Shown here: one piece after another, positions 1-55,046 of the stretch
Layout: the number at the start of each line of letters is the position of its first letter
Numbering within the stretch: position 1 is the stretch's first letter
From: a virus
Length of the DNA stretch: 55,046 nucleotides
Virus record (IMG/VR): IMGVR_UViG_3300020451_002514
Coordinates: 1 to 55,046 of that record
Reading direction: 5' to 3' (one strand)
Made by a program: the position numbers and the translations under genes
Notes under the pieces: model-generated
Told to the model about the DNA's origin: nothing
What the model saw: only the letters and a program-made list of their open reading frames with translations
Databases searched by the model: none

Positions 1-374
1 AAGGCGTTGAATCACAAGAAGATAAAGGTTTAAGAGAGGGGTTAGATAAAGTAAACAATGAGCTTGAGTCTTTAAGTGAAGCTATTAATACGAACAAAAA
101 AGCTTTAGATAATTTCGCTACAAACTTTAGTACTGATGAGGCTAAGGGAATCCCCGCAAGTGTTAAATTAATGGCAGCAGATTTAAAACTAGCTGCTGAT
201 GGTGCTAAAAATATAAAGAACATAACTAAACCTTTTGAGAAGGTTACAGCGATGACGATAACTGCTGCTGAAACTGCTCAAGAAGTTGTTGGAAGAACAG
301 AAAAAGCATTAAAAGGCATGGTCTCAAGAGTAGAAGTATTAGAAAAAGAATTGTCAGCACTTAGAGGTGAATAA
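1..374 (+). CDS. Partial coiled-coil protein, 3' end only
   Basis: The reading frame is already open at base 3 and runs without a stop to TAA at 372-374, so the gene begins upstream of the window. An internal ATG at 171 is not needed as a start. The visible ~123 residues are rich in Glu, Lys, Ala and Leu, with heptad-like spacing near the end (VSRVEVLEKELSALRGE), suggesting a helical coiled coil. It lies immediately before virion genes, so a tape-measure end, chaperone or structural linker is possible. I recognise no family. Confidence 0.6.
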   Translation, partial: GVESQEDKGLREGLDKVNNELESLSEAINTNKKALDNFATNFSTDEAKGIPASVKLMAADLKLAADGAKNIKNITKPFEKVTAMTITAAETAQEVVGRTEKALKGMVSRVEVLEKELSALRGE

Positions 375-379
375 TTAAA

Positions 380-1921
380 ATGGCATCAATAATAGCAAAC
401 AATATAATAAGTTCCTCTTCCAATATTTCATATCAGTATAATGAAACGGAAGAAGTGTTTGGATATGTTATATCCGCGACTTATAATTTAAATGTTGCTG
501 ATGTCGCTTTTGAAAATGGTGATGGTTTTTTAATTGCAGGTAGAGAGGCTGTAAGAGCAGCATACGCAAAGCCAGAAATTGTAGCTAGGATAGGTGGAGA
601 TGAATTTTTAAAAGGTCAAATTCAAAGTGTCTCTTTCTCAGATGGAACTTTAGTTGGTTCTGAAACTGCAAACATAACTATTCAAGAATCTAGAAGATTA
701 GATGACTACTCTTCTACAAACTTTTGCAAATATATTCCTAATCCGCATTTAGTAAGTTCTTTTGCTGAGACTTATAATTTTACTAGATCAGAAGATACAT
801 ATAGCTATTCAAGAGATATAAATTTAACATACAAGCAAGGAGCTGGAGATAGGTTCTTGAACGATGCTAGAGTTTTCCTCACTCAATATTATTTTGCTAA
901 CAGGCCATCATTCGGGTTCCAATCAGATGGTATATCTGAAGATGCTACATTTAATAAAGACTACAGGGGTTTACTCACAGAGAAATACGACCTAATAGGT
1001 CTGACAGTTGGATTAACAGAAAATTTCAATTCTTCTTTTATAGATAACACCAATAATATTTCTAGAAAAGAAACTCAAACAACGACAGTTGATGAAAAGG
1101 GTTATCTTAAAAAGACATTTGCTTTTGAATTAACATCACTAAGATTTGATTCGCAGAACATATTGCAAGAGGCTATGAAGACAATCATAGCTGAAGTCAT
1201 GACAGCTCAAGGGTCAACTCTTGGAGATCCTTCATCAATATCTAAGGGTATCAAAAAAGATGGCAACTCTGCATCTTTAAGTATTAGTTTTTCTACAAAC
1301 CCTATAGAAAGACAAGGTGATTTAGTAACCTATTCTGTTGAAGAGAGAAAAAATCAAAAATTTAAAGACTATGTATTGTCTGCGACCTACAAGGCTAAAG
1401 GAAAAACCGATAGAGAAAAATTCAATCAAGCTAAAACTTTATGGATTTCAGACAAAGATAATAATATAACTAAAGTACAAAGTGTGTTTGCTGGATTGCC
1501 CACAATATTTGAGAAAGATAGAAATTGTAACTTTCAAAAGACTGAAGGTACTATAACAGAAACTATAACTTTTACAGACGACCCAGCTTATAAAAATCAA
1601 TCAGATGGATTACTTAAATTAAAGATAACATCTTCTAACACAAAAAAGATAAGAAGAAATCAATTGGTTTATGATCTTGGAGATTTAAAAGAGAAGCTTG
1701 TTGTTAGTGATTTAGAAAGTGTAGGCCAAGCGTCAGTGACTGCTACAGCGACTATAGATCCAAATAGAGATTTATTTGGAGGAAAAGAAAAATTACTAAA
1801 TAAGACTTCTGATATGCAAGAGTTTGTTACAGGCTCAAAAGTTTTTACCACTTCAGATGTTGTAAATGTAAATTTAGGAGAAGGAACCTCAACTAGAACA
1901 ATTAATTATTTATATATTTAA
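380..1921 (+). CDS. Virion structural protein, unknown family (paralogue of next gene)
   Basis: A 513-residue protein rich in Ser, Thr, Asn and Tyr with no enzyme motif, typical of beta-rich tail or baseplate proteins. It starts five bases after the previous stop and its TAA shares a base with the ATG of the next gene. It appears to share its plan with the next protein: an early 'I-S-V/I-SFS' strand, a central region with Tyr and Ser strands, and a late 'ITSSNTKKI' stretch matching 'ITDTRPIQ' there. This looks like an old tandem duplication. Tail or tube role is inferred from context only. Confidence 0.6.
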   Translation: MASIIANNIISSSSNISYQYNETEEVFGYVISATYNLNVADVAFENGDGFLIAGREAVRAAYAKPEIVARIGGDEFLKGQIQSVSFSDGTLVGSETANITIQESRRLDDYSSTNFCKYIPNPHLVSSFAETYNFTRSEDTYSYSRDINLTYKQGAGDRFLNDARVFLTQYYFANRPSFGFQSDGISEDATFNKDYRGLLTEKYDLIGLTVGLTENFNSSFIDNTNNISRKETQTTTVDEKGYLKKTFAFELTSLRFDSQNILQEAMKTIIAEVMTAQGSTLGDPSSISKGIKKDGNSASLSISFSTNPIERQGDLVTYSVEERKNQKFKDYVLSATYKAKGKTDREKFNQAKTLWISDKDNNITKVQSVFAGLPTIFEKDRNCNFQKTEGTITETITFTDDPAYKNQSDGLLKLKITSSNTKKIRRNQLVYDLGDLKEKLVVSDLESVGQASVTATATIDPNRDLFGGKEKLLNKTSDMQEFVTGSKVFTTSDVVNVNLGEGTSTRTINYLYI

Positions 1922-3522
1922 TGGCCGATCCTACTATAACATATGGAAGTTATACATTTCCAACTCCAAGTCCTCTTGTAGCAGAAACATCAAATCCTAT
2001 TGTTATAAGTGGACAATCTGATTTTTTCTTAGATGAGGTTAATTTAGTTGGAACTTTAACTGGCGCTAACCTTAGTGGATTGCATGTCAGAAAAATGCAA
2101 ATGGTTAGTGGTTTGCTGTCAGAATTTAAGACCCTTACTGTTACAGGAGATAATAAAGGAAAGTTTTATAGTGGAGCCAAGCCGACATCAATATCTTTTT
2201 CTGAATCTGACTTAACAACGATCCTACCTTACTCTGTCACTTTTGAGGCTTATTCATCTGGCGCTTTTAGCAACTTTTTTGGTGTTGTAGATCCTCAAGA
2301 TAATTGGACATTCTCAGAGCAAGATGGAAGAGTTTCTAATGTTTCACATGTTGTTTCTGCAAGAGGATTAAATTTGGGCAATAGCGTAAGTGCATTAACA
2401 AACGCCAAGAATTTTGTATCTGGTAGAATTACAGGAAGCAATGGAGGTTATAGAAATATTAGTTTATTTCAAACAGGTACTAAAGCTTTCCTAAGATCAA
2501 AAACAGAGACTATAGATAATAAAGCAAGCTCATATAGTATTACTGAAGAGTATAATTGTTCTACCAGTGATAATAGAATCAATAATAATCCAAGTGGTAT
2601 ATTAGAATCAAATGCTGAAATATCGTTAGACTCTCAAGGAAAAGTTTCTGTAAGTATAAATGGAAGTTTAAAAGGTTCTATAACTGGCGCTCTTCTGACA
2701 ACAGGAAACTTCACTCCTACTCAGGCTCAGGAGTTAGCCGTCAATGCAGTAGCTTCTTCTCTTTCTGATTTTGAATCAGGAGCATATACTTTTTCAAACG
2801 TTGGTCCAAGTTCTTATGAGTACCAATTAAATACAGGAAGCAACAGTTTAAATTTTACTTTTACTTTCTCCGATTCTTCTAACACTGAACAGTCTGGGAA
2901 TATATTGCACACTAAATCAGCTTCCGTAAGCTGCTCCAAAGATGATGCTAATACTAAAGTATCTATCAATGGCGATTTAAAATATCACTCAAATTCTGCT
3001 GTCATAAATTCCACAGGTGATCCTACATCAAGTCAACAATGGCTAGAGTTAAGAAGAGAATTTAGCGGTATAAACTTTTTTAATTTAGCTGTAGAAGCTT
3101 TACAAGATTTCACTGGAAATGCCACTGGTTATCAAATAAGTGGGTTAAATTTAAATCAAACTCCAATAGAAAGCGGTGTTAATAAAAATCCATTTGAAGG
3201 AACTATATCTTATAATGTTTCTTTTGATAATAAGCTTGATTTAAGTAATGGAGACTTAACTGGTTTAAGAGTTTCAATAACTGATACTAGACCAATACAG
3301 GTAAGTGGAATAAAGCCATCAATAGCTGGATTTGCGACACAGAATGTTAAAGAAAGACAAATGGGTTTATATGCGGTGTCTGCTACTTGCGAAGGAGACA
3401 CTGGAACTTTGCCAACTTTAGCAAACAACGTAAACAAATATATAACAGGTGTTTTTGACCAAGCTAAAAGCGAAAGCGTTGGAGAAAATACTATATCTTT
3501 TAACTTAAGCAGATATTACTAA
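1921..3522 (+). CDS. Virion structural protein, unknown family (paralogue of previous gene)
   Basis: A 533-residue Ser/Gly/Asn-rich protein without signal peptide or catalytic motif. It begins at an ATG overlapping the upstream TAA by one base and ends one base before the next start, so it belongs to the same transcript. Repeated short strands such as 'SGLHV', 'TGNATGYQISGLNL' and 'DLTGLRVSIT' suggest stacked beta domains. It resembles the preceding product in domain order and likely forms part of the same tail or baseplate structure. Function is inferred from neighbours. Confidence 0.6.
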   Translation: MADPTITYGSYTFPTPSPLVAETSNPIVISGQSDFFLDEVNLVGTLTGANLSGLHVRKMQMVSGLLSEFKTLTVTGDNKGKFYSGAKPTSISFSESDLTTILPYSVTFEAYSSGAFSNFFGVVDPQDNWTFSEQDGRVSNVSHVVSARGLNLGNSVSALTNAKNFVSGRITGSNGGYRNISLFQTGTKAFLRSKTETIDNKASSYSITEEYNCSTSDNRINNNPSGILESNAEISLDSQGKVSVSINGSLKGSITGALLTTGNFTPTQAQELAVNAVASSLSDFESGAYTFSNVGPSSYEYQLNTGSNSLNFTFTFSDSSNTEQSGNILHTKSASVSCSKDDANTKVSINGDLKYHSNSAVINSTGDPTSSQQWLELRREFSGINFFNLAVEALQDFTGNATGYQISGLNLNQTPIESGVNKNPFEGTISYNVSFDNKLDLSNGDLTGLRVSITDTRPIQVSGIKPSIAGFATQNVKERQMGLYAVSATCEGDTGTLPTLANNVNKYITGVFDQAKSESVGENTISFNLSRYY

Positions 3523-3523
3523 A

Positions 3524-4900
3524 ATGGGATTAAGTGGAGTACAATATGCAATAAATCATAACTTTACTAATAATGACCCTTTGTTAGTTTATTATGATTT
3601 TTCTAGTGGAACAGGAACGTCTCTAGCGTTTACTGAGGATGTAGACGCTGTTATTAATAACCAAGATCCATCTATAAATACGGGCGCTTTTAGTGGTATA
3701 ATAATAAATTCAAGGGCAGGTAGTGAAGCGGCCTCTAAAACATATGCTACTGGCGAGTTTTTAACTAGCAATAAAGCTAGATTAAGCACATCTAACATAA
3801 AAGTTCCAACATCAACACTCAACTATAATTCACTAACAGCCATATTTGATTTTGAATTTGATACCGCACATCCTGTCACTGGCGGAGTTTTATTTGGAGC
3901 TTTAGAAAAGACTTCTCAAACAATAAATGGAGAAGTTATAACGGGAGCTAAGGGGTATAACTTTGGCATAAATGATAGAGGTAAACTTTATTATCAAGGA
4001 TTTGACCGTCATGGTGATTTCATGCACATGGCATCAGACATAGAGTTATCTAAAAGAAACTTAATATCCTTTTCTTTAGACTCTAATATTTTAGAGATGA
4101 CTAGAGTTGATTATCTTAACCAAAAAATACATAGCAGAAACTATATTGTAGACACTTCGTTTATAGCTAATTCAGATAACTTTTTCTTAGGAGGATCAAA
4201 TACATTTTACAAGACATCAAGCTCAAGCGACACAACATTTAGTGGATTCATAAATGAGTTCGCTTTGATCTCAGGTTATATCTCTACTGATATTGTCAAA
4301 AGTATTGGTAGTGGCATGATAGGTGAATACTTCTTTAGTTCAGGATCTCCTACAATTAAACAACAGATAACAGGTTATTCAGAATCAATAATCTATAAAA
4401 CTGGTATTACTGGATATGATTTTAATCAAACTGGAACTTTGACAATAACTACTGGTAGAAGTATGCAAACAGGATCGTTTGCTTCAGATTCTACAAGTTC
4501 TGTTGAAGAAGGAGATAAATATTTTAAATATTATACCTTAGATAATGGAGATGCAAAAACATTTTATAAAGAAGAAATTGGATTTTTAAATCCTACATCT
4601 GGATTTAATTATGCTCCAACAGGTTCTGGGGCATTTGCTACTTTAGGATTAAATGACATATCTGCTTCTATAAATACTTTTACAGAAACTACAGGTATCG
4701 AAGGAGCTGGAAATGTAACAATTCCTCTTTACAAAAGTTTAATTCAAACAGGAACTTTAAATGAAATAAGTGGAATAACTACAACAGCATTAACTGAAAC
4801 AATTAGTGTTCCAGCTATACCAATTTCAGGTATAGTATTATCAGGCGATTCAGAAACTTTAAAGAAAGACTATATATATTACATGAGACAAAGAATATGA
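3524..4900 (+). CDS. Virion protein with LamG/concanavalin-like domain
   Basis: A 458-residue protein. Residues ~20-260 read like a LamG-type jelly roll: 'VYYDFSSGTGTSL' near the start, alternating strands, 'YNFGINDRGKLYYQGFD', then 'FFLGGSNTFYKTSSSSDTTFSGFINEFALISGYIS', the usual closing strand pattern of concanavalin-like domains. The C-terminal ~200 residues are repetitive Thr/Gly/Ser strands (TGITGYDFNQTGTL, TTGRSMQTGSF). LamG folds in phages usually bind glycans or decorate tails. It overlaps the next gene by four bases (ATGA). Confidence 0.6.
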   Translation: MGLSGVQYAINHNFTNNDPLLVYYDFSSGTGTSLAFTEDVDAVINNQDPSINTGAFSGIIINSRAGSEAASKTYATGEFLTSNKARLSTSNIKVPTSTLNYNSLTAIFDFEFDTAHPVTGGVLFGALEKTSQTINGEVITGAKGYNFGINDRGKLYYQGFDRHGDFMHMASDIELSKRNLISFSLDSNILEMTRVDYLNQKIHSRNYIVDTSFIANSDNFFLGGSNTFYKTSSSSDTTFSGFINEFALISGYISTDIVKSIGSGMIGEYFFSSGSPTIKQQITGYSESIIYKTGITGYDFNQTGTLTITTGRSMQTGSFASDSTSSVEEGDKYFKYYTLDNGDAKTFYKEEIGFLNPTSGFNYAPTGSGAFATLGLNDISASINTFTETTGIEGAGNVTIPLYKSLIQTGTLNEISGITTTALTETISVPAIPISGIVLSGDSETLKKDYIYYMRQRI

Positions 4901-5718
4901 TATACGACTACACATTTTCTACAGGTGATGCCACTATATCAGGATGTATTCTTTCTGGTTATATTGGACAAAAAGATAATGCATCAAGTTTTCAAGATAA
5001 TTTTTACTATGATTCTTCTTTAATAACAGGTTTAAAAAATATGAAGTTGGCTTCTAATGGTCAAACTTTATATGAAGAAGGTCCAATTGAAACAGCGGCG
5101 ACAAATGAAACTATTTTTCAAATATTTTCAGGAGACATTTTTCTTAAAACTGGGGCCGCTGATGAGTTTGATAGAAATAAAATTTTTGGTGACCCTACAA
5201 CTCCATTTAAATCTACATATAATATAAAATATGAAAAATATACTGGCAAGTCTGCTGTAGGATTAGGAACTGCTGGGGCTAGCCTTGGTGCGGCTCTTAG
5301 CTCTGGTATTAGTGGGTTTGAAGCTAATTTGACTTTTATAGATTATGATTATTTTTTAAATGGTCAAAAAGTATATTCAGGAGTTGGGTGTGGGGTATCT
5401 GCTGGAATAGGCACTCAATTTATACTAAGTTTTGATGAGGTAGCCAAAGGTGGAATCATAACAAATGACAATGAAAACAATTTTAAAGCTTTTGCTTTTA
5501 TAAAGCAAGATAGAATAAATGAGGTGACAGGCGTGAATCCTGATGTTTATGGTACAGGATTTATAGAAGATCAAACGTCTTTTTACTTAAATGGAGTAAA
5601 AGAGTCTGATGATATGTATCTAGAAATGTATACAGGTGTAACTATTATAAAAACAGGTGTGTCTGCTGGGGTTTTTACCTTTGCATCACCTAATGGAACA
5701 GCAAGTGTGAGCTTATGA
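4897..5718 (+). CDS. Virion protein, unknown family
   Basis: A 273-residue protein starting in the ATGA overlap with the LamG-like gene and ending in another ATGA overlap. It has a Gly/Ala/Ser-rich centre (ASLGAALSSGISG) and a pattern 'DYDYFLNGQKVYSG ... DQTSFYLNGVKES' in which a short 'F-LNG-K' strand occurs twice, suggesting two similar beta domains. There are no membrane segments or enzyme motifs. Its place between the LamG-like and hub-like proteins points to a tail-tip component. Confidence 0.5.
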   Translation: MIYDYTFSTGDATISGCILSGYIGQKDNASSFQDNFYYDSSLITGLKNMKLASNGQTLYEEGPIETAATNETIFQIFSGDIFLKTGAADEFDRNKIFGDPTTPFKSTYNIKYEKYTGKSAVGLGTAGASLGAALSSGISGFEANLTFIDYDYFLNGQKVYSGVGCGVSAGIGTQFILSFDEVAKGGIITNDNENNFKAFAFIKQDRINEVTGVNPDVYGTGFIEDQTSFYLNGVKESDDMYLEMYTGVTIIKTGVSAGVFTFASPNGTASVSL

Positions 5719-8384
5719 GTTTAGAAACTATAAATAGTGTAGATATAAATTTTTCTAATGGTGCAGGTGGACACACTGCAACAGTAAACTCAACTATTGA
5801 TGTGAAAAATTCAGACGGGTCTCCTTCTTTGGGTGTTGTTGACGGAGAGATAGGATCTAAGAATTATTTTTCTAAGAATGAGATAAATAATATTATGTCC
5901 AGATTTATCTGTACATCTCTTACTAAAAATCAAGGTCCAATAGGGTTAACTGTTTCTAGGAAATATTCAGACATAACATCTCTAACCTTGAAATCTTACT
6001 TAGTCATGGTGAGAGGTGTAAATGCACCGCCAGATAACTCTAACTCTTTCGAGGGGATGTTTCCATTCTTTTCTGAAGTAAAAGGAAGTCCTTTAGAGTC
6101 TTATCCATCTACTAGCGTTAGAGAGATAGAAGGTAAAAGAATTTTAGTCGTAGGAAAAATATATAACTATGAAAGCGTAACTGTACTAAATGGCTTGAAA
6201 GTTTCTTTGGTTTATAATGATCAACAACTAAAAAAGAATCTTTGTTTAAATCAAGATACTGTAACGCAGCAATATAAAGACTTGCCAAGTTTATCTAATT
6301 ATACTTTAAAGTTTGGATATACTTTAGACGAATATTTGGAAATGCTTGATCATGTGGGTATAGTTCATAAAGGTTTAGAAAATGTAGAGAACGGAGATAC
6401 TATTTTATTTGAGAATAGTGGAACTTTAGCAGATGTAACTTCTGCAATAGCAGCTTATTTTGGATACTATTATTTTATTGATCCAAATACAGGAAATTTA
6501 AATTTTATTGATAGTAGAATAGCATCTGATATAAAAATTACTGATTTTACAAAAACAACTGACGAAAATATTGTTTCTGCGACTTTTACTGAAGATAAGT
6601 TCACTCCAGAAATAGTTAATGCTTATATAGGAAGCGCAGATAAACCTAGTATCAATACAGAACAAGGTAGATTTAAATTTGAAAATGGAGCTGGTGGTGA
6701 TGGAGGTAGAGATACTAGAGTAAATTTTTACCAACTTAGAAATCAAGATATATTGATAGATTCAAACAAGACTCAAACTCTTGATCCTAGAATTTTAGCA
6801 GCATACTATCTTTATTTTGCTTTAGGACTTTCTAATAACAAACCTCTTTTTGATATATATACTTTTGCTTTAATGTTAGCAAACTTTCCATTTAGAAAAA
6901 AGATAGATGACTTTGCTCAATTATTTAAAGGAGGATTTCAATTTAATACAGCTATATACCCCCACGCTAGATTAGCTAATTTTACAAAACAAAAATTCTG
7001 TAAAGACGCTAGATCTCCAACAGAGGTTGGAGTTGATAGAAGTTTTGCAGAAGAAGGCCAAACTGTAGCAGAGGCGGGGAAAACTTATGTGGTTAATGAT
7101 AAAAATTGGCTTAATCAAAACCCTGAAGATGGTATAAACCAGAAATTTAAAGCTTCAGCTAAAATTAATGATCTTCCTCAAGCATTTAGCAAAAAATATG
7201 GTTTAGCTGAAGCTGCCAATTATCCTTTAACTCCTATAGATGTTATTGAGAAAGGAGCTACAATAACTCCTAAGTTAGAGATGCCATCAGACAGTAACTT
7301 ATATAGTTTCTTAGAAAAGTATTTTAAATTTGCTGGAAGTGCTTACATTTCTTCAGGAATGTCTGAGGATAAAGCTGTAAGAATATCGATTGAAGATAAT
7401 GGTTTAAAACTGATTGGCCCATTTAGTAAAAACGACAGCATTAGAGATGCTATAAATAAAGACAACGAATCTGAAGAGTATTTTAAGTGGTTGATAGAAT
7501 ACAGAGGATTTACTGAAAATACACTAATTAGAACTTTAATTGGTCCTGCCATTTTTGGTAAACAAGACGCAGGTGATTTTCATTATATTGTTTTAAATGA
7601 ATTTGCTATAAGTGCGCCTTTACCAAATGTTAGAGGCAATAAAGAAGATGTCACAAAAGAATTAAAAGAAAAATTCCTTTTTTTACAAAAAATGTCTTTC
7701 CTTCTTGGAGGAGATGGGGAAAAAGACAAATTTTCTTTAGTTGAGTCAAGAACTCCAGAGGTTCTTAACAATGGTGATATATTTAGCAGGGTAACTAACT
7801 TAGCAAGAATCTCAAAGTCAGGTTATCAAAGGGCTATTGAAAATGCTGATGCCTTGGATAGAAAACAAATAAGGTTAGATGCTACTATTTTCAATAAACC
7901 TGTGCAGCAAATAGGTGATGATCCTGATGATGATGATAATGAACAACTTGTGGGAGATCCTGTAGATAACGAAAAATTACAAGAATTACTACAAAGATAC
8001 GACTTAAAATCTTTTAAGTTTGATGCTCCTAAAACTGATCAGTATACACCTTTAAGTTTAGTGGTAGCTAACGGTTCTACTATTGAAGTAAATGCATTAA
8101 GAGAAGCAACTAAAAAAAGTTATTTAGATTCTCCTCCAAAAAATCTAAAATCATCCTCAAAGACAATTTATGGATTAGAGATACCTTCAGAGTTTAAAAT
8201 AACTACAAGTTCTTTTCAAATAAGAGTTGGTTCTGATGGTATAACAACAACTATTGGAGAATCAACACTTAAGCTAATACCGCCGACTCAAGAGTTTATT
8301 GTAAATCAAGCTATGGAAACTATAGGAACTCCTTCTATAAATCCAAGACTAAGATCTACTCAGAGAAATTACTTAGGTTTATAA
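5715..8384 (+). CDS. Large tail/baseplate hub-like protein
   Basis: An 889-residue protein, the last and largest of the tail cluster. Residues ~195-275 contain a LysM-like or hub-type helix-strand pattern ('YTLKFGYTLDEYLEMLDHVG') followed by 'AYFGYYYFIDPNTGNLNFIDSRIA', the kind of sequence found in gpD/gp27-like hub proteins, where a small domain reads out 'Y-F-D-P-G-L-F-D'. The rest is mixed alpha/beta with an acidic linker ('GDDPDDDDNE') near residue 735. I infer a hub or tail-tip scaffold from motif and position. The downstream neighbour converges from the other strand with two bases between the stops. Confidence 0.5.
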   Translation: MSLETINSVDINFSNGAGGHTATVNSTIDVKNSDGSPSLGVVDGEIGSKNYFSKNEINNIMSRFICTSLTKNQGPIGLTVSRKYSDITSLTLKSYLVMVRGVNAPPDNSNSFEGMFPFFSEVKGSPLESYPSTSVREIEGKRILVVGKIYNYESVTVLNGLKVSLVYNDQQLKKNLCLNQDTVTQQYKDLPSLSNYTLKFGYTLDEYLEMLDHVGIVHKGLENVENGDTILFENSGTLADVTSAIAAYFGYYYFIDPNTGNLNFIDSRIASDIKITDFTKTTDENIVSATFTEDKFTPEIVNAYIGSADKPSINTEQGRFKFENGAGGDGGRDTRVNFYQLRNQDILIDSNKTQTLDPRILAAYYLYFALGLSNNKPLFDIYTFALMLANFPFRKKIDDFAQLFKGGFQFNTAIYPHARLANFTKQKFCKDARSPTEVGVDRSFAEEGQTVAEAGKTYVVNDKNWLNQNPEDGINQKFKASAKINDLPQAFSKKYGLAEAANYPLTPIDVIEKGATITPKLEMPSDSNLYSFLEKYFKFAGSAYISSGMSEDKAVRISIEDNGLKLIGPFSKNDSIRDAINKDNESEEYFKWLIEYRGFTENTLIRTLIGPAIFGKQDAGDFHYIVLNEFAISAPLPNVRGNKEDVTKELKEKFLFLQKMSFLLGGDGEKDKFSLVESRTPEVLNNGDIFSRVTNLARISKSGYQRAIENADALDRKQIRLDATIFNKPVQQIGDDPDDDDNEQLVGDPVDNEKLQELLQRYDLKSFKFDAPKTDQYTPLSLVVANGSTIEVNALREATKKSYLDSPPKNLKSSSKTIYGLEIPSEFKITTSSFQIRVGSDGITTTIGESTLKLIPPTQEFIVNQAMETIGTPSINPRLRSTQRNYLGL

Positions 8385-8386
8385 TA

Positions 8387-9184
8387 CTACCCTTGAGCTT
8401 TTCTAATAAGAGCTATTATAATTCTACATTCTTTAGCAGGGATATCATTAAAGCTATTCCACTCTTTGATGTCTTCATTTTTATAAACCTCGCTCTTCCA
8501 TAGAGTTCTTAAGTATCCTTTAAAGTCATCAAATTCACTAATATGTAAAACATCAGCTAGTGTTTGCTGTAACGTTCCTGAAGGAGTGATTGGGAAAATT
8601 TGCGAAGGTTCTCCAAACTTTTTCTTTGCTGGCGCTTTATCTTCAGATTTATCTATTTCATCTGCACCTACAATGTGAATACCTAAATAATTACGGACGC
8701 ATCTTACAAAAGCTCTATTGCATGCGATTGTTTCTAAGAACTTAGAGCAAAATGAGTCAGTGTTTTCTAAAGTTGCATTTGCTACATCATCGTAAAGAGT
8801 AGAATATTCAGAAACACACTCGTAATTGTTGCACCAATTTATAGTACATTTAGCAACAACATAATCTTGTGTGACATTTGTAATATCATAAGATACTGAG
8901 GTATACCCTCTCAACTTTGCTAATTCCTTTATACCTCCAAGCATTACTAATAGCTGATTATCTTGTAAACCTTCGGTGGTTGTAGGAATATCCATTTTCC
9001 TAGATTCAAACCACTCTTTATTAGCATAAAGAAATTCAGGTTTTATCATAGATCTCCAATCAACAGAGCCATCATCATTGAACTTATAATTTACATTTTC
9101 TAGTAAACCATGATTGTCTCTCTTATAGATATCGGGGCCGTAAATTTTCTTTTTGCTCATAACTGTTGGTGCTGGAATGTTCAT
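8387..9184 (-). CDS. Possible single-strand annealing (Rad52-like) protein
   Basis: A 265-residue soluble protein. The middle contains 'VVAKCTINWCNNYECVSEYST...SKFLETIACNRAFVRCVRNYLGI'. This resembles the strand-then-helix core of phage annealing proteins, in which a conserved A-x-x-R-A-x-x-R-A-x-R helix follows a beta sheet. The C-terminal part (DFKGYLRTLWKSEVYKNEDIKEWNSFNDIP) looks like a small separate helical domain. It is the last gene of the minus-strand operon that starts with an SSB, which fits a DNA-repair role. An inner ATG at 9160 is an alternative start. The family call is tentative. Confidence 0.4.
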   Translation of the reverse strand: MNIPAPTVMSKKKIYGPDIYKRDNHGLLENVNYKFNDDGSVDWRSMIKPEFLYANKEWFESRKMDIPTTTEGLQDNQLLVMLGGIKELAKLRGYTSVSYDITNVTQDYVVAKCTINWCNNYECVSEYSTLYDDVANATLENTDSFCSKFLETIACNRAFVRCVRNYLGIHIVGADEIDKSEDKAPAKKKFGEPSQIFPITPSGTLQQTLADVLHISEFDDFKGYLRTLWKSEVYKNEDIKEWNSFNDIPAKECRIIIALIRKAQG

Positions 9185-9218
9185 GACAGTTCATAACTGT
9201 TCATGACTGTTCATCATC
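9179..9218 (-). repeat. Four tandem 10-bp units carrying stop and start codons
   Basis: On the minus strand the units are GATGATGAAC, AGTCATGAAC, AGTTATGAAC and TGTCATGAAC. They hold the stop of the upstream glycosyltransferase half (9203-9201) and ATG codons at 9204, 9194 and 9184, one in each frame. The 9204 ATG opens a seven-codon mini-ORF whose stop overlaps the ATG at 9184 as ATGA, giving a chain of two stop-start overlaps. Confidence 0.85.
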
Positions 9219-10328
9219 ATTGTAGAGCATAAACCAATCTAAATCAACAAATAAATCATTCTCATTTTTTCTTTCATTCCTATCGTAATGACTTTCATAA
9301 ATATTATTGCCGCAAATAATCTTTTTCCTGCTTTTTATTTTTAATGAATTTAAATTCACACCTTCGAGTGTTTTTTTATTATCTTGTATAAGCTTTGGTT
9401 TTTTATCTTCATGTATGAGATAATCGAAAAATCTTACTCTTTCTTTATCAATGTTTTTTTTGCTTTTACATACAAGCGTTGTGTCCAATCCAGATTTCTT
9501 TAAAAGCGCCACAAAATCTTCATCAAAAGAATCAGCTTCATAGGTTATTCTTGATATCCTTTTAGACATTATTATATTGGCATCTATTGGATTGTTTGTT
9601 GTAACTTCCGCAGGAGTAAATTGTAGAATTTTGCCTAGCACATCCTCATTGTGAGCCAAGTCCATCCTTATCGAAACAGGGCCGCCTTGAAAATTAGTTG
9701 GTTGTGATGGGACAACTTCGATACAATTAAATATTGATCTTGGTCCCATGTAAATAGTTTTTTGTTTTATTTTTTCATCTATCTCTAAAACATCCAGAAC
9801 TGCTTGAGCTATTTTTTCTGGTTTAATTAAATTGATTGTCTTTGGGTTTTCTTCTAAAGCAAAGGATGGTTTTCTACCATCTCTATCAGATTCTATTGCG
9901 ATAGCTTTACTTTTTTTATTCCACAAAGGGTCGCAAGTATTTGCATAAGTGTGTGAGTATATTCCAACGACAGGTTTATCAAAAGCTGAAGCTAGATGAA
10001 CTGGAACGCTGTCAATTCCCACATGACCTAGTGATTTGCGAATAATGTAACTACTTTGTTTTAAGGAGAAAGTCGGAAGATGTTTATCTACTCCTTCTAT
10101 GGTCTCTTCTCCAAAAGCTCCTATTTGTATTATCTTGATATCTCCTAGATGTGGTTTTAATAACTCAATAACTTCTGGCCAAAAGTTGTATTCCTTCGCT
10201 TGAATTTTTTTATCATTATGGATGGTGATATATTTATCAAATGGTACAGGAAAAAAGTGAGGTTTGACTACTGGCTTACCTATTGTTACTCCACAACATT
10301 TTGCGTATTCTTCTGCTAAGTGGCTCAT
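9201..10328 (-). CDS. GT9 (heptosyltransferase-like) C-terminal half plus unknown domain
   Basis: A 375-residue protein. Residues ~1-180 match the nucleotide-sugar-binding half of family 9 glycosyltransferases: 'KYITIHND' strand, 'IIQIGAFGEETIEGVD', 'IIRKSLGHVGIDSVPVHLASAFDKPVVGIYSHTYA' (the usual 'D-G-HLA-A-P-VG-G' signature). The acceptor-binding half is missing here. It is found at the end of the upstream gene, which stops in an ATGA overlap with this start. Residues ~190-375 form a domain I do not recognise. A role in adding heptose or a similar sugar is inferred. Confidence 0.65.
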   Translation of the reverse strand: MSHLAEEYAKCCGVTIGKPVVKPHFFPVPFDKYITIHNDKKIQAKEYNFWPEVIELLKPHLGDIKIIQIGAFGEETIEGVDKHLPTFSLKQSSYIIRKSLGHVGIDSVPVHLASAFDKPVVGIYSHTYANTCDPLWNKKSKAIAIESDRDGRKPSFALEENPKTINLIKPEKIAQAVLDVLEIDEKIKQKTIYMGPRSIFNCIEVVPSQPTNFQGGPVSIRMDLAHNEDVLGKILQFTPAEVTTNNPIDANIIMSKRISRITYEADSFDEDFVALLKKSGLDTTLVCKSKKNIDKERVRFFDYLIHEDKKPKLIQDNKKTLEGVNLNSLKIKSRKKIICGNNIYESHYDRNERKNENDLFVDLDWFMLYNDDEQS

Positions 10329-12043
10329 CTTAAATTAAATTCTGTTTTATCTTTTCCGTTGTGGGTATAACTGTATGTTCTTTGAGTAGTAGCATGAGGC
10401 AAGAAAGCTATATCAAAATGTCCTTGGCTGTCACCTCTACCTTCAAGCACATAGCAATTGTCTATTTGGGGTTGATATGGTAAAACTTTTTCTAAGTCAG
10501 GATTGTCATCAATCATGTGAAAATACTGCGGCTTAGTAAAAACATAAATCTTTTTGTCTGGATAAAGTCTTTTTACATTATGTATTAGCGAGTTTATCAT
10601 TAATACATCTCCAGCAGAATCAGGCATGACTATTGCTAGCCTGTCCTCCTGCTTTGTGTCGCCTAGTAAATCTTCTAAAGTCGTAGGTGGTTGTTCTTGC
10701 TTCTTAGGCTCGTCTAATGATAAAGGTTTCTTTAGAGACAATAAAATATGTTTTAGTTTATTCGCTATAACTGGAATTGAAAAAGTATTCTGTACATACT
10801 TGATTCCATTAGCACTGATTTTATATTTTTCTCCTTCATCCATCATATAGACCTTTTTTAATTTTGCGGCTATATCAAAAGGACAAGTTGAAGCTTTTAC
10901 AAATTGTGTTTGAGGTTCTCTATACTCATTCCATTTTAAAGGCAATCCTCCTTGATGCTCGTAGCAAGAATCAGTACCACAAGAATATTCAGTCACTAGT
11001 GTGATCAATCCAGCAGCTTTAGCTTCTTGGATTGGAAGTTCTTGCCCTCCACTTGTAAATGGGTGACAATATACATCCATGCAATTGTATATTTCATTTA
11101 ATTGAACTTCAGTAACACCCTTACCGCTAGTTTTTGTTTTTAGAGTTTTGTCTGTTCCGCAAGCTGGGCATTTTAATTCTTCTCCTCCATATGGCTGAAC
11201 GTGATAATGATCACATTTATGACAAAGATATGTGGCTAATACATCTTCTCTATCTACATTTTTTTCTTGTAGATATCTTGGAATATCCCATCCTTGTCCA
11301 ACTTCTGACCAATCAGTGTGTAGTAATAATTTTGGTTTGGCTTGTGGATTTTTTTCTTTAAAATTTCTGAAGCCATCTAGTAAATTTGGTACTGATTTTC
11401 TAAGTTGATTCTTGAAAACAAACCCAATGACATAATTGTCAGACAGATTAAATCTTTTTCTTATCTCGTCTCTATTATCAAGAGGTTTAAAGTTAGTATA
11501 ATCAACAGCTCCGTGCAATGTCTGTACATTTTTTCGCCCAAGCTTTTTCATCTCCTGTTCTGCAAACGATGCCCACACTAGCATCTTGTCGCAGTGAGGT
11601 TCCATTTGTAATGCTTGATCTAAAATTGGAACGCTATCCAAAGTTGTCCAAAGAATTTTGTTTATTTTATTCCACCAAGGTTTAGTTTCATACTGAGGGA
11701 ATGCCCATATATCTTCAACTCCAACATATACATCGGGCTTGCAGTCTTCTATGATTTCATCTATGGCATAACCTCCATAGGCGTTGTATCTTTCTTTTAG
11801 GGGATCTCCTTGTATTTGTTGAAGTACATTTGGATCTTGATTTAAAGTTCCATAAGATTTCCAAGGAGTTAAAAGGTTAGTTCCATAATTTATACCATTA
11901 GCAGCTTCAAATACTTCTATATTTGGATCTTGATGAAGTGCTAGTAATATATTTCTGGCATTCTTACCAAAGCCTGTAACCATCCGAGAATGGTTAGAAT
12001 GAAATAAAACTTTTAATTTTTTAGAAGGGGACTTCTTCGTCAT
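10325..12043 (-). CDS. GT4-type glycosyltransferase with zinc ribbon, fused to GT9 N-terminal half
   Basis: A 572-residue protein. Residues ~8-430 form a GT-B glycosyltransferase: 'VLFHSNHSRMVTGFGKNARNIL' N-terminal strand/helix, 'GFVFKNQLRKSVPNLLDGF' phosphate-binding loop, and 'SGGQELPIQEAKAAG', the E-x(n)-E acceptor motif of family 4. A zinc-ribbon-like insert has Cys274, Cys277, Cys292 and Cys295. After a Pro/Lys/Glu linker (~440-465), 'DRLAIVMPDSAGDVLMINSLIHNVKRLYP' begins the N-terminal half of a GT9 domain, which stops at FNLR and resumes in the next gene. It overlaps the SSB gene by 23 bases. Confidence 0.65.
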   Translation of the reverse strand: MTKKSPSKKLKVLFHSNHSRMVTGFGKNARNILLALHQDPNIEVFEAANGINYGTNLLTPWKSYGTLNQDPNVLQQIQGDPLKERYNAYGGYAIDEIIEDCKPDVYVGVEDIWAFPQYETKPWWNKINKILWTTLDSVPILDQALQMEPHCDKMLVWASFAEQEMKKLGRKNVQTLHGAVDYTNFKPLDNRDEIRKRFNLSDNYVIGFVFKNQLRKSVPNLLDGFRNFKEKNPQAKPKLLLHTDWSEVGQGWDIPRYLQEKNVDREDVLATYLCHKCDHYHVQPYGGEELKCPACGTDKTLKTKTSGKGVTEVQLNEIYNCMDVYCHPFTSGGQELPIQEAKAAGLITLVTEYSCGTDSCYEHQGGLPLKWNEYREPQTQFVKASTCPFDIAAKLKKVYMMDEGEKYKISANGIKYVQNTFSIPVIANKLKHILLSLKKPLSLDEPKKQEQPPTTLEDLLGDTKQEDRLAIVMPDSAGDVLMINSLIHNVKRLYPDKKIYVFTKPQYFHMIDDNPDLEKVLPYQPQIDNCYVLEGRGDSQGHFDIAFLPHATTQRTYSYTHNGKDKTEFNLR

Positions 12044-12584
12044 CGTCTTCGTCTATTTGGGGTTCTTTTGGCGCTGGTTTTTTATACTCTTTTTTAGGCA
12101 ATATAGAAGACTCAAATGACTGCTTTATAAATTCTTTTAATAGTTGAGCTAATACTTCAACTTCTCCCGCTTCAAGAGGGATTCTAAATATTTGTGTTGA
12201 ATTTCTAGTAATGTTAATACCAAAAGCTGGAGTCTCATACCATTTGTCTCCGTCTTTTTCTTTGACCTTGCGTTTTTTATCCCAAGGAGCAAATTTAATT
12301 ATAGTAGTATCTTGATCTTTTTTATGGAATGCAACAAAAGGTATTCTGTTTTTAAATGAAGATAAGATCTCACCTGCTTCTATAAGTGATAAAGCTGTAG
12401 TGGCAGACTTCTCAGGGTTTTTTGCATTCTCCTTGAAAGAGCCTGTTTTTCTACTGTCATTCCAGCTATATTGCTGAATCATTGAAACAAAAAGCACGGG
12501 TTTGTCATTCTTGCCTTTATTTATAGAGAAACTAAAGGCAGACCCTTGATTTTTAGAGTTTGGCTTATAAAGAGTAAAATTCAT
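12021..12584 (-). CDS. ssb: Single-stranded DNA-binding protein with SSB-type acidic tail
   Basis: A 187-residue protein. The N-terminal ~150 residues are strand-rich with 'MNFTLYKPNSKNQGSAFSFSIN', 'FVAFHKKDQDTTIIKFAPWD' and a closing helix 'EVEVLAQLLKEFIKQSF', resembling phage PC4-like ssDNA-binding folds rather than the classic OB-fold SSB. The C-terminus ends DEDDDEEVPF, the acidic-plus-Pro-Phe tip that bacterial SSBs use to recruit partner proteins. This supports ssDNA binding during replication or recombination. It is the first gene of the minus-strand operon and lies back to back with a + strand gene 38 bases away. Confidence 0.7.
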   Translation of the reverse strand: MNFTLYKPNSKNQGSAFSFSINKGKNDKPVLFVSMIQQYSWNDSRKTGSFKENAKNPEKSATTALSLIEAGEILSSFKNRIPFVAFHKKDQDTTIIKFAPWDKKRKVKEKDGDKWYETPAFGINITRNSTQIFRIPLEAGEVEVLAQLLKEFIKQSFESSILPKKEYKKPAPKEPQIDEDDDEEVPF

Positions 12585-12612
12585 TGAATTAGTGTAAAGT
12601 TATTTAGATAAT
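12584..12612 (+). promoter_or_regulatory. Sigma-70-type promoter for the 12623 gene
   Basis: TTGAAT (12584-12589), 17-base spacer, GATAAT (12607-12612). The predicted transcription start (~12619-12620) falls 3-4 bases before the ATG at 12623, leaving no room for a ribosome binding site. Confidence 0.6.
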
Positions 12613-12622
12613 CTATTGTAGT

Positions 12623-13411
12623 ATGCCATTTAATAAAATTCAACCTGAACAGATACAATTAGCGACTTTTTTTAGTTCTTCTGGAGATATTTCTATTAAT
12701 CAAACTGACACTGGAGTTGCCTTAAATTTATCTAGAGAAATCACTGGCGATTTTGCTTTAACTGGAAACTCTTCAAATCCATTTGTTATTAACAAGAGAC
12801 CTGTATTCAGCATGCCTAGAACTGGCACAAATACTATCGATGATTTTAATAGTGGAACTTTTGTTTTTAATGGATCTAGCAACACTGTAAGTGGCACTAG
12901 AAATATGGTCATCAATGGCGCTAGTAATGTGTTTACAGGAAATGGTATAGATAATGTTGTTGTAAATGGAGCTTCTAGTGATTTTGGGTCAGGGGTGAAT
13001 AGCTGCACAAGTTTAGCTGGAGATGGTGCTAATTTTGCTGATCAAACTACAGGAGCTGTTATAATAACAGATGTCACAACTAGCACTCCTGCACCAGTAT
13101 CAAACCATTCAATGTTGATTGACTTTAACTCTGGAACATTCTTTCAAGGTTCACCTACAAGATTTCTTACAGATATTAACATTAAAAATACAGCGTCTGG
13201 TTTATTTTCAGGAAATTTAAATGTTATAGGGAATTCTTTTTTATCAGGTACAAATATAAGCGGGGTAGCAAAATTTAATACAGGCTTTACACTTCCTCAA
13301 TGGGTTGGTTCAAGCATGGCAGGTACTTCTGGATCTATGGCTGTATCAGGAACAAGCTTGGCTATATTTTTAGGAGGAGTTTGGTATGGTATAGGGACTC
13401 AGACTATTTAA
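12623..13411 (+). CDS. Fiber/adhesin-like virion protein with YadA-like repeats
   Basis: A 262-residue protein rich in Gly, Ser, Asn and Thr. Residues ~75-135 hold short repeats such as 'NGSSNTVSGTRN', 'INGASNVFTGNGID' and 'VNGASSDFGSGVN', resembling stacked coils of trimeric adhesin heads. The C-terminus (SMAGTSGSMAVSGTSLAIFLGGVWYGIGTQTI) looks like a trimer-capping tip. No signal peptide is present, so a virion fiber is more likely than a secreted adhesin. It is the only + strand gene in this part of the window, has its own promoter, and its stop overlaps that of the converging FmdB-like gene. Confidence 0.55.
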   Translation: MPFNKIQPEQIQLATFFSSSGDISINQTDTGVALNLSREITGDFALTGNSSNPFVINKRPVFSMPRTGTNTIDDFNSGTFVFNGSSNTVSGTRNMVINGASNVFTGNGIDNVVVNGASSDFGSGVNSCTSLAGDGANFADQTTGAVIITDVTTSTPAPVSNHSMLIDFNSGTFFQGSPTRFLTDINIKNTASGLFSGNLNVIGNSFLSGTNISGVAKFNTGFTLPQWVGSSMAGTSGSMAVSGTSLAIFLGGVWYGIGTQTI

Positions 13412-13797
13412 TCGAAGTCAACTTTAATATCCTTTGTTTCAAAGGTTTTCTTTTGACCAAGTTGAGATGTGTGTTTTTTTCCGCCTGTTTTTTTAGAGTA
13501 ATTTCCTAAAGCTTTTTTCTTAATTGGATCTACACCTCCATTTGCCTCTGCTCTGCGTTCACTGAGTTCTGCCGAGTAGTCTAATAGATCGCCGACAGTG
13601 CCTTTCATATTCGCCGTCTTCTCTACATAGTTATTTGCACTAAAAGGATCATCACTGGCTGATACGGCCATATTTGGAGCAAAAAAGACCCTTTCCCACT
13701 CAACACCATCTTTGGAGTAAGTATGAGGGTCATTCATAGATTGAATAACTTCCTCATACTCCTCCTCGGTAGGGTGTTTGTAGATGTAAATAGGCAT
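13408..13797 (-). CDS. FmdB-like small protein lacking zinc-ribbon cysteines
   Basis: A 129-residue protein. The start 'MPIYIYKHPTEEEYEEVIQSMNDPH' followed by 'GVEWERVF' matches the FmdB-type putative regulatory family (MP-Y-Y-C-CG-FE-QS). The cysteines are replaced here (HPTEEE), so it cannot form the usual zinc ribbon. The C-terminal half is basic and low in complexity. Its start shares bases with the Hsp20 stop (TAATG), so the two are co-transcribed. Function is unknown; such proteins are frequent in phages. Confidence 0.6.
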   Translation of the reverse strand: MPIYIYKHPTEEEYEEVIQSMNDPHTYSKDGVEWERVFFAPNMAVSASDDPFSANNYVEKTANMKGTVGDLLDYSAELSERRAEANGGVDPIKKKALGNYSKKTGGKKHTSQLGQKKTFETKDIKVDFD

Positions 13798-14129
13798 TAA
13801 TCAACAGAGATTTCTCTTCTCTCACTTACGCATTTTTTAGGTAATGTGATTGTAAGTAGCCCGTCTTTTGTAGTTGATTTTATATGGTCAACTGAGACAG
13901 CTCCATATAAATTTAATTTTAATTCCTTTTCACGGCTATCATTTTTAGCTTTAACTTCTAAAACTTCATTTGTAGCAGTGATAGTGATGTCATCTTTTGA
14001 AAATCCAGCAAGCTCTGCTTCAGCTACATAGACATCTCCTGATTCTTTCATTGTTATATAGTTCTTTGGTGCATTTCCAAATACATCAAAGAGTGAGTCG
14101 TATAAATGGGTGTTTAATTTGTAATTCAT
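13797..14129 (-). CDS. Small heat shock protein, Hsp20/alpha-crystallin family
   Basis: A 110-residue protein, compact for Hsp20. The alpha-crystallin domain spans nearly all of it: 'VYVAEAELAGFSKDDITITATNEVLEVKAKN' (the conserved AELAGF-K-DI-I strand pair) and 'STTKDGLLTITLPK', close to the family's 'DGVLTITLPK'. Holdase chaperone activity follows from the family. I chose ATG 14129 (MNYKLN) over the upstream ATG at 14171, because the alpha-crystallin fold starts soon after it and a strong promoter lies between them. T4-like cyanophages also carry Hsp20, thought to aid virion assembly. Confidence 0.9.
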   Translation of the reverse strand: MNYKLNTHLYDSLFDVFGNAPKNYITMKESGDVYVAEAELAGFSKDDITITATNEVLEVKAKNDSREKELKLNLYGAVSVDHIKSTTKDGLLTITLPKKCVSERREISVD

Positions 14130-14138
14130 AATGCTTAT

Positions 14139-14167
14139 ATTATAACATAATTTGTGCCATAACTCAA
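14139..14167 (-). promoter_or_regulatory. Sigma-70-type promoter for hsp20
   Basis: On the minus strand, TTGAGT (14167-14162), 17-base spacer, perfect TATAAT (14144-14139). The ATG at 14129 begins nine bases after the -10 box, so the predicted transcript has at most a few untranslated bases. The promoter sits inside the 3' end of the upstream glycosyltransferase gene. Confidence 0.7.
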
Positions 14168-15252
14168 ACACTGTATATACAGTCTAAGATAGAATCTATG
14201 GTGTTTTTATAGGTAAATTTGTCACGCAATTTTGTCCCTTCTGTGTTAAGTTGTCCCACTCTTTTTTCAGCTTCTTCCATTGCTGAAATTATAGTTTTCC
14301 CATCTAACTTGTAATAATTACCTTGATTGAATGGAGCGCCCTCTTTGAAAAATAGATTATCGTAGCACGGTTGTTTTCCTATGGGGTCTACAAGTATTGC
14401 GTTGTCTTTTGTGGCCCAATCTTTATGTGAACTACAGTTACTTACTAGAGACCATTTTCCTAAAGCTGTACAATTAAATGCGGGTAAATTCCATCCTTCT
14501 CCATTTGAAAGTCCCGATAAATCAATATCAATATTATTCATTAATATATTAACTTCTTCATTTGTTTTAAGAGGAGGTAAAAAATTAATATTACTCCAAT
14601 GATTATTCATTGTAGAGCTGTTTACAGCTTGCTGCATTTGCTCTTGATTTAGAAAAGAATTATTTACTAAGCAACTCAACTGATATTTAGGATTATTCCC
14701 ATATTTATTTAGCCATAATTGTATCAAAGCTTGAGTATTTTTCCTTCTTTCAAACTTTCCAATCAGCCCAAAATGGATAATTTGTTTATCAAATTCTTTT
14801 GGTATTTCTTTGAAGTCGGGATCAAAGCCTAGAGGTATGGCTGAAACGTTTGTACATCCCTTTTGTTTAAAAGCATTTGCAGCCTCTGTTGAAGAAAAGA
14901 AAACATGTTTTTGCATTTTAACAATATTTACCTCCTCAACTGTTGGAGAATCTAGCTCATAAAAAGTATACAAATACTGATTTTGACCTAATGTTTTTTC
15001 TGAGCCGTTTAGATGCCAAAGTTTTAAAGTGGGAGTATCTTTATCAAGTTTTCCTAGTCTTTGTGCTGCAATTGAAGAGACCCACTGTTTGAATTCATCA
15101 TTAATTGTATTGAAGGCTGAGAAATCTCCTTGGTCGCCTATAGGGTGAAGACTTATGTCTATTTCGTGTTCTTTTAAAACTCTTAAAAAATTTACAGAAA
15201 CATTTCCGAAGCTTAATGAATTTATTGGAGCTTCAAAGTTTAATTTTTTCAT
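14164..15252 (-). CDS. Glycosyltransferase, GT4-like (GT-B fold)
   Basis: A 362-residue protein. The N-terminal half is a Rossmann-like region with 'YTFYELDSP' and 'VFFSSTEAANAFKQKGCTNVSAIPLGFDPDF', typical of GT-B enzymes whose hinge is 'PLG-D-F'. The C-terminal half has 'FGLIGKFERRKNTQALIQLW' (residues 161-180, the R-x-KN phosphate-binding loop) and 'GLSNGEGWNLPAFNCTALG' (~248-265), the acceptor E-G-W motif. It probably transfers a sugar from a nucleotide donor to a surface glycan. Its start overlaps the end of the sigma-factor gene by 20 bases, so the two share a transcript. Confidence 0.75.
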   Translation of the reverse strand: MKKLNFEAPINSLSFGNVSVNFLRVLKEHEIDISLHPIGDQGDFSAFNTINDEFKQWVSSIAAQRLGKLDKDTPTLKLWHLNGSEKTLGQNQYLYTFYELDSPTVEEVNIVKMQKHVFFSSTEAANAFKQKGCTNVSAIPLGFDPDFKEIPKEFDKQIIHFGLIGKFERRKNTQALIQLWLNKYGNNPKYQLSCLVNNSFLNQEQMQQAVNSSTMNNHWSNINFLPPLKTNEEVNILMNNIDIDLSGLSNGEGWNLPAFNCTALGKWSLVSNCSSHKDWATKDNAILVDPIGKQPCYDNLFFKEGAPFNQGNYYKLDGKTIISAMEEAEKRVGQLNTEGTKLRDKFTYKNTIDSILDCIYSV

Positions 15253-15841
15253 TTTCTATTTTAGATTTTATTTCCTTTATAGCTTTATCGTGAATATTTA
15301 TACAACCTTGAGCTGAAAGATTTACCTTCTCTGCAACTAATTTCCAAGGTTTCAATTTGCACCCTTTGCCGTTAAAATATCTTTCATTAAATATTGTTTT
15401 AAGCCTTTCATCTCTGTGTTTAAATATTAAATTTAAAATTCTTTTAAATGAGTCATTGAACACACAATTTTCATCAGGTCTCTTTGACCTGTCTTGTTGA
15501 TTGTTCTTTTTTTGTTCTTCTCTCTCTTCAAAACTTACAAGTCTTAAATTTTTTTTGTTTTTAGTTTTTTGAGTTAAACACATGTATTTAGTTTTATTGG
15601 CCAAATGTGTAGAAAACTTAGCTTTTTCAGGATTATATTCCAGAGCAGCTTTGTAAATAACATAATCTTTATCTTCCATAATATCACTAATCTGATTGAA
15701 AGATAGGCTGTTGTAGCCAAATTTTTTCAACATATCGACGTAGATACCAGAATGCCTAGAAATTAACTCTTGAAGAGCTAATTCATCATTTTTTTCTTGT
15801 ACCAAAACGGTTAAATCAGTGTCTGTCAGAGATTTAGTCAC
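15233..15841 (-). CDS. RNA polymerase sigma factor, sigma-70 family (phage type)
   Basis: A 202-residue protein from GTG 15841; ATG codons at 15922 and 15964 would add up to 41 residues. Region 2 is visible as 'YKAALEYNPEKAKFSTHLANKTKYMCL', the core-binding and -10-reading helix pair (Y-P-KG-KFSTY-I). Region 4 is 'WKLVAEKVNLSAQGCINIHDKAIKEIK', a helix-turn-helix reading the -35 element. I prefer GTG because TTGATT-16-TATAGT lies seven bases before it, while the longer forms start inside the divergent promoter region with a poly-Lys/Phe stretch. It likely redirects host RNA polymerase to phage genes, like T4 gp55. Confidence 0.72.
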   Translation of the reverse strand: MTKSLTDTDLTVLVQEKNDELALQELISRHSGIYVDMLKKFGYNSLSFNQISDIMEDKDYVIYKAALEYNPEKAKFSTHLANKTKYMCLTQKTKNKKNLRLVSFEEREEQKKNNQQDRSKRPDENCVFNDSFKRILNLIFKHRDERLKTIFNERYFNGKGCKLKPWKLVAEKVNLSAQGCINIHDKAIKEIKSKIENEKIKL

Positions 15842-15848
15842 TAAATCT

Positions 15849-15876
15849 ACTATAAGAACAAATATAAAAAAATCAA
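15849..15876 (-). promoter_or_regulatory. Sigma-70-type promoter for the sigma-factor gene
   Basis: On the minus strand, TTGATT (15876-15871), 16-base spacer, TATAGT (15854-15849), followed seven bases later by the GTG at 15841. The predicted start of transcription is on the start codon, which supports GTG as the true start. Confidence 0.6.
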
Positions 15877-15894
15877 CTTTTTTTTTGAATTTTG

Positions 15895-15922
15895 TTGACA
15901 AGGGAAAAATTTTACCTATCAT
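15895..15922 (+). promoter_or_regulatory. Near-consensus promoter for the nrd operon
   Basis: TTGACA (15895-15900), 16-base spacer, TATCAT (15917-15922) on the + strand, pointing at nrdB. The predicted start (~15929) gives a leader of about 200 bases, unlike the leaderless pattern elsewhere in the window. The region immediately downstream carries the GTAA/TTAC repeats. Confidence 0.7.
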
Positions 15923-15932
15923 TACGTAATCC

Positions 15933-16015
15933 GTAAGGTTACGATATACTTTACTTATCTTCACTGTAAGGTTACGATATATCTTACATCTTCACTCTCT
16001 TAACGTAATGGTTAC
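15933..16015. promoter_or_regulatory. Array of GTAA-N2-3-TTAC operator-like sites
   Basis: GTAAGGTTAC occurs at 15933-15942 and 15966-15975, each followed by GATATA. A variant, GTAATGGTTAC, is at 16005-16015. The palindrome TTACGTAA overlaps the end of the -10 box (15922-15929), and a related palindrome, GTAAATTTAC, lies at 16119-16128 four bases before the nrdB ATG. Each site is an inverted repeat of GTAA/TTAC, as expected for a dimeric repressor or activator. The binding protein is unknown. Confidence 0.6.
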
Positions 16016-16019
16016 GCAT

Positions 16020-16056
16020 TATATTTATATTTTACTTCGTAAAATATATAAATATA
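16020..16056. other. Long AT hairpin in nrd leader with TATAAATA in both arms
   Basis: Left arm 16020-16035 and right arm 16039-16056 are complementary except for a two-base bulge, around a TTC loop closed by C-G. The right arm contains TATAAATA (16047-16054) on the + strand and the left arm contains the same octamer on the minus strand (16029-16022). That octamer is the T4 late-promoter consensus, so this could be a divergent late promoter, an RNA hairpin, or both. Confidence 0.5.
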
Positions 16057-16058
16057 AT

Positions 16059-16075
16059 AAAGCTTCGCTTTTTTT
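16059..16075 (+). terminator. Terminator/attenuator-like hairpin in nrd leader
   Basis: AAAGC-TTC-GCTTT stem-loop followed directly by more T residues (16069-16075). The stem is short. It lies between the upstream promoter and nrdB, so on the + transcript it could attenuate the operon. Confidence 0.35.
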
Positions 16076-16131
16076 AATAAATTTTTCTTGACTGACTTCT
16101 CTGGTCGTATAAGCTCGTGTAAATTTACGCA

Positions 16132-17103
16132 ATGATTTTTGAAGAACAAGTATCCAGAAAGCCAGATCACTACCCATGGGCGCAAGAATTTATTGAAGCT
16201 ATGCACAACGGGTTTTGGACTGATAAAGAGTTTAGTTTCACAAGTGATGTCCAAGATTTCAAAGTAAATCTTAATGAGACTGAGAAAGAGATGGTGATTA
16301 GAACACTGTCTGCAATAGGTCAAATTGAGGTTGCTGTTAAAAAGTTTTGGAGCAAGCTTGGAGATAATTTGCCACATCCTAGCTTAACAGACCTCGGCTA
16401 TGTTATGGCGAACATAGAGGTCATTCATAATAATGCTTATGAGCGTCTACTGAAGGTTTTAGGTCTTGAAGATATTTTTGAGCAAAATTTAAAATTAGAT
16501 TTTATAGAAGGTCGTGTAAAATATCTTAGAAAATACAATCATAAGTTTTACAAGGATTCAAAAAAACAATATGTTTATTCGATCATTCTTTTCACGCTTT
16601 TTGTGGAGAATGTTTCTCTGTTTTCGCAGTTTTATATTGTCAACTGGTTTAATCGTTATAGGAATGTACTTAAAGATACTGGACAGCAAGTCAAGTATAC
16701 GAGAAATGAGGAGAACATTCATGCGTTGGCTGGGATTATGATTGTAAATACAATTAGGGAAGAGCATCCAGAATTATTTGACGAAGAGTTAGAAGAAAGA
16801 ATTTTACAAGAAGCTCAAGCTGCTTTTAAAGCAGAATCAAAAATTGTTGATTGGATGATTAATGGGTTTAATGAAAAAGGTTTGAGCGCTCCAATTTTAA
16901 AAGAGTTTATAAAAAATAGAATTAACGAATCTTTAGAGCAGATAAATTTTAAAAAAGCTTTTGAGGTTGACAAGTCTTTGTTGCAAGATACAGTATGGTT
17001 TGAAGAAGAATTATTAGGCAATAATGCCACTGACTTTTTCCACACTAGACCCGTGGAATATGCAAAAAATTCTCAAACATTTGACGCTGACGATTTATTT
17101 TAA
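16132..17103 (+). CDS. nrdB: Ribonucleotide reductase class I, small (radical) subunit
   Basis: A 323-residue protein, close to the usual R2 length. The diiron ligands are readable: Glu66 in 'IGQIEV', Glu96 and His99 in 'IEVIHNNAY', Glu159 in 'FVENVSLF', and Glu194 and His197 in 'RNEENIH'. Tyr103, four residues after His99, sits where the radical tyrosine is expected. The first ligand is Glu rather than the Asp of E. coli R2. The C-terminus FDADDLF fits the tail that docks on the large subunit. It generates the radical for making dNTPs for phage replication. Its TAA shares a base with the nrdA ATG. Confidence 0.93.
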   Translation: MIFEEQVSRKPDHYPWAQEFIEAMHNGFWTDKEFSFTSDVQDFKVNLNETEKEMVIRTLSAIGQIEVAVKKFWSKLGDNLPHPSLTDLGYVMANIEVIHNNAYERLLKVLGLEDIFEQNLKLDFIEGRVKYLRKYNHKFYKDSKKQYVYSIILFTLFVENVSLFSQFYIVNWFNRYRNVLKDTGQQVKYTRNEENIHALAGIMIVNTIREEHPELFDEELEERILQEAQAAFKAESKIVDWMINGFNEKGLSAPILKEFIKNRINESLEQINFKKAFEVDKSLLQDTVWFEEELLGNNATDFFHTRPVEYAKNSQTFDADDLF

Positions 17104-18749
17104 TGAAAGACTACTACTGGTTAAACGAAGATTCTATAAAATTTCTTGAGAGAGGTTATCTTAAAGAAGGAGAAAGCCCAGAAAAAAGAATAAGAGACAT
17201 AGCTGAAGCGGCTGAAAAGTATTTAAAACAAGGAGGTTTTGCCGATAAGTTTGAAGGATACATGAAGCAGGGTTTTTATTCTCTTGCTAGTCCAGTATGG
17301 TCAAATTTTGGTAGGTCTAGAGGTTTGCCAATCTCTTGCAATGGTGTCTACATTGAGGATAAAATGCACTCTATTTTAGAGAAACAAGCTGAGGTTGGAA
17401 TGCAAACAAAACATGGATCAGGGACTTCTGGTTACTTTGGTTCTCTTAGAGGTAGAGGTGTCCCTATTAGTGTGGGTGGAGTGTCTGCTGGAGCGGTTTA
17501 CTTTATGGAGCTTTTTGATAAGGTTGCCTCAATCGTTTCTCAAGGTCATGTTAGAAGAGGATCTTTTGCTGCTTATCTACCTATCGATCATCCAGACATA
17601 GAAGAATTTCTTAGAATTAGAAGTGAAGGAAATCCAATTCAAGAAATGTCTTTTGCAGTTTGTATAGATGATGAGTGGATGCAGTCAATGGTTGATGGAG
17701 ATAAAGATAAAAGAAAAGTTTGGGCAAATGTGATAAAGAAAAGATTTGAAACTGGATATCCTTACATATTTTTTACAGACAACGCGAATAAGCAAGCTCC
17801 AGAATGTTATAAAGATAAAGATTTAAAAATTCATGCGTCAAATCTCTGTAGTGAGATAGCGCTTCACTCATCGGAGGAAGAGTCTTTTGTTTGTTGTTTA
17901 TCTTCTCTTAATTTACTTCGGTGGGATGAAATAAAAGAAACTGATGCTGTAGAAACTCTAGTTAAATTCTTAGATGCTGTCATGGAGGAGTACATCTATA
18001 AAACGGAAAATATTCCTTTCATGAAGTCTTGTCATAACTTTGCTAAAAGACAAAGAGCTTTGGGTATGGGAGTGTTAGGATGGCACTCATTACTACAATC
18101 AAAAATGATTTCTTTTGAGAGCATGGAATCTAAATTTTTGAATGCTGAGATACATAGCATAATAAAAGATAGAGCAGATAGAGCGACTCATGAATTAGCT
18201 GAGGAGTTTGGAGAGCCAGAATATCTTAGAGGTTACGGAAGAAGAAATGTAACAACAATGGCTATAGCTCCAACAACATCTAGCTCATTCATACTAGGTC
18301 AAGTTTCTCCATCGATAGAACCTCTCAATAGTAATTATTTTACCAAAGATTTAGCTAAAGGTAAATTTACTTTTAAAAATAAATTCTTAGAAGATCTTTT
18401 AGAAGAAAAGGGTAAAAATAATCAGACTACTTGGAAGTCTATTTTAGTTAAAGGTGGATCTGTTCAACATTTAGATTTTTTGTCAGAGGAAGAAAAAGCT
18501 GTTTTCAAAACTTTTGGAGAGATATCACAAAAAGAAATTGTCATTCAAGCGGCGCAAAGACAAAAGCATATTGATCAAGGACAAAGTTTAAATGTGATGA
18601 TTGCTCCTAAATGCCCACCAAAACAAGTTAGTGAACTTCTTATTTATGGTTGGGAGCAAGGTGTTAAAAGTTTTTACTATCAAAGAAGTGCTAATCCTAG
18701 TCAAGAATTAGCGAGATCTATCCTTGATTGTAGCTCTTGCGAGGGCTAA
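17103..18749 (+). CDS. nrdA: Ribonucleotide reductase class I, large (catalytic) subunit, short form
   Basis: A 548-residue protein that reduces ribonucleoside diphosphates. Catalytic positions are clear: Cys79 in 'SCNGV', Asn247-Cys249-Glu251 in 'NLCSEI', Cys264 in 'FVCCLSSLNL', 'APTTSSS' in the phosphate-binding loop, 'YYQRS' for radical transfer and a C-terminal C-S-S-C that is re-reduced by thioredoxin or glutaredoxin. E. coli NrdA is 761 residues; the N-terminal ATP cone is missing here, so overall activity is probably not shut off by dATP. It is co-transcribed with nrdB through a one-base overlap. Confidence 0.93.
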   Translation: MKDYYWLNEDSIKFLERGYLKEGESPEKRIRDIAEAAEKYLKQGGFADKFEGYMKQGFYSLASPVWSNFGRSRGLPISCNGVYIEDKMHSILEKQAEVGMQTKHGSGTSGYFGSLRGRGVPISVGGVSAGAVYFMELFDKVASIVSQGHVRRGSFAAYLPIDHPDIEEFLRIRSEGNPIQEMSFAVCIDDEWMQSMVDGDKDKRKVWANVIKKRFETGYPYIFFTDNANKQAPECYKDKDLKIHASNLCSEIALHSSEEESFVCCLSSLNLLRWDEIKETDAVETLVKFLDAVMEEYIYKTENIPFMKSCHNFAKRQRALGMGVLGWHSLLQSKMISFESMESKFLNAEIHSIIKDRADRATHELAEEFGEPEYLRGYGRRNVTTMAIAPTTSSSFILGQVSPSIEPLNSNYFTKDLAKGKFTFKNKFLEDLLEEKGKNNQTTWKSILVKGGSVQHLDFLSEEEKAVFKTFGEISQKEIVIQAAQRQKHIDQGQSLNVMIAPKCPPKQVSELLIYGWEQGVKSFYYQRSANPSQELARSILDCSSCEG

Positions 18750-18770
18750 TTTCCCTTTCTATTTGTAAAG

Positions 18771-18783
18771 TGTATATACAGTC
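18771..18783. promoter_or_regulatory. -10 box and shared 13-mer upstream of the 18787 gene
   Basis: TATATA (18773-18778) lies eight bases before the ATG at 18787. It sits within TGTATATACAGTC (18771-18783), which recurs exactly at 14172-14184, just upstream of the hsp20 promoter. No good -35 box is visible. Confidence 0.3.
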
Positions 18784-18786
18784 ACT

Positions 18787-18906
18787 ATGACTGAATTATA
18801 CACAATAATAACAGAGGAGCAGGATACGCAAGACCCTGACTTTACGTCTGATGATACCTTAGCTTTTATTTTAGGTAAAATCGATGAAGAAATCTCTGAA
18901 GATTAG
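18787..18906 (+). CDS. Small acidic protein, 39 residues
   Basis: ATG 18787 to TAG 18904-18906. The product is very acidic (MTELYTIITEEQ..., ending ISED), with many Asp and Glu and no membrane segment. It fills the gap between nrdA and the glycan operon, and a TATATA box lies eight bases before its start in the same leaderless arrangement seen at other genes. That supports it being real. Function unknown. Confidence 0.5.
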   Translation: MTELYTIITEEQDTQDPDFTSDDTLAFILGKIDEEISED

Positions 18907-18941
18907 TTGAAAAAAACTACGCTAGCCTTAAAATAGAGAAG

Positions 18942-19004
18942 TCAAGGGTTAAACTCCTTGAGGTCATAGTATGCCTCTGGGTCGAATAATTTTTGGCCCA
19001 GAGG
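18942..19004 (+). other. Two RNA hairpins upstream of the glycan operon
   Basis: Hairpin 1 pairs TCAAGG (18942-18947) with CCTTGA (18956-18961). Hairpin 2 pairs CCTCTGGGTC (18974-18983) with GGCCCAGAGG (18995-19004): ten pairs including one wobble, with an 11-base AT-rich loop, ending three bases before the ATG at 19008. There is no T tract on the + strand, so it is not a standard terminator. It could be a leader structure controlling the operon. Confidence 0.5.
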
Positions 19005-19007
19005 TTT

Positions 19008-19598
19008 ATGCGTATATTACATATAGGATGTCACGATGGCAAAGATCATGTCCTTGATTTTTGCAAACAAAATAAACAAACAATAGAAAGTATTTGTTTA
19101 GTTGATGCTAATATAAAGGTTTTAAAAAAAGCAAAAACTTTGTACTGTAAAAACTTTAGTGAAAAAATACTTAAGATCTATAATTTAGCAATTCTTCCTA
19201 TAAACTTAGACGGTTTACAAATTCCTATATATCAACCAAAAGGTCAAACCGATTCTACCGTTGCTTCAGTAAGGGCTGACTTTGTTTCGACACATTGTAA
19301 AACAGAGGTAGATAAAACTCACTTGGTTAAATCAACGACGTTAAACAAAATCCTTGAAACAGAAAAAGAGGTTACTCATTTATTTTTAGATATAGAAGGG
19401 TTAGATACTGTAACTTTATTTAATACAGACTTGCAAAAATTTCCTAAAATAAAACAAATCATTTTTGAATGTTTACACTCTGATGGAATAGTAACAATGG
19501 GCAAAAGATTGGAGTCTTTAGCCTATTATTTAACATCAATTGGGTACAAATGTTCAATGGATGAATCTCAATACAATATGAAAGCTATAAAAAAATGA
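19008..19598 (+). CDS. FkbM-like methyltransferase
   Basis: A 196-residue protein from ATG 19008 (a TTG at 18993 lies inside the hairpin and is less likely). 'ILHIGCHDGKDHVLDFCKQN' is a motif I-like SAM-binding loop. 'HLFLDIEGLDTVTLFN...IIFECLHSDG' matches FkbM methyltransferases (LK-D-EG-E-LG..., I--E). Such enzymes O-methylate sugars in capsules, LPS and antibiotics. It heads the glycan operon and overlaps the next gene by ATGA. Confidence 0.6.
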   Translation: MRILHIGCHDGKDHVLDFCKQNKQTIESICLVDANIKVLKKAKTLYCKNFSEKILKIYNLAILPINLDGLQIPIYQPKGQTDSTVASVRADFVSTHCKTEVDKTHLVKSTTLNKILETEKEVTHLFLDIEGLDTVTLFNTDLQKFPKIKQIIFECLHSDGIVTMGKRLESLAYYLTSIGYKCSMDESQYNMKAIKK

Positions 19599-20206
19599 TA
19601 ACTTTTGGTATAACAGTAGCGGATGAATTTTTTGAATTCAAAAGGCTTATAAACTCTTTACAACCTTATGTTTACCCACAAGAAGAAATTGTTATATTGG
19701 CTGATGAAAATAAAATAACAGAAGAAATAAAAGAACATTGTGAGTTATGTGGATTAAAAATTAATTTTTTTAATTTTCAAAAAGATTTTTCTGAATTTAA
19801 AAACGAGCTTTTTAATTTATCTACAAAGGATTATCTATTTCAAATTGATGCGGATGAACAAATACCTCCATCTCTTATTCATGTGTTAAGGCAAGTTGCA
19901 TCTCAGAAAAAGGTTGATCTACTATGGGTTCCTAGAATTAATATAGTGCAAGGAGCTACCGAAGAAGATATAAAAAATTTCGACTGGAATATAAATGAAC
20001 TTGGTTGGGAAGGGTTTCCAGATTATCAATCTAGATTTGTATCTACAAAAGGTCACATAAGATGGAAAAATAAAGTTCATGAAATTTTAGATGGTGCAGG
20101 GAATCAAGCTAGGATAGAAGAAAAGCCAATAGAACTTTATTCCATTCTTCATGTAAAACATATAGATAAACAAAAAAAACAAAATAGTTACTATGACACA
20201 ATCTAA
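19595..20206 (+). CDS. Glycosyltransferase family 2
   Basis: A 203-residue GT-A enzyme. The start 'ITFGITVADEFFEFKRLINSLQPY' and 'LFQIDADEQIPPSLIHVL' (Asp85-Ala-Asp87-Glu, the metal/nucleotide-binding DxD) are typical of WaaE/KdtX-like family 2 transferases, as is 'SRFVSTKGHIRWKNKVHEIL' near the end. It likely adds a hexose to LPS core or another glycan. It overlaps both neighbours (ATGA upstream, 14 bases downstream), so it sits firmly in the operon. Confidence 0.8.
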   Translation: MITFGITVADEFFEFKRLINSLQPYVYPQEEIVILADENKITEEIKEHCELCGLKINFFNFQKDFSEFKNELFNLSTKDYLFQIDADEQIPPSLIHVLRQVASQKKVDLLWVPRINIVQGATEEDIKNFDWNINELGWEGFPDYQSRFVSTKGHIRWKNKVHEILDGAGNQARIEEKPIELYSILHVKHIDKQKKQNSYYDTI

Positions 20207-21008
20207 AATTTTAATCCGAGGAGAAGGTGGATTAGGTGATTGTTTGTTGGCTAACAGATTTATACCAGCTATAAAAGAAAAGCATTTAAATTCTGATATT
20301 ACTTTTGCCTTAGATAATGATAGAGGTGAAACATTTCAGTTAGATGTACTCTCTCATTTTTATCCAGATATGAGTGATAATTATTCATTTTTTTCTGACC
20401 ATAATCCTGATGACTTTGATCACTTTTATGATTTACATATCGATAAAATGCTTTGGACAACTTACGACTTTGATTGGCTAAGTAGATTCTATTACTTTCC
20501 AAAACCTAAAGTAAAAGTAGAAAAAGAAGATTACGTTTGTCTTCATTTAACTCATAATAAATGGCCTCCAAAAAACCTACCTAAGTACTATATAAAGCAG
20601 TTGATAGATACAATAAAAAAAATTCATCCTAATGTAAAAGCAATATGTACTGAATCTGAATTAAGTTCTTACGAAGATATCTTGGGAGAAAAAGAAATTG
20701 TATGTTCAGACATAATTACAGCTTGCGAGACGGTGGCAGCAGCAAAGGTTTTTATTACCATAGACTCTGGGTTTAAATATATTGCATACTCTTATGGAGT
20801 TCCAACAATAGAAACTGCTGATTATTTTATAGAAGTAGGCCAAGTCCATCCTTTGATAAAAGTCAGATGGTTGCCATTTAACGAAAGAGGTATACCAATG
20901 TTATATAATACTGAGTTTTTTAAAATAGCTCTTACAAATATACTTGAAAATAAAATATCTACTGTTTTCCCATTTCACAAAGATTCCAAACAGACTTTCA
21001 AGCTATGA
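20193..21008 (+). CDS. GT9 heptosyltransferase-like protein
   Basis: A 271-residue protein. 'ILIRGEGGLGDCLLANRFIPAIKEKHLNSDITFAL' is the N-terminal strand, Gly-rich loop and helix of family 9 glycosyltransferases ('GDxLL' motif). 'DIITACETVAAAKVFITIDSGFKYIAYSYGVPTI' corresponds to the C-terminal 'A-A-I--DSG--H-A-A---P-I' signature, though the usual His is Lys here. Family 9 enzymes normally use ADP-heptose, which fits the heptose genes in this genome. At 271 residues it is shorter than WaaC or WaaF (~320-350). Confidence 0.7.
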   Translation: MTQSKILIRGEGGLGDCLLANRFIPAIKEKHLNSDITFALDNDRGETFQLDVLSHFYPDMSDNYSFFSDHNPDDFDHFYDLHIDKMLWTTYDFDWLSRFYYFPKPKVKVEKEDYVCLHLTHNKWPPKNLPKYYIKQLIDTIKKIHPNVKAICTESELSSYEDILGEKEIVCSDIITACETVAAAKVFITIDSGFKYIAYSYGVPTIETADYFIEVGQVHPLIKVRWLPFNERGIPMLYNTEFFKIALTNILENKISTVFPFHKDSKQTFKL

Positions 21009-21757
21009 CTATAAACGACGTAACTTATTTATCTGTTTTTCCAAACAATAAAAGCAAAAAAAGATATTCTGATATAGAGGCTATTGTCTCTTTATGTAAT
21101 TCTAAATTTTCTCAATTAAATTTTGCTTCTAAAAAAATATATACTTGTACTATACCCTCTAATAAACCAAAAAATATTGAATTCTATAAAATAGATGAAG
21201 TAGATTTTTCTGAATTTAATAAGTTTGCAATACTAAATTATAATAGATTATTTGATTCTAAATTTATGATAAATTTTCATTGTGATGGATTTATTATGAA
21301 TGCTAATTCTTGGCAAGATGACTTTTTAAAATATGATTATATTGGATCTCCTTTTGATGCAGGGGGATTAAGAAAACCTTGTGCGGGCAATGGAGGTTTC
21401 TCTTTGAGATCAAAAAAATTTTGCAATGAATTTAAAAAATTATTTTTGGAATTGCCTAAAGAATATCAAAATCTACCTGAAGATTTTTTATCTTGTCACA
21501 TTTTAAGAGGATTGCTTATAGAAAAAGGTATAAAGTTTGCCCCATTTGAATTATGTTCTCAATTTTCTACAGAGCATTTATCTAGTAAAGATGAATATTT
21601 TTATACTAGCTTTGGAATGCATGAATTTAAACCTATTTCGAGGCAAGAAATTATAGACAGGTCTTTAAATGTAGATATGAAATTTATTTCACAAAACCCA
21701 GAAAAAGTAAAAAAACATAGGGAAAGAATACAATTTGAAATTTTTAATGAAAAATGA
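21005..21757 (+). CDS. DUF5672-like putative glycosyltransferase
   Basis: A 250-residue protein with 'FMINFHCDGFIMNANSWQDDFLKYDYIGSPF' and 'CAGNGGFSLRSKKF', which I recognise as the core of the DUF5672 family: Q/H-x-DG strand, YIG-P, then GNGGFSLR-. The family is found in surface-polysaccharide clusters and is thought to be glycosyltransferase-like. It starts in an ATGA overlap and overlaps the acetyltransferase gene by 11 bases. Exact substrate unknown. Confidence 0.7.
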   Translation: MTINDVTYLSVFPNNKSKKRYSDIEAIVSLCNSKFSQLNFASKKIYTCTIPSNKPKNIEFYKIDEVDFSEFNKFAILNYNRLFDSKFMINFHCDGFIMNANSWQDDFLKYDYIGSPFDAGGLRKPCAGNGGFSLRSKKFCNEFKKLFLELPKEYQNLPEDFLSCHILRGLLIEKGIKFAPFELCSQFSTEHLSSKDEYFYTSFGMHEFKPISRQEIIDRSLNVDMKFISQNPEKVKKHRERIQFEIFNEK

Positions 21758-22184
21758 TTTTTCTATAAGAATAATGACGGAAAATGATATTTCATTTTTT
21801 AATGAAGTTAGAAATTCATGTTGTGAATATCTTCATGATAAAAACAAATACTCCTTAGAAGAGAGTAAGCAGTGGTTTAAACATAAAGATCCTAAATATT
21901 TTATTGTTTCATATAAAGGTCAAGATATAGGTTATTTTAGAACAGATTTAAAAAAAGAAAAGTTTTTCATAGGTTTGGATATAGCGAAAAAATTTAGAGG
22001 TAAAAAATTAGCTGTAAAAGCATATGAAACTTTTTTTGAAAATTTTACAAATAAAAATTTTTATCTGTACGTGGATAAAAACAACACTAGAGCATATAGT
22101 CTTTATATTAAATTAGGTTTTAAAAAAATAAAAGAAGTTCAAATAAATGGGTTGGCTTCTTTTGAAATGGTATTAAAAAGATAA
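21747..22184 (+). CDS. GNAT-family N-acetyltransferase
   Basis: A 145-residue protein. ATG 21747 is chosen over 21735 because it fits the fold start ('FSIRIMTENDISFFNEVRNS'). 'FFIGLDIAKKFRGKKLAVKAYETFF' is motif A, the acetyl-CoA pyrophosphate loop (R-G-K--A). 'LYVDKNNTRAYSLYIKLGFKKIKE' is motif B with the common N-x-R-A-x-x-L-Y-x-K-x-G-F pattern. In a glycan operon it most likely acetylates an amino sugar made by the following dehydratase/aminotransferase pair. Confidence 0.85.
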   Translation: MKNDFSIRIMTENDISFFNEVRNSCCEYLHDKNKYSLEESKQWFKHKDPKYFIVSYKGQDIGYFRTDLKKEKFFIGLDIAKKFRGKKLAVKAYETFFENFTNKNFYLYVDKNNTRAYSLYIKLGFKKIKEVQINGLASFEMVLKR

Positions 22185-23194
22185 TGAAAAAAGTAATTTT
22201 AACTGGCTCAAATGGATTTGTAGGTCATCATGTTTTAGATCACCTTATAAGGTCAACAGATTGGCAAATTTATTGTATAGATAAACTAACGTATTCTAGT
22301 TTTGGTTTAAAAAGACTTAGAGAATCTTGCTTGCTTAATAATGATAGAGTAACATTTTTTTCTTTCGACCTATCAAGTGAAATACCAGAAGGTTTGAAAG
22401 AAGAAATCAAAGATGTAAACTATGTTTTGCATATAGCGGCTGAATCACATGTAGATAACTCTATAGAAGACCCAGTAAACTTTATAAAAAACAATGTAGA
22501 CTCTACCATTAATCTTTTAGAGTTTTGCAGAGAGTGCGAATATTTAGAAAAATTTATTTATTTTTCTACAGACGAAGTTTTTGGAAATGCCGCAGAAGAA
22601 TTCTCTTACAAAGAGGGAGACAGGTTTAACTGCGGAAATCCTTATTCAGCAAGTAAAGCTGCCGCAGAATGTATATGTCAATCATACTGTAATACATATC
22701 AGATACCAATTATAATAACAAATACAATGAATATTATAGGGGAAAGACAGCATTGTGAAAAATTTATCCCCAAGGTTGTAGGTTTAATATCAAATGATGA
22801 AACTGTCTATGTTCATTCTTATCCAGATAAGAAAAAATCTGGCAGTAGATTTTATATTCATGCAAGAAACGTTGCAGATGCTTTTATATTTATATTGAAT
22901 AATTCAAAAGAGGTATTAGATTCTAAAGATGCTTCTTTGGGCAGGTATAATATAGTAGGAGTAAAAGAAGTTTCCAATTTAGAAATGGTCAAAATGATTT
23001 CTAAAATAATGAACAAAGATGCTAAATATGAAATGATAGATCATCATTCTTCTAGACCTGCACATGATTTAAGATATGCCTTAGATGGAACGAAACTATC
23101 AAAGCTTGGTTGGGAACCTCCGTTAGATTTAGAAAAAAGCTTAGAAAAAACTGTTAAATGGAGTTTGCAGAATAAACATTGGCTAGAAGAATAA
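22184..23194 (+). CDS. NAD-dependent nucleotide-sugar dehydratase/epimerase (RmlB-like)
   Basis: A 336-residue extended SDR. Gly8-Ser-Asn-Gly-Phe-Val-Gly14 is the NAD-binding loop, 'AAESHVD' the family marker, 'STDEVFG' (128-134) the catalytic Thr-Asp-Glu of dTDP-glucose 4,6-dehydratases, and Tyr154-x3-Lys158 the catalytic pair. This suggests a 4,6-dehydratase giving a 4-keto-6-deoxy sugar. The next gene is an aminotransferase that would use such a product. 'Epimerase' remains possible, so I give no gene symbol. Confidence 0.85.
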   Translation: MKKVILTGSNGFVGHHVLDHLIRSTDWQIYCIDKLTYSSFGLKRLRESCLLNNDRVTFFSFDLSSEIPEGLKEEIKDVNYVLHIAAESHVDNSIEDPVNFIKNNVDSTINLLEFCRECEYLEKFIYFSTDEVFGNAAEEFSYKEGDRFNCGNPYSASKAAAECICQSYCNTYQIPIIITNTMNIIGERQHCEKFIPKVVGLISNDETVYVHSYPDKKKSGSRFYIHARNVADAFIFILNNSKEVLDSKDASLGRYNIVGVKEVSNLEMVKMISKIMNKDAKYEMIDHHSSRPAHDLRYALDGTKLSKLGWEPPLDLEKSLEKTVKWSLQNKHWLEE

Positions 23195-23199
23195 ATTTT

Positions 23200-24285
23200 A
23201 TGATTGCATTATTTAAACCTTGGATAACTAAACACTGCTTAGAGGACTTAGAGAATATTATTACAAAAGGCTGTCTCACGGAGGGAGAATATTCAGATTG
23301 GTTTGAGGAAAAAGTATCTAATTATATAAATAATAAAAATACAGCGCTGACGAATAGCGGCACTTCTGCTTTACACTTAGCTGGCATTTTATCTGGAATA
23401 GAAAGTGGAGATGAAGTGATAACTACAGCAATGACCTGTATGGCGACTAATGAGCCATTTTACAATATGGGAGCCAAGCTTGTTTTTGCAGATATTGATA
23501 TCACTACAGGTAATATTTGCCCTGAAAGTATCAGGTCTAAAATAACAGAGAAAACAAAAGCGATAGTAGTTGTTCACTGGGCTGGACAACCAGCCGAGAT
23601 TGATGAAATCAATAATATAGCAAAAGAATTTAATTTAAAAGTTATTGAAGACGCGGCTCACGCCTTTGGCTCATCATACAAAGGCAAAAGAATAGGGTCT
23701 CATTCAGATTTTGTATGCTTTTCATTCCAAGCCATAAAACATTTAACTTGTGGAGATGGAGGGGCGCTGGCATGTAAAAATGAAAAAGATGCAGAAAGAG
23801 CGAGAAAAATAAGATGGTTTGGGCTAGATAGAAAATACAAAGGGAAAAGTAGGTGGGATCAAGATATTACAGAGTCAGGATATAAGTATCATATGAATAA
23901 TATCAATGCTGCAATAGGTTTAAGAAATATGAGTTATATTGATGAGATCATAGGTGACCATATGAGAAACAGAACATACTATGACGAGCATATTACTAAT
24001 CCTAAGATTACAAAAATGAGAAGACCCGATCATACTGTAAGTTCCAGTTGGATTTATTCTATTTTAACAGAAGATAGAGAAAATTTAAAATCTTATCTTG
24101 CAGACCACGGAATAGCCTCCGACAGAGTACATGTTAGAAACGATCAATATTCTGTTTTTGGAGGTAAAGATGAAAGCCTCAAAAACTTAAATGAGTTTGA
24201 TTCCAAATTATTGAATATTCCTGTAGGGTGGTGGGTAGAAAAAGATCAAGCAGCGCAAATAGCAAAAGTTTTAAATATTTTTTAA
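23200..24285 (+). CDS. DegT/DnrJ/EryC1/StrS-family sugar aminotransferase
   Basis: A 361-residue PLP enzyme from ATG 23200, five bases past the previous stop (ATG 23179 would add seven odd residues). 'LTNSGTSALHLAG' binds the PLP phosphate, 'VIEDAAHAFGSSY' (149-160) stacks on PLP, and Lys180 in 'SFQAIKHLTCGDGG' is the expected Schiff-base lysine. 'YKYHMNNINAAIGL' is also typical. It transfers an amino group to a keto-sugar nucleotide, presumably the product of the preceding dehydratase. Confidence 0.9.
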   Translation: MIALFKPWITKHCLEDLENIITKGCLTEGEYSDWFEEKVSNYINNKNTALTNSGTSALHLAGILSGIESGDEVITTAMTCMATNEPFYNMGAKLVFADIDITTGNICPESIRSKITEKTKAIVVVHWAGQPAEIDEINNIAKEFNLKVIEDAAHAFGSSYKGKRIGSHSDFVCFSFQAIKHLTCGDGGALACKNEKDAERARKIRWFGLDRKYKGKSRWDQDITESGYKYHMNNINAAIGLRNMSYIDEIIGDHMRNRTYYDEHITNPKITKMRRPDHTVSSSWIYSILTEDRENLKSYLADHGIASDRVHVRNDQYSVFGGKDESLKNLNEFDSKLLNIPVGWWVEKDQAAQIAKVLNIF

Positions 24286-24986
24286 TGAAAACAAACCTTG
24301 TAAAAGCTTTTTACTTTGGAGAAAGAAGAGATCTCGAAATTCCAGAAGCGAAAATAGATAAGTTTTTTTTGTTAAAAAAACAAGTAGAGTATTTATCCAA
24401 AATAAAACATGATCTCGATCAGATAACTTTTGTGGTTAATGGAAATATTCCCGATGGTTACGAGGAGGAGGTTCGGCCTCTCAAAGAAAAATTTAAATTT
24501 GTAACTCTTTCAAGAGAGAATGTAGGGATCTCTTACGGAGCATATTCTCATGCTGTTGATACTTTTATAGATGATTTTGATTTCTTTATATTTTCGGAGG
24601 ATGACTTTATTTTTTGTATAGATAACTTTGATACAATTTATAAAGAAAAATTTTATTCTATAGATAATGCATCTATGATCACCGCCGTAGCACAAAACTA
24701 TGACGATCATTACAAAAAACATGCTTCAGTATCCATATACGGAACTTCTAAAGAAATACTTAAAAGGATAATATCAGATTATGGCAAACTACCTTTTGTT
24801 GTAAAGGATGCTTACGGAGAAGGGCAAATATATCAGACAAATCTATTTTTTAAATATGGAAAAATTCTTGACCATACAAAAGATTTTCGCATAATATTTC
24901 ACGATTACAGAGGATATCAAAACTTTGGAGATGCCAAAAATCCTTGTATTGTATGTTCAGTTGAAGCAATTGTTGACTCAAAATAA
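24285..24986 (+). CDS. Putative glycosyltransferase-like protein
   Basis: A 233-residue protein starting at ATG 24285, which shares one base with the upstream TAA; the longer ORF from 24228 is overlap only. 'VKAFYFGERR' near the start, 'FVTLSRENVGISYGAYSHAV' and 'DFDFFIFSEDDFIFCIDNF' (a GT-A-like D-D-F acidic site) resemble family 2 or rhamnosyltransferase-like enzymes. No C-terminal motif is certain. The enzyme class is inferred from the acidic motif and from the operon. Confidence 0.5.
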   Translation: MKTNLVKAFYFGERRDLEIPEAKIDKFFLLKKQVEYLSKIKHDLDQITFVVNGNIPDGYEEEVRPLKEKFKFVTLSRENVGISYGAYSHAVDTFIDDFDFFIFSEDDFIFCIDNFDTIYKEKFYSIDNASMITAVAQNYDDHYKKHASVSIYGTSKEILKRIISDYGKLPFVVKDAYGEGQIYQTNLFFKYGKILDHTKDFRIIFHDYRGYQNFGDAKNPCIVCSVEAIVDSK

Positions 24987-24999
24987 AATTTATAAAAAA

Positions 25000-25716
25000 A
25001 TGAAAAGAATATGTTTAACATTTGATGATGGCCTTGAAAGCCATGTTTGGGCGAAAGATTTATTAAAAGATAATGGTTTGAAAGGGACGTTTTTCATATC
25101 AACTGCTAACATGTGGGAAAACCACCCCGCCGCTATTAGTTTAGGTCTAAACGAACCTGTAATTGATCTCAATCTTTTACCAGAATTTGAAGAAGACGGT
25201 TTTGAAATCGGGAGCCATACGGTAGGTCATCCCGCATTGACTAATATTGGTAATAATGATCAGGTATTACATGAGTTAATTTCAATGAATGAAATTTTGA
25301 CTAAACATGGAGTCAAAGAGATCAACACTTTTGCCTATCCCGCATATTATGCAGACTTAAGGGTTGCTAATATTGTAAAGGCTGCTGGATTTACCCACGC
25401 TAGAACGGGGTATGATTATGGTGAACCAGATTGGACAAGATGGGATTTTCTAGAAAAACCTAAAGCCCCAAGACCAAAAATAAAATACCCCGAAGACTCT
25501 GAAAATAATTTTTTGATTAAAGTTAAAGGTATATTTAATTTTATTTATAGGTATGAGGATTTTGTTGAAGATGTAGAAGCAATGGATTCAGATGAATCTG
25601 CTGTTTTTGTTTTTCATGGTTTAAAAGAAAAAACTCTTAAAGAAGATTTTAAAAAGGTTGTTGATTTTATTACCTCTGAAGATTATATTACTTGTATAAA
25701 CTTCAGAGATATTTAG
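25000..25716 (+). CDS. Polysaccharide deacetylase (NodB fold)
   Basis: A 238-residue protein from ATG 25000, 14 bases after the previous stop. Asp9 and Asp10 in 'LTFDDG' and His73 and His77 in 'SHTVGH' are the metal-binding and catalytic residues of carbohydrate esterase family 4. 'FAYPAYYADLRVANIVKAAGFTHAR' is the third motif. There is no signal peptide, so it would act on a cytoplasmic or lipid-linked sugar, removing an N- or O-acetyl group. Confidence 0.88.
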   Translation: MKRICLTFDDGLESHVWAKDLLKDNGLKGTFFISTANMWENHPAAISLGLNEPVIDLNLLPEFEEDGFEIGSHTVGHPALTNIGNNDQVLHELISMNEILTKHGVKEINTFAYPAYYADLRVANIVKAAGFTHARTGYDYGEPDWTRWDFLEKPKAPRPKIKYPEDSENNFLIKVKGIFNFIYRYEDFVEDVEAMDSDESAVFVFHGLKEKTLKEDFKKVVDFITSEDYITCINFRDI

Positions 25717-26367
25717 ATGATAAACTCCATTTTTAAACAATTTAAAAACAAACATAAAGGAGAAGAGGCGGTCTTATTTGGGAGTGGGGTAACTTTAAAT
25801 AAGTATAAACACATTGACGCAGATATTTATGTTGGAGTAAATTATGTAGGCGATTTTGAATTATTTGATCAGTCTAAAGATAATCACCAAAAATTAGATT
25901 ATTATTTTTTTGGAGATAGAGGGAGGTGTATGGATAAGTCTTTTGATGTAAAGATAGCTAAATTTGGAGCGAGTGAAGTTGATGGCTCTTCTCATGAGTT
26001 GCATTACTCAGCACAAGAAGTTGAATCATTTGGAGCTTATCCAATGTCAGTCAGAAACATGATGCCGCCTCTCTTTAATTTAGACATTTCTGAAAACCCC
26101 ACTTGTGGAGTGTCTGTGATTTTTCATGCCTTAAATTTTCTTTTTTATACAGGTGTTAAAAGAATATACATAGTAGGTTGTGATTGCAACGAGAAGGTGT
26201 GTTTTGATGGAAAACCAATTATAAACAGTGGAGATGCTTCATATGATATTTATAAAGTCGGCTGGGAAGAGGCTAAAAATTTTATAAAAAATAATAATCT
26301 CGATACAGAAATAATTTCTGTAAATCCAGTTGGACTCAAAAATTTATTTAAAGACATAAAACAATGA
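25717..26367 (+). CDS. DUF115/MptE-like or sialyltransferase-like protein
   Basis: A 216-residue protein. 'AVLFGSGVTLNKYKHIDADIYVGVNYV' and 'TCGVSVIFHALNFLFYTGVKRIYIVGCDC' fit the Rossmann-like pattern of DUF115 and bacterial sialyltransferase-related proteins (G-G-P-L ... I--N; G--A---A---G--I-I-G-D). These families transfer sugars or phospho-groups in glycan pathways. It starts directly after the deacetylase stop (TAG then ATG) and overlaps the next gene by four bases. Confidence 0.5.
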   Translation: MINSIFKQFKNKHKGEEAVLFGSGVTLNKYKHIDADIYVGVNYVGDFELFDQSKDNHQKLDYYFFGDRGRCMDKSFDVKIAKFGASEVDGSSHELHYSAQEVESFGAYPMSVRNMMPPLFNLDISENPTCGVSVIFHALNFLFYTGVKRIYIVGCDCNEKVCFDGKPIINSGDASYDIYKVGWEEAKNFIKNNNLDTEIISVNPVGLKNLFKDIKQ

Positions 26368-27107
26368 AAGAGATAATATTACCGAAAAGCCACCCTTTAT
26401 TTAAATGGTTTCCTAACTTAGAGGGTCAGGATGTAAGCTATCCTGAATTTAAGTCTTTATTTAACGAAAAGTTAACAGTATTAGCCAAAAAGTCTAACAA
26501 TTTTAATTTACAAAAAGAAATTAAAAGTGACGAGCATATTAATTGGAGATATCCTTTAATGACTCCATTCTTTATAAAAGATGATTTGAAAAATAAGAAT
26601 GTTTTGCATATTGGGTCTCGCAAGGGTGAGATTTGCGAGGGTCTTTCTCGTTATTGTAAAAGCTTAACTTCTGTTGAAATAGTTTGGGATATCCTAGAAA
26701 AAAGCTTGGATAGAAGATATTCCTGTCCAAGAGAGGCTATATGTGATGATGTTCTTAATATTAATGAATTAAATCATTTTGACTTGGTTTATTTATATAT
26801 AGCCTTTGAAATTGATCGAAGAATAATTGAACATATTTATGCTAACACTACTGGCAAGAAAACAATCTATGTTGGAGTTCCTCAACAGCTAGATAAATTT
26901 GATCCTTTTTGTTCTTGGGCTAAAGATTTCGTGGAAAAGACTAAATCCAAATTCGATTATATTCCGATACTCTTTGATGAACTTGAAGACTATCCACCAA
27001 CTCACCACACTGATTTTACTAGAGTTACAGAGTGGAGCGGAGTAGAAACCTTTTCTAATCAATCTGGCGTTATGCTATTATTTAAAATAGACATAAATAA
27101 AAATTAA
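26364..27107 (+). CDS. Class I SAM-dependent methyltransferase-like protein
   Basis: A 247-residue protein. 'NVLHIGSRKGEICEGLSRYCKSLTSVEIVWDILEKSLDR' reads as motif I (hydrophobic strand, G-x-x-x-G-E) and the acidic end of strand 2 (VEI). 'HFDLVYLYIAFEIDR' fits strand 4. The C-terminal part is unassigned. It probably methylates a sugar or is a degenerate relative. In the operon it precedes the SIS isomerase with a short gap (stop 27107, start 27113). Confidence 0.55.
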   Translation: MKEIILPKSHPLFKWFPNLEGQDVSYPEFKSLFNEKLTVLAKKSNNFNLQKEIKSDEHINWRYPLMTPFFIKDDLKNKNVLHIGSRKGEICEGLSRYCKSLTSVEIVWDILEKSLDRRYSCPREAICDDVLNINELNHFDLVYLYIAFEIDRRIIEHIYANTTGKKTIYVGVPQQLDKFDPFCSWAKDFVEKTKSKFDYIPILFDELEDYPPTHHTDFTRVTEWSGVETFSNQSGVMLLFKIDINKN

Positions 27108-27112
27108 AAAAA

Positions 27113-27673
27113 ATGAAACTAGAACTAGAAAACTTTGAAGAAAAATTTGATACAATTGTCAGCACGACCGAGTGGGGAAAACTACAAAACTTTTACAATC
27201 AAGCCGACAATATATTCTTTTTTGGACACGGTGGAAATATGGCAGTAGCGGATCATGGCGCTGTCGATTCTTCACGTTTAACAAATAAAAATATAATAGC
27301 TCCATCTAGCGCGATTACGGCAACATCTTTTATCGCTGATACGAACTTTCATGAGTGGATAAAAAATTGGCTTAAATCAAGATCTCAATATTTAAATAAA
27401 TCAAAATGTTTAGCAGTTGGTTTCTCTTGCTCTTTAAATAATGCTTCTGCAAATAGTATTGTAAATGCATTGAATTGGGCTGACGATCAAGGAATGCCTA
27501 CTGCTATGATATCTGCTCAATATAATCCATGTGGCAATCCAAATATATTAAAGATTGTACAAAATGCTTCGTACTATCATACTTCAGAAATTTTATCCTT
27601 AGCTTTAACTTATCAATTAATAAAAGGAGCAAATTTTGAATGCCCTGCGATTCTTAAAAAAAAAGTACAATAA
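27113..27673 (+). CDS. gmhA: SIS-domain phosphosugar isomerase, GmhA-like
   Basis: A 186-residue protein; E. coli GmhA has 192. 'IFFFGHGGNMAVADHGAVD' (34-52) is the phosphosugar-binding G-x-GG-S/N-A-DA-H loop. 'IAPSSAITATSFIADTNFHEWIKNWL' and 'CLAVGFSCSLNNASANSIVNALNWADDQGMPTAMIS' follow the sedoheptulose-7-phosphate isomerase pattern. It would make D-glycero-D-manno-heptose 7-phosphate, the first step of heptose synthesis. The next gene is a HAD phosphatase. The symbol rests on family resemblance plus the other heptose genes. Confidence 0.75.
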   Translation: MKLELENFEEKFDTIVSTTEWGKLQNFYNQADNIFFFGHGGNMAVADHGAVDSSRLTNKNIIAPSSAITATSFIADTNFHEWIKNWLKSRSQYLNKSKCLAVGFSCSLNNASANSIVNALNWADDQGMPTAMISAQYNPCGNPNILKIVQNASYYHTSEILSLALTYQLIKGANFECPAILKKKVQ

Positions 27674-27676
27674 GTG

Positions 27677-28072
27677 ATGAGCGAAATAAAACAGACTCCT
27701 ATTGGTTTTGAACATGAAGAAAATAATCTAGCGATTGATTTTGATGGAGTTATACATTCTTTTGATAAAGGTTATCATGATGGTACTTGTTATGGTGAAA
27801 TAATAGCAGGTGCTGAAAACTCTATAAAAGAATTAAGCAAAAAATATAATATTATTATTTTTACCGCAAAAGTAAAACCTAATAGACCTATAGTAAATGG
27901 TAAAACAGGACTTCAACTTGTTCAAGAGTGGTTGACTAAAAAAGGATTGATTGATTACATTGATGAAATAACCTCAGAAAAGCCTAGAGCAAAGTTTTAC
28001 ATAGATGACAAAGGTATAAGGTTTACCTCTTGGGAGCAGACTATGAATGATTTGAAAAATTTAGATGAGTAA
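27677..28072 (+). CDS. HAD-superfamily phosphatase (GmhB-type candidate)
   Basis: A 131-residue protein from ATG 27677 (GTG 27674 is the alternative). Asp21-Phe-Asp23-Gly-Val is HAD motif I, Thr63 in 'IIFTAK' motif II, Lys106 in 'PRAKFY' the likely motif III lysine, and Asp110-Asp111 motif IV. Being next to the GmhA-like gene, it may remove the C7 phosphate from heptose 1,7-bisphosphate. Other sugar or nucleotide phosphatase roles are possible. Confidence 0.65.
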   Translation: MSEIKQTPIGFEHEENNLAIDFDGVIHSFDKGYHDGTCYGEIIAGAENSIKELSKKYNIIIFTAKVKPNRPIVNGKTGLQLVQEWLTKKGLIDYIDEITSEKPRAKFYIDDKGIRFTSWEQTMNDLKNLDE

Positions 28073-28718
28073 AATTATTAAAGCTGTTATTCCTGTCAGA
28101 AAAGGTTCTGAAAGAGTTAAGAATAAAAATGTAAAAAAATTCGGGGATTCGTCTCTTTTAGAAAATAAAATTGAAACCCTTAAAGAAGTTAAAGGGTTAG
28201 ATTCCATAGTGGTTAATTCTGACTGTTTTGAAATGTTAGATATAGCCGTAAGATATGGCGTAGAGGCTCAAAAAAGAGATGACTACTTTGCTAGCTCAAA
28301 AGTTAATAATAGTGAATATTTTGAACATATAGGTGAAGTGACAAATGCAGATCACATAATGTATGCTCCTGTTACTTGCCCTTTTGTCGAAGTTAAAACT
28401 ATAGAAAAATGTATATCTGAATATCAACATCTAGCACAAAATGATAGTGTGATGACAGCATTTGATGTAAAACATCATATGTGGCTTGACGGAAAGCCAA
28501 TAAATTATGATCCTAAAAATGCTCCAAATAGCCAAGATTTACCTGAAATACTTGGAGTTCACTATGGTGTTTCTATCATAAGTAAGGAATTGATGATTGA
28601 AAATAGAAATGTTGTTGGATATAATCCCCTTTTTATAAAATTAAATGAAATGGAAGCAATTGACATAGATACAGAAATAGAATTTATGTTTGCAGATTAT
28701 ATGTTTTGGAAAAAATGA
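28065..28718 (+). CDS. Acylneuraminate/CMP-sugar cytidylyltransferase (NeuA-like)
   Basis: A 217-residue nucleotidyltransferase. The start 'KAVIPVRKGSERVKNKNVKKFGDSSLLENKI' carries the R-x-x-S-x-R-x-x-x-KN motif of CMP-sialic and CMP-Kdo synthetases. 'VVNSD' and 'YAPVTCPF' (family: L-P-T-P) are further markers. It activates an acidic nine- or eight-carbon sugar, or a related sugar, with CTP. No sialic acid synthase (NeuB) or NeuC is visible in the window, so the sugar must come from the host or from genes elsewhere. Confidence 0.78.
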   Translation: MSKIIKAVIPVRKGSERVKNKNVKKFGDSSLLENKIETLKEVKGLDSIVVNSDCFEMLDIAVRYGVEAQKRDDYFASSKVNNSEYFEHIGEVTNADHIMYAPVTCPFVEVKTIEKCISEYQHLAQNDSVMTAFDVKHHMWLDGKPINYDPKNAPNSQDLPEILGVHYGVSIISKELMIENRNVVGYNPLFIKLNEMEAIDIDTEIEFMFADYMFWKK

Positions 28719-29782
28719 AAAAAGTAATAGTTACAGGAGTTACAGGTCAAGATGGTAGTAATATGGTCGATTATCTTTTGAGAGAAACTGATCATATGAT
28801 TATTGGAGGCGTTAGAAGATTAAGTGTTAAAAATCATCAGAACATTGAACACTTACATGATGAAGATAGGTTTTTCTTAATTGATTTAGATGTAACTGAT
28901 GCTCAAAATACTGATGAGGTAATAGCTGAACACAAGCCAGATTATTTTATTAATTTTGCTGCTAATTCTTTTGTTGGTACAAGTTGGAAAATGCCAACTC
29001 AACACATGGAGACGAATGCTTTAGCTGTGTTACATCAACTTGAAGCTATAAAAAGACATTGTCCTGATTGTAGATACTATAATGCTGGTTCTTCCGAAGA
29101 ATTTGGAGATGTTATTGAGACACCTCAAAGTGAAAAACATCCACTTAGACCTCGCAGTCCTTATGGAGCTTCTAAATGTTCGGCAAGACATTTAGTAAAA
29201 GTTTACAGAGATTCATATGATTTGTATGCTGTTCAGGGATGGTTATTTAATCACGAAGGTACAAGGAGAGGGGAAGAGTTTGTCACTAGAAAAATTACAA
29301 CTAATATAGCTCGAATTTCTTATGAATACGCGCACGAGAAACAATTTAAACCTTTGACCCTTGGGAATGTTGATTCAAAACGCGATTGGAGTGACTCTGA
29401 AGATTTCATGGATGGTATTTGGCGCATGCTAAACCAAGATCAATTTGACTCTTACGTGGATAATAATTATAAGCCAAAAGAATATGTTCTTTCATCTGAT
29501 GAAACTCATACAATTAGAGAGTTTGTAGAGGAGGCGTTTCACATTGCAGGATTTCATAGGTCAATGTGTAGGTGGGAGGGTAAAGGAGTTCATGAAAAAT
29601 ATTATCATGGAGAGGACTTGTTGGTAGAAATTAGCGATAAATTCTATAGACCAGCAGAGGTTGATTTATTATACGGTGATTCTTCAAAAGCTAGAAATGA
29701 ATTAAACTGGAAGCCTCAAACAGATTTTACAGGATTAGTTACCAAAATGGTTAAAAATGATTTAGAACTTGCATCTCTTTAA
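28715..29782 (+). CDS. gmd: GDP-mannose 4,6-dehydratase
   Basis: A 355-residue protein from ATG 28715, in an ATGA overlap. It has Gly8-Val-Thr-Gly-Gln-Asp-Gly (NADP-binding GxTGQDGS), 'GSSEEFGD' with the catalytic Ser-Glu, 'SPYGASK' (Tyr-x3-Lys) and 'LFNHEGTRRGEEFVTRKI', a signature I regard as specific to Gmd (FNHESPRRGE-FVTRKI). It converts GDP-mannose to GDP-4-keto-6-deoxymannose, precursor of fucose, rhamnose or perosamine. It is the last gene of the glycan operon; no GMER partner is seen nearby. Confidence 0.92.
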   Translation: MKKVIVTGVTGQDGSNMVDYLLRETDHMIIGGVRRLSVKNHQNIEHLHDEDRFFLIDLDVTDAQNTDEVIAEHKPDYFINFAANSFVGTSWKMPTQHMETNALAVLHQLEAIKRHCPDCRYYNAGSSEEFGDVIETPQSEKHPLRPRSPYGASKCSARHLVKVYRDSYDLYAVQGWLFNHEGTRRGEEFVTRKITTNIARISYEYAHEKQFKPLTLGNVDSKRDWSDSEDFMDGIWRMLNQDQFDSYVDNNYKPKEYVLSSDETHTIREFVEEAFHIAGFHRSMCRWEGKGVHEKYYHGEDLLVEISDKFYRPAEVDLLYGDSSKARNELNWKPQTDFTGLVTKMVKNDLELASL

Positions 29783-29790
29783 AGAGGTGC
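29771..29790. terminator. Inverted repeat at the end of the glycan operon
   Basis: GCATCTCT and AGAGGTGC around TTAA: an eight-pair stem with one wobble, overlapping the gmd stop codon. There is no T tract. It marks the border between the glycan and replication genes and may be a weak terminator or processing site. Confidence 0.35.
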
Positions 29791-29802
29791 TTAAAGTCTG
29801 GG

Positions 29803-30285
29803 ATGTCCAGTGGTTTTAAAACGTGTAAATCTTGTGGGAACAGCAAGGTTTTTTCTTTAGTGCAAAAATGCTCTTGCGGATTTGTATTTTATGAAAGAAG
29901 AAGACGTAAAGGTGAAAAAGTGAAAAGGAAACCAAACGAAAAATTTCGTCGTCTGAAAAAATTCGTTACAAGAAGTTTTTCGGATATAAAATTTTCTGAA
30001 GAGGAGTTAAGTAGGGAGGTTCATGTGGCTAAAGTTATGGTCGAAATTTGTTACTCTGATTATGATTTTATAGCAAAGTATACAATTCCTAGCTGGGTTA
30101 GAGATAAAAATACTTTACTTTGGTTTAAAACAACAGACGGTAAAAAATATTTAAAACGCAAATACGAAGAGTATTTATTTAAACCTGAAGCTAATGAAGA
30201 TATTTTTGTTGACGAGGGTGAAATAAAAGGCGAGAATATAATTTATAAGAAAAGAAAGAGTTTAAGAGATTTTTTAGATGAGTAA
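29803..30285 (+). CDS. Zinc-ribbon protein, unknown function
   Basis: A 160-residue basic protein. The N-terminus has two Cys pairs, 'CKSCGN' and 'CSCGF', forming a zinc ribbon, followed by an Arg/Lys-rich stretch (YERRRRKGEKVKRK). The rest is helical and charged and ends DFLDE. It opens the replication cluster and overlaps the RecA-like gene by eight bases, so a nucleic-acid-binding role in replication or recombination is likely. No family recognised. Confidence 0.6.
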   Translation: MSSGFKTCKSCGNSKVFSLVQKCSCGFVFYERRRRKGEKVKRKPNEKFRRLKKFVTRSFSDIKFSEEELSREVHVAKVMVEICYSDYDFIAKYTIPSWVRDKNTLLWFKTTDGKKYLKRKYEEYLFKPEANEDIFVDEGEIKGENIIYKKRKSLRDFLDE

Positions 30286-31405
30286 GAAAAACGATAAAGG
30301 TAAGAGCGCTAGTGATTTTTCTAGCGAATATTTTAAGTCTAACAAAGACGATCACTATAATTATGCAAAAGCCGCAGAAGAATATTTAGTTTCTAGTGGA
30401 TCTATGTATATGGATCATGTTCTTGGAGGTGGGTTTGGTGCAGGGTTGCATAGATTCATAGGAGCTAATGAGGGTGGTAAAACCAATGCAGCTCTTCATG
30501 TAATGTTTAATATGTTCAAAAGTGTAAGTAAATCTAAGGGTTTATTTATAAAAGCAGAGGGTAGACTTAGCAAAGAGATAAAAGAAAGATCTGGATTGAA
30601 ATTTGTATATGATCCATCGGAATGGGTTAGTGGAACATGTTTAGTTTTTGAATGTAATGTTTTTGATACCGTGATAGACTATTTAAGAGGTTTGCTTAAG
30701 AATAATAGCGAGGATGAAAGATTTTGTATTATCATAGATAGTATGGATGGGATGATAGCTAAAGATGATCTAGAGAAAAGCACAAATGAAGCTAGAAAAG
30801 TCGCCGCAGGAGCTTTAATTACTTCAGATTTTTTGAAAAGGGTTAGCCTCGGTATGTCAAAGTTTGGGCATATGTGCATTATGATATCTCAAGTCAGATC
30901 ATCAATTAAAGCTAGTCAATATACAAAAAGTGATCCCAATAATCAGACTAACAGTAGTGGAGGTAATGCTATTTTACACTATCCTGATTGGATTTTAGAG
31001 TTTAGAAAGAGAAGGCAGTCTGAGCTTTTCTTACAAGACCAGAGTGCGATTTTAAGTTTAAGTAATAAACCAATAGGTCATATAGCTACAGTCAAAATAT
31101 TAAAATCTACAAATGAAACTACAGGACAGACTGTTCAATATCCTATAAAATATGGAAGAACAAATGGTAGATCTATATGGGTTGAAAAAGAGGTTATAGA
31201 TATGCTTCTGATGTGGGCCTTTTTAGTGAAAAGAGGGGCTTGGATTACAGTTGACTCAAGTTTACTTGAACACTGCAAGTCTCATAAATTAGATATGCCA
31301 GAAAAATTTCAAGGCACTAATAAAATTTTAGAGAATCTTGAAGAAAACCCTAAAATTAAACAAATTCTAAAAGACTTTGTAGAAAAAGAAATAATTGGAA
31401 AATGA
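30278..31405 (+). CDS. RecA/UvsX-like recombinase
   Basis: A 375-residue ATPase. 'GANEGGKT' (62-69) is the Walker A loop, 'FCIIIDSMDG' (149-158) Walker B, and 'MCIMISQVRSSI' plus the following Thr/Ser/Asn-rich loop fit the L1/L2 DNA-binding part of the RecA core. 'MYMDHVLGGGFGAGLHRFIGANEGGKT' mirrors the RecA/UvsX opening. It should form filaments on ssDNA and drive recombination-dependent replication. Upstream overlap is eight bases and downstream overlap is ATGA. Confidence 0.85.
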   Translation: MSKKNDKGKSASDFSSEYFKSNKDDHYNYAKAAEEYLVSSGSMYMDHVLGGGFGAGLHRFIGANEGGKTNAALHVMFNMFKSVSKSKGLFIKAEGRLSKEIKERSGLKFVYDPSEWVSGTCLVFECNVFDTVIDYLRGLLKNNSEDERFCIIIDSMDGMIAKDDLEKSTNEARKVAAGALITSDFLKRVSLGMSKFGHMCIMISQVRSSIKASQYTKSDPNNQTNSSGGNAILHYPDWILEFRKRRQSELFLQDQSAILSLSNKPIGHIATVKILKSTNETTGQTVQYPIKYGRTNGRSIWVEKEVIDMLLMWAFLVKRGAWITVDSSLLEHCKSHKLDMPEKFQGTNKILENLEENPKIKQILKDFVEKEIIGK

Positions 31406-31815
31406 TTTTTCTTTGTACAAATGGTCGCAAAAAGAAAATAGTAAACTCAGTAAAGTATCTAATAGACTGGGATGCTGACTGTAAAAGCGGCATACAAAAA
31501 ACAGTAAAAAATGTTTTACATGATAGTTGGTTTGCTGATGTTGTCTTTGAGGAATTTCCAGTAGCAGGAACTAGGCTGACTTTTGATTTTTTTAACGCTA
31601 CAAGAAATATAGCAGTTGAAGTTGACGGGAATCAGCATTACAAGTACAACAAGTTTTTTCACTCTAATTCCAGACAAAATTTTTTATCTCAATTGCAAAG
31701 AGACGAAAAGAAAGAATATTTTTGTGAAATTAATAATATAACTCTGCTGAGGATTTTGGAATCTGAAATAGTAGAAGGACAATTCCCAAATAAAACTTTT
31801 TTGAATAATATATAA
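31402..31815 (+). CDS. Vsr/PD-(D/E)XK-like endonuclease
   Basis: A 137-residue protein. 'TRLTFDFFNATRNIAVEVDGNQHYKYNKFFHSN' resembles the active site of small very-short-patch or DUF559-like nucleases: Asp62, then Glu73-Val-Asp-Gly-x-x-His-Tyr (73-80). It is followed by a helix with paired charged residues and 'ITLLRI', the usual last strand. A resolvase, nickase or repair nuclease is plausible in this RecA-DnaB setting. Specificity cannot be deduced. Confidence 0.65.
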   Translation: MIFLCTNGRKKKIVNSVKYLIDWDADCKSGIQKTVKNVLHDSWFADVVFEEFPVAGTRLTFDFFNATRNIAVEVDGNQHYKYNKFFHSNSRQNFLSQLQRDEKKEYFCEINNITLLRILESEIVEGQFPNKTFLNNI

Positions 31816-31816
31816 T

Positions 31817-32041
31817 ATGTCTCTTGTAGAAGAAGAAAGCGCATTACCACAATCTTTGCTACAAAAACTCTATGACTCAACAGGGTCATCAACAGGGGGA
31901 AATAAAGGGTTTTTACTCGTGTATGTAAACTCTGAAGGAGAGCCTGTTATAAGCGGTAAAACTGAAAACTCTTGTGTAGAAATGGCTTTGACTAAGTTGT
32001 TAGAATTGAGTCTTAAAAATGATGAAAGCTTAAGTAGATGA
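31817..32041 (+). CDS. Small hypothetical protein between endonuclease and helicase
   Basis: A 74-residue protein with a Ser/Gly stretch (DSTGSSTGGNKG) then 'FLLVYVNSEGEPVISGKTENSCVEMALTKLLEL', consistent with a small strand-helix fold. It starts one base after the endonuclease stop and overlaps the helicase start by four bases. Its position suggests a replication accessory factor, for example a helicase loader, but no family is recognised. Confidence 0.55.
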   Translation: MSLVEEESALPQSLLQKLYDSTGSSTGGNKGFLLVYVNSEGEPVISGKTENSCVEMALTKLLELSLKNDESLSR

Positions 32042-33549
32042 TTAGCTCACAAAGTTTAGAGAAAAACGTTTTAAGCTGCATACTTCAACACCAACACAAG
32101 TGGGAGGAGGTAGCTACCTATCTTAATGAAGATGACTTTTATAGCGAAGACTCTAAAGTTAATTGTTCTATATTCAAATTGCTAAAACACTCTCTAGATA
32201 ACGCTGAGAGGATAGACGAACATATCTTAATAGAAAGATTAAAAGCTTTAGGTGTATCTTTTCCTGATAGTATTGATGTCGCTGAATACATCAGGCAAAT
32301 GGCATTCATACCTATCTCTGAAGACTTACTTTTACCTAATGTAAAAGAACTTAAAAAATATTCAGCTAGAAGACATATCTATAATGCTTGCACTAAAGTT
32401 AGTAGACATGTAAAAAACATAGACCCTAATTATAAATACTCAGAGATTATAGATGAGTGCGACAAGATTTATAATACTGAGCTTCAAAATTTTGAAGGTG
32501 GAGAAACTGAAACTCAAAACTTATTTGAGTTAATGTCTCCTGTTATTGAGGAAAGAGGAGAGAACCCTCAAACAGAATTCGGAATGATGGGACCACATAA
32601 AAGAATAAATGAAATATATGGGTCTTTGTTATTAGCAGGAAACATTTCGGTTGTGGTTGCAAGATCGGGAGTTGGTAAAACGAATTTTTGCATGGACTTT
32701 ACTACTAAAGTTTCTAAAAACTATAATGTGCCTGTTGTTCATTTTGATAATGGAGAAATGAGTGAGGAAGAACTTATTTTCAGGCAAGCTTCTGCGCTAA
32801 CAGGTTTGCCTATACATCTTTTTCAAACTGGAGAATGGAGGACACATTCTCGCAATAATATGTCAGCAGAAGAAGTTACTAAGACTGTTAGGGAAACTCT
32901 TGATAAAGTAAAAGGTATGAAATTTTACTATGAAAATGTTGCAGGAATGACTCCAGACGAAATGTGTTCTCTTCTTAAAAGGTTGTACTATACAAAAGTA
33001 GGTAGAGGTAATCCTATGATTTTTAGTTTTGATTACATTAAAAGTGATTTTTCTAAAATGGGAGATAACCCATGGCAGCAAGTTTCTTATATGGTTCATA
33101 GATTTAAACAGGCTATACATAGAGAACTTTGTTTTGAAGGAAACCCTTGTGTATCTATGATTACTTCAGTGCAAGCTAATAGATACGGCATAACAAACAA
33201 TAGAGGTGCAGATACTATAATTGATGATGAAAGTGTTGTTTCTCTTTCTGATGGTATTACACAATTTTGCTCTCATCTCTTTCTTTTGAGAAAAAAGGTA
33301 GTGGAAGAAATTCAACAAGATGGCATTGATAGAGGGACTCATAAATTTATAAATTTAAAATCAAGACACTTGGGCAAAAATCCATTGAGAGCTATAAATG
33401 ACGTAGAACTTTTAGACGGTTCTAAAAGAAAAAATTACATCAATTTAGAGTTCAAAAACTTCTCTGTTAAAGAGAGAGGAGATTTGCAAGATGTTGTAGA
33501 CTCTCAAAGAGGGACTAATGCTCACATTCATCAACAGCTAACTGATTAG
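32038..33549 (+). CDS. dnaB: Replicative DNA helicase, DnaB-like
   Basis: A 503-residue protein with an N-terminal helical domain ('SSQSLEKNVLSCILQHQHKWEEVATYLNEDDFYSEDSKVNCSIF', the DnaB-N pattern) and a RecA-like motor. Walker A is 'ARSGVGKT' (208-215). 'VVHFDNGEMSEEEL' is motif 1a with the conserved E-M, 'IFSFDYIKS' Walker B, and 'HLFLLRKK' and 'FINLKSRHLGKNPLRAI' the late motifs with the Arg finger. It unwinds DNA at the fork, 5' to 3', with the primase next door. Coding starts in an ATGA overlap. Confidence 0.9.
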   Translation: MISSQSLEKNVLSCILQHQHKWEEVATYLNEDDFYSEDSKVNCSIFKLLKHSLDNAERIDEHILIERLKALGVSFPDSIDVAEYIRQMAFIPISEDLLLPNVKELKKYSARRHIYNACTKVSRHVKNIDPNYKYSEIIDECDKIYNTELQNFEGGETETQNLFELMSPVIEERGENPQTEFGMMGPHKRINEIYGSLLLAGNISVVVARSGVGKTNFCMDFTTKVSKNYNVPVVHFDNGEMSEEELIFRQASALTGLPIHLFQTGEWRTHSRNNMSAEEVTKTVRETLDKVKGMKFYYENVAGMTPDEMCSLLKRLYYTKVGRGNPMIFSFDYIKSDFSKMGDNPWQQVSYMVHRFKQAIHRELCFEGNPCVSMITSVQANRYGITNNRGADTIIDDESVVSLSDGITQFCSHLFLLRKKVVEEIQQDGIDRGTHKFINLKSRHLGKNPLRAINDVELLDGSKRKNYINLEFKNFSVKERGDLQDVVDSQRGTNAHIHQQLTD

Positions 33550-33551
33550 CG

Positions 33552-34589
33552 ATGAGTTACAAAGAAATTTTAGAAAATTTGGGTTATAAGCTTAGTGACC
33601 ATGGTAGTTACTGGAGAACAAGTGCGCTATATAGATCTGGAGATAATCCAACTGCATTACAAATTTATAAAGATTCAGGAGTCTGGAAAGATTACGTTGA
33701 GGATAGTATATTTTTACCTTTTGAAGCTTTGGTGCAAAAAACTACAAAAACTTCCAATGTAAAATCTATATTAAAAGACCTTAAAAACAGCGCATTAAGT
33801 GTAAAAACTGAGAAACGTTTATTGAAAGAAGAGAAAACATACGATGCCTCCTGTTTAAAGAGATTGTTGCCTCATTATGATTTTTATTTAAATAAAAATA
33901 TATCTAAGCAGACACTTTTAGATTTTAAATGTGGGTTAGCTCATTCTGGACCGATGTATCAAAGAATGGTTTTTCCTGTTTTTAGAGATGACCAAAAGAT
34001 TCATGGTTTCTCTGGTAGAAAAATAACTAACGATGATAGACCTAAATGGTTTCACAAAGGTAAAACTGCTAATTGGTTTTATCCTTATTTTACTGTCGAT
34101 GAAGTGGGCAAACAAATAAACTTAAAAAGGCAAGTTCATATAGTAGAATCTATAGGAGATTGCATGGCTCTTTATGAATGTGGGATAAAAAATGTTTTAG
34201 TTTCTTTCGGTTTGAATATGTCGCCAAAGTTTATTTCAAGATTAACAGGTTTAAATTTACAAAACATTTATATTTCTTATAATAATGACAGCGACTCAAA
34301 AACAAATAGAGGCTTTGAGGGTGCAGTTAAATCAATTTTCAAACTCGTAGATGCCGTAGACTTTGAAAAAATATATTTCTGCCCTCCTGACAGCAATGAT
34401 TTTGGAGATATGACAAAAGAGCAAATATACTTTTATGAAGATCGGTGTTTCTCTGCCGATCATCAAACATCTATGCATAAGGTTATATCTATCGCCGAAG
34501 ACATGGATAAAAAAGGTGTTAATAAATCGTTTTCTCAATCTTTAAAAAAGCTAAAGAAGAAATATAAATTTTATTATGGGCAGCCATGA
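33552..34589 (+). CDS. dnaG: DnaG-type DNA primase
   Basis: A 345-residue protein. Residues 1-60 (YWRTSALYRSGDNPTALQIYKDSGVWKDYVE) fit the CHC2 zinc-finger fold, but the zinc-binding Cys and His are gone. 'YQRMVFPVFRDDQKIHGFSGRKI' is the conserved RNA-polymerase-domain segment (RI-FPI-D--G---GF-GR). 'VHIVESIGDCMALYECGIKNVLVSFG' is the TOPRIM Glu strand, followed by 'IYISYNNDSDSKTNRGF' for the Asp pair. It makes RNA primers for the neighbouring helicase and polymerase. Confidence 0.85.
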   Translation: MSYKEILENLGYKLSDHGSYWRTSALYRSGDNPTALQIYKDSGVWKDYVEDSIFLPFEALVQKTTKTSNVKSILKDLKNSALSVKTEKRLLKEEKTYDASCLKRLLPHYDFYLNKNISKQTLLDFKCGLAHSGPMYQRMVFPVFRDDQKIHGFSGRKITNDDRPKWFHKGKTANWFYPYFTVDEVGKQINLKRQVHIVESIGDCMALYECGIKNVLVSFGLNMSPKFISRLTGLNLQNIYISYNNDSDSKTNRGFEGAVKSIFKLVDAVDFEKIYFCPPDSNDFGDMTKEQIYFYEDRCFSADHQTSMHKVISIAEDMDKKGVNKSFSQSLKKLKKKYKFYYGQP

Positions 34590-35616
34590 AAACAAACCGT
34601 TATCAGCGTCTAGAATAAAAACATTACAAACTTGTTCTTGGCAATACTGGTGCAAATATCACTTAAAACTTCCTGATAAATCAAATGATGGTAGTTTGCG
34701 TGGAACTATATGCCATGCTATTTTTGAAAACCTTGGTAACCCAAGGCACAAAAAACACTATACAAGGATAATTAAAACTCAAAATACTTACGCTTCTCCA
34801 CCTATTAAGAGAATGGTTGAGGCTTACGCAAAAAAGCACGGTATTGATGATTTTGAAAATATGGACCTTATTAACAGGATGACTGTCGAGGGGTTGAATT
34901 GTGATTTTTTTGGTTCTAAAGATGGTAAGCCTACAGAGTCTATAAGTGAAAAAGATTTTGATATTTCTGTAACAGAAGGTGATAAAAATTATAGAATATT
35001 GGGTTTCATAGATAAGTTATTTCTTTTTAAAAGAAGAGGCCTTGCAATAATTAGAGACTTTAAAACATCTAAACAAATGTTTTCTGGCAAAGATTATACA
35101 GATAATATTCAAAATTTAATGTACTGCTTGGCTGTAAAACATCTCTACCCAGACTTCCTTAAGAGACAAATGGAGTTTTTATTTTTGAAGTTTGACTGCA
35201 ACAATGAAGGTATGATGAGGATGGATAACTTAGATAAAGAAGAGTTAGAAGGCTTTGAGTATTTTTTGACAGGTGTTCAAGAAATTATTAATAATTTTAA
35301 TTCAGATTCTGCAACAAAAAATTTAGCATACAACAAAGGTTACTTAGGTAGAGATGATGGGTTTGCTGGTAGAGTTGTTTGTGGTAGAGCGAGTTACGAA
35401 GGTCAACTTAAAAGAGATGGAACTTTAATGTGGCATTGCCCTTTTAAGTTTCCAAAGAAGTTTTATGTGCTTACAGATAAGGATGGAGAAGTTGTATCTT
35501 CCTCTGAAGACAAGAAAACTTTAGAAGCTAAAAAGACTGATGATCATGTCATAGAAATGAGAAATTATGATGGTTGTCCTGCTTTTTCTTTTGACAAAGT
35601 TGATGACTTGCTTTAA
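34576..35616 (+). CDS. Cas4/RecB-like PD-(D/E)XK exonuclease
   Basis: A 346-residue protein. 'LSASRIKTLQTCSWQYWCKYHL' is the RecB/Cas4 opening helix with Cys20 and Cys26; 'RGTICHAIFE' holds the metal-binding His47; Asp146 in 'GFIDKLFL' and Asp161-Phe-Lys163 in 'IIRDFKTSK' complete the active site (H-D-D-x-K). Later Cys269 and Cys288 could join the first pair in an Fe-S cluster, as in Cas4 and AddB. It overlaps the primase by 14 bases. A 5'-end resection role in recombination is inferred. Confidence 0.8.
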   Translation: MGSHENKPLSASRIKTLQTCSWQYWCKYHLKLPDKSNDGSLRGTICHAIFENLGNPRHKKHYTRIIKTQNTYASPPIKRMVEAYAKKHGIDDFENMDLINRMTVEGLNCDFFGSKDGKPTESISEKDFDISVTEGDKNYRILGFIDKLFLFKRRGLAIIRDFKTSKQMFSGKDYTDNIQNLMYCLAVKHLYPDFLKRQMEFLFLKFDCNNEGMMRMDNLDKEELEGFEYFLTGVQEIINNFNSDSATKNLAYNKGYLGRDDGFAGRVVCGRASYEGQLKRDGTLMWHCPFKFPKKFYVLTDKDGEVVSSSEDKKTLEAKKTDDHVIEMRNYDGCPAFSFDKVDDLL

Positions 35617-35625
35617 CATCCAAAA

Positions 35626-36327
35626 GTGATTATTCCACTTTTTAAAACTAGTTACAGCATTGGCAAATCTCTTTTAAGAATTGAAGATATTATTGACATA
35701 GCTCAATCAAATAAACTTAAAAAAGTAACGCTTGTCGAAGATAATTTTTACGGATTTAGATCTGCAAATTCAGCATTTCTTCATGCTAACATACCTATGG
35801 TCTATGGCGTTAGACTGCCTGTGTTTCAAAGCGAGTCAGAAAGATCAAGTAAATTAGTTTTCTTTGCTAAAAATAACAGAGGTCTTAACAATCTTAGAAA
35901 TTTATATTCCAAGTCAAAGCTAAGTGCCTTGGAAGTGTTAAATATTTCAAATCTTGAGGATTCAGAGCTTGAGGATATAAAAATAGGAGTGCCTTTTTAT
36001 GATTCCTATATTTATAATAACATTTTTCATTTTGGTTTGTGCGAATTGAATTTAGAAAAGTTTGACCACTTTTATATGGACGAGGACAACAATCATCCTT
36101 TCGACTTTCAAATCAAAGAAAGGTTAAATAGTTTAAACATAAAAACACAAAAAACAAAAACAATTTACTATAGGAACAGGGAAGACTTTGAAGCTTTTCA
36201 AATGTATAAGGCTGTCTGTGCCAGAAAGCAGGGTAGAGTTCCAACTTACAGTAAACCAAATTTAAATGACTTTTGTTCAGATGACTTTTGCTTTGAATCA
36301 TACTTAGAAAACAATGCTTCCATATAA
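35626..36327 (+). CDS. PHP-like domain of C-family DNA polymerase (separate gene, degenerate)
   Basis: A 233-residue protein from GTG 35626. The start 'IIPLFKTSYSIGKSLLRIEDIIDIAQSNKLKKVTLVEDNFYGFRSANSAFLHANIPMVYGVRLPV' follows the DnaE PHP pattern (HLH--YS--DG... A-----ALTD--N-YG---F--A---I-P--G-E). The metal-binding HxH is PLF here and TDH is VED, so the site looks dead. 'DFEAFQMYKAVCARKQGRVP' fits the later helix of DnaE. It probably serves as a structural piece of the polymerase encoded just downstream. Confidence 0.65.
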   Translation: MIIPLFKTSYSIGKSLLRIEDIIDIAQSNKLKKVTLVEDNFYGFRSANSAFLHANIPMVYGVRLPVFQSESERSSKLVFFAKNNRGLNNLRNLYSKSKLSALEVLNISNLEDSELEDIKIGVPFYDSYIYNNIFHFGLCELNLEKFDHFYMDEDNNHPFDFQIKERLNSLNIKTQKTKTIYYRNREDFEAFQMYKAVCARKQGRVPTYSKPNLNDFCSDDFCFESYLENNASI

Positions 36328-36928
36328 TCAAAAATATTTAGTTATAGACACTGAGACTGAGGGTCTTAATTTACATTCTTCAAAAACTTGGCAGCTTTCT
36401 TGGATTGTTTGTCAGGGTAATAAAATCTTAGAAGAACATGATGAGTTTATAACACACAAAAATTTAAATATCCCAGAAGTTGTCAAAAAAATGACTGGAT
36501 TCAATTGGGATAAGTATAACGAAAAATCAAAATCTTTATCTAAAGTTTGGTCAAAGTTTGAACAGTATTTATATGATCCACAATATATTATAGTGGGCCA
36601 AAATCTTTTAGGTTTTGATGTTTATATGTTGGCTTTATTGCAGAAAATGTTAGGCCAACAACCTGACTATTCTTACTTGCTTAGAATTTATGATACAAGA
36701 GCCTTAGCTAAAGCTTATAGAGAAAATCTGGATAAACCTAAAGGCAACTTATTAAGTTGGCAGTATAAACTTATAAATGATAGAAGCTTAAAGTCTAAAG
36801 TTTCTCAAGGTACATTACTAAAATTCTTTGACATTGATCACGACCCCTCTAGATTGCACAACGCTCTTTATGACATAAAAATGTGCTTTGAGGTGTTTTG
36901 TGAGCTTAAAAAAAGAATGGTTTTATGA
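36314..36928 (+). CDS. DnaQ-like 3'-5' proofreading exonuclease (DEDDh)
   Basis: A 204-residue protein. Asp12-Thr-Glu14 in 'LVIDTETEGLNL' is motif I, 'VGQNLLGFDVYML' motif II with its Asp, and 'RLHNALYDIKMCFEVF' motif III with His and Asp (H-A--D). These are the four acidic residues and histidine of epsilon/PolC-type exonucleases. It overlaps the PHP gene by 14 bases and the polymerase gene by four, so it is probably the editing subunit of this polymerase. Confidence 0.9.
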   Translation: MLPYNQKYLVIDTETEGLNLHSSKTWQLSWIVCQGNKILEEHDEFITHKNLNIPEVVKKMTGFNWDKYNEKSKSLSKVWSKFEQYLYDPQYIIVGQNLLGFDVYMLALLQKMLGQQPDYSYLLRIYDTRALAKAYRENLDKPKGNLLSWQYKLINDRSLKSKVSQGTLLKFFDIDHDPSRLHNALYDIKMCFEVFCELKKRMVL

Positions 36929-39501
36929 TTTTTGATGATTGTACTATATATGATGACTGCGAACCAGCAGGAGTAGAGCTTCCAAAAACAGTTGTTAAAT
37001 CTAGCAAGCTAAAGGAGATAGGTCTTAGCCCTGATAGCTCCACGAAAGAAATTTTGTATGAGTTGGCTCGCAAAGGATTAAAAGGAAAAGGTATTACTAA
37101 ATTTGAAAATAAAGATATTTATTTTGAAAGAACCAAGCAGGAATTAGAAACCTTTGAAGAGTTAGGCTTTACTGATTATATATTACTAAACTGGGATGTT
37201 TTAAACTTTTGTCATGATAACGAGATTCCAACTGGAGCAGGTAGAGGCTCTGCGGCAGGATCTCTTGTATTATATTTATTGGGAGTGACAAATATTGACC
37301 CTATTCCTAATAGTTTATTTTTTGAGCGATTCGTATCTAAATCCAGAGCTAAAAAAGTTCAAGATAAAAACGGCAAAGAGTTTCTTGTAGGAAGCCTTCT
37401 GCCTGATGTAGATTCTGATATTTCTTATGACCAAAGACATAAGGTTATCTCATATATAGAAAGACAGCACGAAGGAAAGACTGCAAAAATATTAACGTTC
37501 AATACATTCAGTGCTAAACTTTGTATCAAAGAAGCTACAAAATATTTTGATGAAGCTACTGAAGAAAGAGCCATGAGAACTTCAGATTCTATACCTAAGT
37601 TACATGGTCAAGTTTTAAGTCTTGAGGCTGCTTTTGAGGAGAGTGATAAATTTAGAGCATGGGCTAGAAAACATAAAAAAACTTACAAAAATGCATTAAA
37701 AGTCGAAGGTCTACCTAAAAATACTGGAGTCCATCCATCTGGTATCGCTATTTGCTCTCAAAAAATATCAGATGTAGTTCCACTTCAAAAAACAAAAGAT
37801 GGAGATCTTGTTACAGGTTACAACATGGATGATGTTGCAGATTTAATGGTTAAGTTTGATATTCTAGGACTGAGAACTTTGACCATTGCTCACAAATGTT
37901 GCGAAAAGGTTGATATTAATATAGATGATATTGACCCTAATGACCCTTACATATATGAAAAACTTCAAGATTTTAAACACCCAGCAGGGTTGTTTCAAAT
38001 TTCTGCCGAGACAAACTATAGAGTGTGCAGAGATGTAAAACCTGAAAATTTAACTGAGCTATCTGACGTTATAGCCTTGGCTCGACCTGCTGCTTTAGAA
38101 CATGTAGAGCGATACATTGAACAAAAAAGAGCTTTAACTGACTTAAATCTACATCCAGAATTAGACAAGATTCTTTCATGGTCTAAAAATGTAATCTTAT
38201 TCCAAGAGCAAATTATGCAAATAGCTAATAAAGTTTTTGGGTTTACTTTAGAAGAAGCGGAAACGCTTAGAAGAATAGTTGGAAAGAAAAAAGTTGATCA
38301 AATGCCACAATGGCGACAAAAGATTTTTGATGCCGCAGAACAAAAAGGTTTAGATGAAAGAGTGGCAGAGTTTTATTGGGTATCATTAGAAGCCTCTGCA
38401 CACTACTCTTTTAATAAATCTCATAGTTTTGCTTATGCTGATTTAGCAGCCAAAACTGTTTACCTTAAATATAAATATCCACAACAATTTTTCTTGTCTA
38501 TACTAGAATGTTCTGAATTTGAGCCAGACCCTCTAGAAACTATCAGCTTGGTAAGTCAAGAATTAAAATCATTTAAAATAAAATTATTGCCTCCATGTTT
38601 ATATAAATCAGACTTTGATTTTAAGATAGAGGGTAGAAATATAAGATATGGATTAAGATCTATAAAAGGAGTTTCCGATAAAAACTTAAAAAGCTTAATT
38701 GATTTTAGAGGCTTTCAGTTTAACAATCGGTATGAAATTTTTATTGCTGCTAAAGAGTGTGGTATTCCTATAAATGTTTTATCTTCCCTGATACAAGCGG
38801 GACTGATGGATAATAGCTCAGAGGATAATCCTATATCGAGAAGTAAGTTAGTCTTGCAAGCTCAGTCCTTTAATCTTTTGACAGATAGAGAGAAGAGAAA
38901 TTTTTCTCGCTTGGCTCAGAGATTAGGTTTCAATATACTAAAAGCCATAGAAAAGTCTCTGGCTGATAAAATTTTAGGTGACGATGGTAAAATTTTAATG
39001 AAAGATAGTCGTTTTAAAACTTTCTACGATAAGTATGAGAAATATAGAGAGATTTATTTTAAAAATAGAAACTTCGAAAAATTTGCTTCTTGGACGTTTG
39101 AAAATAACCTTTTGGGTTTTTCTTACTCTTACGACTTGAAAGAATGTTTTGAAGATCACGAGGATATAGATAGATTACATTATCTATCTGATGTAGAAGA
39201 TTTAGCAGATAGAACTAAATTTTCTTCTGTATGCCAAGTTAAAGATTTTTTTACTAAAGAGTCTCAAGCTGGAAACAAATACATGATCATGACCCTCTCT
39301 GATAGCACATCAACAAAAAGTATGATGTTCATAGATGGCAGAAATAATGAAAAATTTAGTGACTTTATGAAGTCAAATAAACTAAAGAAAAATGATGTAG
39401 TTCACTTGACTGCTAGTAAATCAAATAATACAATTTTCATTGATCATTTAGAGATAAAAGGTCCAGAAATTTACATGTACAAGAGGCAAGTTAAAAAGTA
39501 A
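36925..39501 (+). CDS. C-family DNA polymerase (DnaE-type alpha subunit) lacking its PHP domain
   Basis: An 858-residue protein; DnaE is usually about 1160. It begins just before the polymerase core: 'RTKQELETFEELGFTDYILLNWDVLNFCHDNEIPTGAGRGSAAGSLVLYLLGVTNIDPI' is the DnaE palm/thumb segment. Asp163 and Asp165 in 'LPDVDSDIS' and Asp312 in 'VKFDILGL' are the catalytic aspartates. 'LFQEQIMQIA' and 'HYSFNKSHSFAYADLAAKTVYLKYKYP' are also DnaE signatures. A C-terminal OB-like region follows. It is the phage replicative polymerase. Confidence 0.92.
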   Translation: MIFDDCTIYDDCEPAGVELPKTVVKSSKLKEIGLSPDSSTKEILYELARKGLKGKGITKFENKDIYFERTKQELETFEELGFTDYILLNWDVLNFCHDNEIPTGAGRGSAAGSLVLYLLGVTNIDPIPNSLFFERFVSKSRAKKVQDKNGKEFLVGSLLPDVDSDISYDQRHKVISYIERQHEGKTAKILTFNTFSAKLCIKEATKYFDEATEERAMRTSDSIPKLHGQVLSLEAAFEESDKFRAWARKHKKTYKNALKVEGLPKNTGVHPSGIAICSQKISDVVPLQKTKDGDLVTGYNMDDVADLMVKFDILGLRTLTIAHKCCEKVDINIDDIDPNDPYIYEKLQDFKHPAGLFQISAETNYRVCRDVKPENLTELSDVIALARPAALEHVERYIEQKRALTDLNLHPELDKILSWSKNVILFQEQIMQIANKVFGFTLEEAETLRRIVGKKKVDQMPQWRQKIFDAAEQKGLDERVAEFYWVSLEASAHYSFNKSHSFAYADLAAKTVYLKYKYPQQFFLSILECSEFEPDPLETISLVSQELKSFKIKLLPPCLYKSDFDFKIEGRNIRYGLRSIKGVSDKNLKSLIDFRGFQFNNRYEIFIAAKECGIPINVLSSLIQAGLMDNSSEDNPISRSKLVLQAQSFNLLTDREKRNFSRLAQRLGFNILKAIEKSLADKILGDDGKILMKDSRFKTFYDKYEKYREIYFKNRNFEKFASWTFENNLLGFSYSYDLKECFEDHEDIDRLHYLSDVEDLADRTKFSSVCQVKDFFTKESQAGNKYMIMTLSDSTSTKSMMFIDGRNNEKFSDFMKSNKLKKNDVVHLTASKSNNTIFIDHLEIKGPEIYMYKRQVKK

Positions 39502-39507
39502 AAATAA

Positions 39508-41829
39508 ATGGTTCAATTACCCTTTACTCCGCATATAGAAGGTGTTCTCCAAAAGTCTAAAGATTTATCTGTAATCTTAGAAAGAAACGGTGTTGATATA
39601 GATATATTATTTCACTGCTTTATTAGTGATTTGAGTCTATCTTGCACTTCTATATTTAAAAAAATTGGTGTTGATTATAATGAACTGTTAAAAGATTCAA
39701 GAAGCGTTTTACATAAAAAAAGGAAAAACAAAAATATATCTGATAAGTTTAAAACAGATGCCAGAAAGTTTTTAAAGTTTTGCGAGAAGCTTTGCAAAGA
39801 TACTTACTCTTTGGATTACATTCCGCCAGAGGTGATGTTGATGAATTTTTTTGATGAGCAATTTACTCCTAAAGTTTTAAAAGAATCTTTTCCAGAGGGG
39901 ATAGAGGCTGCTGATAGCGTAAGGTTTGGTGTAGTTGCTGAGTGTGCTTTAGTTATAAAAGATTTTGAAGCAGAAAAAATAGAATCAAAACTAAAAGAGC
40001 TTGAGGAGACTCCTGACAACTGGATCGATATGTTCGATAACAATGAGATCCTTTCACAATTTGCTGAAAATCTTAACATAAAAGCTGCTGCTGGGGAGTT
40101 TGATAAGATTGTTGATTATGATGGCAAGATAGATGAATTAGCTACGATATTATGTAGAAAAAAGAAACCAAATGCGATATTGGTTGGCCCAGCAGGTACA
40201 GGTAAAACCTCGCTGGTAGAAGGGTTGGCGACAAAAATAGCAGCAGGAGATGCTCCAGAGCTTATTGCTAATAAAGTAATTTATTCTGTTAGTTTATCTA
40301 GTATGGTTGCTGGCACTGAGTATAGGGGTCAGTTTGAAAAAAGGTTAGAAGACTTTGTAAATGAGGCTAAGAAATATACAAACTTAATTTTATTTATAGA
40401 TGAGATACATACTTTGATTGGAGCGGGTGGAGCTAACAATAATTCTCTTGAAGCATCTAATATTCTAAAGCCAGAATTGGCTAGAGGAACAATAAGTTGT
40501 ATCGGTGCTACAACTATAAATGAGTATACAAACACAATAAAGAAAGACACCGCCCTTGACAGAAGATTTGAAAGAGTTGTGGTAAAAGAGCCTTCTAAAT
40601 TTCAGATGGAGAAAATTTTACCTACTATTGTTTCTTATTACGAGGCATTTCACGCTGTAAAGTATAGCGATGAATTTTTAAATAATATTATTAAGTATTG
40701 CGAAAAGTACACTCCAAACAAATATTATCCAGATAAAGCTATTGATGTTATAGATCATTGCGGCGCTCAAGCTAAAGTTGCATTTTGGGATGTAAAACCT
40801 TCAATTAAAGAAATGCAAACAGAGATAGTTGAATCTGCGCTTCATCCAGAAAAAGATCATTCAGCCTTGATAGAAAAGCTAAATAAGAGTTTAGAAAAGT
40901 GGGTTGAATCAGATGAAACAACAAATAAACCAGAAGTAACTATCTTTCATTTAAAAGAATTTTTCGACAGGAAAATTAATCCGCTAAGTAAAAAGAAAAA
41001 AATAAATAAAGTTTTTGATTGTGTCTCTAACTTTTTTGTAGGCCAAGCTAATGTGCTTGAGGAGTTAAAACATGAAATAGTTTTAAGTAGTATAGGTGTT
41101 AGAACAACTAGAAAATTTTCTACTCCAGAATGTTATGTTGTGAGCGGTGATGACTCTAGTGGTAAATCATTATTTTGTGAGTTGTTAGAAGACTCTTTGC
41201 AAAAACATGGAGTAAATGTTTTATCTTATAATGGTATACATTTTTCAGATAATTTTTCTCCACATAAAATAGCATCTTCCCAAGGTAACAATACTTCGAT
41301 ATGCGAAAAGATTGTTATAACGCCAAATAGTGTTTTGATTATAGATGATTTTCATAAGATAGACAAAACTGCCGTGCCTATTTTTAATCAAATACTCAAA
41401 GAGGGTAAAATACAAATGAACAATGGGGATGTTGCTGATTTTTCTAATTGCAAAATATTTTTAACTAGCTGCTTGTCTCATACTAGCCAACTTGGCTTTA
41501 ATATAGAAAGATCTCGTAATGATGATCCTCTTATACATAAAGATATTTATTCTTTAATTAAGAACTCTTTTATTTTAAATGAATTAAAAACAAAAGATTT
41601 GCGTAGAATTTTGTGGAACAAGCTTAGAAACATAAAAAACAATTTAGAAGATAATGGTGTTTACTTGGATTTTACAGTAAAATATATTTGTACTAATGTA
41701 AATGATATAAAAAATGACTCTTCGCCAATCAAAAGTTTAAATCAATTAGTGTCATCAAAAATCAAACCATTTATTTCTGATTGTATAGCTAATGGCAATG
41801 ATAAAATAAAACTTTTTGTTGAAAAATAA
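39508..41829 (+). CDS. ClpA/ClpB-like double AAA+ protein
   Basis: A 773-residue Hsp100 protein. The N-terminal ~150 residues look like a Clp N-domain. D1: Walker A 'GPAGTGKT' (227-234), 'GTEYRGQFEKRL' pore-loop region, Walker B 'LILFIDEI' (293-300), 'LDRRFERV' Arg finger. No middle coiled-coil domain follows, so it is closer to ClpA than ClpB. D2: Walker A 'GDDSSGKS' (547-554) and Walker B 'VLIIDDF' (609-615, Asp for the catalytic Glu). I see no clear ClpP-binding loop. It presumably unfolds or remodels proteins; target unknown. Confidence 0.85.
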   Translation: MVQLPFTPHIEGVLQKSKDLSVILERNGVDIDILFHCFISDLSLSCTSIFKKIGVDYNELLKDSRSVLHKKRKNKNISDKFKTDARKFLKFCEKLCKDTYSLDYIPPEVMLMNFFDEQFTPKVLKESFPEGIEAADSVRFGVVAECALVIKDFEAEKIESKLKELEETPDNWIDMFDNNEILSQFAENLNIKAAAGEFDKIVDYDGKIDELATILCRKKKPNAILVGPAGTGKTSLVEGLATKIAAGDAPELIANKVIYSVSLSSMVAGTEYRGQFEKRLEDFVNEAKKYTNLILFIDEIHTLIGAGGANNNSLEASNILKPELARGTISCIGATTINEYTNTIKKDTALDRRFERVVVKEPSKFQMEKILPTIVSYYEAFHAVKYSDEFLNNIIKYCEKYTPNKYYPDKAIDVIDHCGAQAKVAFWDVKPSIKEMQTEIVESALHPEKDHSALIEKLNKSLEKWVESDETTNKPEVTIFHLKEFFDRKINPLSKKKKINKVFDCVSNFFVGQANVLEELKHEIVLSSIGVRTTRKFSTPECYVVSGDDSSGKSLFCELLEDSLQKHGVNVLSYNGIHFSDNFSPHKIASSQGNNTSICEKIVITPNSVLIIDDFHKIDKTAVPIFNQILKEGKIQMNNGDVADFSNCKIFLTSCLSHTSQLGFNIERSRNDDPLIHKDIYSLIKNSFILNELKTKDLRRILWNKLRNIKNNLEDNGVYLDFTVKYICTNVNDIKNDSSPIKSLNQLVSSKIKPFISDCIANGNDKIKLFVEK

Positions 41830-41851
41830 AAATATAAGTAGATCATAAAGT

Positions 41852-42025
41852 ATGAGTGGCTCAGTAGCTAAGAAAATAAGAAAACTAGTTGGTTATCATC
41901 CCAAAAATGAAAATCCAATGCTAAAAAAACTTTACAAAACAATGAAAGGGCGCTACCATGCCCTTGGTCCCTCTGCATTTTGGAAAAGTGTTGAAGGCAA
42001 ATTTAACAATAGAACTCATGAGTGA
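41852..42025 (+). CDS. Small basic protein, 57 residues
   Basis: ATG 41852 to TGA 42023-42025. The product is Lys/Arg-rich at the start (SGSVAKKIRKLVGYHPK) and has 'LYKTMKGRYHALGPSAFWKSVEGKF', reminiscent of small basic phage proteins. Its last bases overlap the next gene's ATG at 42018, as in most gene joints here, supporting it as coding. Function unknown. Confidence 0.6.
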   Translation: MSGSVAKKIRKLVGYHPKNENPMLKKLYKTMKGRYHALGPSAFWKSVEGKFNNRTHE

Positions 42026-42233
42026 TACAAACACAAAAAATAACGACGAATGGAAAAAGCGCGAACTAGGCGCTCTTTGGCGAGTTGAAGGTAGAAACCA
42101 ATCTTTCTATAGTGGAGAGATTGCTTTATCTGACGGTTCAAAGCAGAAAATCGTCATCTTTAAAAATAAATTCAAAGAGCAAGGCACTAAACAGCCAGAT
42201 CTAAGAATTTATCAAAGCATGGATACAGAGTAA
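42018..42233 (+). CDS. DUF736-like small phage protein
   Basis: A 71-residue protein from ATG 42018 (a longer frame from 41958 is overlap). 'KKRELGALWRVEGRNQSFYSGEIALSDGSKQKIVIFKNKFKEQGTKQPDLRIYQS' matches a small single-domain family found in plasmids and phages in which 'GALW' opens, 'K-YLSG' follows, and 'I--FKNK-K----QPD-RIY-S' closes. It is a small beta protein, perhaps ssDNA- or RNA-binding. It ends in a one-base overlap with the next ATG. Confidence 0.6.
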   Translation: MSDTNTKNNDEWKKRELGALWRVEGRNQSFYSGEIALSDGSKQKIVIFKNKFKEQGTKQPDLRIYQSMDTE

Positions 42234-42454
42234 TGGACGCTGAAAAACAAGAAGAGTTAAAAGCTCTCTTAGTGTCTGAGATGGTATCTAGAATCACGGT
42301 AGCGGAGGCTGTAAATATAATGCACAATATCGCTATTTCGGAAGTCGATAAAAATATCGCAAAAATGTCTGATGAGGAGAAACTCTCAGCTTTAGAGGAA
42401 CTTACAAAAAGAGTAAATCCTTCTGAAGAAAATGAGTCAAATTTGGAAATTTAG
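42233..42454 (+). CDS. Small helical hypothetical protein
   Basis: A 73-residue, charged, all-helical protein ('AEAVNIMHNIAISEVDKNIAKMSDEEKLSALEELTKRV'). It shares a base with the preceding stop and overlaps the next gene by 23 bases. Short helical proteins of this pattern are common in phage replication regions. No family assigned. Confidence 0.6.
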   Translation: MDAEKQEELKALLVSEMVSRITVAEAVNIMHNIAISEVDKNIAKMSDEEKLSALEELTKRVNPSEENESNLEI

Positions 42455-42944
42455 GTGTAAGACACAGAGAATGCCTTATACTCTTTCTTTTTTAGATCAA
42501 AAATTATATCGGAGTCTATCTTTTGATGCTGATATAAAGTTTCCTGAGTCCAGTGACTTTGTTAAGAAGTTTTGGATATTAAAGGAATATAAAAAAGTTA
42601 GTTCAGATTTGGAGCTTTCAGAGTCTAAAGATTCTGACAAAGAAATGACAAGCTCTTCTTCTTATGAGATACACAAAAGGTTTCAAGGTGATGAACTTAT
42701 CGTTGAGATAGTTCAAAGCCTTGCTTTTTGTGAAGAGTTTAATTATTTTAGTAAGGCAGATTTTGATTTGCCTACAGGAGATGAAGAATTAGATAAAATG
42801 CTTACTGATATAAAAGATTCTGATTTTGATGAATCAGTTATAAAAGCTTCTATCTTAGATAGTGTGCTTCAAGGAAACTATCCTCAAAATCCTGATGATG
42901 AACCAAAAGAGGAAGAAGAGTCCTCTGAGGAATCAAGTGAATAG
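42432..42944 (+). CDS. Acidic hypothetical protein
   Basis: A 170-residue protein, strongly acidic at the end (DDEPKEEEESSEESSE), with Ser/Asp-rich linkers at ~55-75 and 110-140. There is no signal or membrane segment. The start ATG lies inside the previous gene's 3' end, and the stop overlaps the GTG start of the HldD-like gene. The acidic tail may mimic DNA or bind a partner. Function unknown. Confidence 0.5.
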   Translation: MSQIWKFRCKTQRMPYTLSFLDQKLYRSLSFDADIKFPESSDFVKKFWILKEYKKVSSDLELSESKDSDKEMTSSSSYEIHKRFQGDELIVEIVQSLAFCEEFNYFSKADFDLPTGDEELDKMLTDIKDSDFDESVIKASILDSVLQGNYPQNPDDEPKEEEESSEESSE

Positions 42945-43773
42945 AGTTTTAATAACTGGAGCTGGCGGATTTATAGGAGGCAACTTATCCGAATATTTAG
43001 AAGCTCGTGGGTTTCAAGTTACAAGATTTGATATATCTTTAGGTAATACTGGTTATCCAGATATTTTCAATCAAGACTTTGTAATTCACCTTGGTGCAAA
43101 TTCAAGCACTACAGAAACCGATCTAAAAAAAATATTAGATCAAAACTTTGAATACTCAGCCAACCTTTACAAGATGTGTGAGGCTTATGAGATAAAGTTT
43201 CAATATGCTAGTAGCGCATCTGTTTATGGGGCATCTAAAACTTTCAAAGAAGATGAGTTTTGTAAACCATTGAGTCCTTATGCTTTTAGCAAGTATATGT
43301 TTGATTGTTGGTTAATGAATCAAGAATATCCATACCAAGGGTTTAGATATTTTAATGTGTACGGTTTGGGTGAAGATAAAAAAGGAAAGCAAGCTAGTCC
43401 TGTTTCAAAATTTATAAAAGAAGCGCAGACAGGTGGTAAAATAAAGATTTTTGAGAAAAGCGAAAAATACAAAAGAGATTTTATTTCTGTAGATGATGTG
43501 TGTGAAATGCACTACAAGTTTTTGACAAATGAGGCTTCAGGAATATTTAACATAGGTACAGGTAAGCCTATCTCTTTCAGAGATGTAGCAGAAATAATAA
43601 AAGAAAACTCTAACTCTGAGATAGAAGAAATACCAATGCCCAAAGAGCTAAAAGGGCAGTATCAAAAATTTACAAAAGCTGATATATCAAAGCTAAATGA
43701 AATAATTGGTGATTATGAGTGGAAAAGTGTAAGTGAATATGTAGAAGAAAACATTGATGCTTTCCTTAATTAA
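42937..43773 (+). CDS. hldD: ADP-L-glycero-D-manno-heptose 6-epimerase-like SDR
   Basis: A 278-residue extended SDR from GTG 42937, overlapping the previous stop by eight bases; upstream ATGs only add out-of-fold residues. 'RVLITGAGGFIGGNLSEYLEARGF' (Gly-loop at 8-14), 'SSASVYGA', 'YAFSK' (catalytic Tyr/Lys) and 'FRYFNVYGLGEDKKGKQASPVSKFIKEAQTGGKIKIFEKSEKYKRDFISVDDV' match HldD, whose 'FRYFNVYGP-E-HKG-MAS---H' segment is distinctive. It would flip ADP-D,D-heptose to ADP-L,D-heptose, the last step of the pathway. Confidence 0.8.
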   Translation: MNRVLITGAGGFIGGNLSEYLEARGFQVTRFDISLGNTGYPDIFNQDFVIHLGANSSTTETDLKKILDQNFEYSANLYKMCEAYEIKFQYASSASVYGASKTFKEDEFCKPLSPYAFSKYMFDCWLMNQEYPYQGFRYFNVYGLGEDKKGKQASPVSKFIKEAQTGGKIKIFEKSEKYKRDFISVDDVCEMHYKFLTNEASGIFNIGTGKPISFRDVAEIIKENSNSEIEEIPMPKELKGQYQKFTKADISKLNEIIGDYEWKSVSEYVEENIDAFLN

Positions 43774-44023
43774 AAGTGTTTTAAAATCAATTGAGCTATA
43801 TTTATCTTTAAAAAATAAGCTCTTCTACATAGAATTAAGACATAACCATGAAAAAACACGTAAAAGAATTATTCAAGAGATTGAAGATCTTAGGGCTAGT
43901 GGCGGTGATGCAGACCGTGCTGATCTCTTGCGAGACGAACTCATCCGTGAAGACGCAAGTTTTAAATATTTATCAGCCTTCTACGCTGAGTCTAGAGAAG
44001 GGAAGTCCGATAAGGACAACTAA
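43757..44023 (+). CDS. Inner-membrane spanin-like protein (Rz-like)
   Basis: An 88-residue protein from ATG 43757. An N-terminal hydrophobic/amphipathic stretch (LSLIKSVLKSIELYLSLKNKLFYIEL) is followed by a long charged helix with heptads (NHEKTRKRIIQEIEDLRASGGDADRADLLRDELI), the plan of Rz i-spanins. A lipoprotein frame is embedded in its 3' half, as with Rz1. The membrane segment is weaker than usual, which is the main doubt. It overlaps the HldD gene end by 17 bases. Confidence 0.55.
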   Translation: MLSLIKSVLKSIELYLSLKNKLFYIELRHNHEKTRKRIIQEIEDLRASGGDADRADLLRDELIREDASFKYLSAFYAESREGKSDKDN

Positions 44024-44117
44024 AGGTGTCTATACTCCAGAAACCGATGAGGTTTGGCACTCTGATGCGAGGTTCCGCAAACTTGAGCGCCAGTTATATT
44101 TTCCCAGCAATAAGTGA
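43848..44117 (+). CDS. Outer-membrane lipoprotein spanin-like protein (Rz1-like)
   Basis: An 89-residue protein in a different frame, overlapping the Rz-like gene by 176 bases. The signal peptide has a basic start and hydrophobic core (ILGLVAVMQTVLIS), and the lipobox Leu-Ile-Ser-Cys puts the lipidated cysteine at 28. The mature ~62 residues include a Pro/Ser/Thr-rich stretch. Embedded out-of-frame lipoproteins are typical of o-spanins, which fuse inner and outer membranes in lysis of Gram-negative hosts. Confidence 0.65.
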   Translation: MKKHVKELFKRLKILGLVAVMQTVLISCETNSSVKTQVLNIYQPSTLSLEKGSPIRTTKGVYTPETDEVWHSDARFRKLERQLYFPSNK

Positions 44118-44139
44118 GCTTTTTGTGTAATTAGAACAA

Positions 44140-45690
44140 ATGGCTTTTATTACTGGAATTCCTATTAGAAATAGTATACACACCGAAGAATCCACAAGTG
44201 TGGCTGATTGGGGTAAATACAGGTCAGAATTGACTGGTCTTTATATTACTGGTGAGGGTACTGGAGCGATGTATGAACAATACGCGGCGCAAGATTTTAG
44301 AGAGTACAATAAAAAAATACATGATTTAGGTCTTAATGAATTTAACTCAGATCTTTATTTGAGGCCGTTTGATGCTGGATTCAGATATACTCATGATCCA
44401 TTATTAGGTAAATATAGCGAAGCTGCTGGAGCTTATTCTACAAAAGATATAGGTTTTGGAGGTTATCTCATGAGCATCAGAACAAATGCTGACGCACTAA
44501 ACAGAGAAGCTTACGTTTTAGGTGATACTACTGGCAATATTTCATTAGAAGCTATGGTAGCACCAACAGGAACTGGATTCCCTGCTTATACATATGACCT
44601 TGGTAATACTTTAGGAACAGGATCTCAACAAGGTCCGTATGAAGTTAAAAGTTTTCAATCTAATATATCAGGAAGAGAATATAAAATAACCTACGTTAAA
44701 GATGCTTGGTTTGAGGATCTATCTGGTTACATGGATACATATGAGGCGTTCCCTGCTTGGGAATTAGGAGACAGTCCTGACGCTTCAAGCTTTGCTTTAA
44801 ATGTATCAAACGCCCCTAATGGAGATGTGCTAGTTTATCCTTGGGGAGTTCAATTTTTTGGTTTTTTTAGTGTTTGGATAGTAAGCACTCAGCGGAGCGA
44901 AGATGGCGGCGAAAATGATATTTCTGAATCTTTTTATGTTTACGAAAAAGAGTGGAGGTCGGTAGGTGCAGCATTGCAATACGGACCGCAAAATTACGTT
45001 GTAAGTGCGGAGCCTGTATATTCTACTTTAGGGGCTTTTGTAGGCCAAGCTAACGGATATGTCACAGATTGGTATGATCAGTCTCATACAGGGTCAGAGC
45101 GAAACAACCTCATACAAGAAACTGCGGCTGATCAACCTACGGTTGTTAATGGCGGCTCTTTAGTGACAGATTCAAGTGGGAATACAGCCTTAGATTTTGA
45201 CGGAAGCAATCAGCACATGACATTAAATACTGGGTTTTCTAGTACTTTAAATATAAGTGCTTTGTCTTCTTACACAGTTTTCCAAGCTGACACAATAGCA
45301 GGGACTCAAATGGTTTCTACTCTAGGGAGCTTCGCAGACTCTAATAAAAGATGGTATGCTCCCTTCATTAGCAGTAATAATTTTAGTTTTAATTATGGCG
45401 CTGGTTCCGCTCCTTCTACCTCTGCTAACACAAATTTAAATTTAGTCAGCATGGTAGCAGATTCAACACAGGGTGCATATAAAGCTTTTTTAAATAGCTC
45501 TCAAGTGGGAAGTGATGGCTCTTTAGAAGACAAAAGTGGAGGAACTTCACTTGTTGGAGTCGGAGGATTAGGTGACAGTTTACATTTTAACGGTAAAATG
45601 GGAGAGTTTCTTATTTATTCAGGTCAAAGTGCATCTGTAAATAGGGAAGCTATACAGGATAGTATAAATGAAAGATTTAGTATTTATTAA
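44140..45690 (+). CDS. Virion adhesin/fiber-like protein with arabinofuranosidase-like jelly roll
   Basis: A 516-residue protein. The N-terminal ~290 residues lack a recognised family. Residues ~300-350 read 'GYVTDWYDQSHTGSERNNLIQETAADQPTVVNGG', the 'V--WYDQSG-G--A-Q----QP-IV--G' signature that precedes concanavalin-like domains (as in AbfB-type and LamG-like phage proteins), then 'ALDFDGSNQHMTLNTGF'. The rest is the jelly roll, ending 'NGKMGEFLIYSG...NREAIQDSINERFSIY'. No signal peptide. Carbohydrate binding on the virion is inferred. Confidence 0.6.
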   Translation: MAFITGIPIRNSIHTEESTSVADWGKYRSELTGLYITGEGTGAMYEQYAAQDFREYNKKIHDLGLNEFNSDLYLRPFDAGFRYTHDPLLGKYSEAAGAYSTKDIGFGGYLMSIRTNADALNREAYVLGDTTGNISLEAMVAPTGTGFPAYTYDLGNTLGTGSQQGPYEVKSFQSNISGREYKITYVKDAWFEDLSGYMDTYEAFPAWELGDSPDASSFALNVSNAPNGDVLVYPWGVQFFGFFSVWIVSTQRSEDGGENDISESFYVYEKEWRSVGAALQYGPQNYVVSAEPVYSTLGAFVGQANGYVTDWYDQSHTGSERNNLIQETAADQPTVVNGGSLVTDSSGNTALDFDGSNQHMTLNTGFSSTLNISALSSYTVFQADTIAGTQMVSTLGSFADSNKRWYAPFISSNNFSFNYGAGSAPSTSANTNLNLVSMVADSTQGAYKAFLNSSQVGSDGSLEDKSGGTSLVGVGGLGDSLHFNGKMGEFLIYSGQSASVNREAIQDSINERFSIY

Positions 45691-45693
45691 TAT

Positions 45694-45984
45694 ATGAAAT
45701 ATTTACTTTTTAACACAAAACAAGAAGCTCAAAACAGGAGCGCACAAGAAGCACAAGCAAGATCTTGTTCTGGCACTACAAAATATTGGTGGACAGTGAA
45801 GCAAACTAAAGCGGGCAAATGGGCTTTATGTATTGATAATCCATATCCAAGGGTAACAGAAGAAACCATAGAATTTGATGGAGAAGAAATGACAGTGCCT
45901 ACTAATTCTTTAGCAGGATTAACTCCAACAGAAATATCAAATTTAAAAAATTCTGTCGTCTGGCCTGATGTTCCAACTCTTTAA
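45694..45984 (+). CDS. Small hypothetical protein near virion genes
   Basis: A 96-residue protein beginning 'MKYLLFNTKQEAQNRSAQEAQ'. It has 'GTTKYWWTVKQTKAGKWALCIDN' (Trp-rich strands) and ends 'WPDVPTL'. It starts three bases after the adhesin stop. Its small size and position next to a fiber gene suggest a fiber chaperone or virion accessory protein, but no family is recognised. Confidence 0.55.
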   Translation: MKYLLFNTKQEAQNRSAQEAQARSCSGTTKYWWTVKQTKAGKWALCIDNPYPRVTEETIEFDGEEMTVPTNSLAGLTPTEISNLKNSVVWPDVPTL

Positions 45985-45992
45985 AAAAAAAG

Positions 45993-46020
45993 TTGATAAA
46001 TATTATTTAGTGAGTAATAT
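45993..46020 (+). promoter_or_regulatory. Sigma-70-type promoter for the 46029 gene
   Basis: TTGATA (45993-45998), 16-base spacer, TAATAT (46015-46020). The ATG lies at 46029, so transcription would start about one base before it. A TATAAATA octamer (46018-46025) overlaps the -10 and could serve as a phage late promoter instead. Confidence 0.55.
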
Positions 46021-46028
46021 AAATATAT

Positions 46029-46232
46029 ATGAAAACTATTGAATTCACTGATCAGGAATTGCAGGTTCTCACACAACTTTTAGACATCGCAGTAAAAGCT
46101 GGTGGTCTCAACGTTGCTGAAGCTGCAACCGTACTAGCTAAGAAAATTTCTCAGGAAATTGAACAACCTCAGTTTGCAGAACCTTCTATTGCACCTGTAG
46201 AGGACGTAGAAGAAGGTGTTGTTGAGGAATAA
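46029..46232 (+). CDS. Small acidic hypothetical protein
   Basis: A 67-residue protein with an N-terminal helical part (FTDQELQVLTQLLDIAVKAGGLNVAEAATVLAKKI) and an acidic tail (VEDVEEGVVEE). It has its own promoter and lies in front of the outer-membrane protein gene. Similar two-part small proteins are common in phages of aquatic bacteria. No function assigned. Confidence 0.6.
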   Translation: MKTIEFTDQELQVLTQLLDIAVKAGGLNVAEAATVLAKKISQEIEQPQFAEPSIAPVEDVEEGVVEE

Positions 46233-46242
46233 AATATTTCCC

Positions 46243-46271
46243 TTGACCATTACAAAATTGTAATATAAAGT
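46243..46271 (+). promoter_or_regulatory. Promoter for the outer-membrane protein gene
   Basis: TTGACC (46243-46248), 17-base spacer, TAAAGT (46266-46271); TATAAA (46264-46269) with a 15-base spacer is an alternative -10. The ATG at 46279 falls at or next to the predicted transcription start. Confidence 0.5.
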
Positions 46272-46278
46272 TAATATT

Positions 46279-46956
46279 ATGAAGAAATTTATTCTTACAC
46301 TACTATTGGGCGCTATCTTTGGTGGCGCAGCGTTTGGCACAACTCTAGCAGATTCTTCTGTAGGAGTTGGCTTTTCAGCCTCTAATTTTGAAACAAGTAG
46401 AGGTTTAGCAGTTAGAGAAGACTCTCTGGGTTATTCTCTTAATTTAACAGCTCCCGTAAGCGGTGGAGACCTTTCTTTCGGTGTCGGCTTGTATGATATC
46501 GATGGAGATTCTGAAGATTCAGATTACTCTATTTCTTATACAAGAGGCATTGAGTTATTCGGTCAGAAACTAGGAGCAAAAGCAAGCTTTTCAGGACTTG
46601 ACTCTACTTTTGGAGACAGGGATGAAATTGCAGTAGGTTTACTTTACAAGTATTCTATCGTAGATGCAGAATTAGCCGTTTGGCATGATTTTGATAACGA
46701 TTGGTACGGTGTTGAAATTGGAGCTTCTACCTCTGTTGAGACCCCTATTTCAAATCTTACAGTAACCCCATTTGTTACTTTAAATCTTGTAGACGAATAC
46801 ACTGCTATTGAGGCTGGTCTCAAAGCAAGTTATCCTGTTACAGATCAAATATCTACATCCTTAAAAGCATCTTACAATAATAATGACTTTGATGGATCTT
46901 CTTTTGAAGTAGAAGACGAGTGGATTATTGGCGCAGGAATAGGATACAAATTCTAA
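46279..46956 (+). CDS. Outer-membrane beta-barrel (porin-like) protein
   Basis: A 225-residue exported protein. The signal peptide is clear: MKKF, hydrophobic core (ILTLLLGAIFGGAAFG), cleavage near Gly20. The mature part alternates polar and apolar residues in about eight strands ('LGYSLNLTAPV', 'LSFGVGLYDI', 'KLGAKASFSG', 'IAVGLLYKYSIV', 'WYGVEIGAST') and ends IGYKF, the C-terminal Phe that BAM recognises. It should insert in the host outer membrane. A superinfection-exclusion or Lom-like role is possible. It has its own promoter and a strong terminator. Confidence 0.75.
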   Translation: MKKFILTLLLGAIFGGAAFGTTLADSSVGVGFSASNFETSRGLAVREDSLGYSLNLTAPVSGGDLSFGVGLYDIDGDSEDSDYSISYTRGIELFGQKLGAKASFSGLDSTFGDRDEIAVGLLYKYSIVDAELAVWHDFDNDWYGVEIGASTSVETPISNLTVTPFVTLNLVDEYTAIEAGLKASYPVTDQISTSLKASYNNNDFDGSSFEVEDEWIIGAGIGYKF

Positions 46957-46993
46957 TTAAAATTAATTTTAAATTAGTTTTAAAAACAAAATT

Positions 46994-47023
46994 AAAAAGC
47001 TCTCCGCAAGGAGGGCTTTTTTT
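46994..47023 (+). terminator. Rho-independent terminator after the barrel gene
   Basis: AGCTCTCC (46998-47005), GCAA tetraloop, GGAGGGCT (47010-47017): an eight-pair stem with one wobble, flanked by five A and seven T residues. It is the clearest terminator in the window and isolates the outer-membrane protein transcript from the lysis genes. Confidence 0.9.
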
Positions 47024-47038
47024 GTGTAAGTACTTTCA

Positions 47039-47356
47039 ATGGAACCAGAAAAATCCTTGTTAAAAGAATTCCTTCAGGGTGGATGGCTTGTCCCTTTGAT
47101 TGGAGCCGCCGCCATGTTTGCTAGACTTTTGTCTGGAGATAATGAATTGTCTATAAAACAACAATTTAAAAGGATTCTTACTGCCGCCTTAGCATCAGGT
47201 GTGGCTTGGTTTATCTTAGAACAAACTGATGTATCATCCCTTACAAAAGCCATAACTTATGGTATAATAGGCGTAGTTAGTCCAGAAGTTATAGGAGGCA
47301 TTGTTAGACTAGCTCAAAGATTTGAAAAAAATCCAGAAAAATTTCTTAAAAAATGA
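47039..47356 (+). CDS. Holin
   Basis: A 105-residue membrane protein with three hydrophobic segments: 'GGWLVPLIGAAAMFARLL' (~14-31), 'ILTAALASGVAWFIL' (~46-60) and 'AITYGIIGVVSPEVIGGIV' (~71-89), and a basic C-terminus (FEKNPEKFLKK). Length and topology fit phage holins of the three-segment type. It starts 15 bases after the terminator and overlaps the following membrane gene by ATGA, two genes ahead of the endolysin. It should form the membrane holes that trigger lysis. Confidence 0.75.
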   Translation: MEPEKSLLKEFLQGGWLVPLIGAAAMFARLLSGDNELSIKQQFKRILTAALASGVAWFILEQTDVSSLTKAITYGIIGVVSPEVIGGIVRLAQRFEKNPEKFLKK

Positions 47357-47958
47357 GACCCAAAATTATAGTTTACTGTCTTTCAATAATTTGTCTACTC
47401 TTTGGTGTCAAAGGGTTTGAACTAAACAAAGATATACAAAATACACTAAAAGAAAACGCCAGACAATCAGAGTCTTCTATTATGGAAATAGGAATGTGCT
47501 TTGATTGGTATGGTGTGATAATAGTTAATTCTGTAATTAAAACATCTCACGGTACAATGACACCAGCAGAGATGGTAGATACTTTGAAAGAGGAGAGTGG
47601 TTATAAGGATGAATATCTAGAGGGTTACAAAAAAGACATTACGCCGAAAGAGAAAGAGTATGCTGAGTTTGTTTTTGCTCAAGAAGAGAAGATAAGTGCA
47701 TATGTAGATGAACTAATCGCTTGGGCGGAGAAAGGTGATATAGAAATGATTAAAGCCTCTATACCTAGAATGTATGAAATGACAGATCCAACTATTGATG
47801 CTATAAACAATATTATGGACACAAAAATGTACTATAATGAGGAGCAATCAGAGATTCTAAACCAGAAGATAGAGAGGTTTTCTGATTTTATTTGCCTATT
47901 AATGGCTTTATGCGTAGTGATGTCTGTAAGTGCATCATTTAGCAGAAAATGTAGATAA
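47353..47958 (+). CDS. Two-helix membrane protein of the lysis cassette, unknown
   Basis: A 201-residue protein with a hydrophobic N-terminus (IIVYCLSIICLLFGVKGF) and a C-terminal membrane segment (FICLLMALCVVMSVSASF) followed by a basic tail. The ~150 residues between are charged and helical, probably periplasmic. Such a bitopic helix-bundle layout suggests an antiholin, a sensor of envelope state, or a lysis regulator like T4 RI, but no sequence family is recognised. It sits between holin and endolysin with no gap. Confidence 0.65.
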   Translation: MRPKIIVYCLSIICLLFGVKGFELNKDIQNTLKENARQSESSIMEIGMCFDWYGVIIVNSVIKTSHGTMTPAEMVDTLKEESGYKDEYLEGYKKDITPKEKEYAEFVFAQEEKISAYVDELIAWAEKGDIEMIKASIPRMYEMTDPTIDAINNIMDTKMYYNEEQSEILNQKIERFSDFICLLMALCVVMSVSASFSRKCR

Positions 47959-47959
47959 G

Positions 47960-48580
47960 ATGAATTTTAAAGGCAAAAAAGAAGTAGTAAAAGCTGTTCA
48001 AAAACTTATTGGCGTTTCTGCTGATGGGGCAGATGGACCTGTAACTTGGAATGCTATTTTGTCTGAACTATCAACAAAGAAAGATAATATGAATGGTAAA
48101 GACGTACCTCAAAAAATGGTTTTACTAGCCCGTGAGGAGATAGGTGTATCAGAAGTTGATGGAAGCAATTGTGGACCCAGAGTTGATGAATACAAAGCCG
48201 CTACTTGGCTTGACCCAGATAAAGGCTGGCCTTGGTGCGCTGCTTTTATTTGCTGGTTAGTAAGAGAAGCCATTGAAGGAGAAGATGTAAAATTTAAAAG
48301 ACCTAGAACTGCTGGAGCATGGGATTTTGAGAACTGGGCAAAACAGCAAGTTGCAAATGGTGTAGATCTCCGCAAGCCAACTAATGAAGCTATTAAAGCT
48401 GGAGATATTGTTGTGTTTACTTTTTCTCATATAGGTATTGCTGTAAAAGACATAGACTCAAAGGGTTATGTAACTACTATAGAAGGTAATACTAATGGAG
48501 CTGGGAGTAGAGAAGGTGGCTCTGTGTTAGAGAAAAAACGTCACGTTTCTAAAATAAGAAGTAGGATAAGAATTCTTTAA
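47960..48580 (+). CDS. Endolysin: peptidoglycan-binding plus CHAP/NlpC-like hydrolase
   Basis: A 206-residue protein from ATG 47960; ATG 47930 lies inside the upstream gene. Residues 1-35 (VVKAVQKLIGVSADGADGPVTWNAI) are a half peptidoglycan-binding domain (Q--LG---DG--G--T--A). The catalytic domain has Cys93 in 'WPWCAAFICWL', His157 in 'FSHIGIAV' and Glu175/Asn177 in 'TIEGNTN', the CHAP/NlpC-P60 triad. No signal peptide, so it needs the holin for release. It cleaves peptide cross-links of the cell wall. Confidence 0.85.
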   Translation: MNFKGKKEVVKAVQKLIGVSADGADGPVTWNAILSELSTKKDNMNGKDVPQKMVLLAREEIGVSEVDGSNCGPRVDEYKAATWLDPDKGWPWCAAFICWLVREAIEGEDVKFKRPRTAGAWDFENWAKQQVANGVDLRKPTNEAIKAGDIVVFTFSHIGIAVKDIDSKGYVTTIEGNTNGAGSREGGSVLEKKRHVSKIRSRIRIL

Positions 48581-48623
48581 TATTTTGTTGCTTTATTTTC
48601 TTTTTACGTTATTTCTTTTTTAA

Positions 48624-48920
48624 ATGAAGGGTACACCTATAAAAGTTGATAGAAATGAAATATTTAATTTTGTAGTAGGCAACTCTATTTTTGATCCGAT
48701 AGAAAAGTGTATAGACCCTACTAGGTATGAAGTATTTGATACTTTTATTTATGACAATGAGACGGATAGAAAATACATTCAAGGGCCAGTCTATAATAGA
48801 TTTTGCTGGGAGGTAAGCAAGTTAAAAAACTTAACTGAAAAAATGGAAGCGCCTGAAATAAGCAGACTTTGTGAAGAATTAGAGGAAATAGCTCCTAAAT
48901 TAGTAACTCTTTATAAATAA
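48624..48920 (+). CDS. Small hypothetical protein
   Basis: A 98-residue protein. The N-terminal part mixes strands ('NEIFNFVVGNSIFDPIEKCIDPTRYEVFDTFIYDNET') and the C-terminal part is helical and acidic ('RLCEELEEIAPKLVTL'). It stands alone after the endolysin with an AT-rich gap on each side. No membrane segment or known motif; I do not recognise it. Confidence 0.55.
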   Translation: MKGTPIKVDRNEIFNFVVGNSIFDPIEKCIDPTRYEVFDTFIYDNETDRKYIQGPVYNRFCWEVSKLKNLTEKMEAPEISRLCEELEEIAPKLVTLYK

Positions 48921-48958
48921 TTCCCTGTTTTTTCTCATTGTGTAATATATTGTATAAC

Positions 48959-48964
48959 TATAAT
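48959..48964 (+). promoter_or_regulatory. Perfect -10 box before the 48970 gene
   Basis: TATAAT at 48959-48964, five bases before the ATG at 48970. The best -35 is TTGTGT (48938-48943) with a short 15-base spacer. Transcription would begin on or just inside the start codon. Confidence 0.5.
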
Positions 48965-48969
48965 ATATT

Positions 48970-49158
48970 ATGGAAGTAATTCTCAAATTAATTGAAGACA
49001 ATCCTTGGTTCGGTGTTCTTACCGCCGCAATCGCTTTCGCATCTGCAATTACAGCAGCAACTCCTACTCCAAAAAAGGGTACTCTTTGGGCTAAAATTTA
49101 TAGCCTTATAGATTGGGCTGCTATTAACATAGGCAAAGCGAAAGATAAAGGGGAATAA
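48970..49158 (+). CDS. Small membrane protein, 62 residues
   Basis: One hydrophobic segment ('WFGVLTAAIAFASAITAAT', ~13-31), then 'PTPKKGTLWAKIYSLIDWAAINIGKAKDKGE' with a second amphipathic stretch. Short membrane proteins of this shape are frequent in phages and sometimes annotated as holin-like. The perfect -10 box in front supports real expression. A second holin, antiholin or membrane anchor are all possible. Confidence 0.6.
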   Translation: MEVILKLIEDNPWFGVLTAAIAFASAITAATPTPKKGTLWAKIYSLIDWAAINIGKAKDKGE

Positions 49159-49161
49159 TCC

Positions 49162-49189
49162 TTGAATAATCTTTGTGATAGGCTATAAT
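49162..49189 (+). promoter_or_regulatory. Strong promoter for the cupin-HldE operon
   Basis: TTGAAT (49162-49167), 16-base spacer, perfect TATAAT (49184-49189). The ATG at 49197 lies eight bases after the -10 box, at the predicted transcription start. It drives the heptose-kinase block separately from the main glycan operon. Confidence 0.75.
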
Positions 49190-49196
49190 ACTCTTA

Positions 49197-49571
49197 ATGA
49201 GTATGCAGCCTATTTTTAGTCGATTAGAAGTTCACCCCAAGGGTTGGGGAGAAGAGCTTTGGATTACCAACAATTATAAATATTGTGGTAAAATTTTGCG
49301 CTTTAAAAAAGGGTCTTCTTTCTCTATGCATTATCATATACAGAAGGAAGAAACTTGGTGTGTTACTAGGGGTAAGCTTAAGTTAGAATATTTTAATTTA
49401 GAGAACTCTGAACGTTTTGAAAAAGAGTTAATAGAAGGCGACACTGTTCATTTAAAACCCTGCATACCACATAAGTTGACGGCTTTAGAGGACTCGGATG
49501 TATTTGAGGTTAGCACCCAACATTTTAATGAAGATTCTTATAGGGTAGAAAAAGGTTCGTCGCAGAAATGA
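49197..49571 (+). CDS. Cupin protein, mannose-6-phosphate isomerase type II-like
   Basis: A 124-residue single cupin barrel. 'GWGEELWITNNYKYCGKILRFKKGSSFSMHYHIQKEETWCVTRGKLKLEY' has His45, His47 and Glu51/Glu52 as metal ligands (G-x-x-xHYH-x(3,4)-E). 'EGDTVHLKPCIPHKLTALED' brings the last His. The pattern resembles the C-terminal cupin of phosphomannose isomerase/GMP proteins. As first gene of the block containing the heptose kinase, it may isomerise a sugar phosphate or nucleotide sugar. Start at 49197 or 49203. Confidence 0.75.
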   Translation: MSMQPIFSRLEVHPKGWGEELWITNNYKYCGKILRFKKGSSFSMHYHIQKEETWCVTRGKLKLEYFNLENSERFEKELIEGDTVHLKPCIPHKLTALEDSDVFEVSTQHFNEDSYRVEKGSSQK

Positions 49572-50314
49572 AGTTTTTAGTTATAGGTGAAACTTGTAAA
49601 GACGAGTTTTGCTATGGCAAAGCTAATCGTTTGTGTCCAGAAGCTCCTGTTCCTGTATTTATACCAGATCATAATACAAGCAACTTAGGTATGGCGGCTA
49701 ATGTTTATGAAAATATGCGGGCTATAGATAATGAGACTCATAAAGATATGCCTCTTAAAAATGACATAGCATTAAGTACTAATTACTGCGTTGGTTCTAA
49801 AACTAGATATATTGACATAGAATCAAATCAAATGTTTTTAAGGGTTGATACAGATAAGTATGAACCTTGCGACAAACTGCCAGAAAACATAGAATCATTT
49901 GATGCTATTATTGTTTCAGATTATAACAAAGGTTACCTAACAGACTCGCAGTTAAGAGAGATAGCAAGTAGGAGCAAGCTAAGTTTTTTAGATACGAAAA
50001 AAAACTATAATCAAGAATGGGCTAATTTGTTTACTTTTATTAAGATAAATGAAAAAGAACATAAGGAGAACGGTTGGACACATCAAGGAGAGAACTTGAT
50101 AATTACAAAAGGTTCAAAGGGTTGTTGGTATAATAGCAAAGATTATAAACTGAGTAAACCTTCAGAAGTTAGAGATGTTTCGGGCGCAGGAGACACATTC
50201 TTAGCTGCGTTTGCCTACTCATATACTGCTACAAAAGACATTGAATGCTCAATAATATATGCTCAAGATTGTTGTCAAAGAGTCATTAAAAAGAAAGGCG
50301 TTGCTACAATATGA
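49568..50314 (+). CDS. hldE1: D-glycero-beta-D-manno-heptose-7-phosphate kinase (HldE N-terminal half as a gene)
   Basis: A 248-residue PfkB/ribokinase-fold protein. 'ANRLCPEAPVPVF' (19-31) is very close to HldE's 'RISPEAPVPV', which binds the heptose. 'FDAIIVSDYNKGYLT' matches HldE's 'SDY-KG-L', and 'RDVSGAGDTFLAAFA' has the anion-hole and catalytic Asp209 (GAGD). It phosphorylates heptose 7-phosphate at C1. It is shorter than the E. coli domain (~315), and its partner half follows as a separate gene in an ATGA overlap. Confidence 0.85.
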   Translation: MKFLVIGETCKDEFCYGKANRLCPEAPVPVFIPDHNTSNLGMAANVYENMRAIDNETHKDMPLKNDIALSTNYCVGSKTRYIDIESNQMFLRVDTDKYEPCDKLPENIESFDAIIVSDYNKGYLTDSQLREIASRSKLSFLDTKKNYNQEWANLFTFIKINEKEHKENGWTHQGENLIITKGSKGCWYNSKDYKLSKPSEVRDVSGAGDTFLAAFAYSYTATKDIECSIIYAQDCCQRVIKKKGVATI

Positions 50315-50805
50315 AACATAGAAAAATAGTATCATTTGAAGAAGTTAAGCAAGAGAGGCTTTTTGCAAAAGAGCTTGAATCTTGTGGAATAAAAAAGTTT
50401 TTTATTTTCACCAATGGATGTTTTGATTTATTCCATGCTGGTCATGCAAGCCTACTTAATGCAATGAAGAGCGCTTGTAGTTTAAACTCTAAGCTGGTAG
50501 TTGGTATAAATGGAGATGCGAGTGTTAAATCTATAAAAGGTAAAAACAGACCAATAATACCAGCGAAACAAAGAGCTTATACAGTAGCTTGTCATGAATC
50601 TGTTGATTATGTTTTTATTTTTAATACTAAAACTGTAGCTAAACAACTAAAAGAACTTCAGCCAGACTTCTGGTGTAAGGGTGGCGATTATGATGAAGAT
50701 GCTTTAAATAAATCAGAGATGAAAGCAAAAGGTAATGCTATATTAAAAGTTATACCATTTATAGAAAACATAAGCACTAGCGATATTATTAAAAAAATAA
50801 AATGA
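50311..50805 (+). CDS. hldE2: D-glycero-beta-D-manno-heptose-1-phosphate adenylyltransferase (HldE C-terminal half as a gene)
   Basis: A 164-residue cytidylyltransferase-like protein. 'FTNGCFDLFHAGHASLLNAMKSA' has NGCFD (35-39) and His42-x-Gly-His45, the nucleotidyl-transfer HxGH motif. 'LVVGINGDASVKSIKGKNRPIIPAKQRAYTVACHESVDYVFIF' matches RfaE2 (VVA-N-D-SV-RLKG--RP--P---R---LA---VD-V--F). It joins AMP to heptose 1-phosphate to give ADP-D,D-heptose. E. coli fuses it to the kinase; here the two are separate, overlapping genes. Confidence 0.88.
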   Translation: MKHRKIVSFEEVKQERLFAKELESCGIKKFFIFTNGCFDLFHAGHASLLNAMKSACSLNSKLVVGINGDASVKSIKGKNRPIIPAKQRAYTVACHESVDYVFIFNTKTVAKQLKELQPDFWCKGGDYDEDALNKSEMKAKGNAILKVIPFIENISTSDIIKKIK

Positions 50806-51140
50806 AATACATTGTAGATATTGACGGCACAATTTGTACACATGACAGCCCAGATACTCCTTACGACCAAGCAAGGCCAATAAAAGATAGGATACACTTT
50901 TTTAATCAATTATTTGATGCTGGTCATGAGATAGTTTACTGGACTGCTAGAGGGGGTAATAGTGGCAAAGATCATACTACCTTAACAAAAAAACAACTTG
51001 ATCAGTGGGGCGTTAAAAGAACAAAATTAATGATGGGTAAGCCGCCATATGATTATTGGATTGACGATAAAGCTTACAATGTAAAAGATTTTTTTATGAC
51101 TGACACGACAACGGGGGAGACAAAAACAATTACATTATGA
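50802..51140 (+). CDS. HAD-superfamily phosphatase (second GmhB-type candidate)
   Basis: A 112-residue protein. Asp6-Ile-Asp8-Gly-Thr is motif I, Thr48 in 'IVYWTARG' motif II, Lys80 motif III and Asp88-Asp89 motif IV. This resembles capsule-biosynthesis and polynucleotide-phosphatase-like HAD proteins. Its overlap with the heptose adenylyltransferase gene (ATGA) makes it the best positional candidate for removing the C7 phosphate between the kinase and adenylyltransferase steps. GmhB itself is longer (~190), so this would be non-orthologous. Confidence 0.7.
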   Translation: MKYIVDIDGTICTHDSPDTPYDQARPIKDRIHFFNQLFDAGHEIVYWTARGGNSGKDHTTLTKKQLDQWGVKRTKLMMGKPPYDYWIDDKAYNVKDFFMTDTTTGETKTITL

Positions 51141-51673
51141 TATCAAATAAAGCAAAAAGCTTATCTTCAGCGGGGCATATAAATCAATCTTTTAAGGCAG
51201 GGACAGAAGGTCAGCAAAGATTTTATGATTCTTGTAGAGCATTAAATAAAGATATAAAGAAAACCTCAAAAGCTGATGATATTGTAAACCATACAGATTT
51301 TGTTGTAGATGGTCAGACTTTTGATGTTAAAGGTTTAAAAAAGACGCAAAAAGAGGGTAAAATTTTACTAGAGTTAAAAAATGTTCAAGGTAAAATGGGT
51401 TGGTGCAACCATGAACTAAAACCTGAGTGGATAGCTTTTGATTTCGGAGCATTTTTCCTTTGTGTTCGAAATACTCATTTAAGAGAGTTGGTGGAAAATA
51501 AGTGCGATTGGACTGATGAAGTTTCTAGAGTAAATGATGCTTTATATAAAGGTTATACTAGAAAAGATAGAAAAGATTTAATGACTGTTGTAACCTTGTT
51601 TGATGTTTTAAATACATGCGAGCATTGGTTTTTACCTTATCAGGAACATCGTTCCCCAATGGAGCTTCTATAG
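51137..51673 (+). CDS. PD-(D/E)XK nuclease-like hypothetical protein
   Basis: A 178-residue protein. 'DFVVDGQTFDVKGLKKTQKEGKILLELKNVQGKMGWCN' looks like a small nuclease core (D-x(n)-E-x-K, with Asp in 'TFDVKG' and 'LELKN'), followed by helices and a 'FGAFFLCVRN' strand. It starts in an ATGA overlap at the end of the cupin-HldE block. A DNA-processing enzyme is possible, but the match is by motif only. Confidence 0.45.
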   Translation: MISNKAKSLSSAGHINQSFKAGTEGQQRFYDSCRALNKDIKKTSKADDIVNHTDFVVDGQTFDVKGLKKTQKEGKILLELKNVQGKMGWCNHELKPEWIAFDFGAFFLCVRNTHLRELVENKCDWTDEVSRVNDALYKGYTRKDRKDLMTVVTLFDVLNTCEHWFLPYQEHRSPMELL

Positions 51674-51700
51674 TGTAAAAATAGTAAATATATACATATC

Positions 51701-53287
51701 ATGCCTCTTCCAGTTCCAAATAATAACGAAAAAAAAAGCGACTTCATGAGTCGTTGTGTTACAAATTTAACAGATAAAAAAGAATTTAAGGATAACCAGC
51801 AGAGAGTTGCAGTCTGTATGAATATCTTTAGTGATTCTGAATCTAAAGCTTCTGTAGTTACAGGAGAAGGTGAAGACAAAAAATTATTTTTCACTGAAGC
51901 GGCTAATGAAAATAAGACTTTAAATAAACCATTCAGGACTTCAAAAGGGCCAAAGAAGTTTTCTGTTTATGTAAAAAATAAAAAAGGAAACGTCGTTAAA
52001 GTAAATTTTGGTGATCCAAATATGGAAATAAAAAGAGATGACCCTAAAAGAAGAAAAGCTTTTAGGAGCAGACATAGCTGCGATACAGCTAAAGATAAAA
52101 CAACTCCTAGATATTGGTCCTGCAAAATGTGGAGCGCTAGGAGTGTCACTAATATAACCAAGGGATCAGAAGAGTATGAGTGGGATGGAGAAACACTATT
52201 TGACCATGACGAGCTTTTGTCTGCTTGTCCATCATTAGCTTATGTTGATGAAATAACAGAGGAATCAGAAGCAGCAAAACGTCGTGGTCCTAAAAGTGGA
52301 GCGCAGACACCAGCAGAACCAAGTGAAAGGAAAAAGGGTTCTAAAAGAAATCCAAAAGGTAGTGCTAAAAAAGGTGGAGGCAAAATTACATTTAGTGAAA
52401 AGACAACTAATGCACTAAAAGAAAAAGTAAAGGCACACAATGCCAAATATTCAAAGAAGGTGACTTTAGGCCAGTTGAAGCGTGTTTACAGGCGTGGTGC
52501 TGGAGCTTTTAGTACATCTCATAGGCCAAATATGAGTAGGCACGGTTGGGCTATGGCTAGAGTGAATACATTTCTTAAAATGATGAGAGGTGGAAAGGTA
52601 AAAGAATCATACAGAAAAGCCGATCAAGATATAGCTAAAGCTGCTTACAAAGATAAAAAAGTCTATGGCATGGATATGGAGGATAAAGAAAAGACTGTAT
52701 TTAAATCTTATATGAGTCACTGCATGATGACTGATGGTGAGCTTATTGACACAAAAGATATGGATATGGACAAAACAATGTCTACTTGTGCAGTTCAGTA
52801 CAAGAAAGATAGAGCCATGCTTATGGAAGAGAACGAGGGTCAGTTAACAGAAAAGCAAAAAAAACTTCCTAGCTGGTTGCAAAAACAAATTTTAAAGAAA
52901 CAAAAAGAAAAGGAGAGTAGCGCTCACCATTATGGCAAAAAGAAAAAGTCTTATGGCTCTCCTGATGTAAGTAAACATTACTTTGAAACCAAAGAAGAGG
53001 CTGAAAAAGATGCAGAGAAGATGGGTTTGAAAGGTATCCACACACATAAAACTGATGATGGTAAGACTTTGTATATGGCAGGTCCAAATCATGAGGCTTT
53101 TATGAAGCGTCACGATGAGATTTTGAAAGAGAAAGAAAAATCTGACAGTAGCCTTTGGGAGAATATCAGAAAGAAAAAAGAGCGTATTAAAAGAGGTTCT
53201 GGAGAAAAGATGAGGAAAAAAGGTGATAAGGGCGCTCCTACACCAGAGCAAATGGAAAGAGCAAAAGGTTCAGAGAAATCTAATTAA
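51701..53287 (+). CDS. Large basic phage protein with DUF5824-like region
   Basis: A 528-residue, Lys-rich protein. Residues ~95-150 hold 'VKVNFGDPNMEIKRDDPKRRKAFRSRHSCDTAKDKTTPRYWSCKMWS', a Cys/Trp-rich block I recall from other phage genomes. Residues ~245-300 hold 'VTLGQLKRVYRRGAGAFSTSHRPNMSRHGWAMARVNTFLKMMRGG', which I associate with DUF5824. The C-terminal third is charged and helical and contains a small strand-helix unit around 'YFETKEEAEKDAEKMG'. Low-complexity linkers join the parts. A prohead-core, scaffold or DNA-associated virion role is plausible. Confidence 0.55.
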   Translation: MPLPVPNNNEKKSDFMSRCVTNLTDKKEFKDNQQRVAVCMNIFSDSESKASVVTGEGEDKKLFFTEAANENKTLNKPFRTSKGPKKFSVYVKNKKGNVVKVNFGDPNMEIKRDDPKRRKAFRSRHSCDTAKDKTTPRYWSCKMWSARSVTNITKGSEEYEWDGETLFDHDELLSACPSLAYVDEITEESEAAKRRGPKSGAQTPAEPSERKKGSKRNPKGSAKKGGGKITFSEKTTNALKEKVKAHNAKYSKKVTLGQLKRVYRRGAGAFSTSHRPNMSRHGWAMARVNTFLKMMRGGKVKESYRKADQDIAKAAYKDKKVYGMDMEDKEKTVFKSYMSHCMMTDGELIDTKDMDMDKTMSTCAVQYKKDRAMLMEENEGQLTEKQKKLPSWLQKQILKKQKEKESSAHHYGKKKKSYGSPDVSKHYFETKEEAEKDAEKMGLKGIHTHKTDDGKTLYMAGPNHEAFMKRHDEILKEKEKSDSSLWENIRKKKERIKRGSGEKMRKKGDKGAPTPEQMERAKGSEKSN

Positions 53288-53300
53288 AAATTAATTTTAA

Positions 53301-53462
53301 TTACCTAAACACAACATAAATTAGTCCTAGAATTATAACTATTAGGATTTTTATCGGGATATCATCCCAAGGGGGCTTTATGTTATTAAAGTCCTTCGCT
53401 TCTTTTTTTGTCCTAGGTCTTTCAGTCACTCTACTTCTTGGGTAATCTTCGTCTATGGTCAT
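53301..53462 (-). CDS. Small single-pass membrane protein, 53 residues
   Basis: ATG at 53462 to TAA at 53301-53303 on the minus strand. The first ~35 residues are charged (TIDEDYPRSRVTERPRTKK...), then 'PPWDDIPIKILIVIILGLIYVVF' forms one membrane segment, ending FR. It fills most of the 296-base gap between two + strand genes. Charged tail plus helix is a pattern seen in many small phage membrane proteins. Function unknown. Confidence 0.55.
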   Translation of the reverse strand: MTIDEDYPRSRVTERPRTKKEAKDFNNIKPPWDDIPIKILIVIILGLIYVVFR

Positions 53463-53547
53463 TTTACACTACTTACATCTATATGCAAGTTTGGTAAAAA
53501 AAAGTACGTGTCATTTATGTAACATGTTTTCATTTTTCGAATAAAAA

Positions 53548-53576
53548 TTGAAATAGGTGTAATTATTTTATATCAT
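53548..53576 (+). promoter_or_regulatory. Sigma-70-type promoter for the 53584 gene
   Basis: TTGAAA (53548-53553), 17-base spacer, TATCAT (53571-53576), the same -10 as the nrd promoter. The GTG start at 53584 lies seven bases after the -10, on the predicted transcription start. Confidence 0.65.
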
Positions 53577-53583
53577 TATTAAA

Positions 53584-53931
53584 GTGAAAACCATCGTAAA
53601 AAAGACCATAAAGTTTGAAACAAAGCGGCACGACTTTGATAATGATTTTGCATATATTGAACATTGGCAGAATACAACACTCAAAGATTGCTATTTTGCA
53701 GAAAAACAATATCTTTTTCCAGATGGATCGCTAAAAATAGGTGGTACTAAGTATTTTTACTCGCCTTTCTCTGGAGAAGATATAGAAAAACAGATCGAAC
53801 CCGTTAATTTTAATAAATTTAAATGGTTTGATAGATTATTTTATATAAACAGAGAAGGTGAGATTTGTCCTATTTGCCAAAAGTGTGAGTTAGACAACGA
53901 ATTATCTTCTACAAAAAATGAAGATATTTAA
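53584..53931 (+). CDS. Hypothetical protein with C-terminal Cys cluster
   Basis: A 115-residue protein from GTG 53584. Aromatic-rich strands ('AYIEHWQNTTLKDCYFAEKQYLFPDGSLKIGGTKYFY') precede 'ICPICQKCELD', a three-Cys cluster that might bind metal. It shares a base with the ATG of the fiber-like gene that follows, so it may be a chaperone or adaptor for it. No family recognised. Confidence 0.55.
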   Translation: MKTIVKKTIKFETKRHDFDNDFAYIEHWQNTTLKDCYFAEKQYLFPDGSLKIGGTKYFYSPFSGEDIEKQIEPVNFNKFKWFDRLFYINREGEICPICQKCELDNELSSTKNEDI

Positions 53932-55046
53932 TGGCTGACATATTTGAAGACGGATTTGTAGATACATCTCAGCACGTTTATAGAGATTTTAGTGTTCCAA
54001 ACACTGATCCTTTTGGAGTTAGCATATTTGCTAATACAGATTCAGATGGCGTACCAACCAGCTATAGCTATAGTTTCAACCAAGCTTATGCTTTTAATAG
54101 CGCTATAGCTGGAGATTTAAGTAGATCTAGCGGAGTTATACAAGGGATGGATCAGTCTTATACTGTTCCAGTGGGTCAAGATATAGAGTTTAAAGTTGCC
54201 TTAAATATAAATAAGGAAAATTTAATAATAGAACAAGCAACTTTTTTTACTGGTGAACCTTCTCAAGAGGGGCAAGATACAAGTTCAGGTATTTATCCAA
54301 TTTTTGATTATAAAACGGAAGATAATAGTAATTTTTATAGAAGTATCTATCAAATATGCACCGTTAGAGATGGAAATGTTGTTACTAGGACTATAAGAGA
54401 TAATATTCATTTAGATAATATACAAATTAAGCAATTAGGTGATACAGGAGCTGCTTCAAATGGTACTGGAGGTAAAGTTCACTTAATTCAAGAATCTGGC
54501 CAATATAATAGTTCTGTACCAATTCTTTTGAGAGGTATTTCTGGAGGTTCAGGCATACAAGTTAGATATGACGATGATAATCCAACTGCTGGTAATTTTA
54601 TAATTATAGATTCGTCTGGCGCTGCTGGTGGCGGAGGAGGAGGTGGTGGAGTAGGTAGCTGCGCTAACGTTGGAGATGCGGCAGATGTTTATGTGGAAGG
54701 TACTGATAGTCCATTTAAGTTTAGAAGCCTTACAGGTGCTGAAGGCGCTGCCCTTAGACTTCCTGATAATGAAATTTATGTCGTTCAAGATGGGAATGTA
54801 ATAAGATTCAGTGGTCAAGGAGTTCATTTATCTAACACTGGTAACACTGCAAGTAGCGTAAAGATATATCATGATTCCCCAAACGAAACTGGTCCAGTTA
54901 CTAAAAGCAAAGCGGCCTTTAGAGAAATATATTCAGAGGATGGCTCTATTGATATAGGACTTGCTAACTCTAATAATACTATAAGTATTGAGTATGATTC
55001 TGGCAAATATAAACCTTATTACAACTGGACTGGAGAAAATGTAGGT
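53931..55046 (+). CDS. Partial fiber-like virion protein with poly-Gly hinge
   Basis: The frame is open from ATG 53931 to the window end (372 codons), so the gene continues. It shares a base with the upstream TAA. The product is Ser/Gly/Asn/Thr-rich. 'DTGAASNGTGGKVHLIQESGQ' and 'GSGIQVRYDDDNPTAGNFIIIDSSG' are followed by eight Gly in a row (~residues 230-237) and then 'CANVGDAADVYVEGTDSPFKFRSLTGAEGAALRL', 'AFREIYSEDGSIDIG'. This is typical of long tail fibers; the Gly run suggests a flexible joint. Confidence 0.65.
   Translation, partial: MADIFEDGFVDTSQHVYRDFSVPNTDPFGVSIFANTDSDGVPTSYSYSFNQAYAFNSAIAGDLSRSSGVIQGMDQSYTVPVGQDIEFKVALNINKENLIIEQATFFTGEPSQEGQDTSSGIYPIFDYKTEDNSNFYRSIYQICTVRDGNVVTRTIRDNIHLDNIQIKQLGDTGAASNGTGGKVHLIQESGQYNSSVPILLRGISGGSGIQVRYDDDNPTAGNFIIIDSSGAAGGGGGGGGVGSCANVGDAADVYVEGTDSPFKFRSLTGAEGAALRLPDNEIYVVQDGNVIRFSGQGVHLSNTGNTASSVKIYHDSPNETGPVTKSKAAFREIYSEDGSIDIGLANSNNTISIEYDSGKYKPYYNWTGENVG

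Follow-up and report, generated by a model that had tools for sequence, protein, structure and literature searches.

The main DNA-copying enzyme of the DnaE type is normally one long protein, of which PHP is the first domain and a poorly understood one. In Escherichia coli, the C-terminal tail of the epsilon subunit binds the PHP of alpha. This dead PHP has a structural function on which both stability and activity depend (PMC3666897), and in bacteria a lost PHP site accompanies a separate exonuclease (PMC3666897; PMC12926913). In PolC, the Pol III of Gram-positive bacteria, exonuclease and PHP belong to a single chain with the exonuclease lying inside PHP and with a different core; its OB domain is N-terminal, whereas that of DnaE is C-terminal (PMC3919608). 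The one-chain phage DnaEs that we examined are about 1000–1175 aa long, PHP region included. In Pbunavirus and Kylevirus, the phage DnaE gene is directly preceded by a separate gene for the exonuclease, with a 4-nt overlap in Pbunavirus and a 1-nt gap in Kyle, but their DnaE is one chain of 1000–1040 aa including PHP. In Staphylococcus phage PhiSepi-HH3 and Rossellomorea phage phiT1, DnaE is spread over two ORFs; the cut, however, lies inside the polymerase core instead of at the edge of PHP, and the two parts are not separated by an exonuclease gene. Alicyclobacillus KKP_3916 likewise has a broken DnaE that is cut inside the core. We found no description of PHP as a separate polymerase subunit in the literature searched.

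Here we describe a locus in which PHP, exonuclease and polymerase core are each encoded by a gene of their own. The window analysed is the whole of a metagenome-derived IMG/VR virus record of 55 kb (55,046 nt). The preliminary description had reported a PHP-like protein, a DEDDh exonuclease and a DnaE-type core, overlapping in this order, and we confirm all three ORFs together with the extent of both overlaps (Table 1). With E. coli Pol III (DnaE1 alpha and epsilon), this locus shares the core, the PHP fold and the pairing of an inactive PHP with a separate active DEDDh exonuclease; by contrast, E. coli alpha is a single polypeptide, whereas PHP and core are separate here and the exonuclease lacks the alpha-binding tail of epsilon. 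It resembles PolC in that exonuclease and PHP would belong to the same enzyme. It also shares the position of the exonuclease gene with Pbunavirus and Kylevirus, whose exonuclease and core nevertheless fall in other clades, and the division of DnaE over two ORFs with PhiSepi-HH3 and phiT1. The same relationship is apparent from PHROG_405, which is the best family for both ORF1 (positions 50–263) and POL (317–1069): the family model represents a one-chain phage DNA polymerase with both parts, which are found here as two proteins.

Table 1. Features of the split polymerase locus and its conserved neighbours (positions in the window)
Feature	Coordinates	Strand	Description
UvsX-like recombinase	30278-31405	+	Conserved neighbour; PHROG_97 8e-32
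DnaB-like replicative helicase	32038-33549	+	Conserved neighbour; PHROG_19 8e-33
DnaG-type primase	33552-34589	+	Conserved neighbour; PHROG_47 7e-18
PD-(D/E)XK nuclease	34576-35616	+	Conserved upstream neighbour; PF12705 1e-15
ORF1 (PHP)	35626-36327	+	GTG start, 233 aa; Pfam PHP E=3e-9
PHP/EXO gene overlap	36314-36327	+	14 nt
ORF2 (EXO), DEDDh 3'-5' exonuclease	36314-36928	+	ATG start, 204 aa; RNase_T 1.7e-11; PHROG_192 1e-21
EXO/POL start-stop overlap	36925-36928	+	ATGA, 4 nt; putative translational coupling
ORF3 (POL), DnaE core without PHP	36925-39501	+	ATG start, 858 aa; palm, thumb, fingers, HhH, OB
ClpA/B-like AAA+ protein	39508-41829	+	Directly after POL; PHROG_4871 3e-100; TIGR02639 8e-102; kept in most relatives

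Several lines of evidence identify the product of ORF1 as a polymerase PHP domain, as its first annotation had proposed. A profile built from 14 homologs had Thermus DnaE as its top PDB match, and an AlphaFold2 model based on 74 homologs reached a mean pLDDT of 92. In Foldseek searches with this model, all of the top 20 matches were to DnaE or PolC (TMq 0.65–0.80; lowest E=3e-12, against E. coli Pol III alpha), with other PHP proteins coming after. Active polymerase PHP exonucleases carry nine metal ligands (HHDHEH[C/H]DH); in an alignment to one-chain DnaEs, ORF1 keeps none of the nine and therefore should not be a nuclease. The ORF starts at PHP residue 1, and the OB-region match sits instead at the C terminus of POL. 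ORF1 thus encodes a stand-alone, catalytically dead DnaE-type PHP domain.

By contrast with the dead PHP, the active site of EXO is intact: D12, E14, D102, H182 and D187 are invariant in an alignment of 14 diverse homologs, as expected of a DEDDh enzyme. The loss of the PHP site alongside a separate DEDDh exonuclease thus follows the rule known from bacteria. The EXO chain ends 17 residues past the last Asp, and so the C-terminal tail by which epsilon binds the PHP of alpha is missing; it is gene order that suggests EXO to be part of the complex. POL, for its part, matches the Pfam models DNA_pol3_alpha (PF07733, 3e-58), finger (PF17657, 5e-34) and HHH_6 (PF14579, 4e-14; POL 551–632), and its catalytic D161, D163 and D312 are invariant among homologs. 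Residues 37–820 of POL match PRK05673 291–1038, the TIGR00594 match reaches position 1018, and the chain stops soon after OB. The motifs GAGRGSAAGS and LPDVDSD, on which the DnaE-like character of the core had initially been argued, are present, and POL scores 418 bits over 570 positions against DnaE versus 53 bits over about 95 positions against PolC. The order PHP, Pol, HhH and C-terminal OB, which is that of DnaE, recurs here as gene order, although PHP and Pol, which share one polypeptide in DnaE, occupy separate ORFs in all complete loci. Apparent split inteins occur in the POL of some relatives (L005).

To place this arrangement in a wider context, we scanned 2.9 million viral contigs and 84,980 genomes, including phage contigs in MAG bins, and obtained 213 distinct POL loci. 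Separate PHP, EXO and POL genes are present in this order in 200 of them, and a layout so widely repeated cannot be chance or sequencing error. PHP is missing from the other 13; 12 of these have their start at a contig end or no more than about 0.5 kb from one, whereas in the remaining locus (L331), whose contig is a fragment, neither PHP nor EXO was found in the 4 kb upstream of POL. The POLs of the split family form one clade with support of 100/100, and relatives diverge to about 25% identity to the PHP of the window. As far as sequence can tell, an alpha split at the PHP/palm linker thus persists over great divergence. The lineage is a large and widespread phage group known so far from metagenomes, with MAG bins pointing tentatively to Bacteroidota as hosts; tblastn searches with PHP and EXO against 50,697 reference phage records gave 0 matches.

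The genomic context is that of a replication module. A conserved block comprising UvsX, DnaB, primase, PD-(D/E)XK nuclease, PHP, EXO, POL and Clp, either whole or short at its ends, surrounds nearly all loci. Each of 14 relatives of 95–211 kb has exactly one C-family polymerase per record and lacks both PolA and PolB. In those of these records in which the Pfam PHP model is significant, it gives one match per record, in a frame whose length fits the PHP ORF. A full DnaE encoded elsewhere had been raised as a possible objection, but we found no second DnaE in the 55-kb record or in the 14 larger relatives, all of them fragments or records of uncertain completeness. No known sliding clamp was recognized: a bacterial-type gene was not found, and the search for a T4-type clamp had no working control. 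The three-gene set is thus the likely replicase of this phage group.

We then asked where the chain is cut. In 47 one-chain DnaEs, we counted the residues that separate the end of the PHP-profile match from the start of the POL-profile match and set this number against the residues supplied by split PHP and POL. The difference in linker length averages +0.1 residues (range −6 to +6). PHP and POL together therefore make up the full N-terminal region of DnaE, one chain cut in the PHP/palm linker with no residues lost or gained. As the PHP and POL genes are by chance in the same reading frame, we folded a single chain composed of PHP, the EXO DNA read out of frame (stops as Gly; a linker of ~200 residues) and POL(1–767). 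The resulting model has a pTM of 0.70, with both domains confident and a disordered linker (pLDDT about 25). Its TM-score, normalized to E. coli DnaE (2hnh) and Mycobacterium tuberculosis DnaE (5lew), is 0.76–0.77, with 0.76 for 2hnh; given that the POL part alone amounts to only about 70% of 2hnh, PHP must superpose too. With both domains modelled as a single chain, and by a program familiar with DnaE folds, this result supports, but does not prove, that PHP sits on POL in trans as it does in DnaE.

The prediction bears on whether PHP still serves the polymerase. Alternatively, PHP may have taken up another role, such as the binding of a host factor, with POL working without it, with or without EXO. 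A PHP that is separate, has lost all metal ligands and diverges faster than POL in the same distant relatives could be read in this way. Against this, PHP is always retained beside EXO and POL, the linker bookkeeping is exact, its predicted placement on POL is canonical and the E. coli PHP is needed structurally for stability and activity (PMC3666897). We therefore regard a change of role as unlikely. Instead, we consider it very probable that the locus encodes the replicative DnaE-type polymerase of a phage lineage whose alpha consists of a dead PHP protein and a core protein, with the gene for a DEDDh proofreading exonuclease between them. We propose that the overlapping genes would keep the synthesis of PHP, EXO and POL matched, and that PHP would dock on POL in trans at the position it has in one-chain DnaE, thereby rebuilding alpha. 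The docked PHP may act as a scaffold or stabilizer, and EXO would excise misinserted nucleotides, taking the place of the PHP nuclease as well as that of epsilon.

How the split arose can be judged by comparison with PolC. An exonuclease between PHP and polymerase had been said to recall PolC. Gene order agrees with this, but the resemblance ends at the insertion point: the PolC exonuclease is inserted within PHP, between PHP-profile positions about 78 and 82, whereas EXO follows a complete PHP, after position 248, so that the PolC insertion lies ~170 residues earlier. The further suggestion that the locus is an evolutionary intermediate between DnaE and PolC, in which the exonuclease already separated PHP from polymerase but had yet to become part of PHP, draws on the same PHP-EXO-POL order, on the PolC exonuclease 2p1j as the top PDB match of EXO (E 1e-8) and on an AU test that does not reject the split group and PolC on one side, and with it a basal position in the deep tree (p=0.26). 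A grouping with DnaE2 is not rejected either (p=0.61), and the C-family backbone lacks resolution. In the EXO tree, the EXOs of the split family form one clade with no resolved sister and no affinity to PolC. Together with the core scores, the C-terminal OB, which is as in DnaE and opposite to that of PolC (PMC3919608), and the place of EXO behind a whole PHP, this makes an intermediate very unlikely. Descent of the clade from a stage of C-family evolution at which the three components existed as individual proteins, to be fused only later and in different ways in DnaE and PolC, has an equally small probability in our assessment. We prefer a scenario in which a one-chain DnaE was split secondarily, because in all other C-family polymerases that we examined PHP and the start of the palm belong to one chain and because the residue bookkeeping is exact; on these comparisons, PHP and POL would derive from a DnaE that was once continuous.

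We also considered whether the products of these genes are joined again. The EXO and POL genes meet in a start-stop overlap in 85 of 108 loci (54 by 4 nt and 31 by 1 nt), which suggests coupled translation, and relatives whose junctions carry no inserts generally have short overlaps. In 28 of the 108 loci, by contrast, one or both junctions contain up to 3.4 kb of other genes, which encode homing endonucleases and GMP-reductase/IMPDH-like, SET-like and cupin-like proteins (identified by eye). Strict translational coupling is therefore not required, and at these unrelated inserts the three products must act as separate polypeptides. Short overlaps and the apparent split inteins might be taken to indicate that PHP, EXO and POL are united into one polypeptide by frameshifting or protein splicing. 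However, the inserted genes and the exact bookkeeping, by which the ends of PHP and POL offer no space for intein halves, lead us to reject programmed frameshifting or intein joining at the junctions; no reading frame among the 213 loci matches two of the three profiles, and we consider such joining very unlikely. An assembly error, a frameshift or a decaying gene, which would make the locus a leftover of a complete DnaE disrupted in this genome, is conceivable for a metagenome-derived record and in light of the frameshift fragmentation known among annotated polymerase genes (PMC3919608), but it is refuted by conservation and has a negligible probability, as >200 distinct loci, with PHP identities as low as about 25%, share the split, the EXO gene sits within the break, the catalytic residues of POL and EXO are conserved and the relatives have no other DnaE. 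Taken together, the conserved separate genes, the start-stop overlaps, the residue bookkeeping and the predicted canonical placement of PHP make a three-part enzyme assembled after translation, as one of the earlier proposals had it, the best-supported reading.

An alpha subunit that would be divided in this way offers a natural test of what the PHP domain is for: with PHP as a separate protein, its contribution to stability, processivity and exonuclease docking could be measured by adding or omitting it. The locus also indicates that alpha can be severed at the PHP/palm linker and that this break can persist while lineages diverge widely. Finally, these data identify a probable replicase for this widespread group of phages, with a PHP and an exonuclease to which tblastn found no counterpart in reference phages.

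The junctions between the PHP and exonuclease genes and between the exonuclease and polymerase genes are insertion sites for cargo genes, as in the related loci L038 and L095 and, further, in L111, L163, L174, L183, L192, L170, L179, L212, L059, L069 and L160. Judged by eye, the cargo comprises homing-endonuclease-like, GMP-reductase/IMPDH-like, SET-like and cupin-like genes. The flanking proteins can themselves be extended, by approximately 180 aa at the C terminus of PHP in L366 and L395 and by 165 aa at the N terminus of the polymerase in L194, which carries an EVKT motif there. On visual inspection of their sequences, these extensions resemble small PD-(D/E)XK-like proteins.

In the window, the polymerase gene is followed by the gene of a ClpA/B-like AAA+ protein, which is not known to have a role in replication, and an HNH homing endonuclease gene lies on the upstream side of the replication block. 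The window's sugar and surface-polysaccharide genes encode a glycosyltransferase, nucleotide-sugar epimerases, an aminotransferase, a phosphoheptose isomerase and a heptose-phosphate enzyme.

Coordinates of features in the window and in related loci (L numbers)
Location	Coordinates	Feature	Remark
Window	380-8384	Five long ORFs (products of 273-889 aa)	No PHROG match
Window	16132-18749	Genes for the two ribonucleotide reductase subunits, small and large	Adjacent
Window	19595-29782 and 50311-50805	Sugar/surface-polysaccharide gene cluster	
Window	31402-31812	HNH homing endonuclease	Immediately 5′ of replication block
Window	39508-41829	ClpA/B-like AAA+ protein	Directly 3′ of polymerase; kept in most relatives
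L005	5971-9867	Interrupted polymerase	
L005	7751-8698	Putative homing endonuclease ORF	Free-standing, between polymerase halves
L038	6100-7014	Cargo junction	
L095	7669-8694	Cargo junction	
L194	216-711	Polymerase extension	
L366	241-1560	Extended PHP	
L395	2907-4322	Extended PHP	

On the 54-kb contig L331, itself a fragment, the family polymerase is present with a different upstream neighbourhood, and neither PHP nor exonuclease was detected. The DnaE of Alicyclobacillus phage KKP_3916 is spread across at least four ORFs, all annotated as hypothetical and with other ORFs intervening; introns or inteins are a possible cause of this scattering.

The polymerase of L005 is interrupted at FNK^SHS, whereas that of its sister L110 is not. 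The N half has the terminal segment CLLPETLVE... and the C half starts with ...HNFYAEGLVSSN, an arrangement that, from sequence, looks like a split intein. The polymerase is also broken or enlarged in L119-L122, L387, L391, L393, L408, L420, L421 and L423, near a common model position (approximately 494-500, or up to 581). The enlarged gene is a single longer ORF in L387 and L393, and some others of this set have two ORFs. This position is probably a recurrent intein site, occupied by both continuous and split forms.
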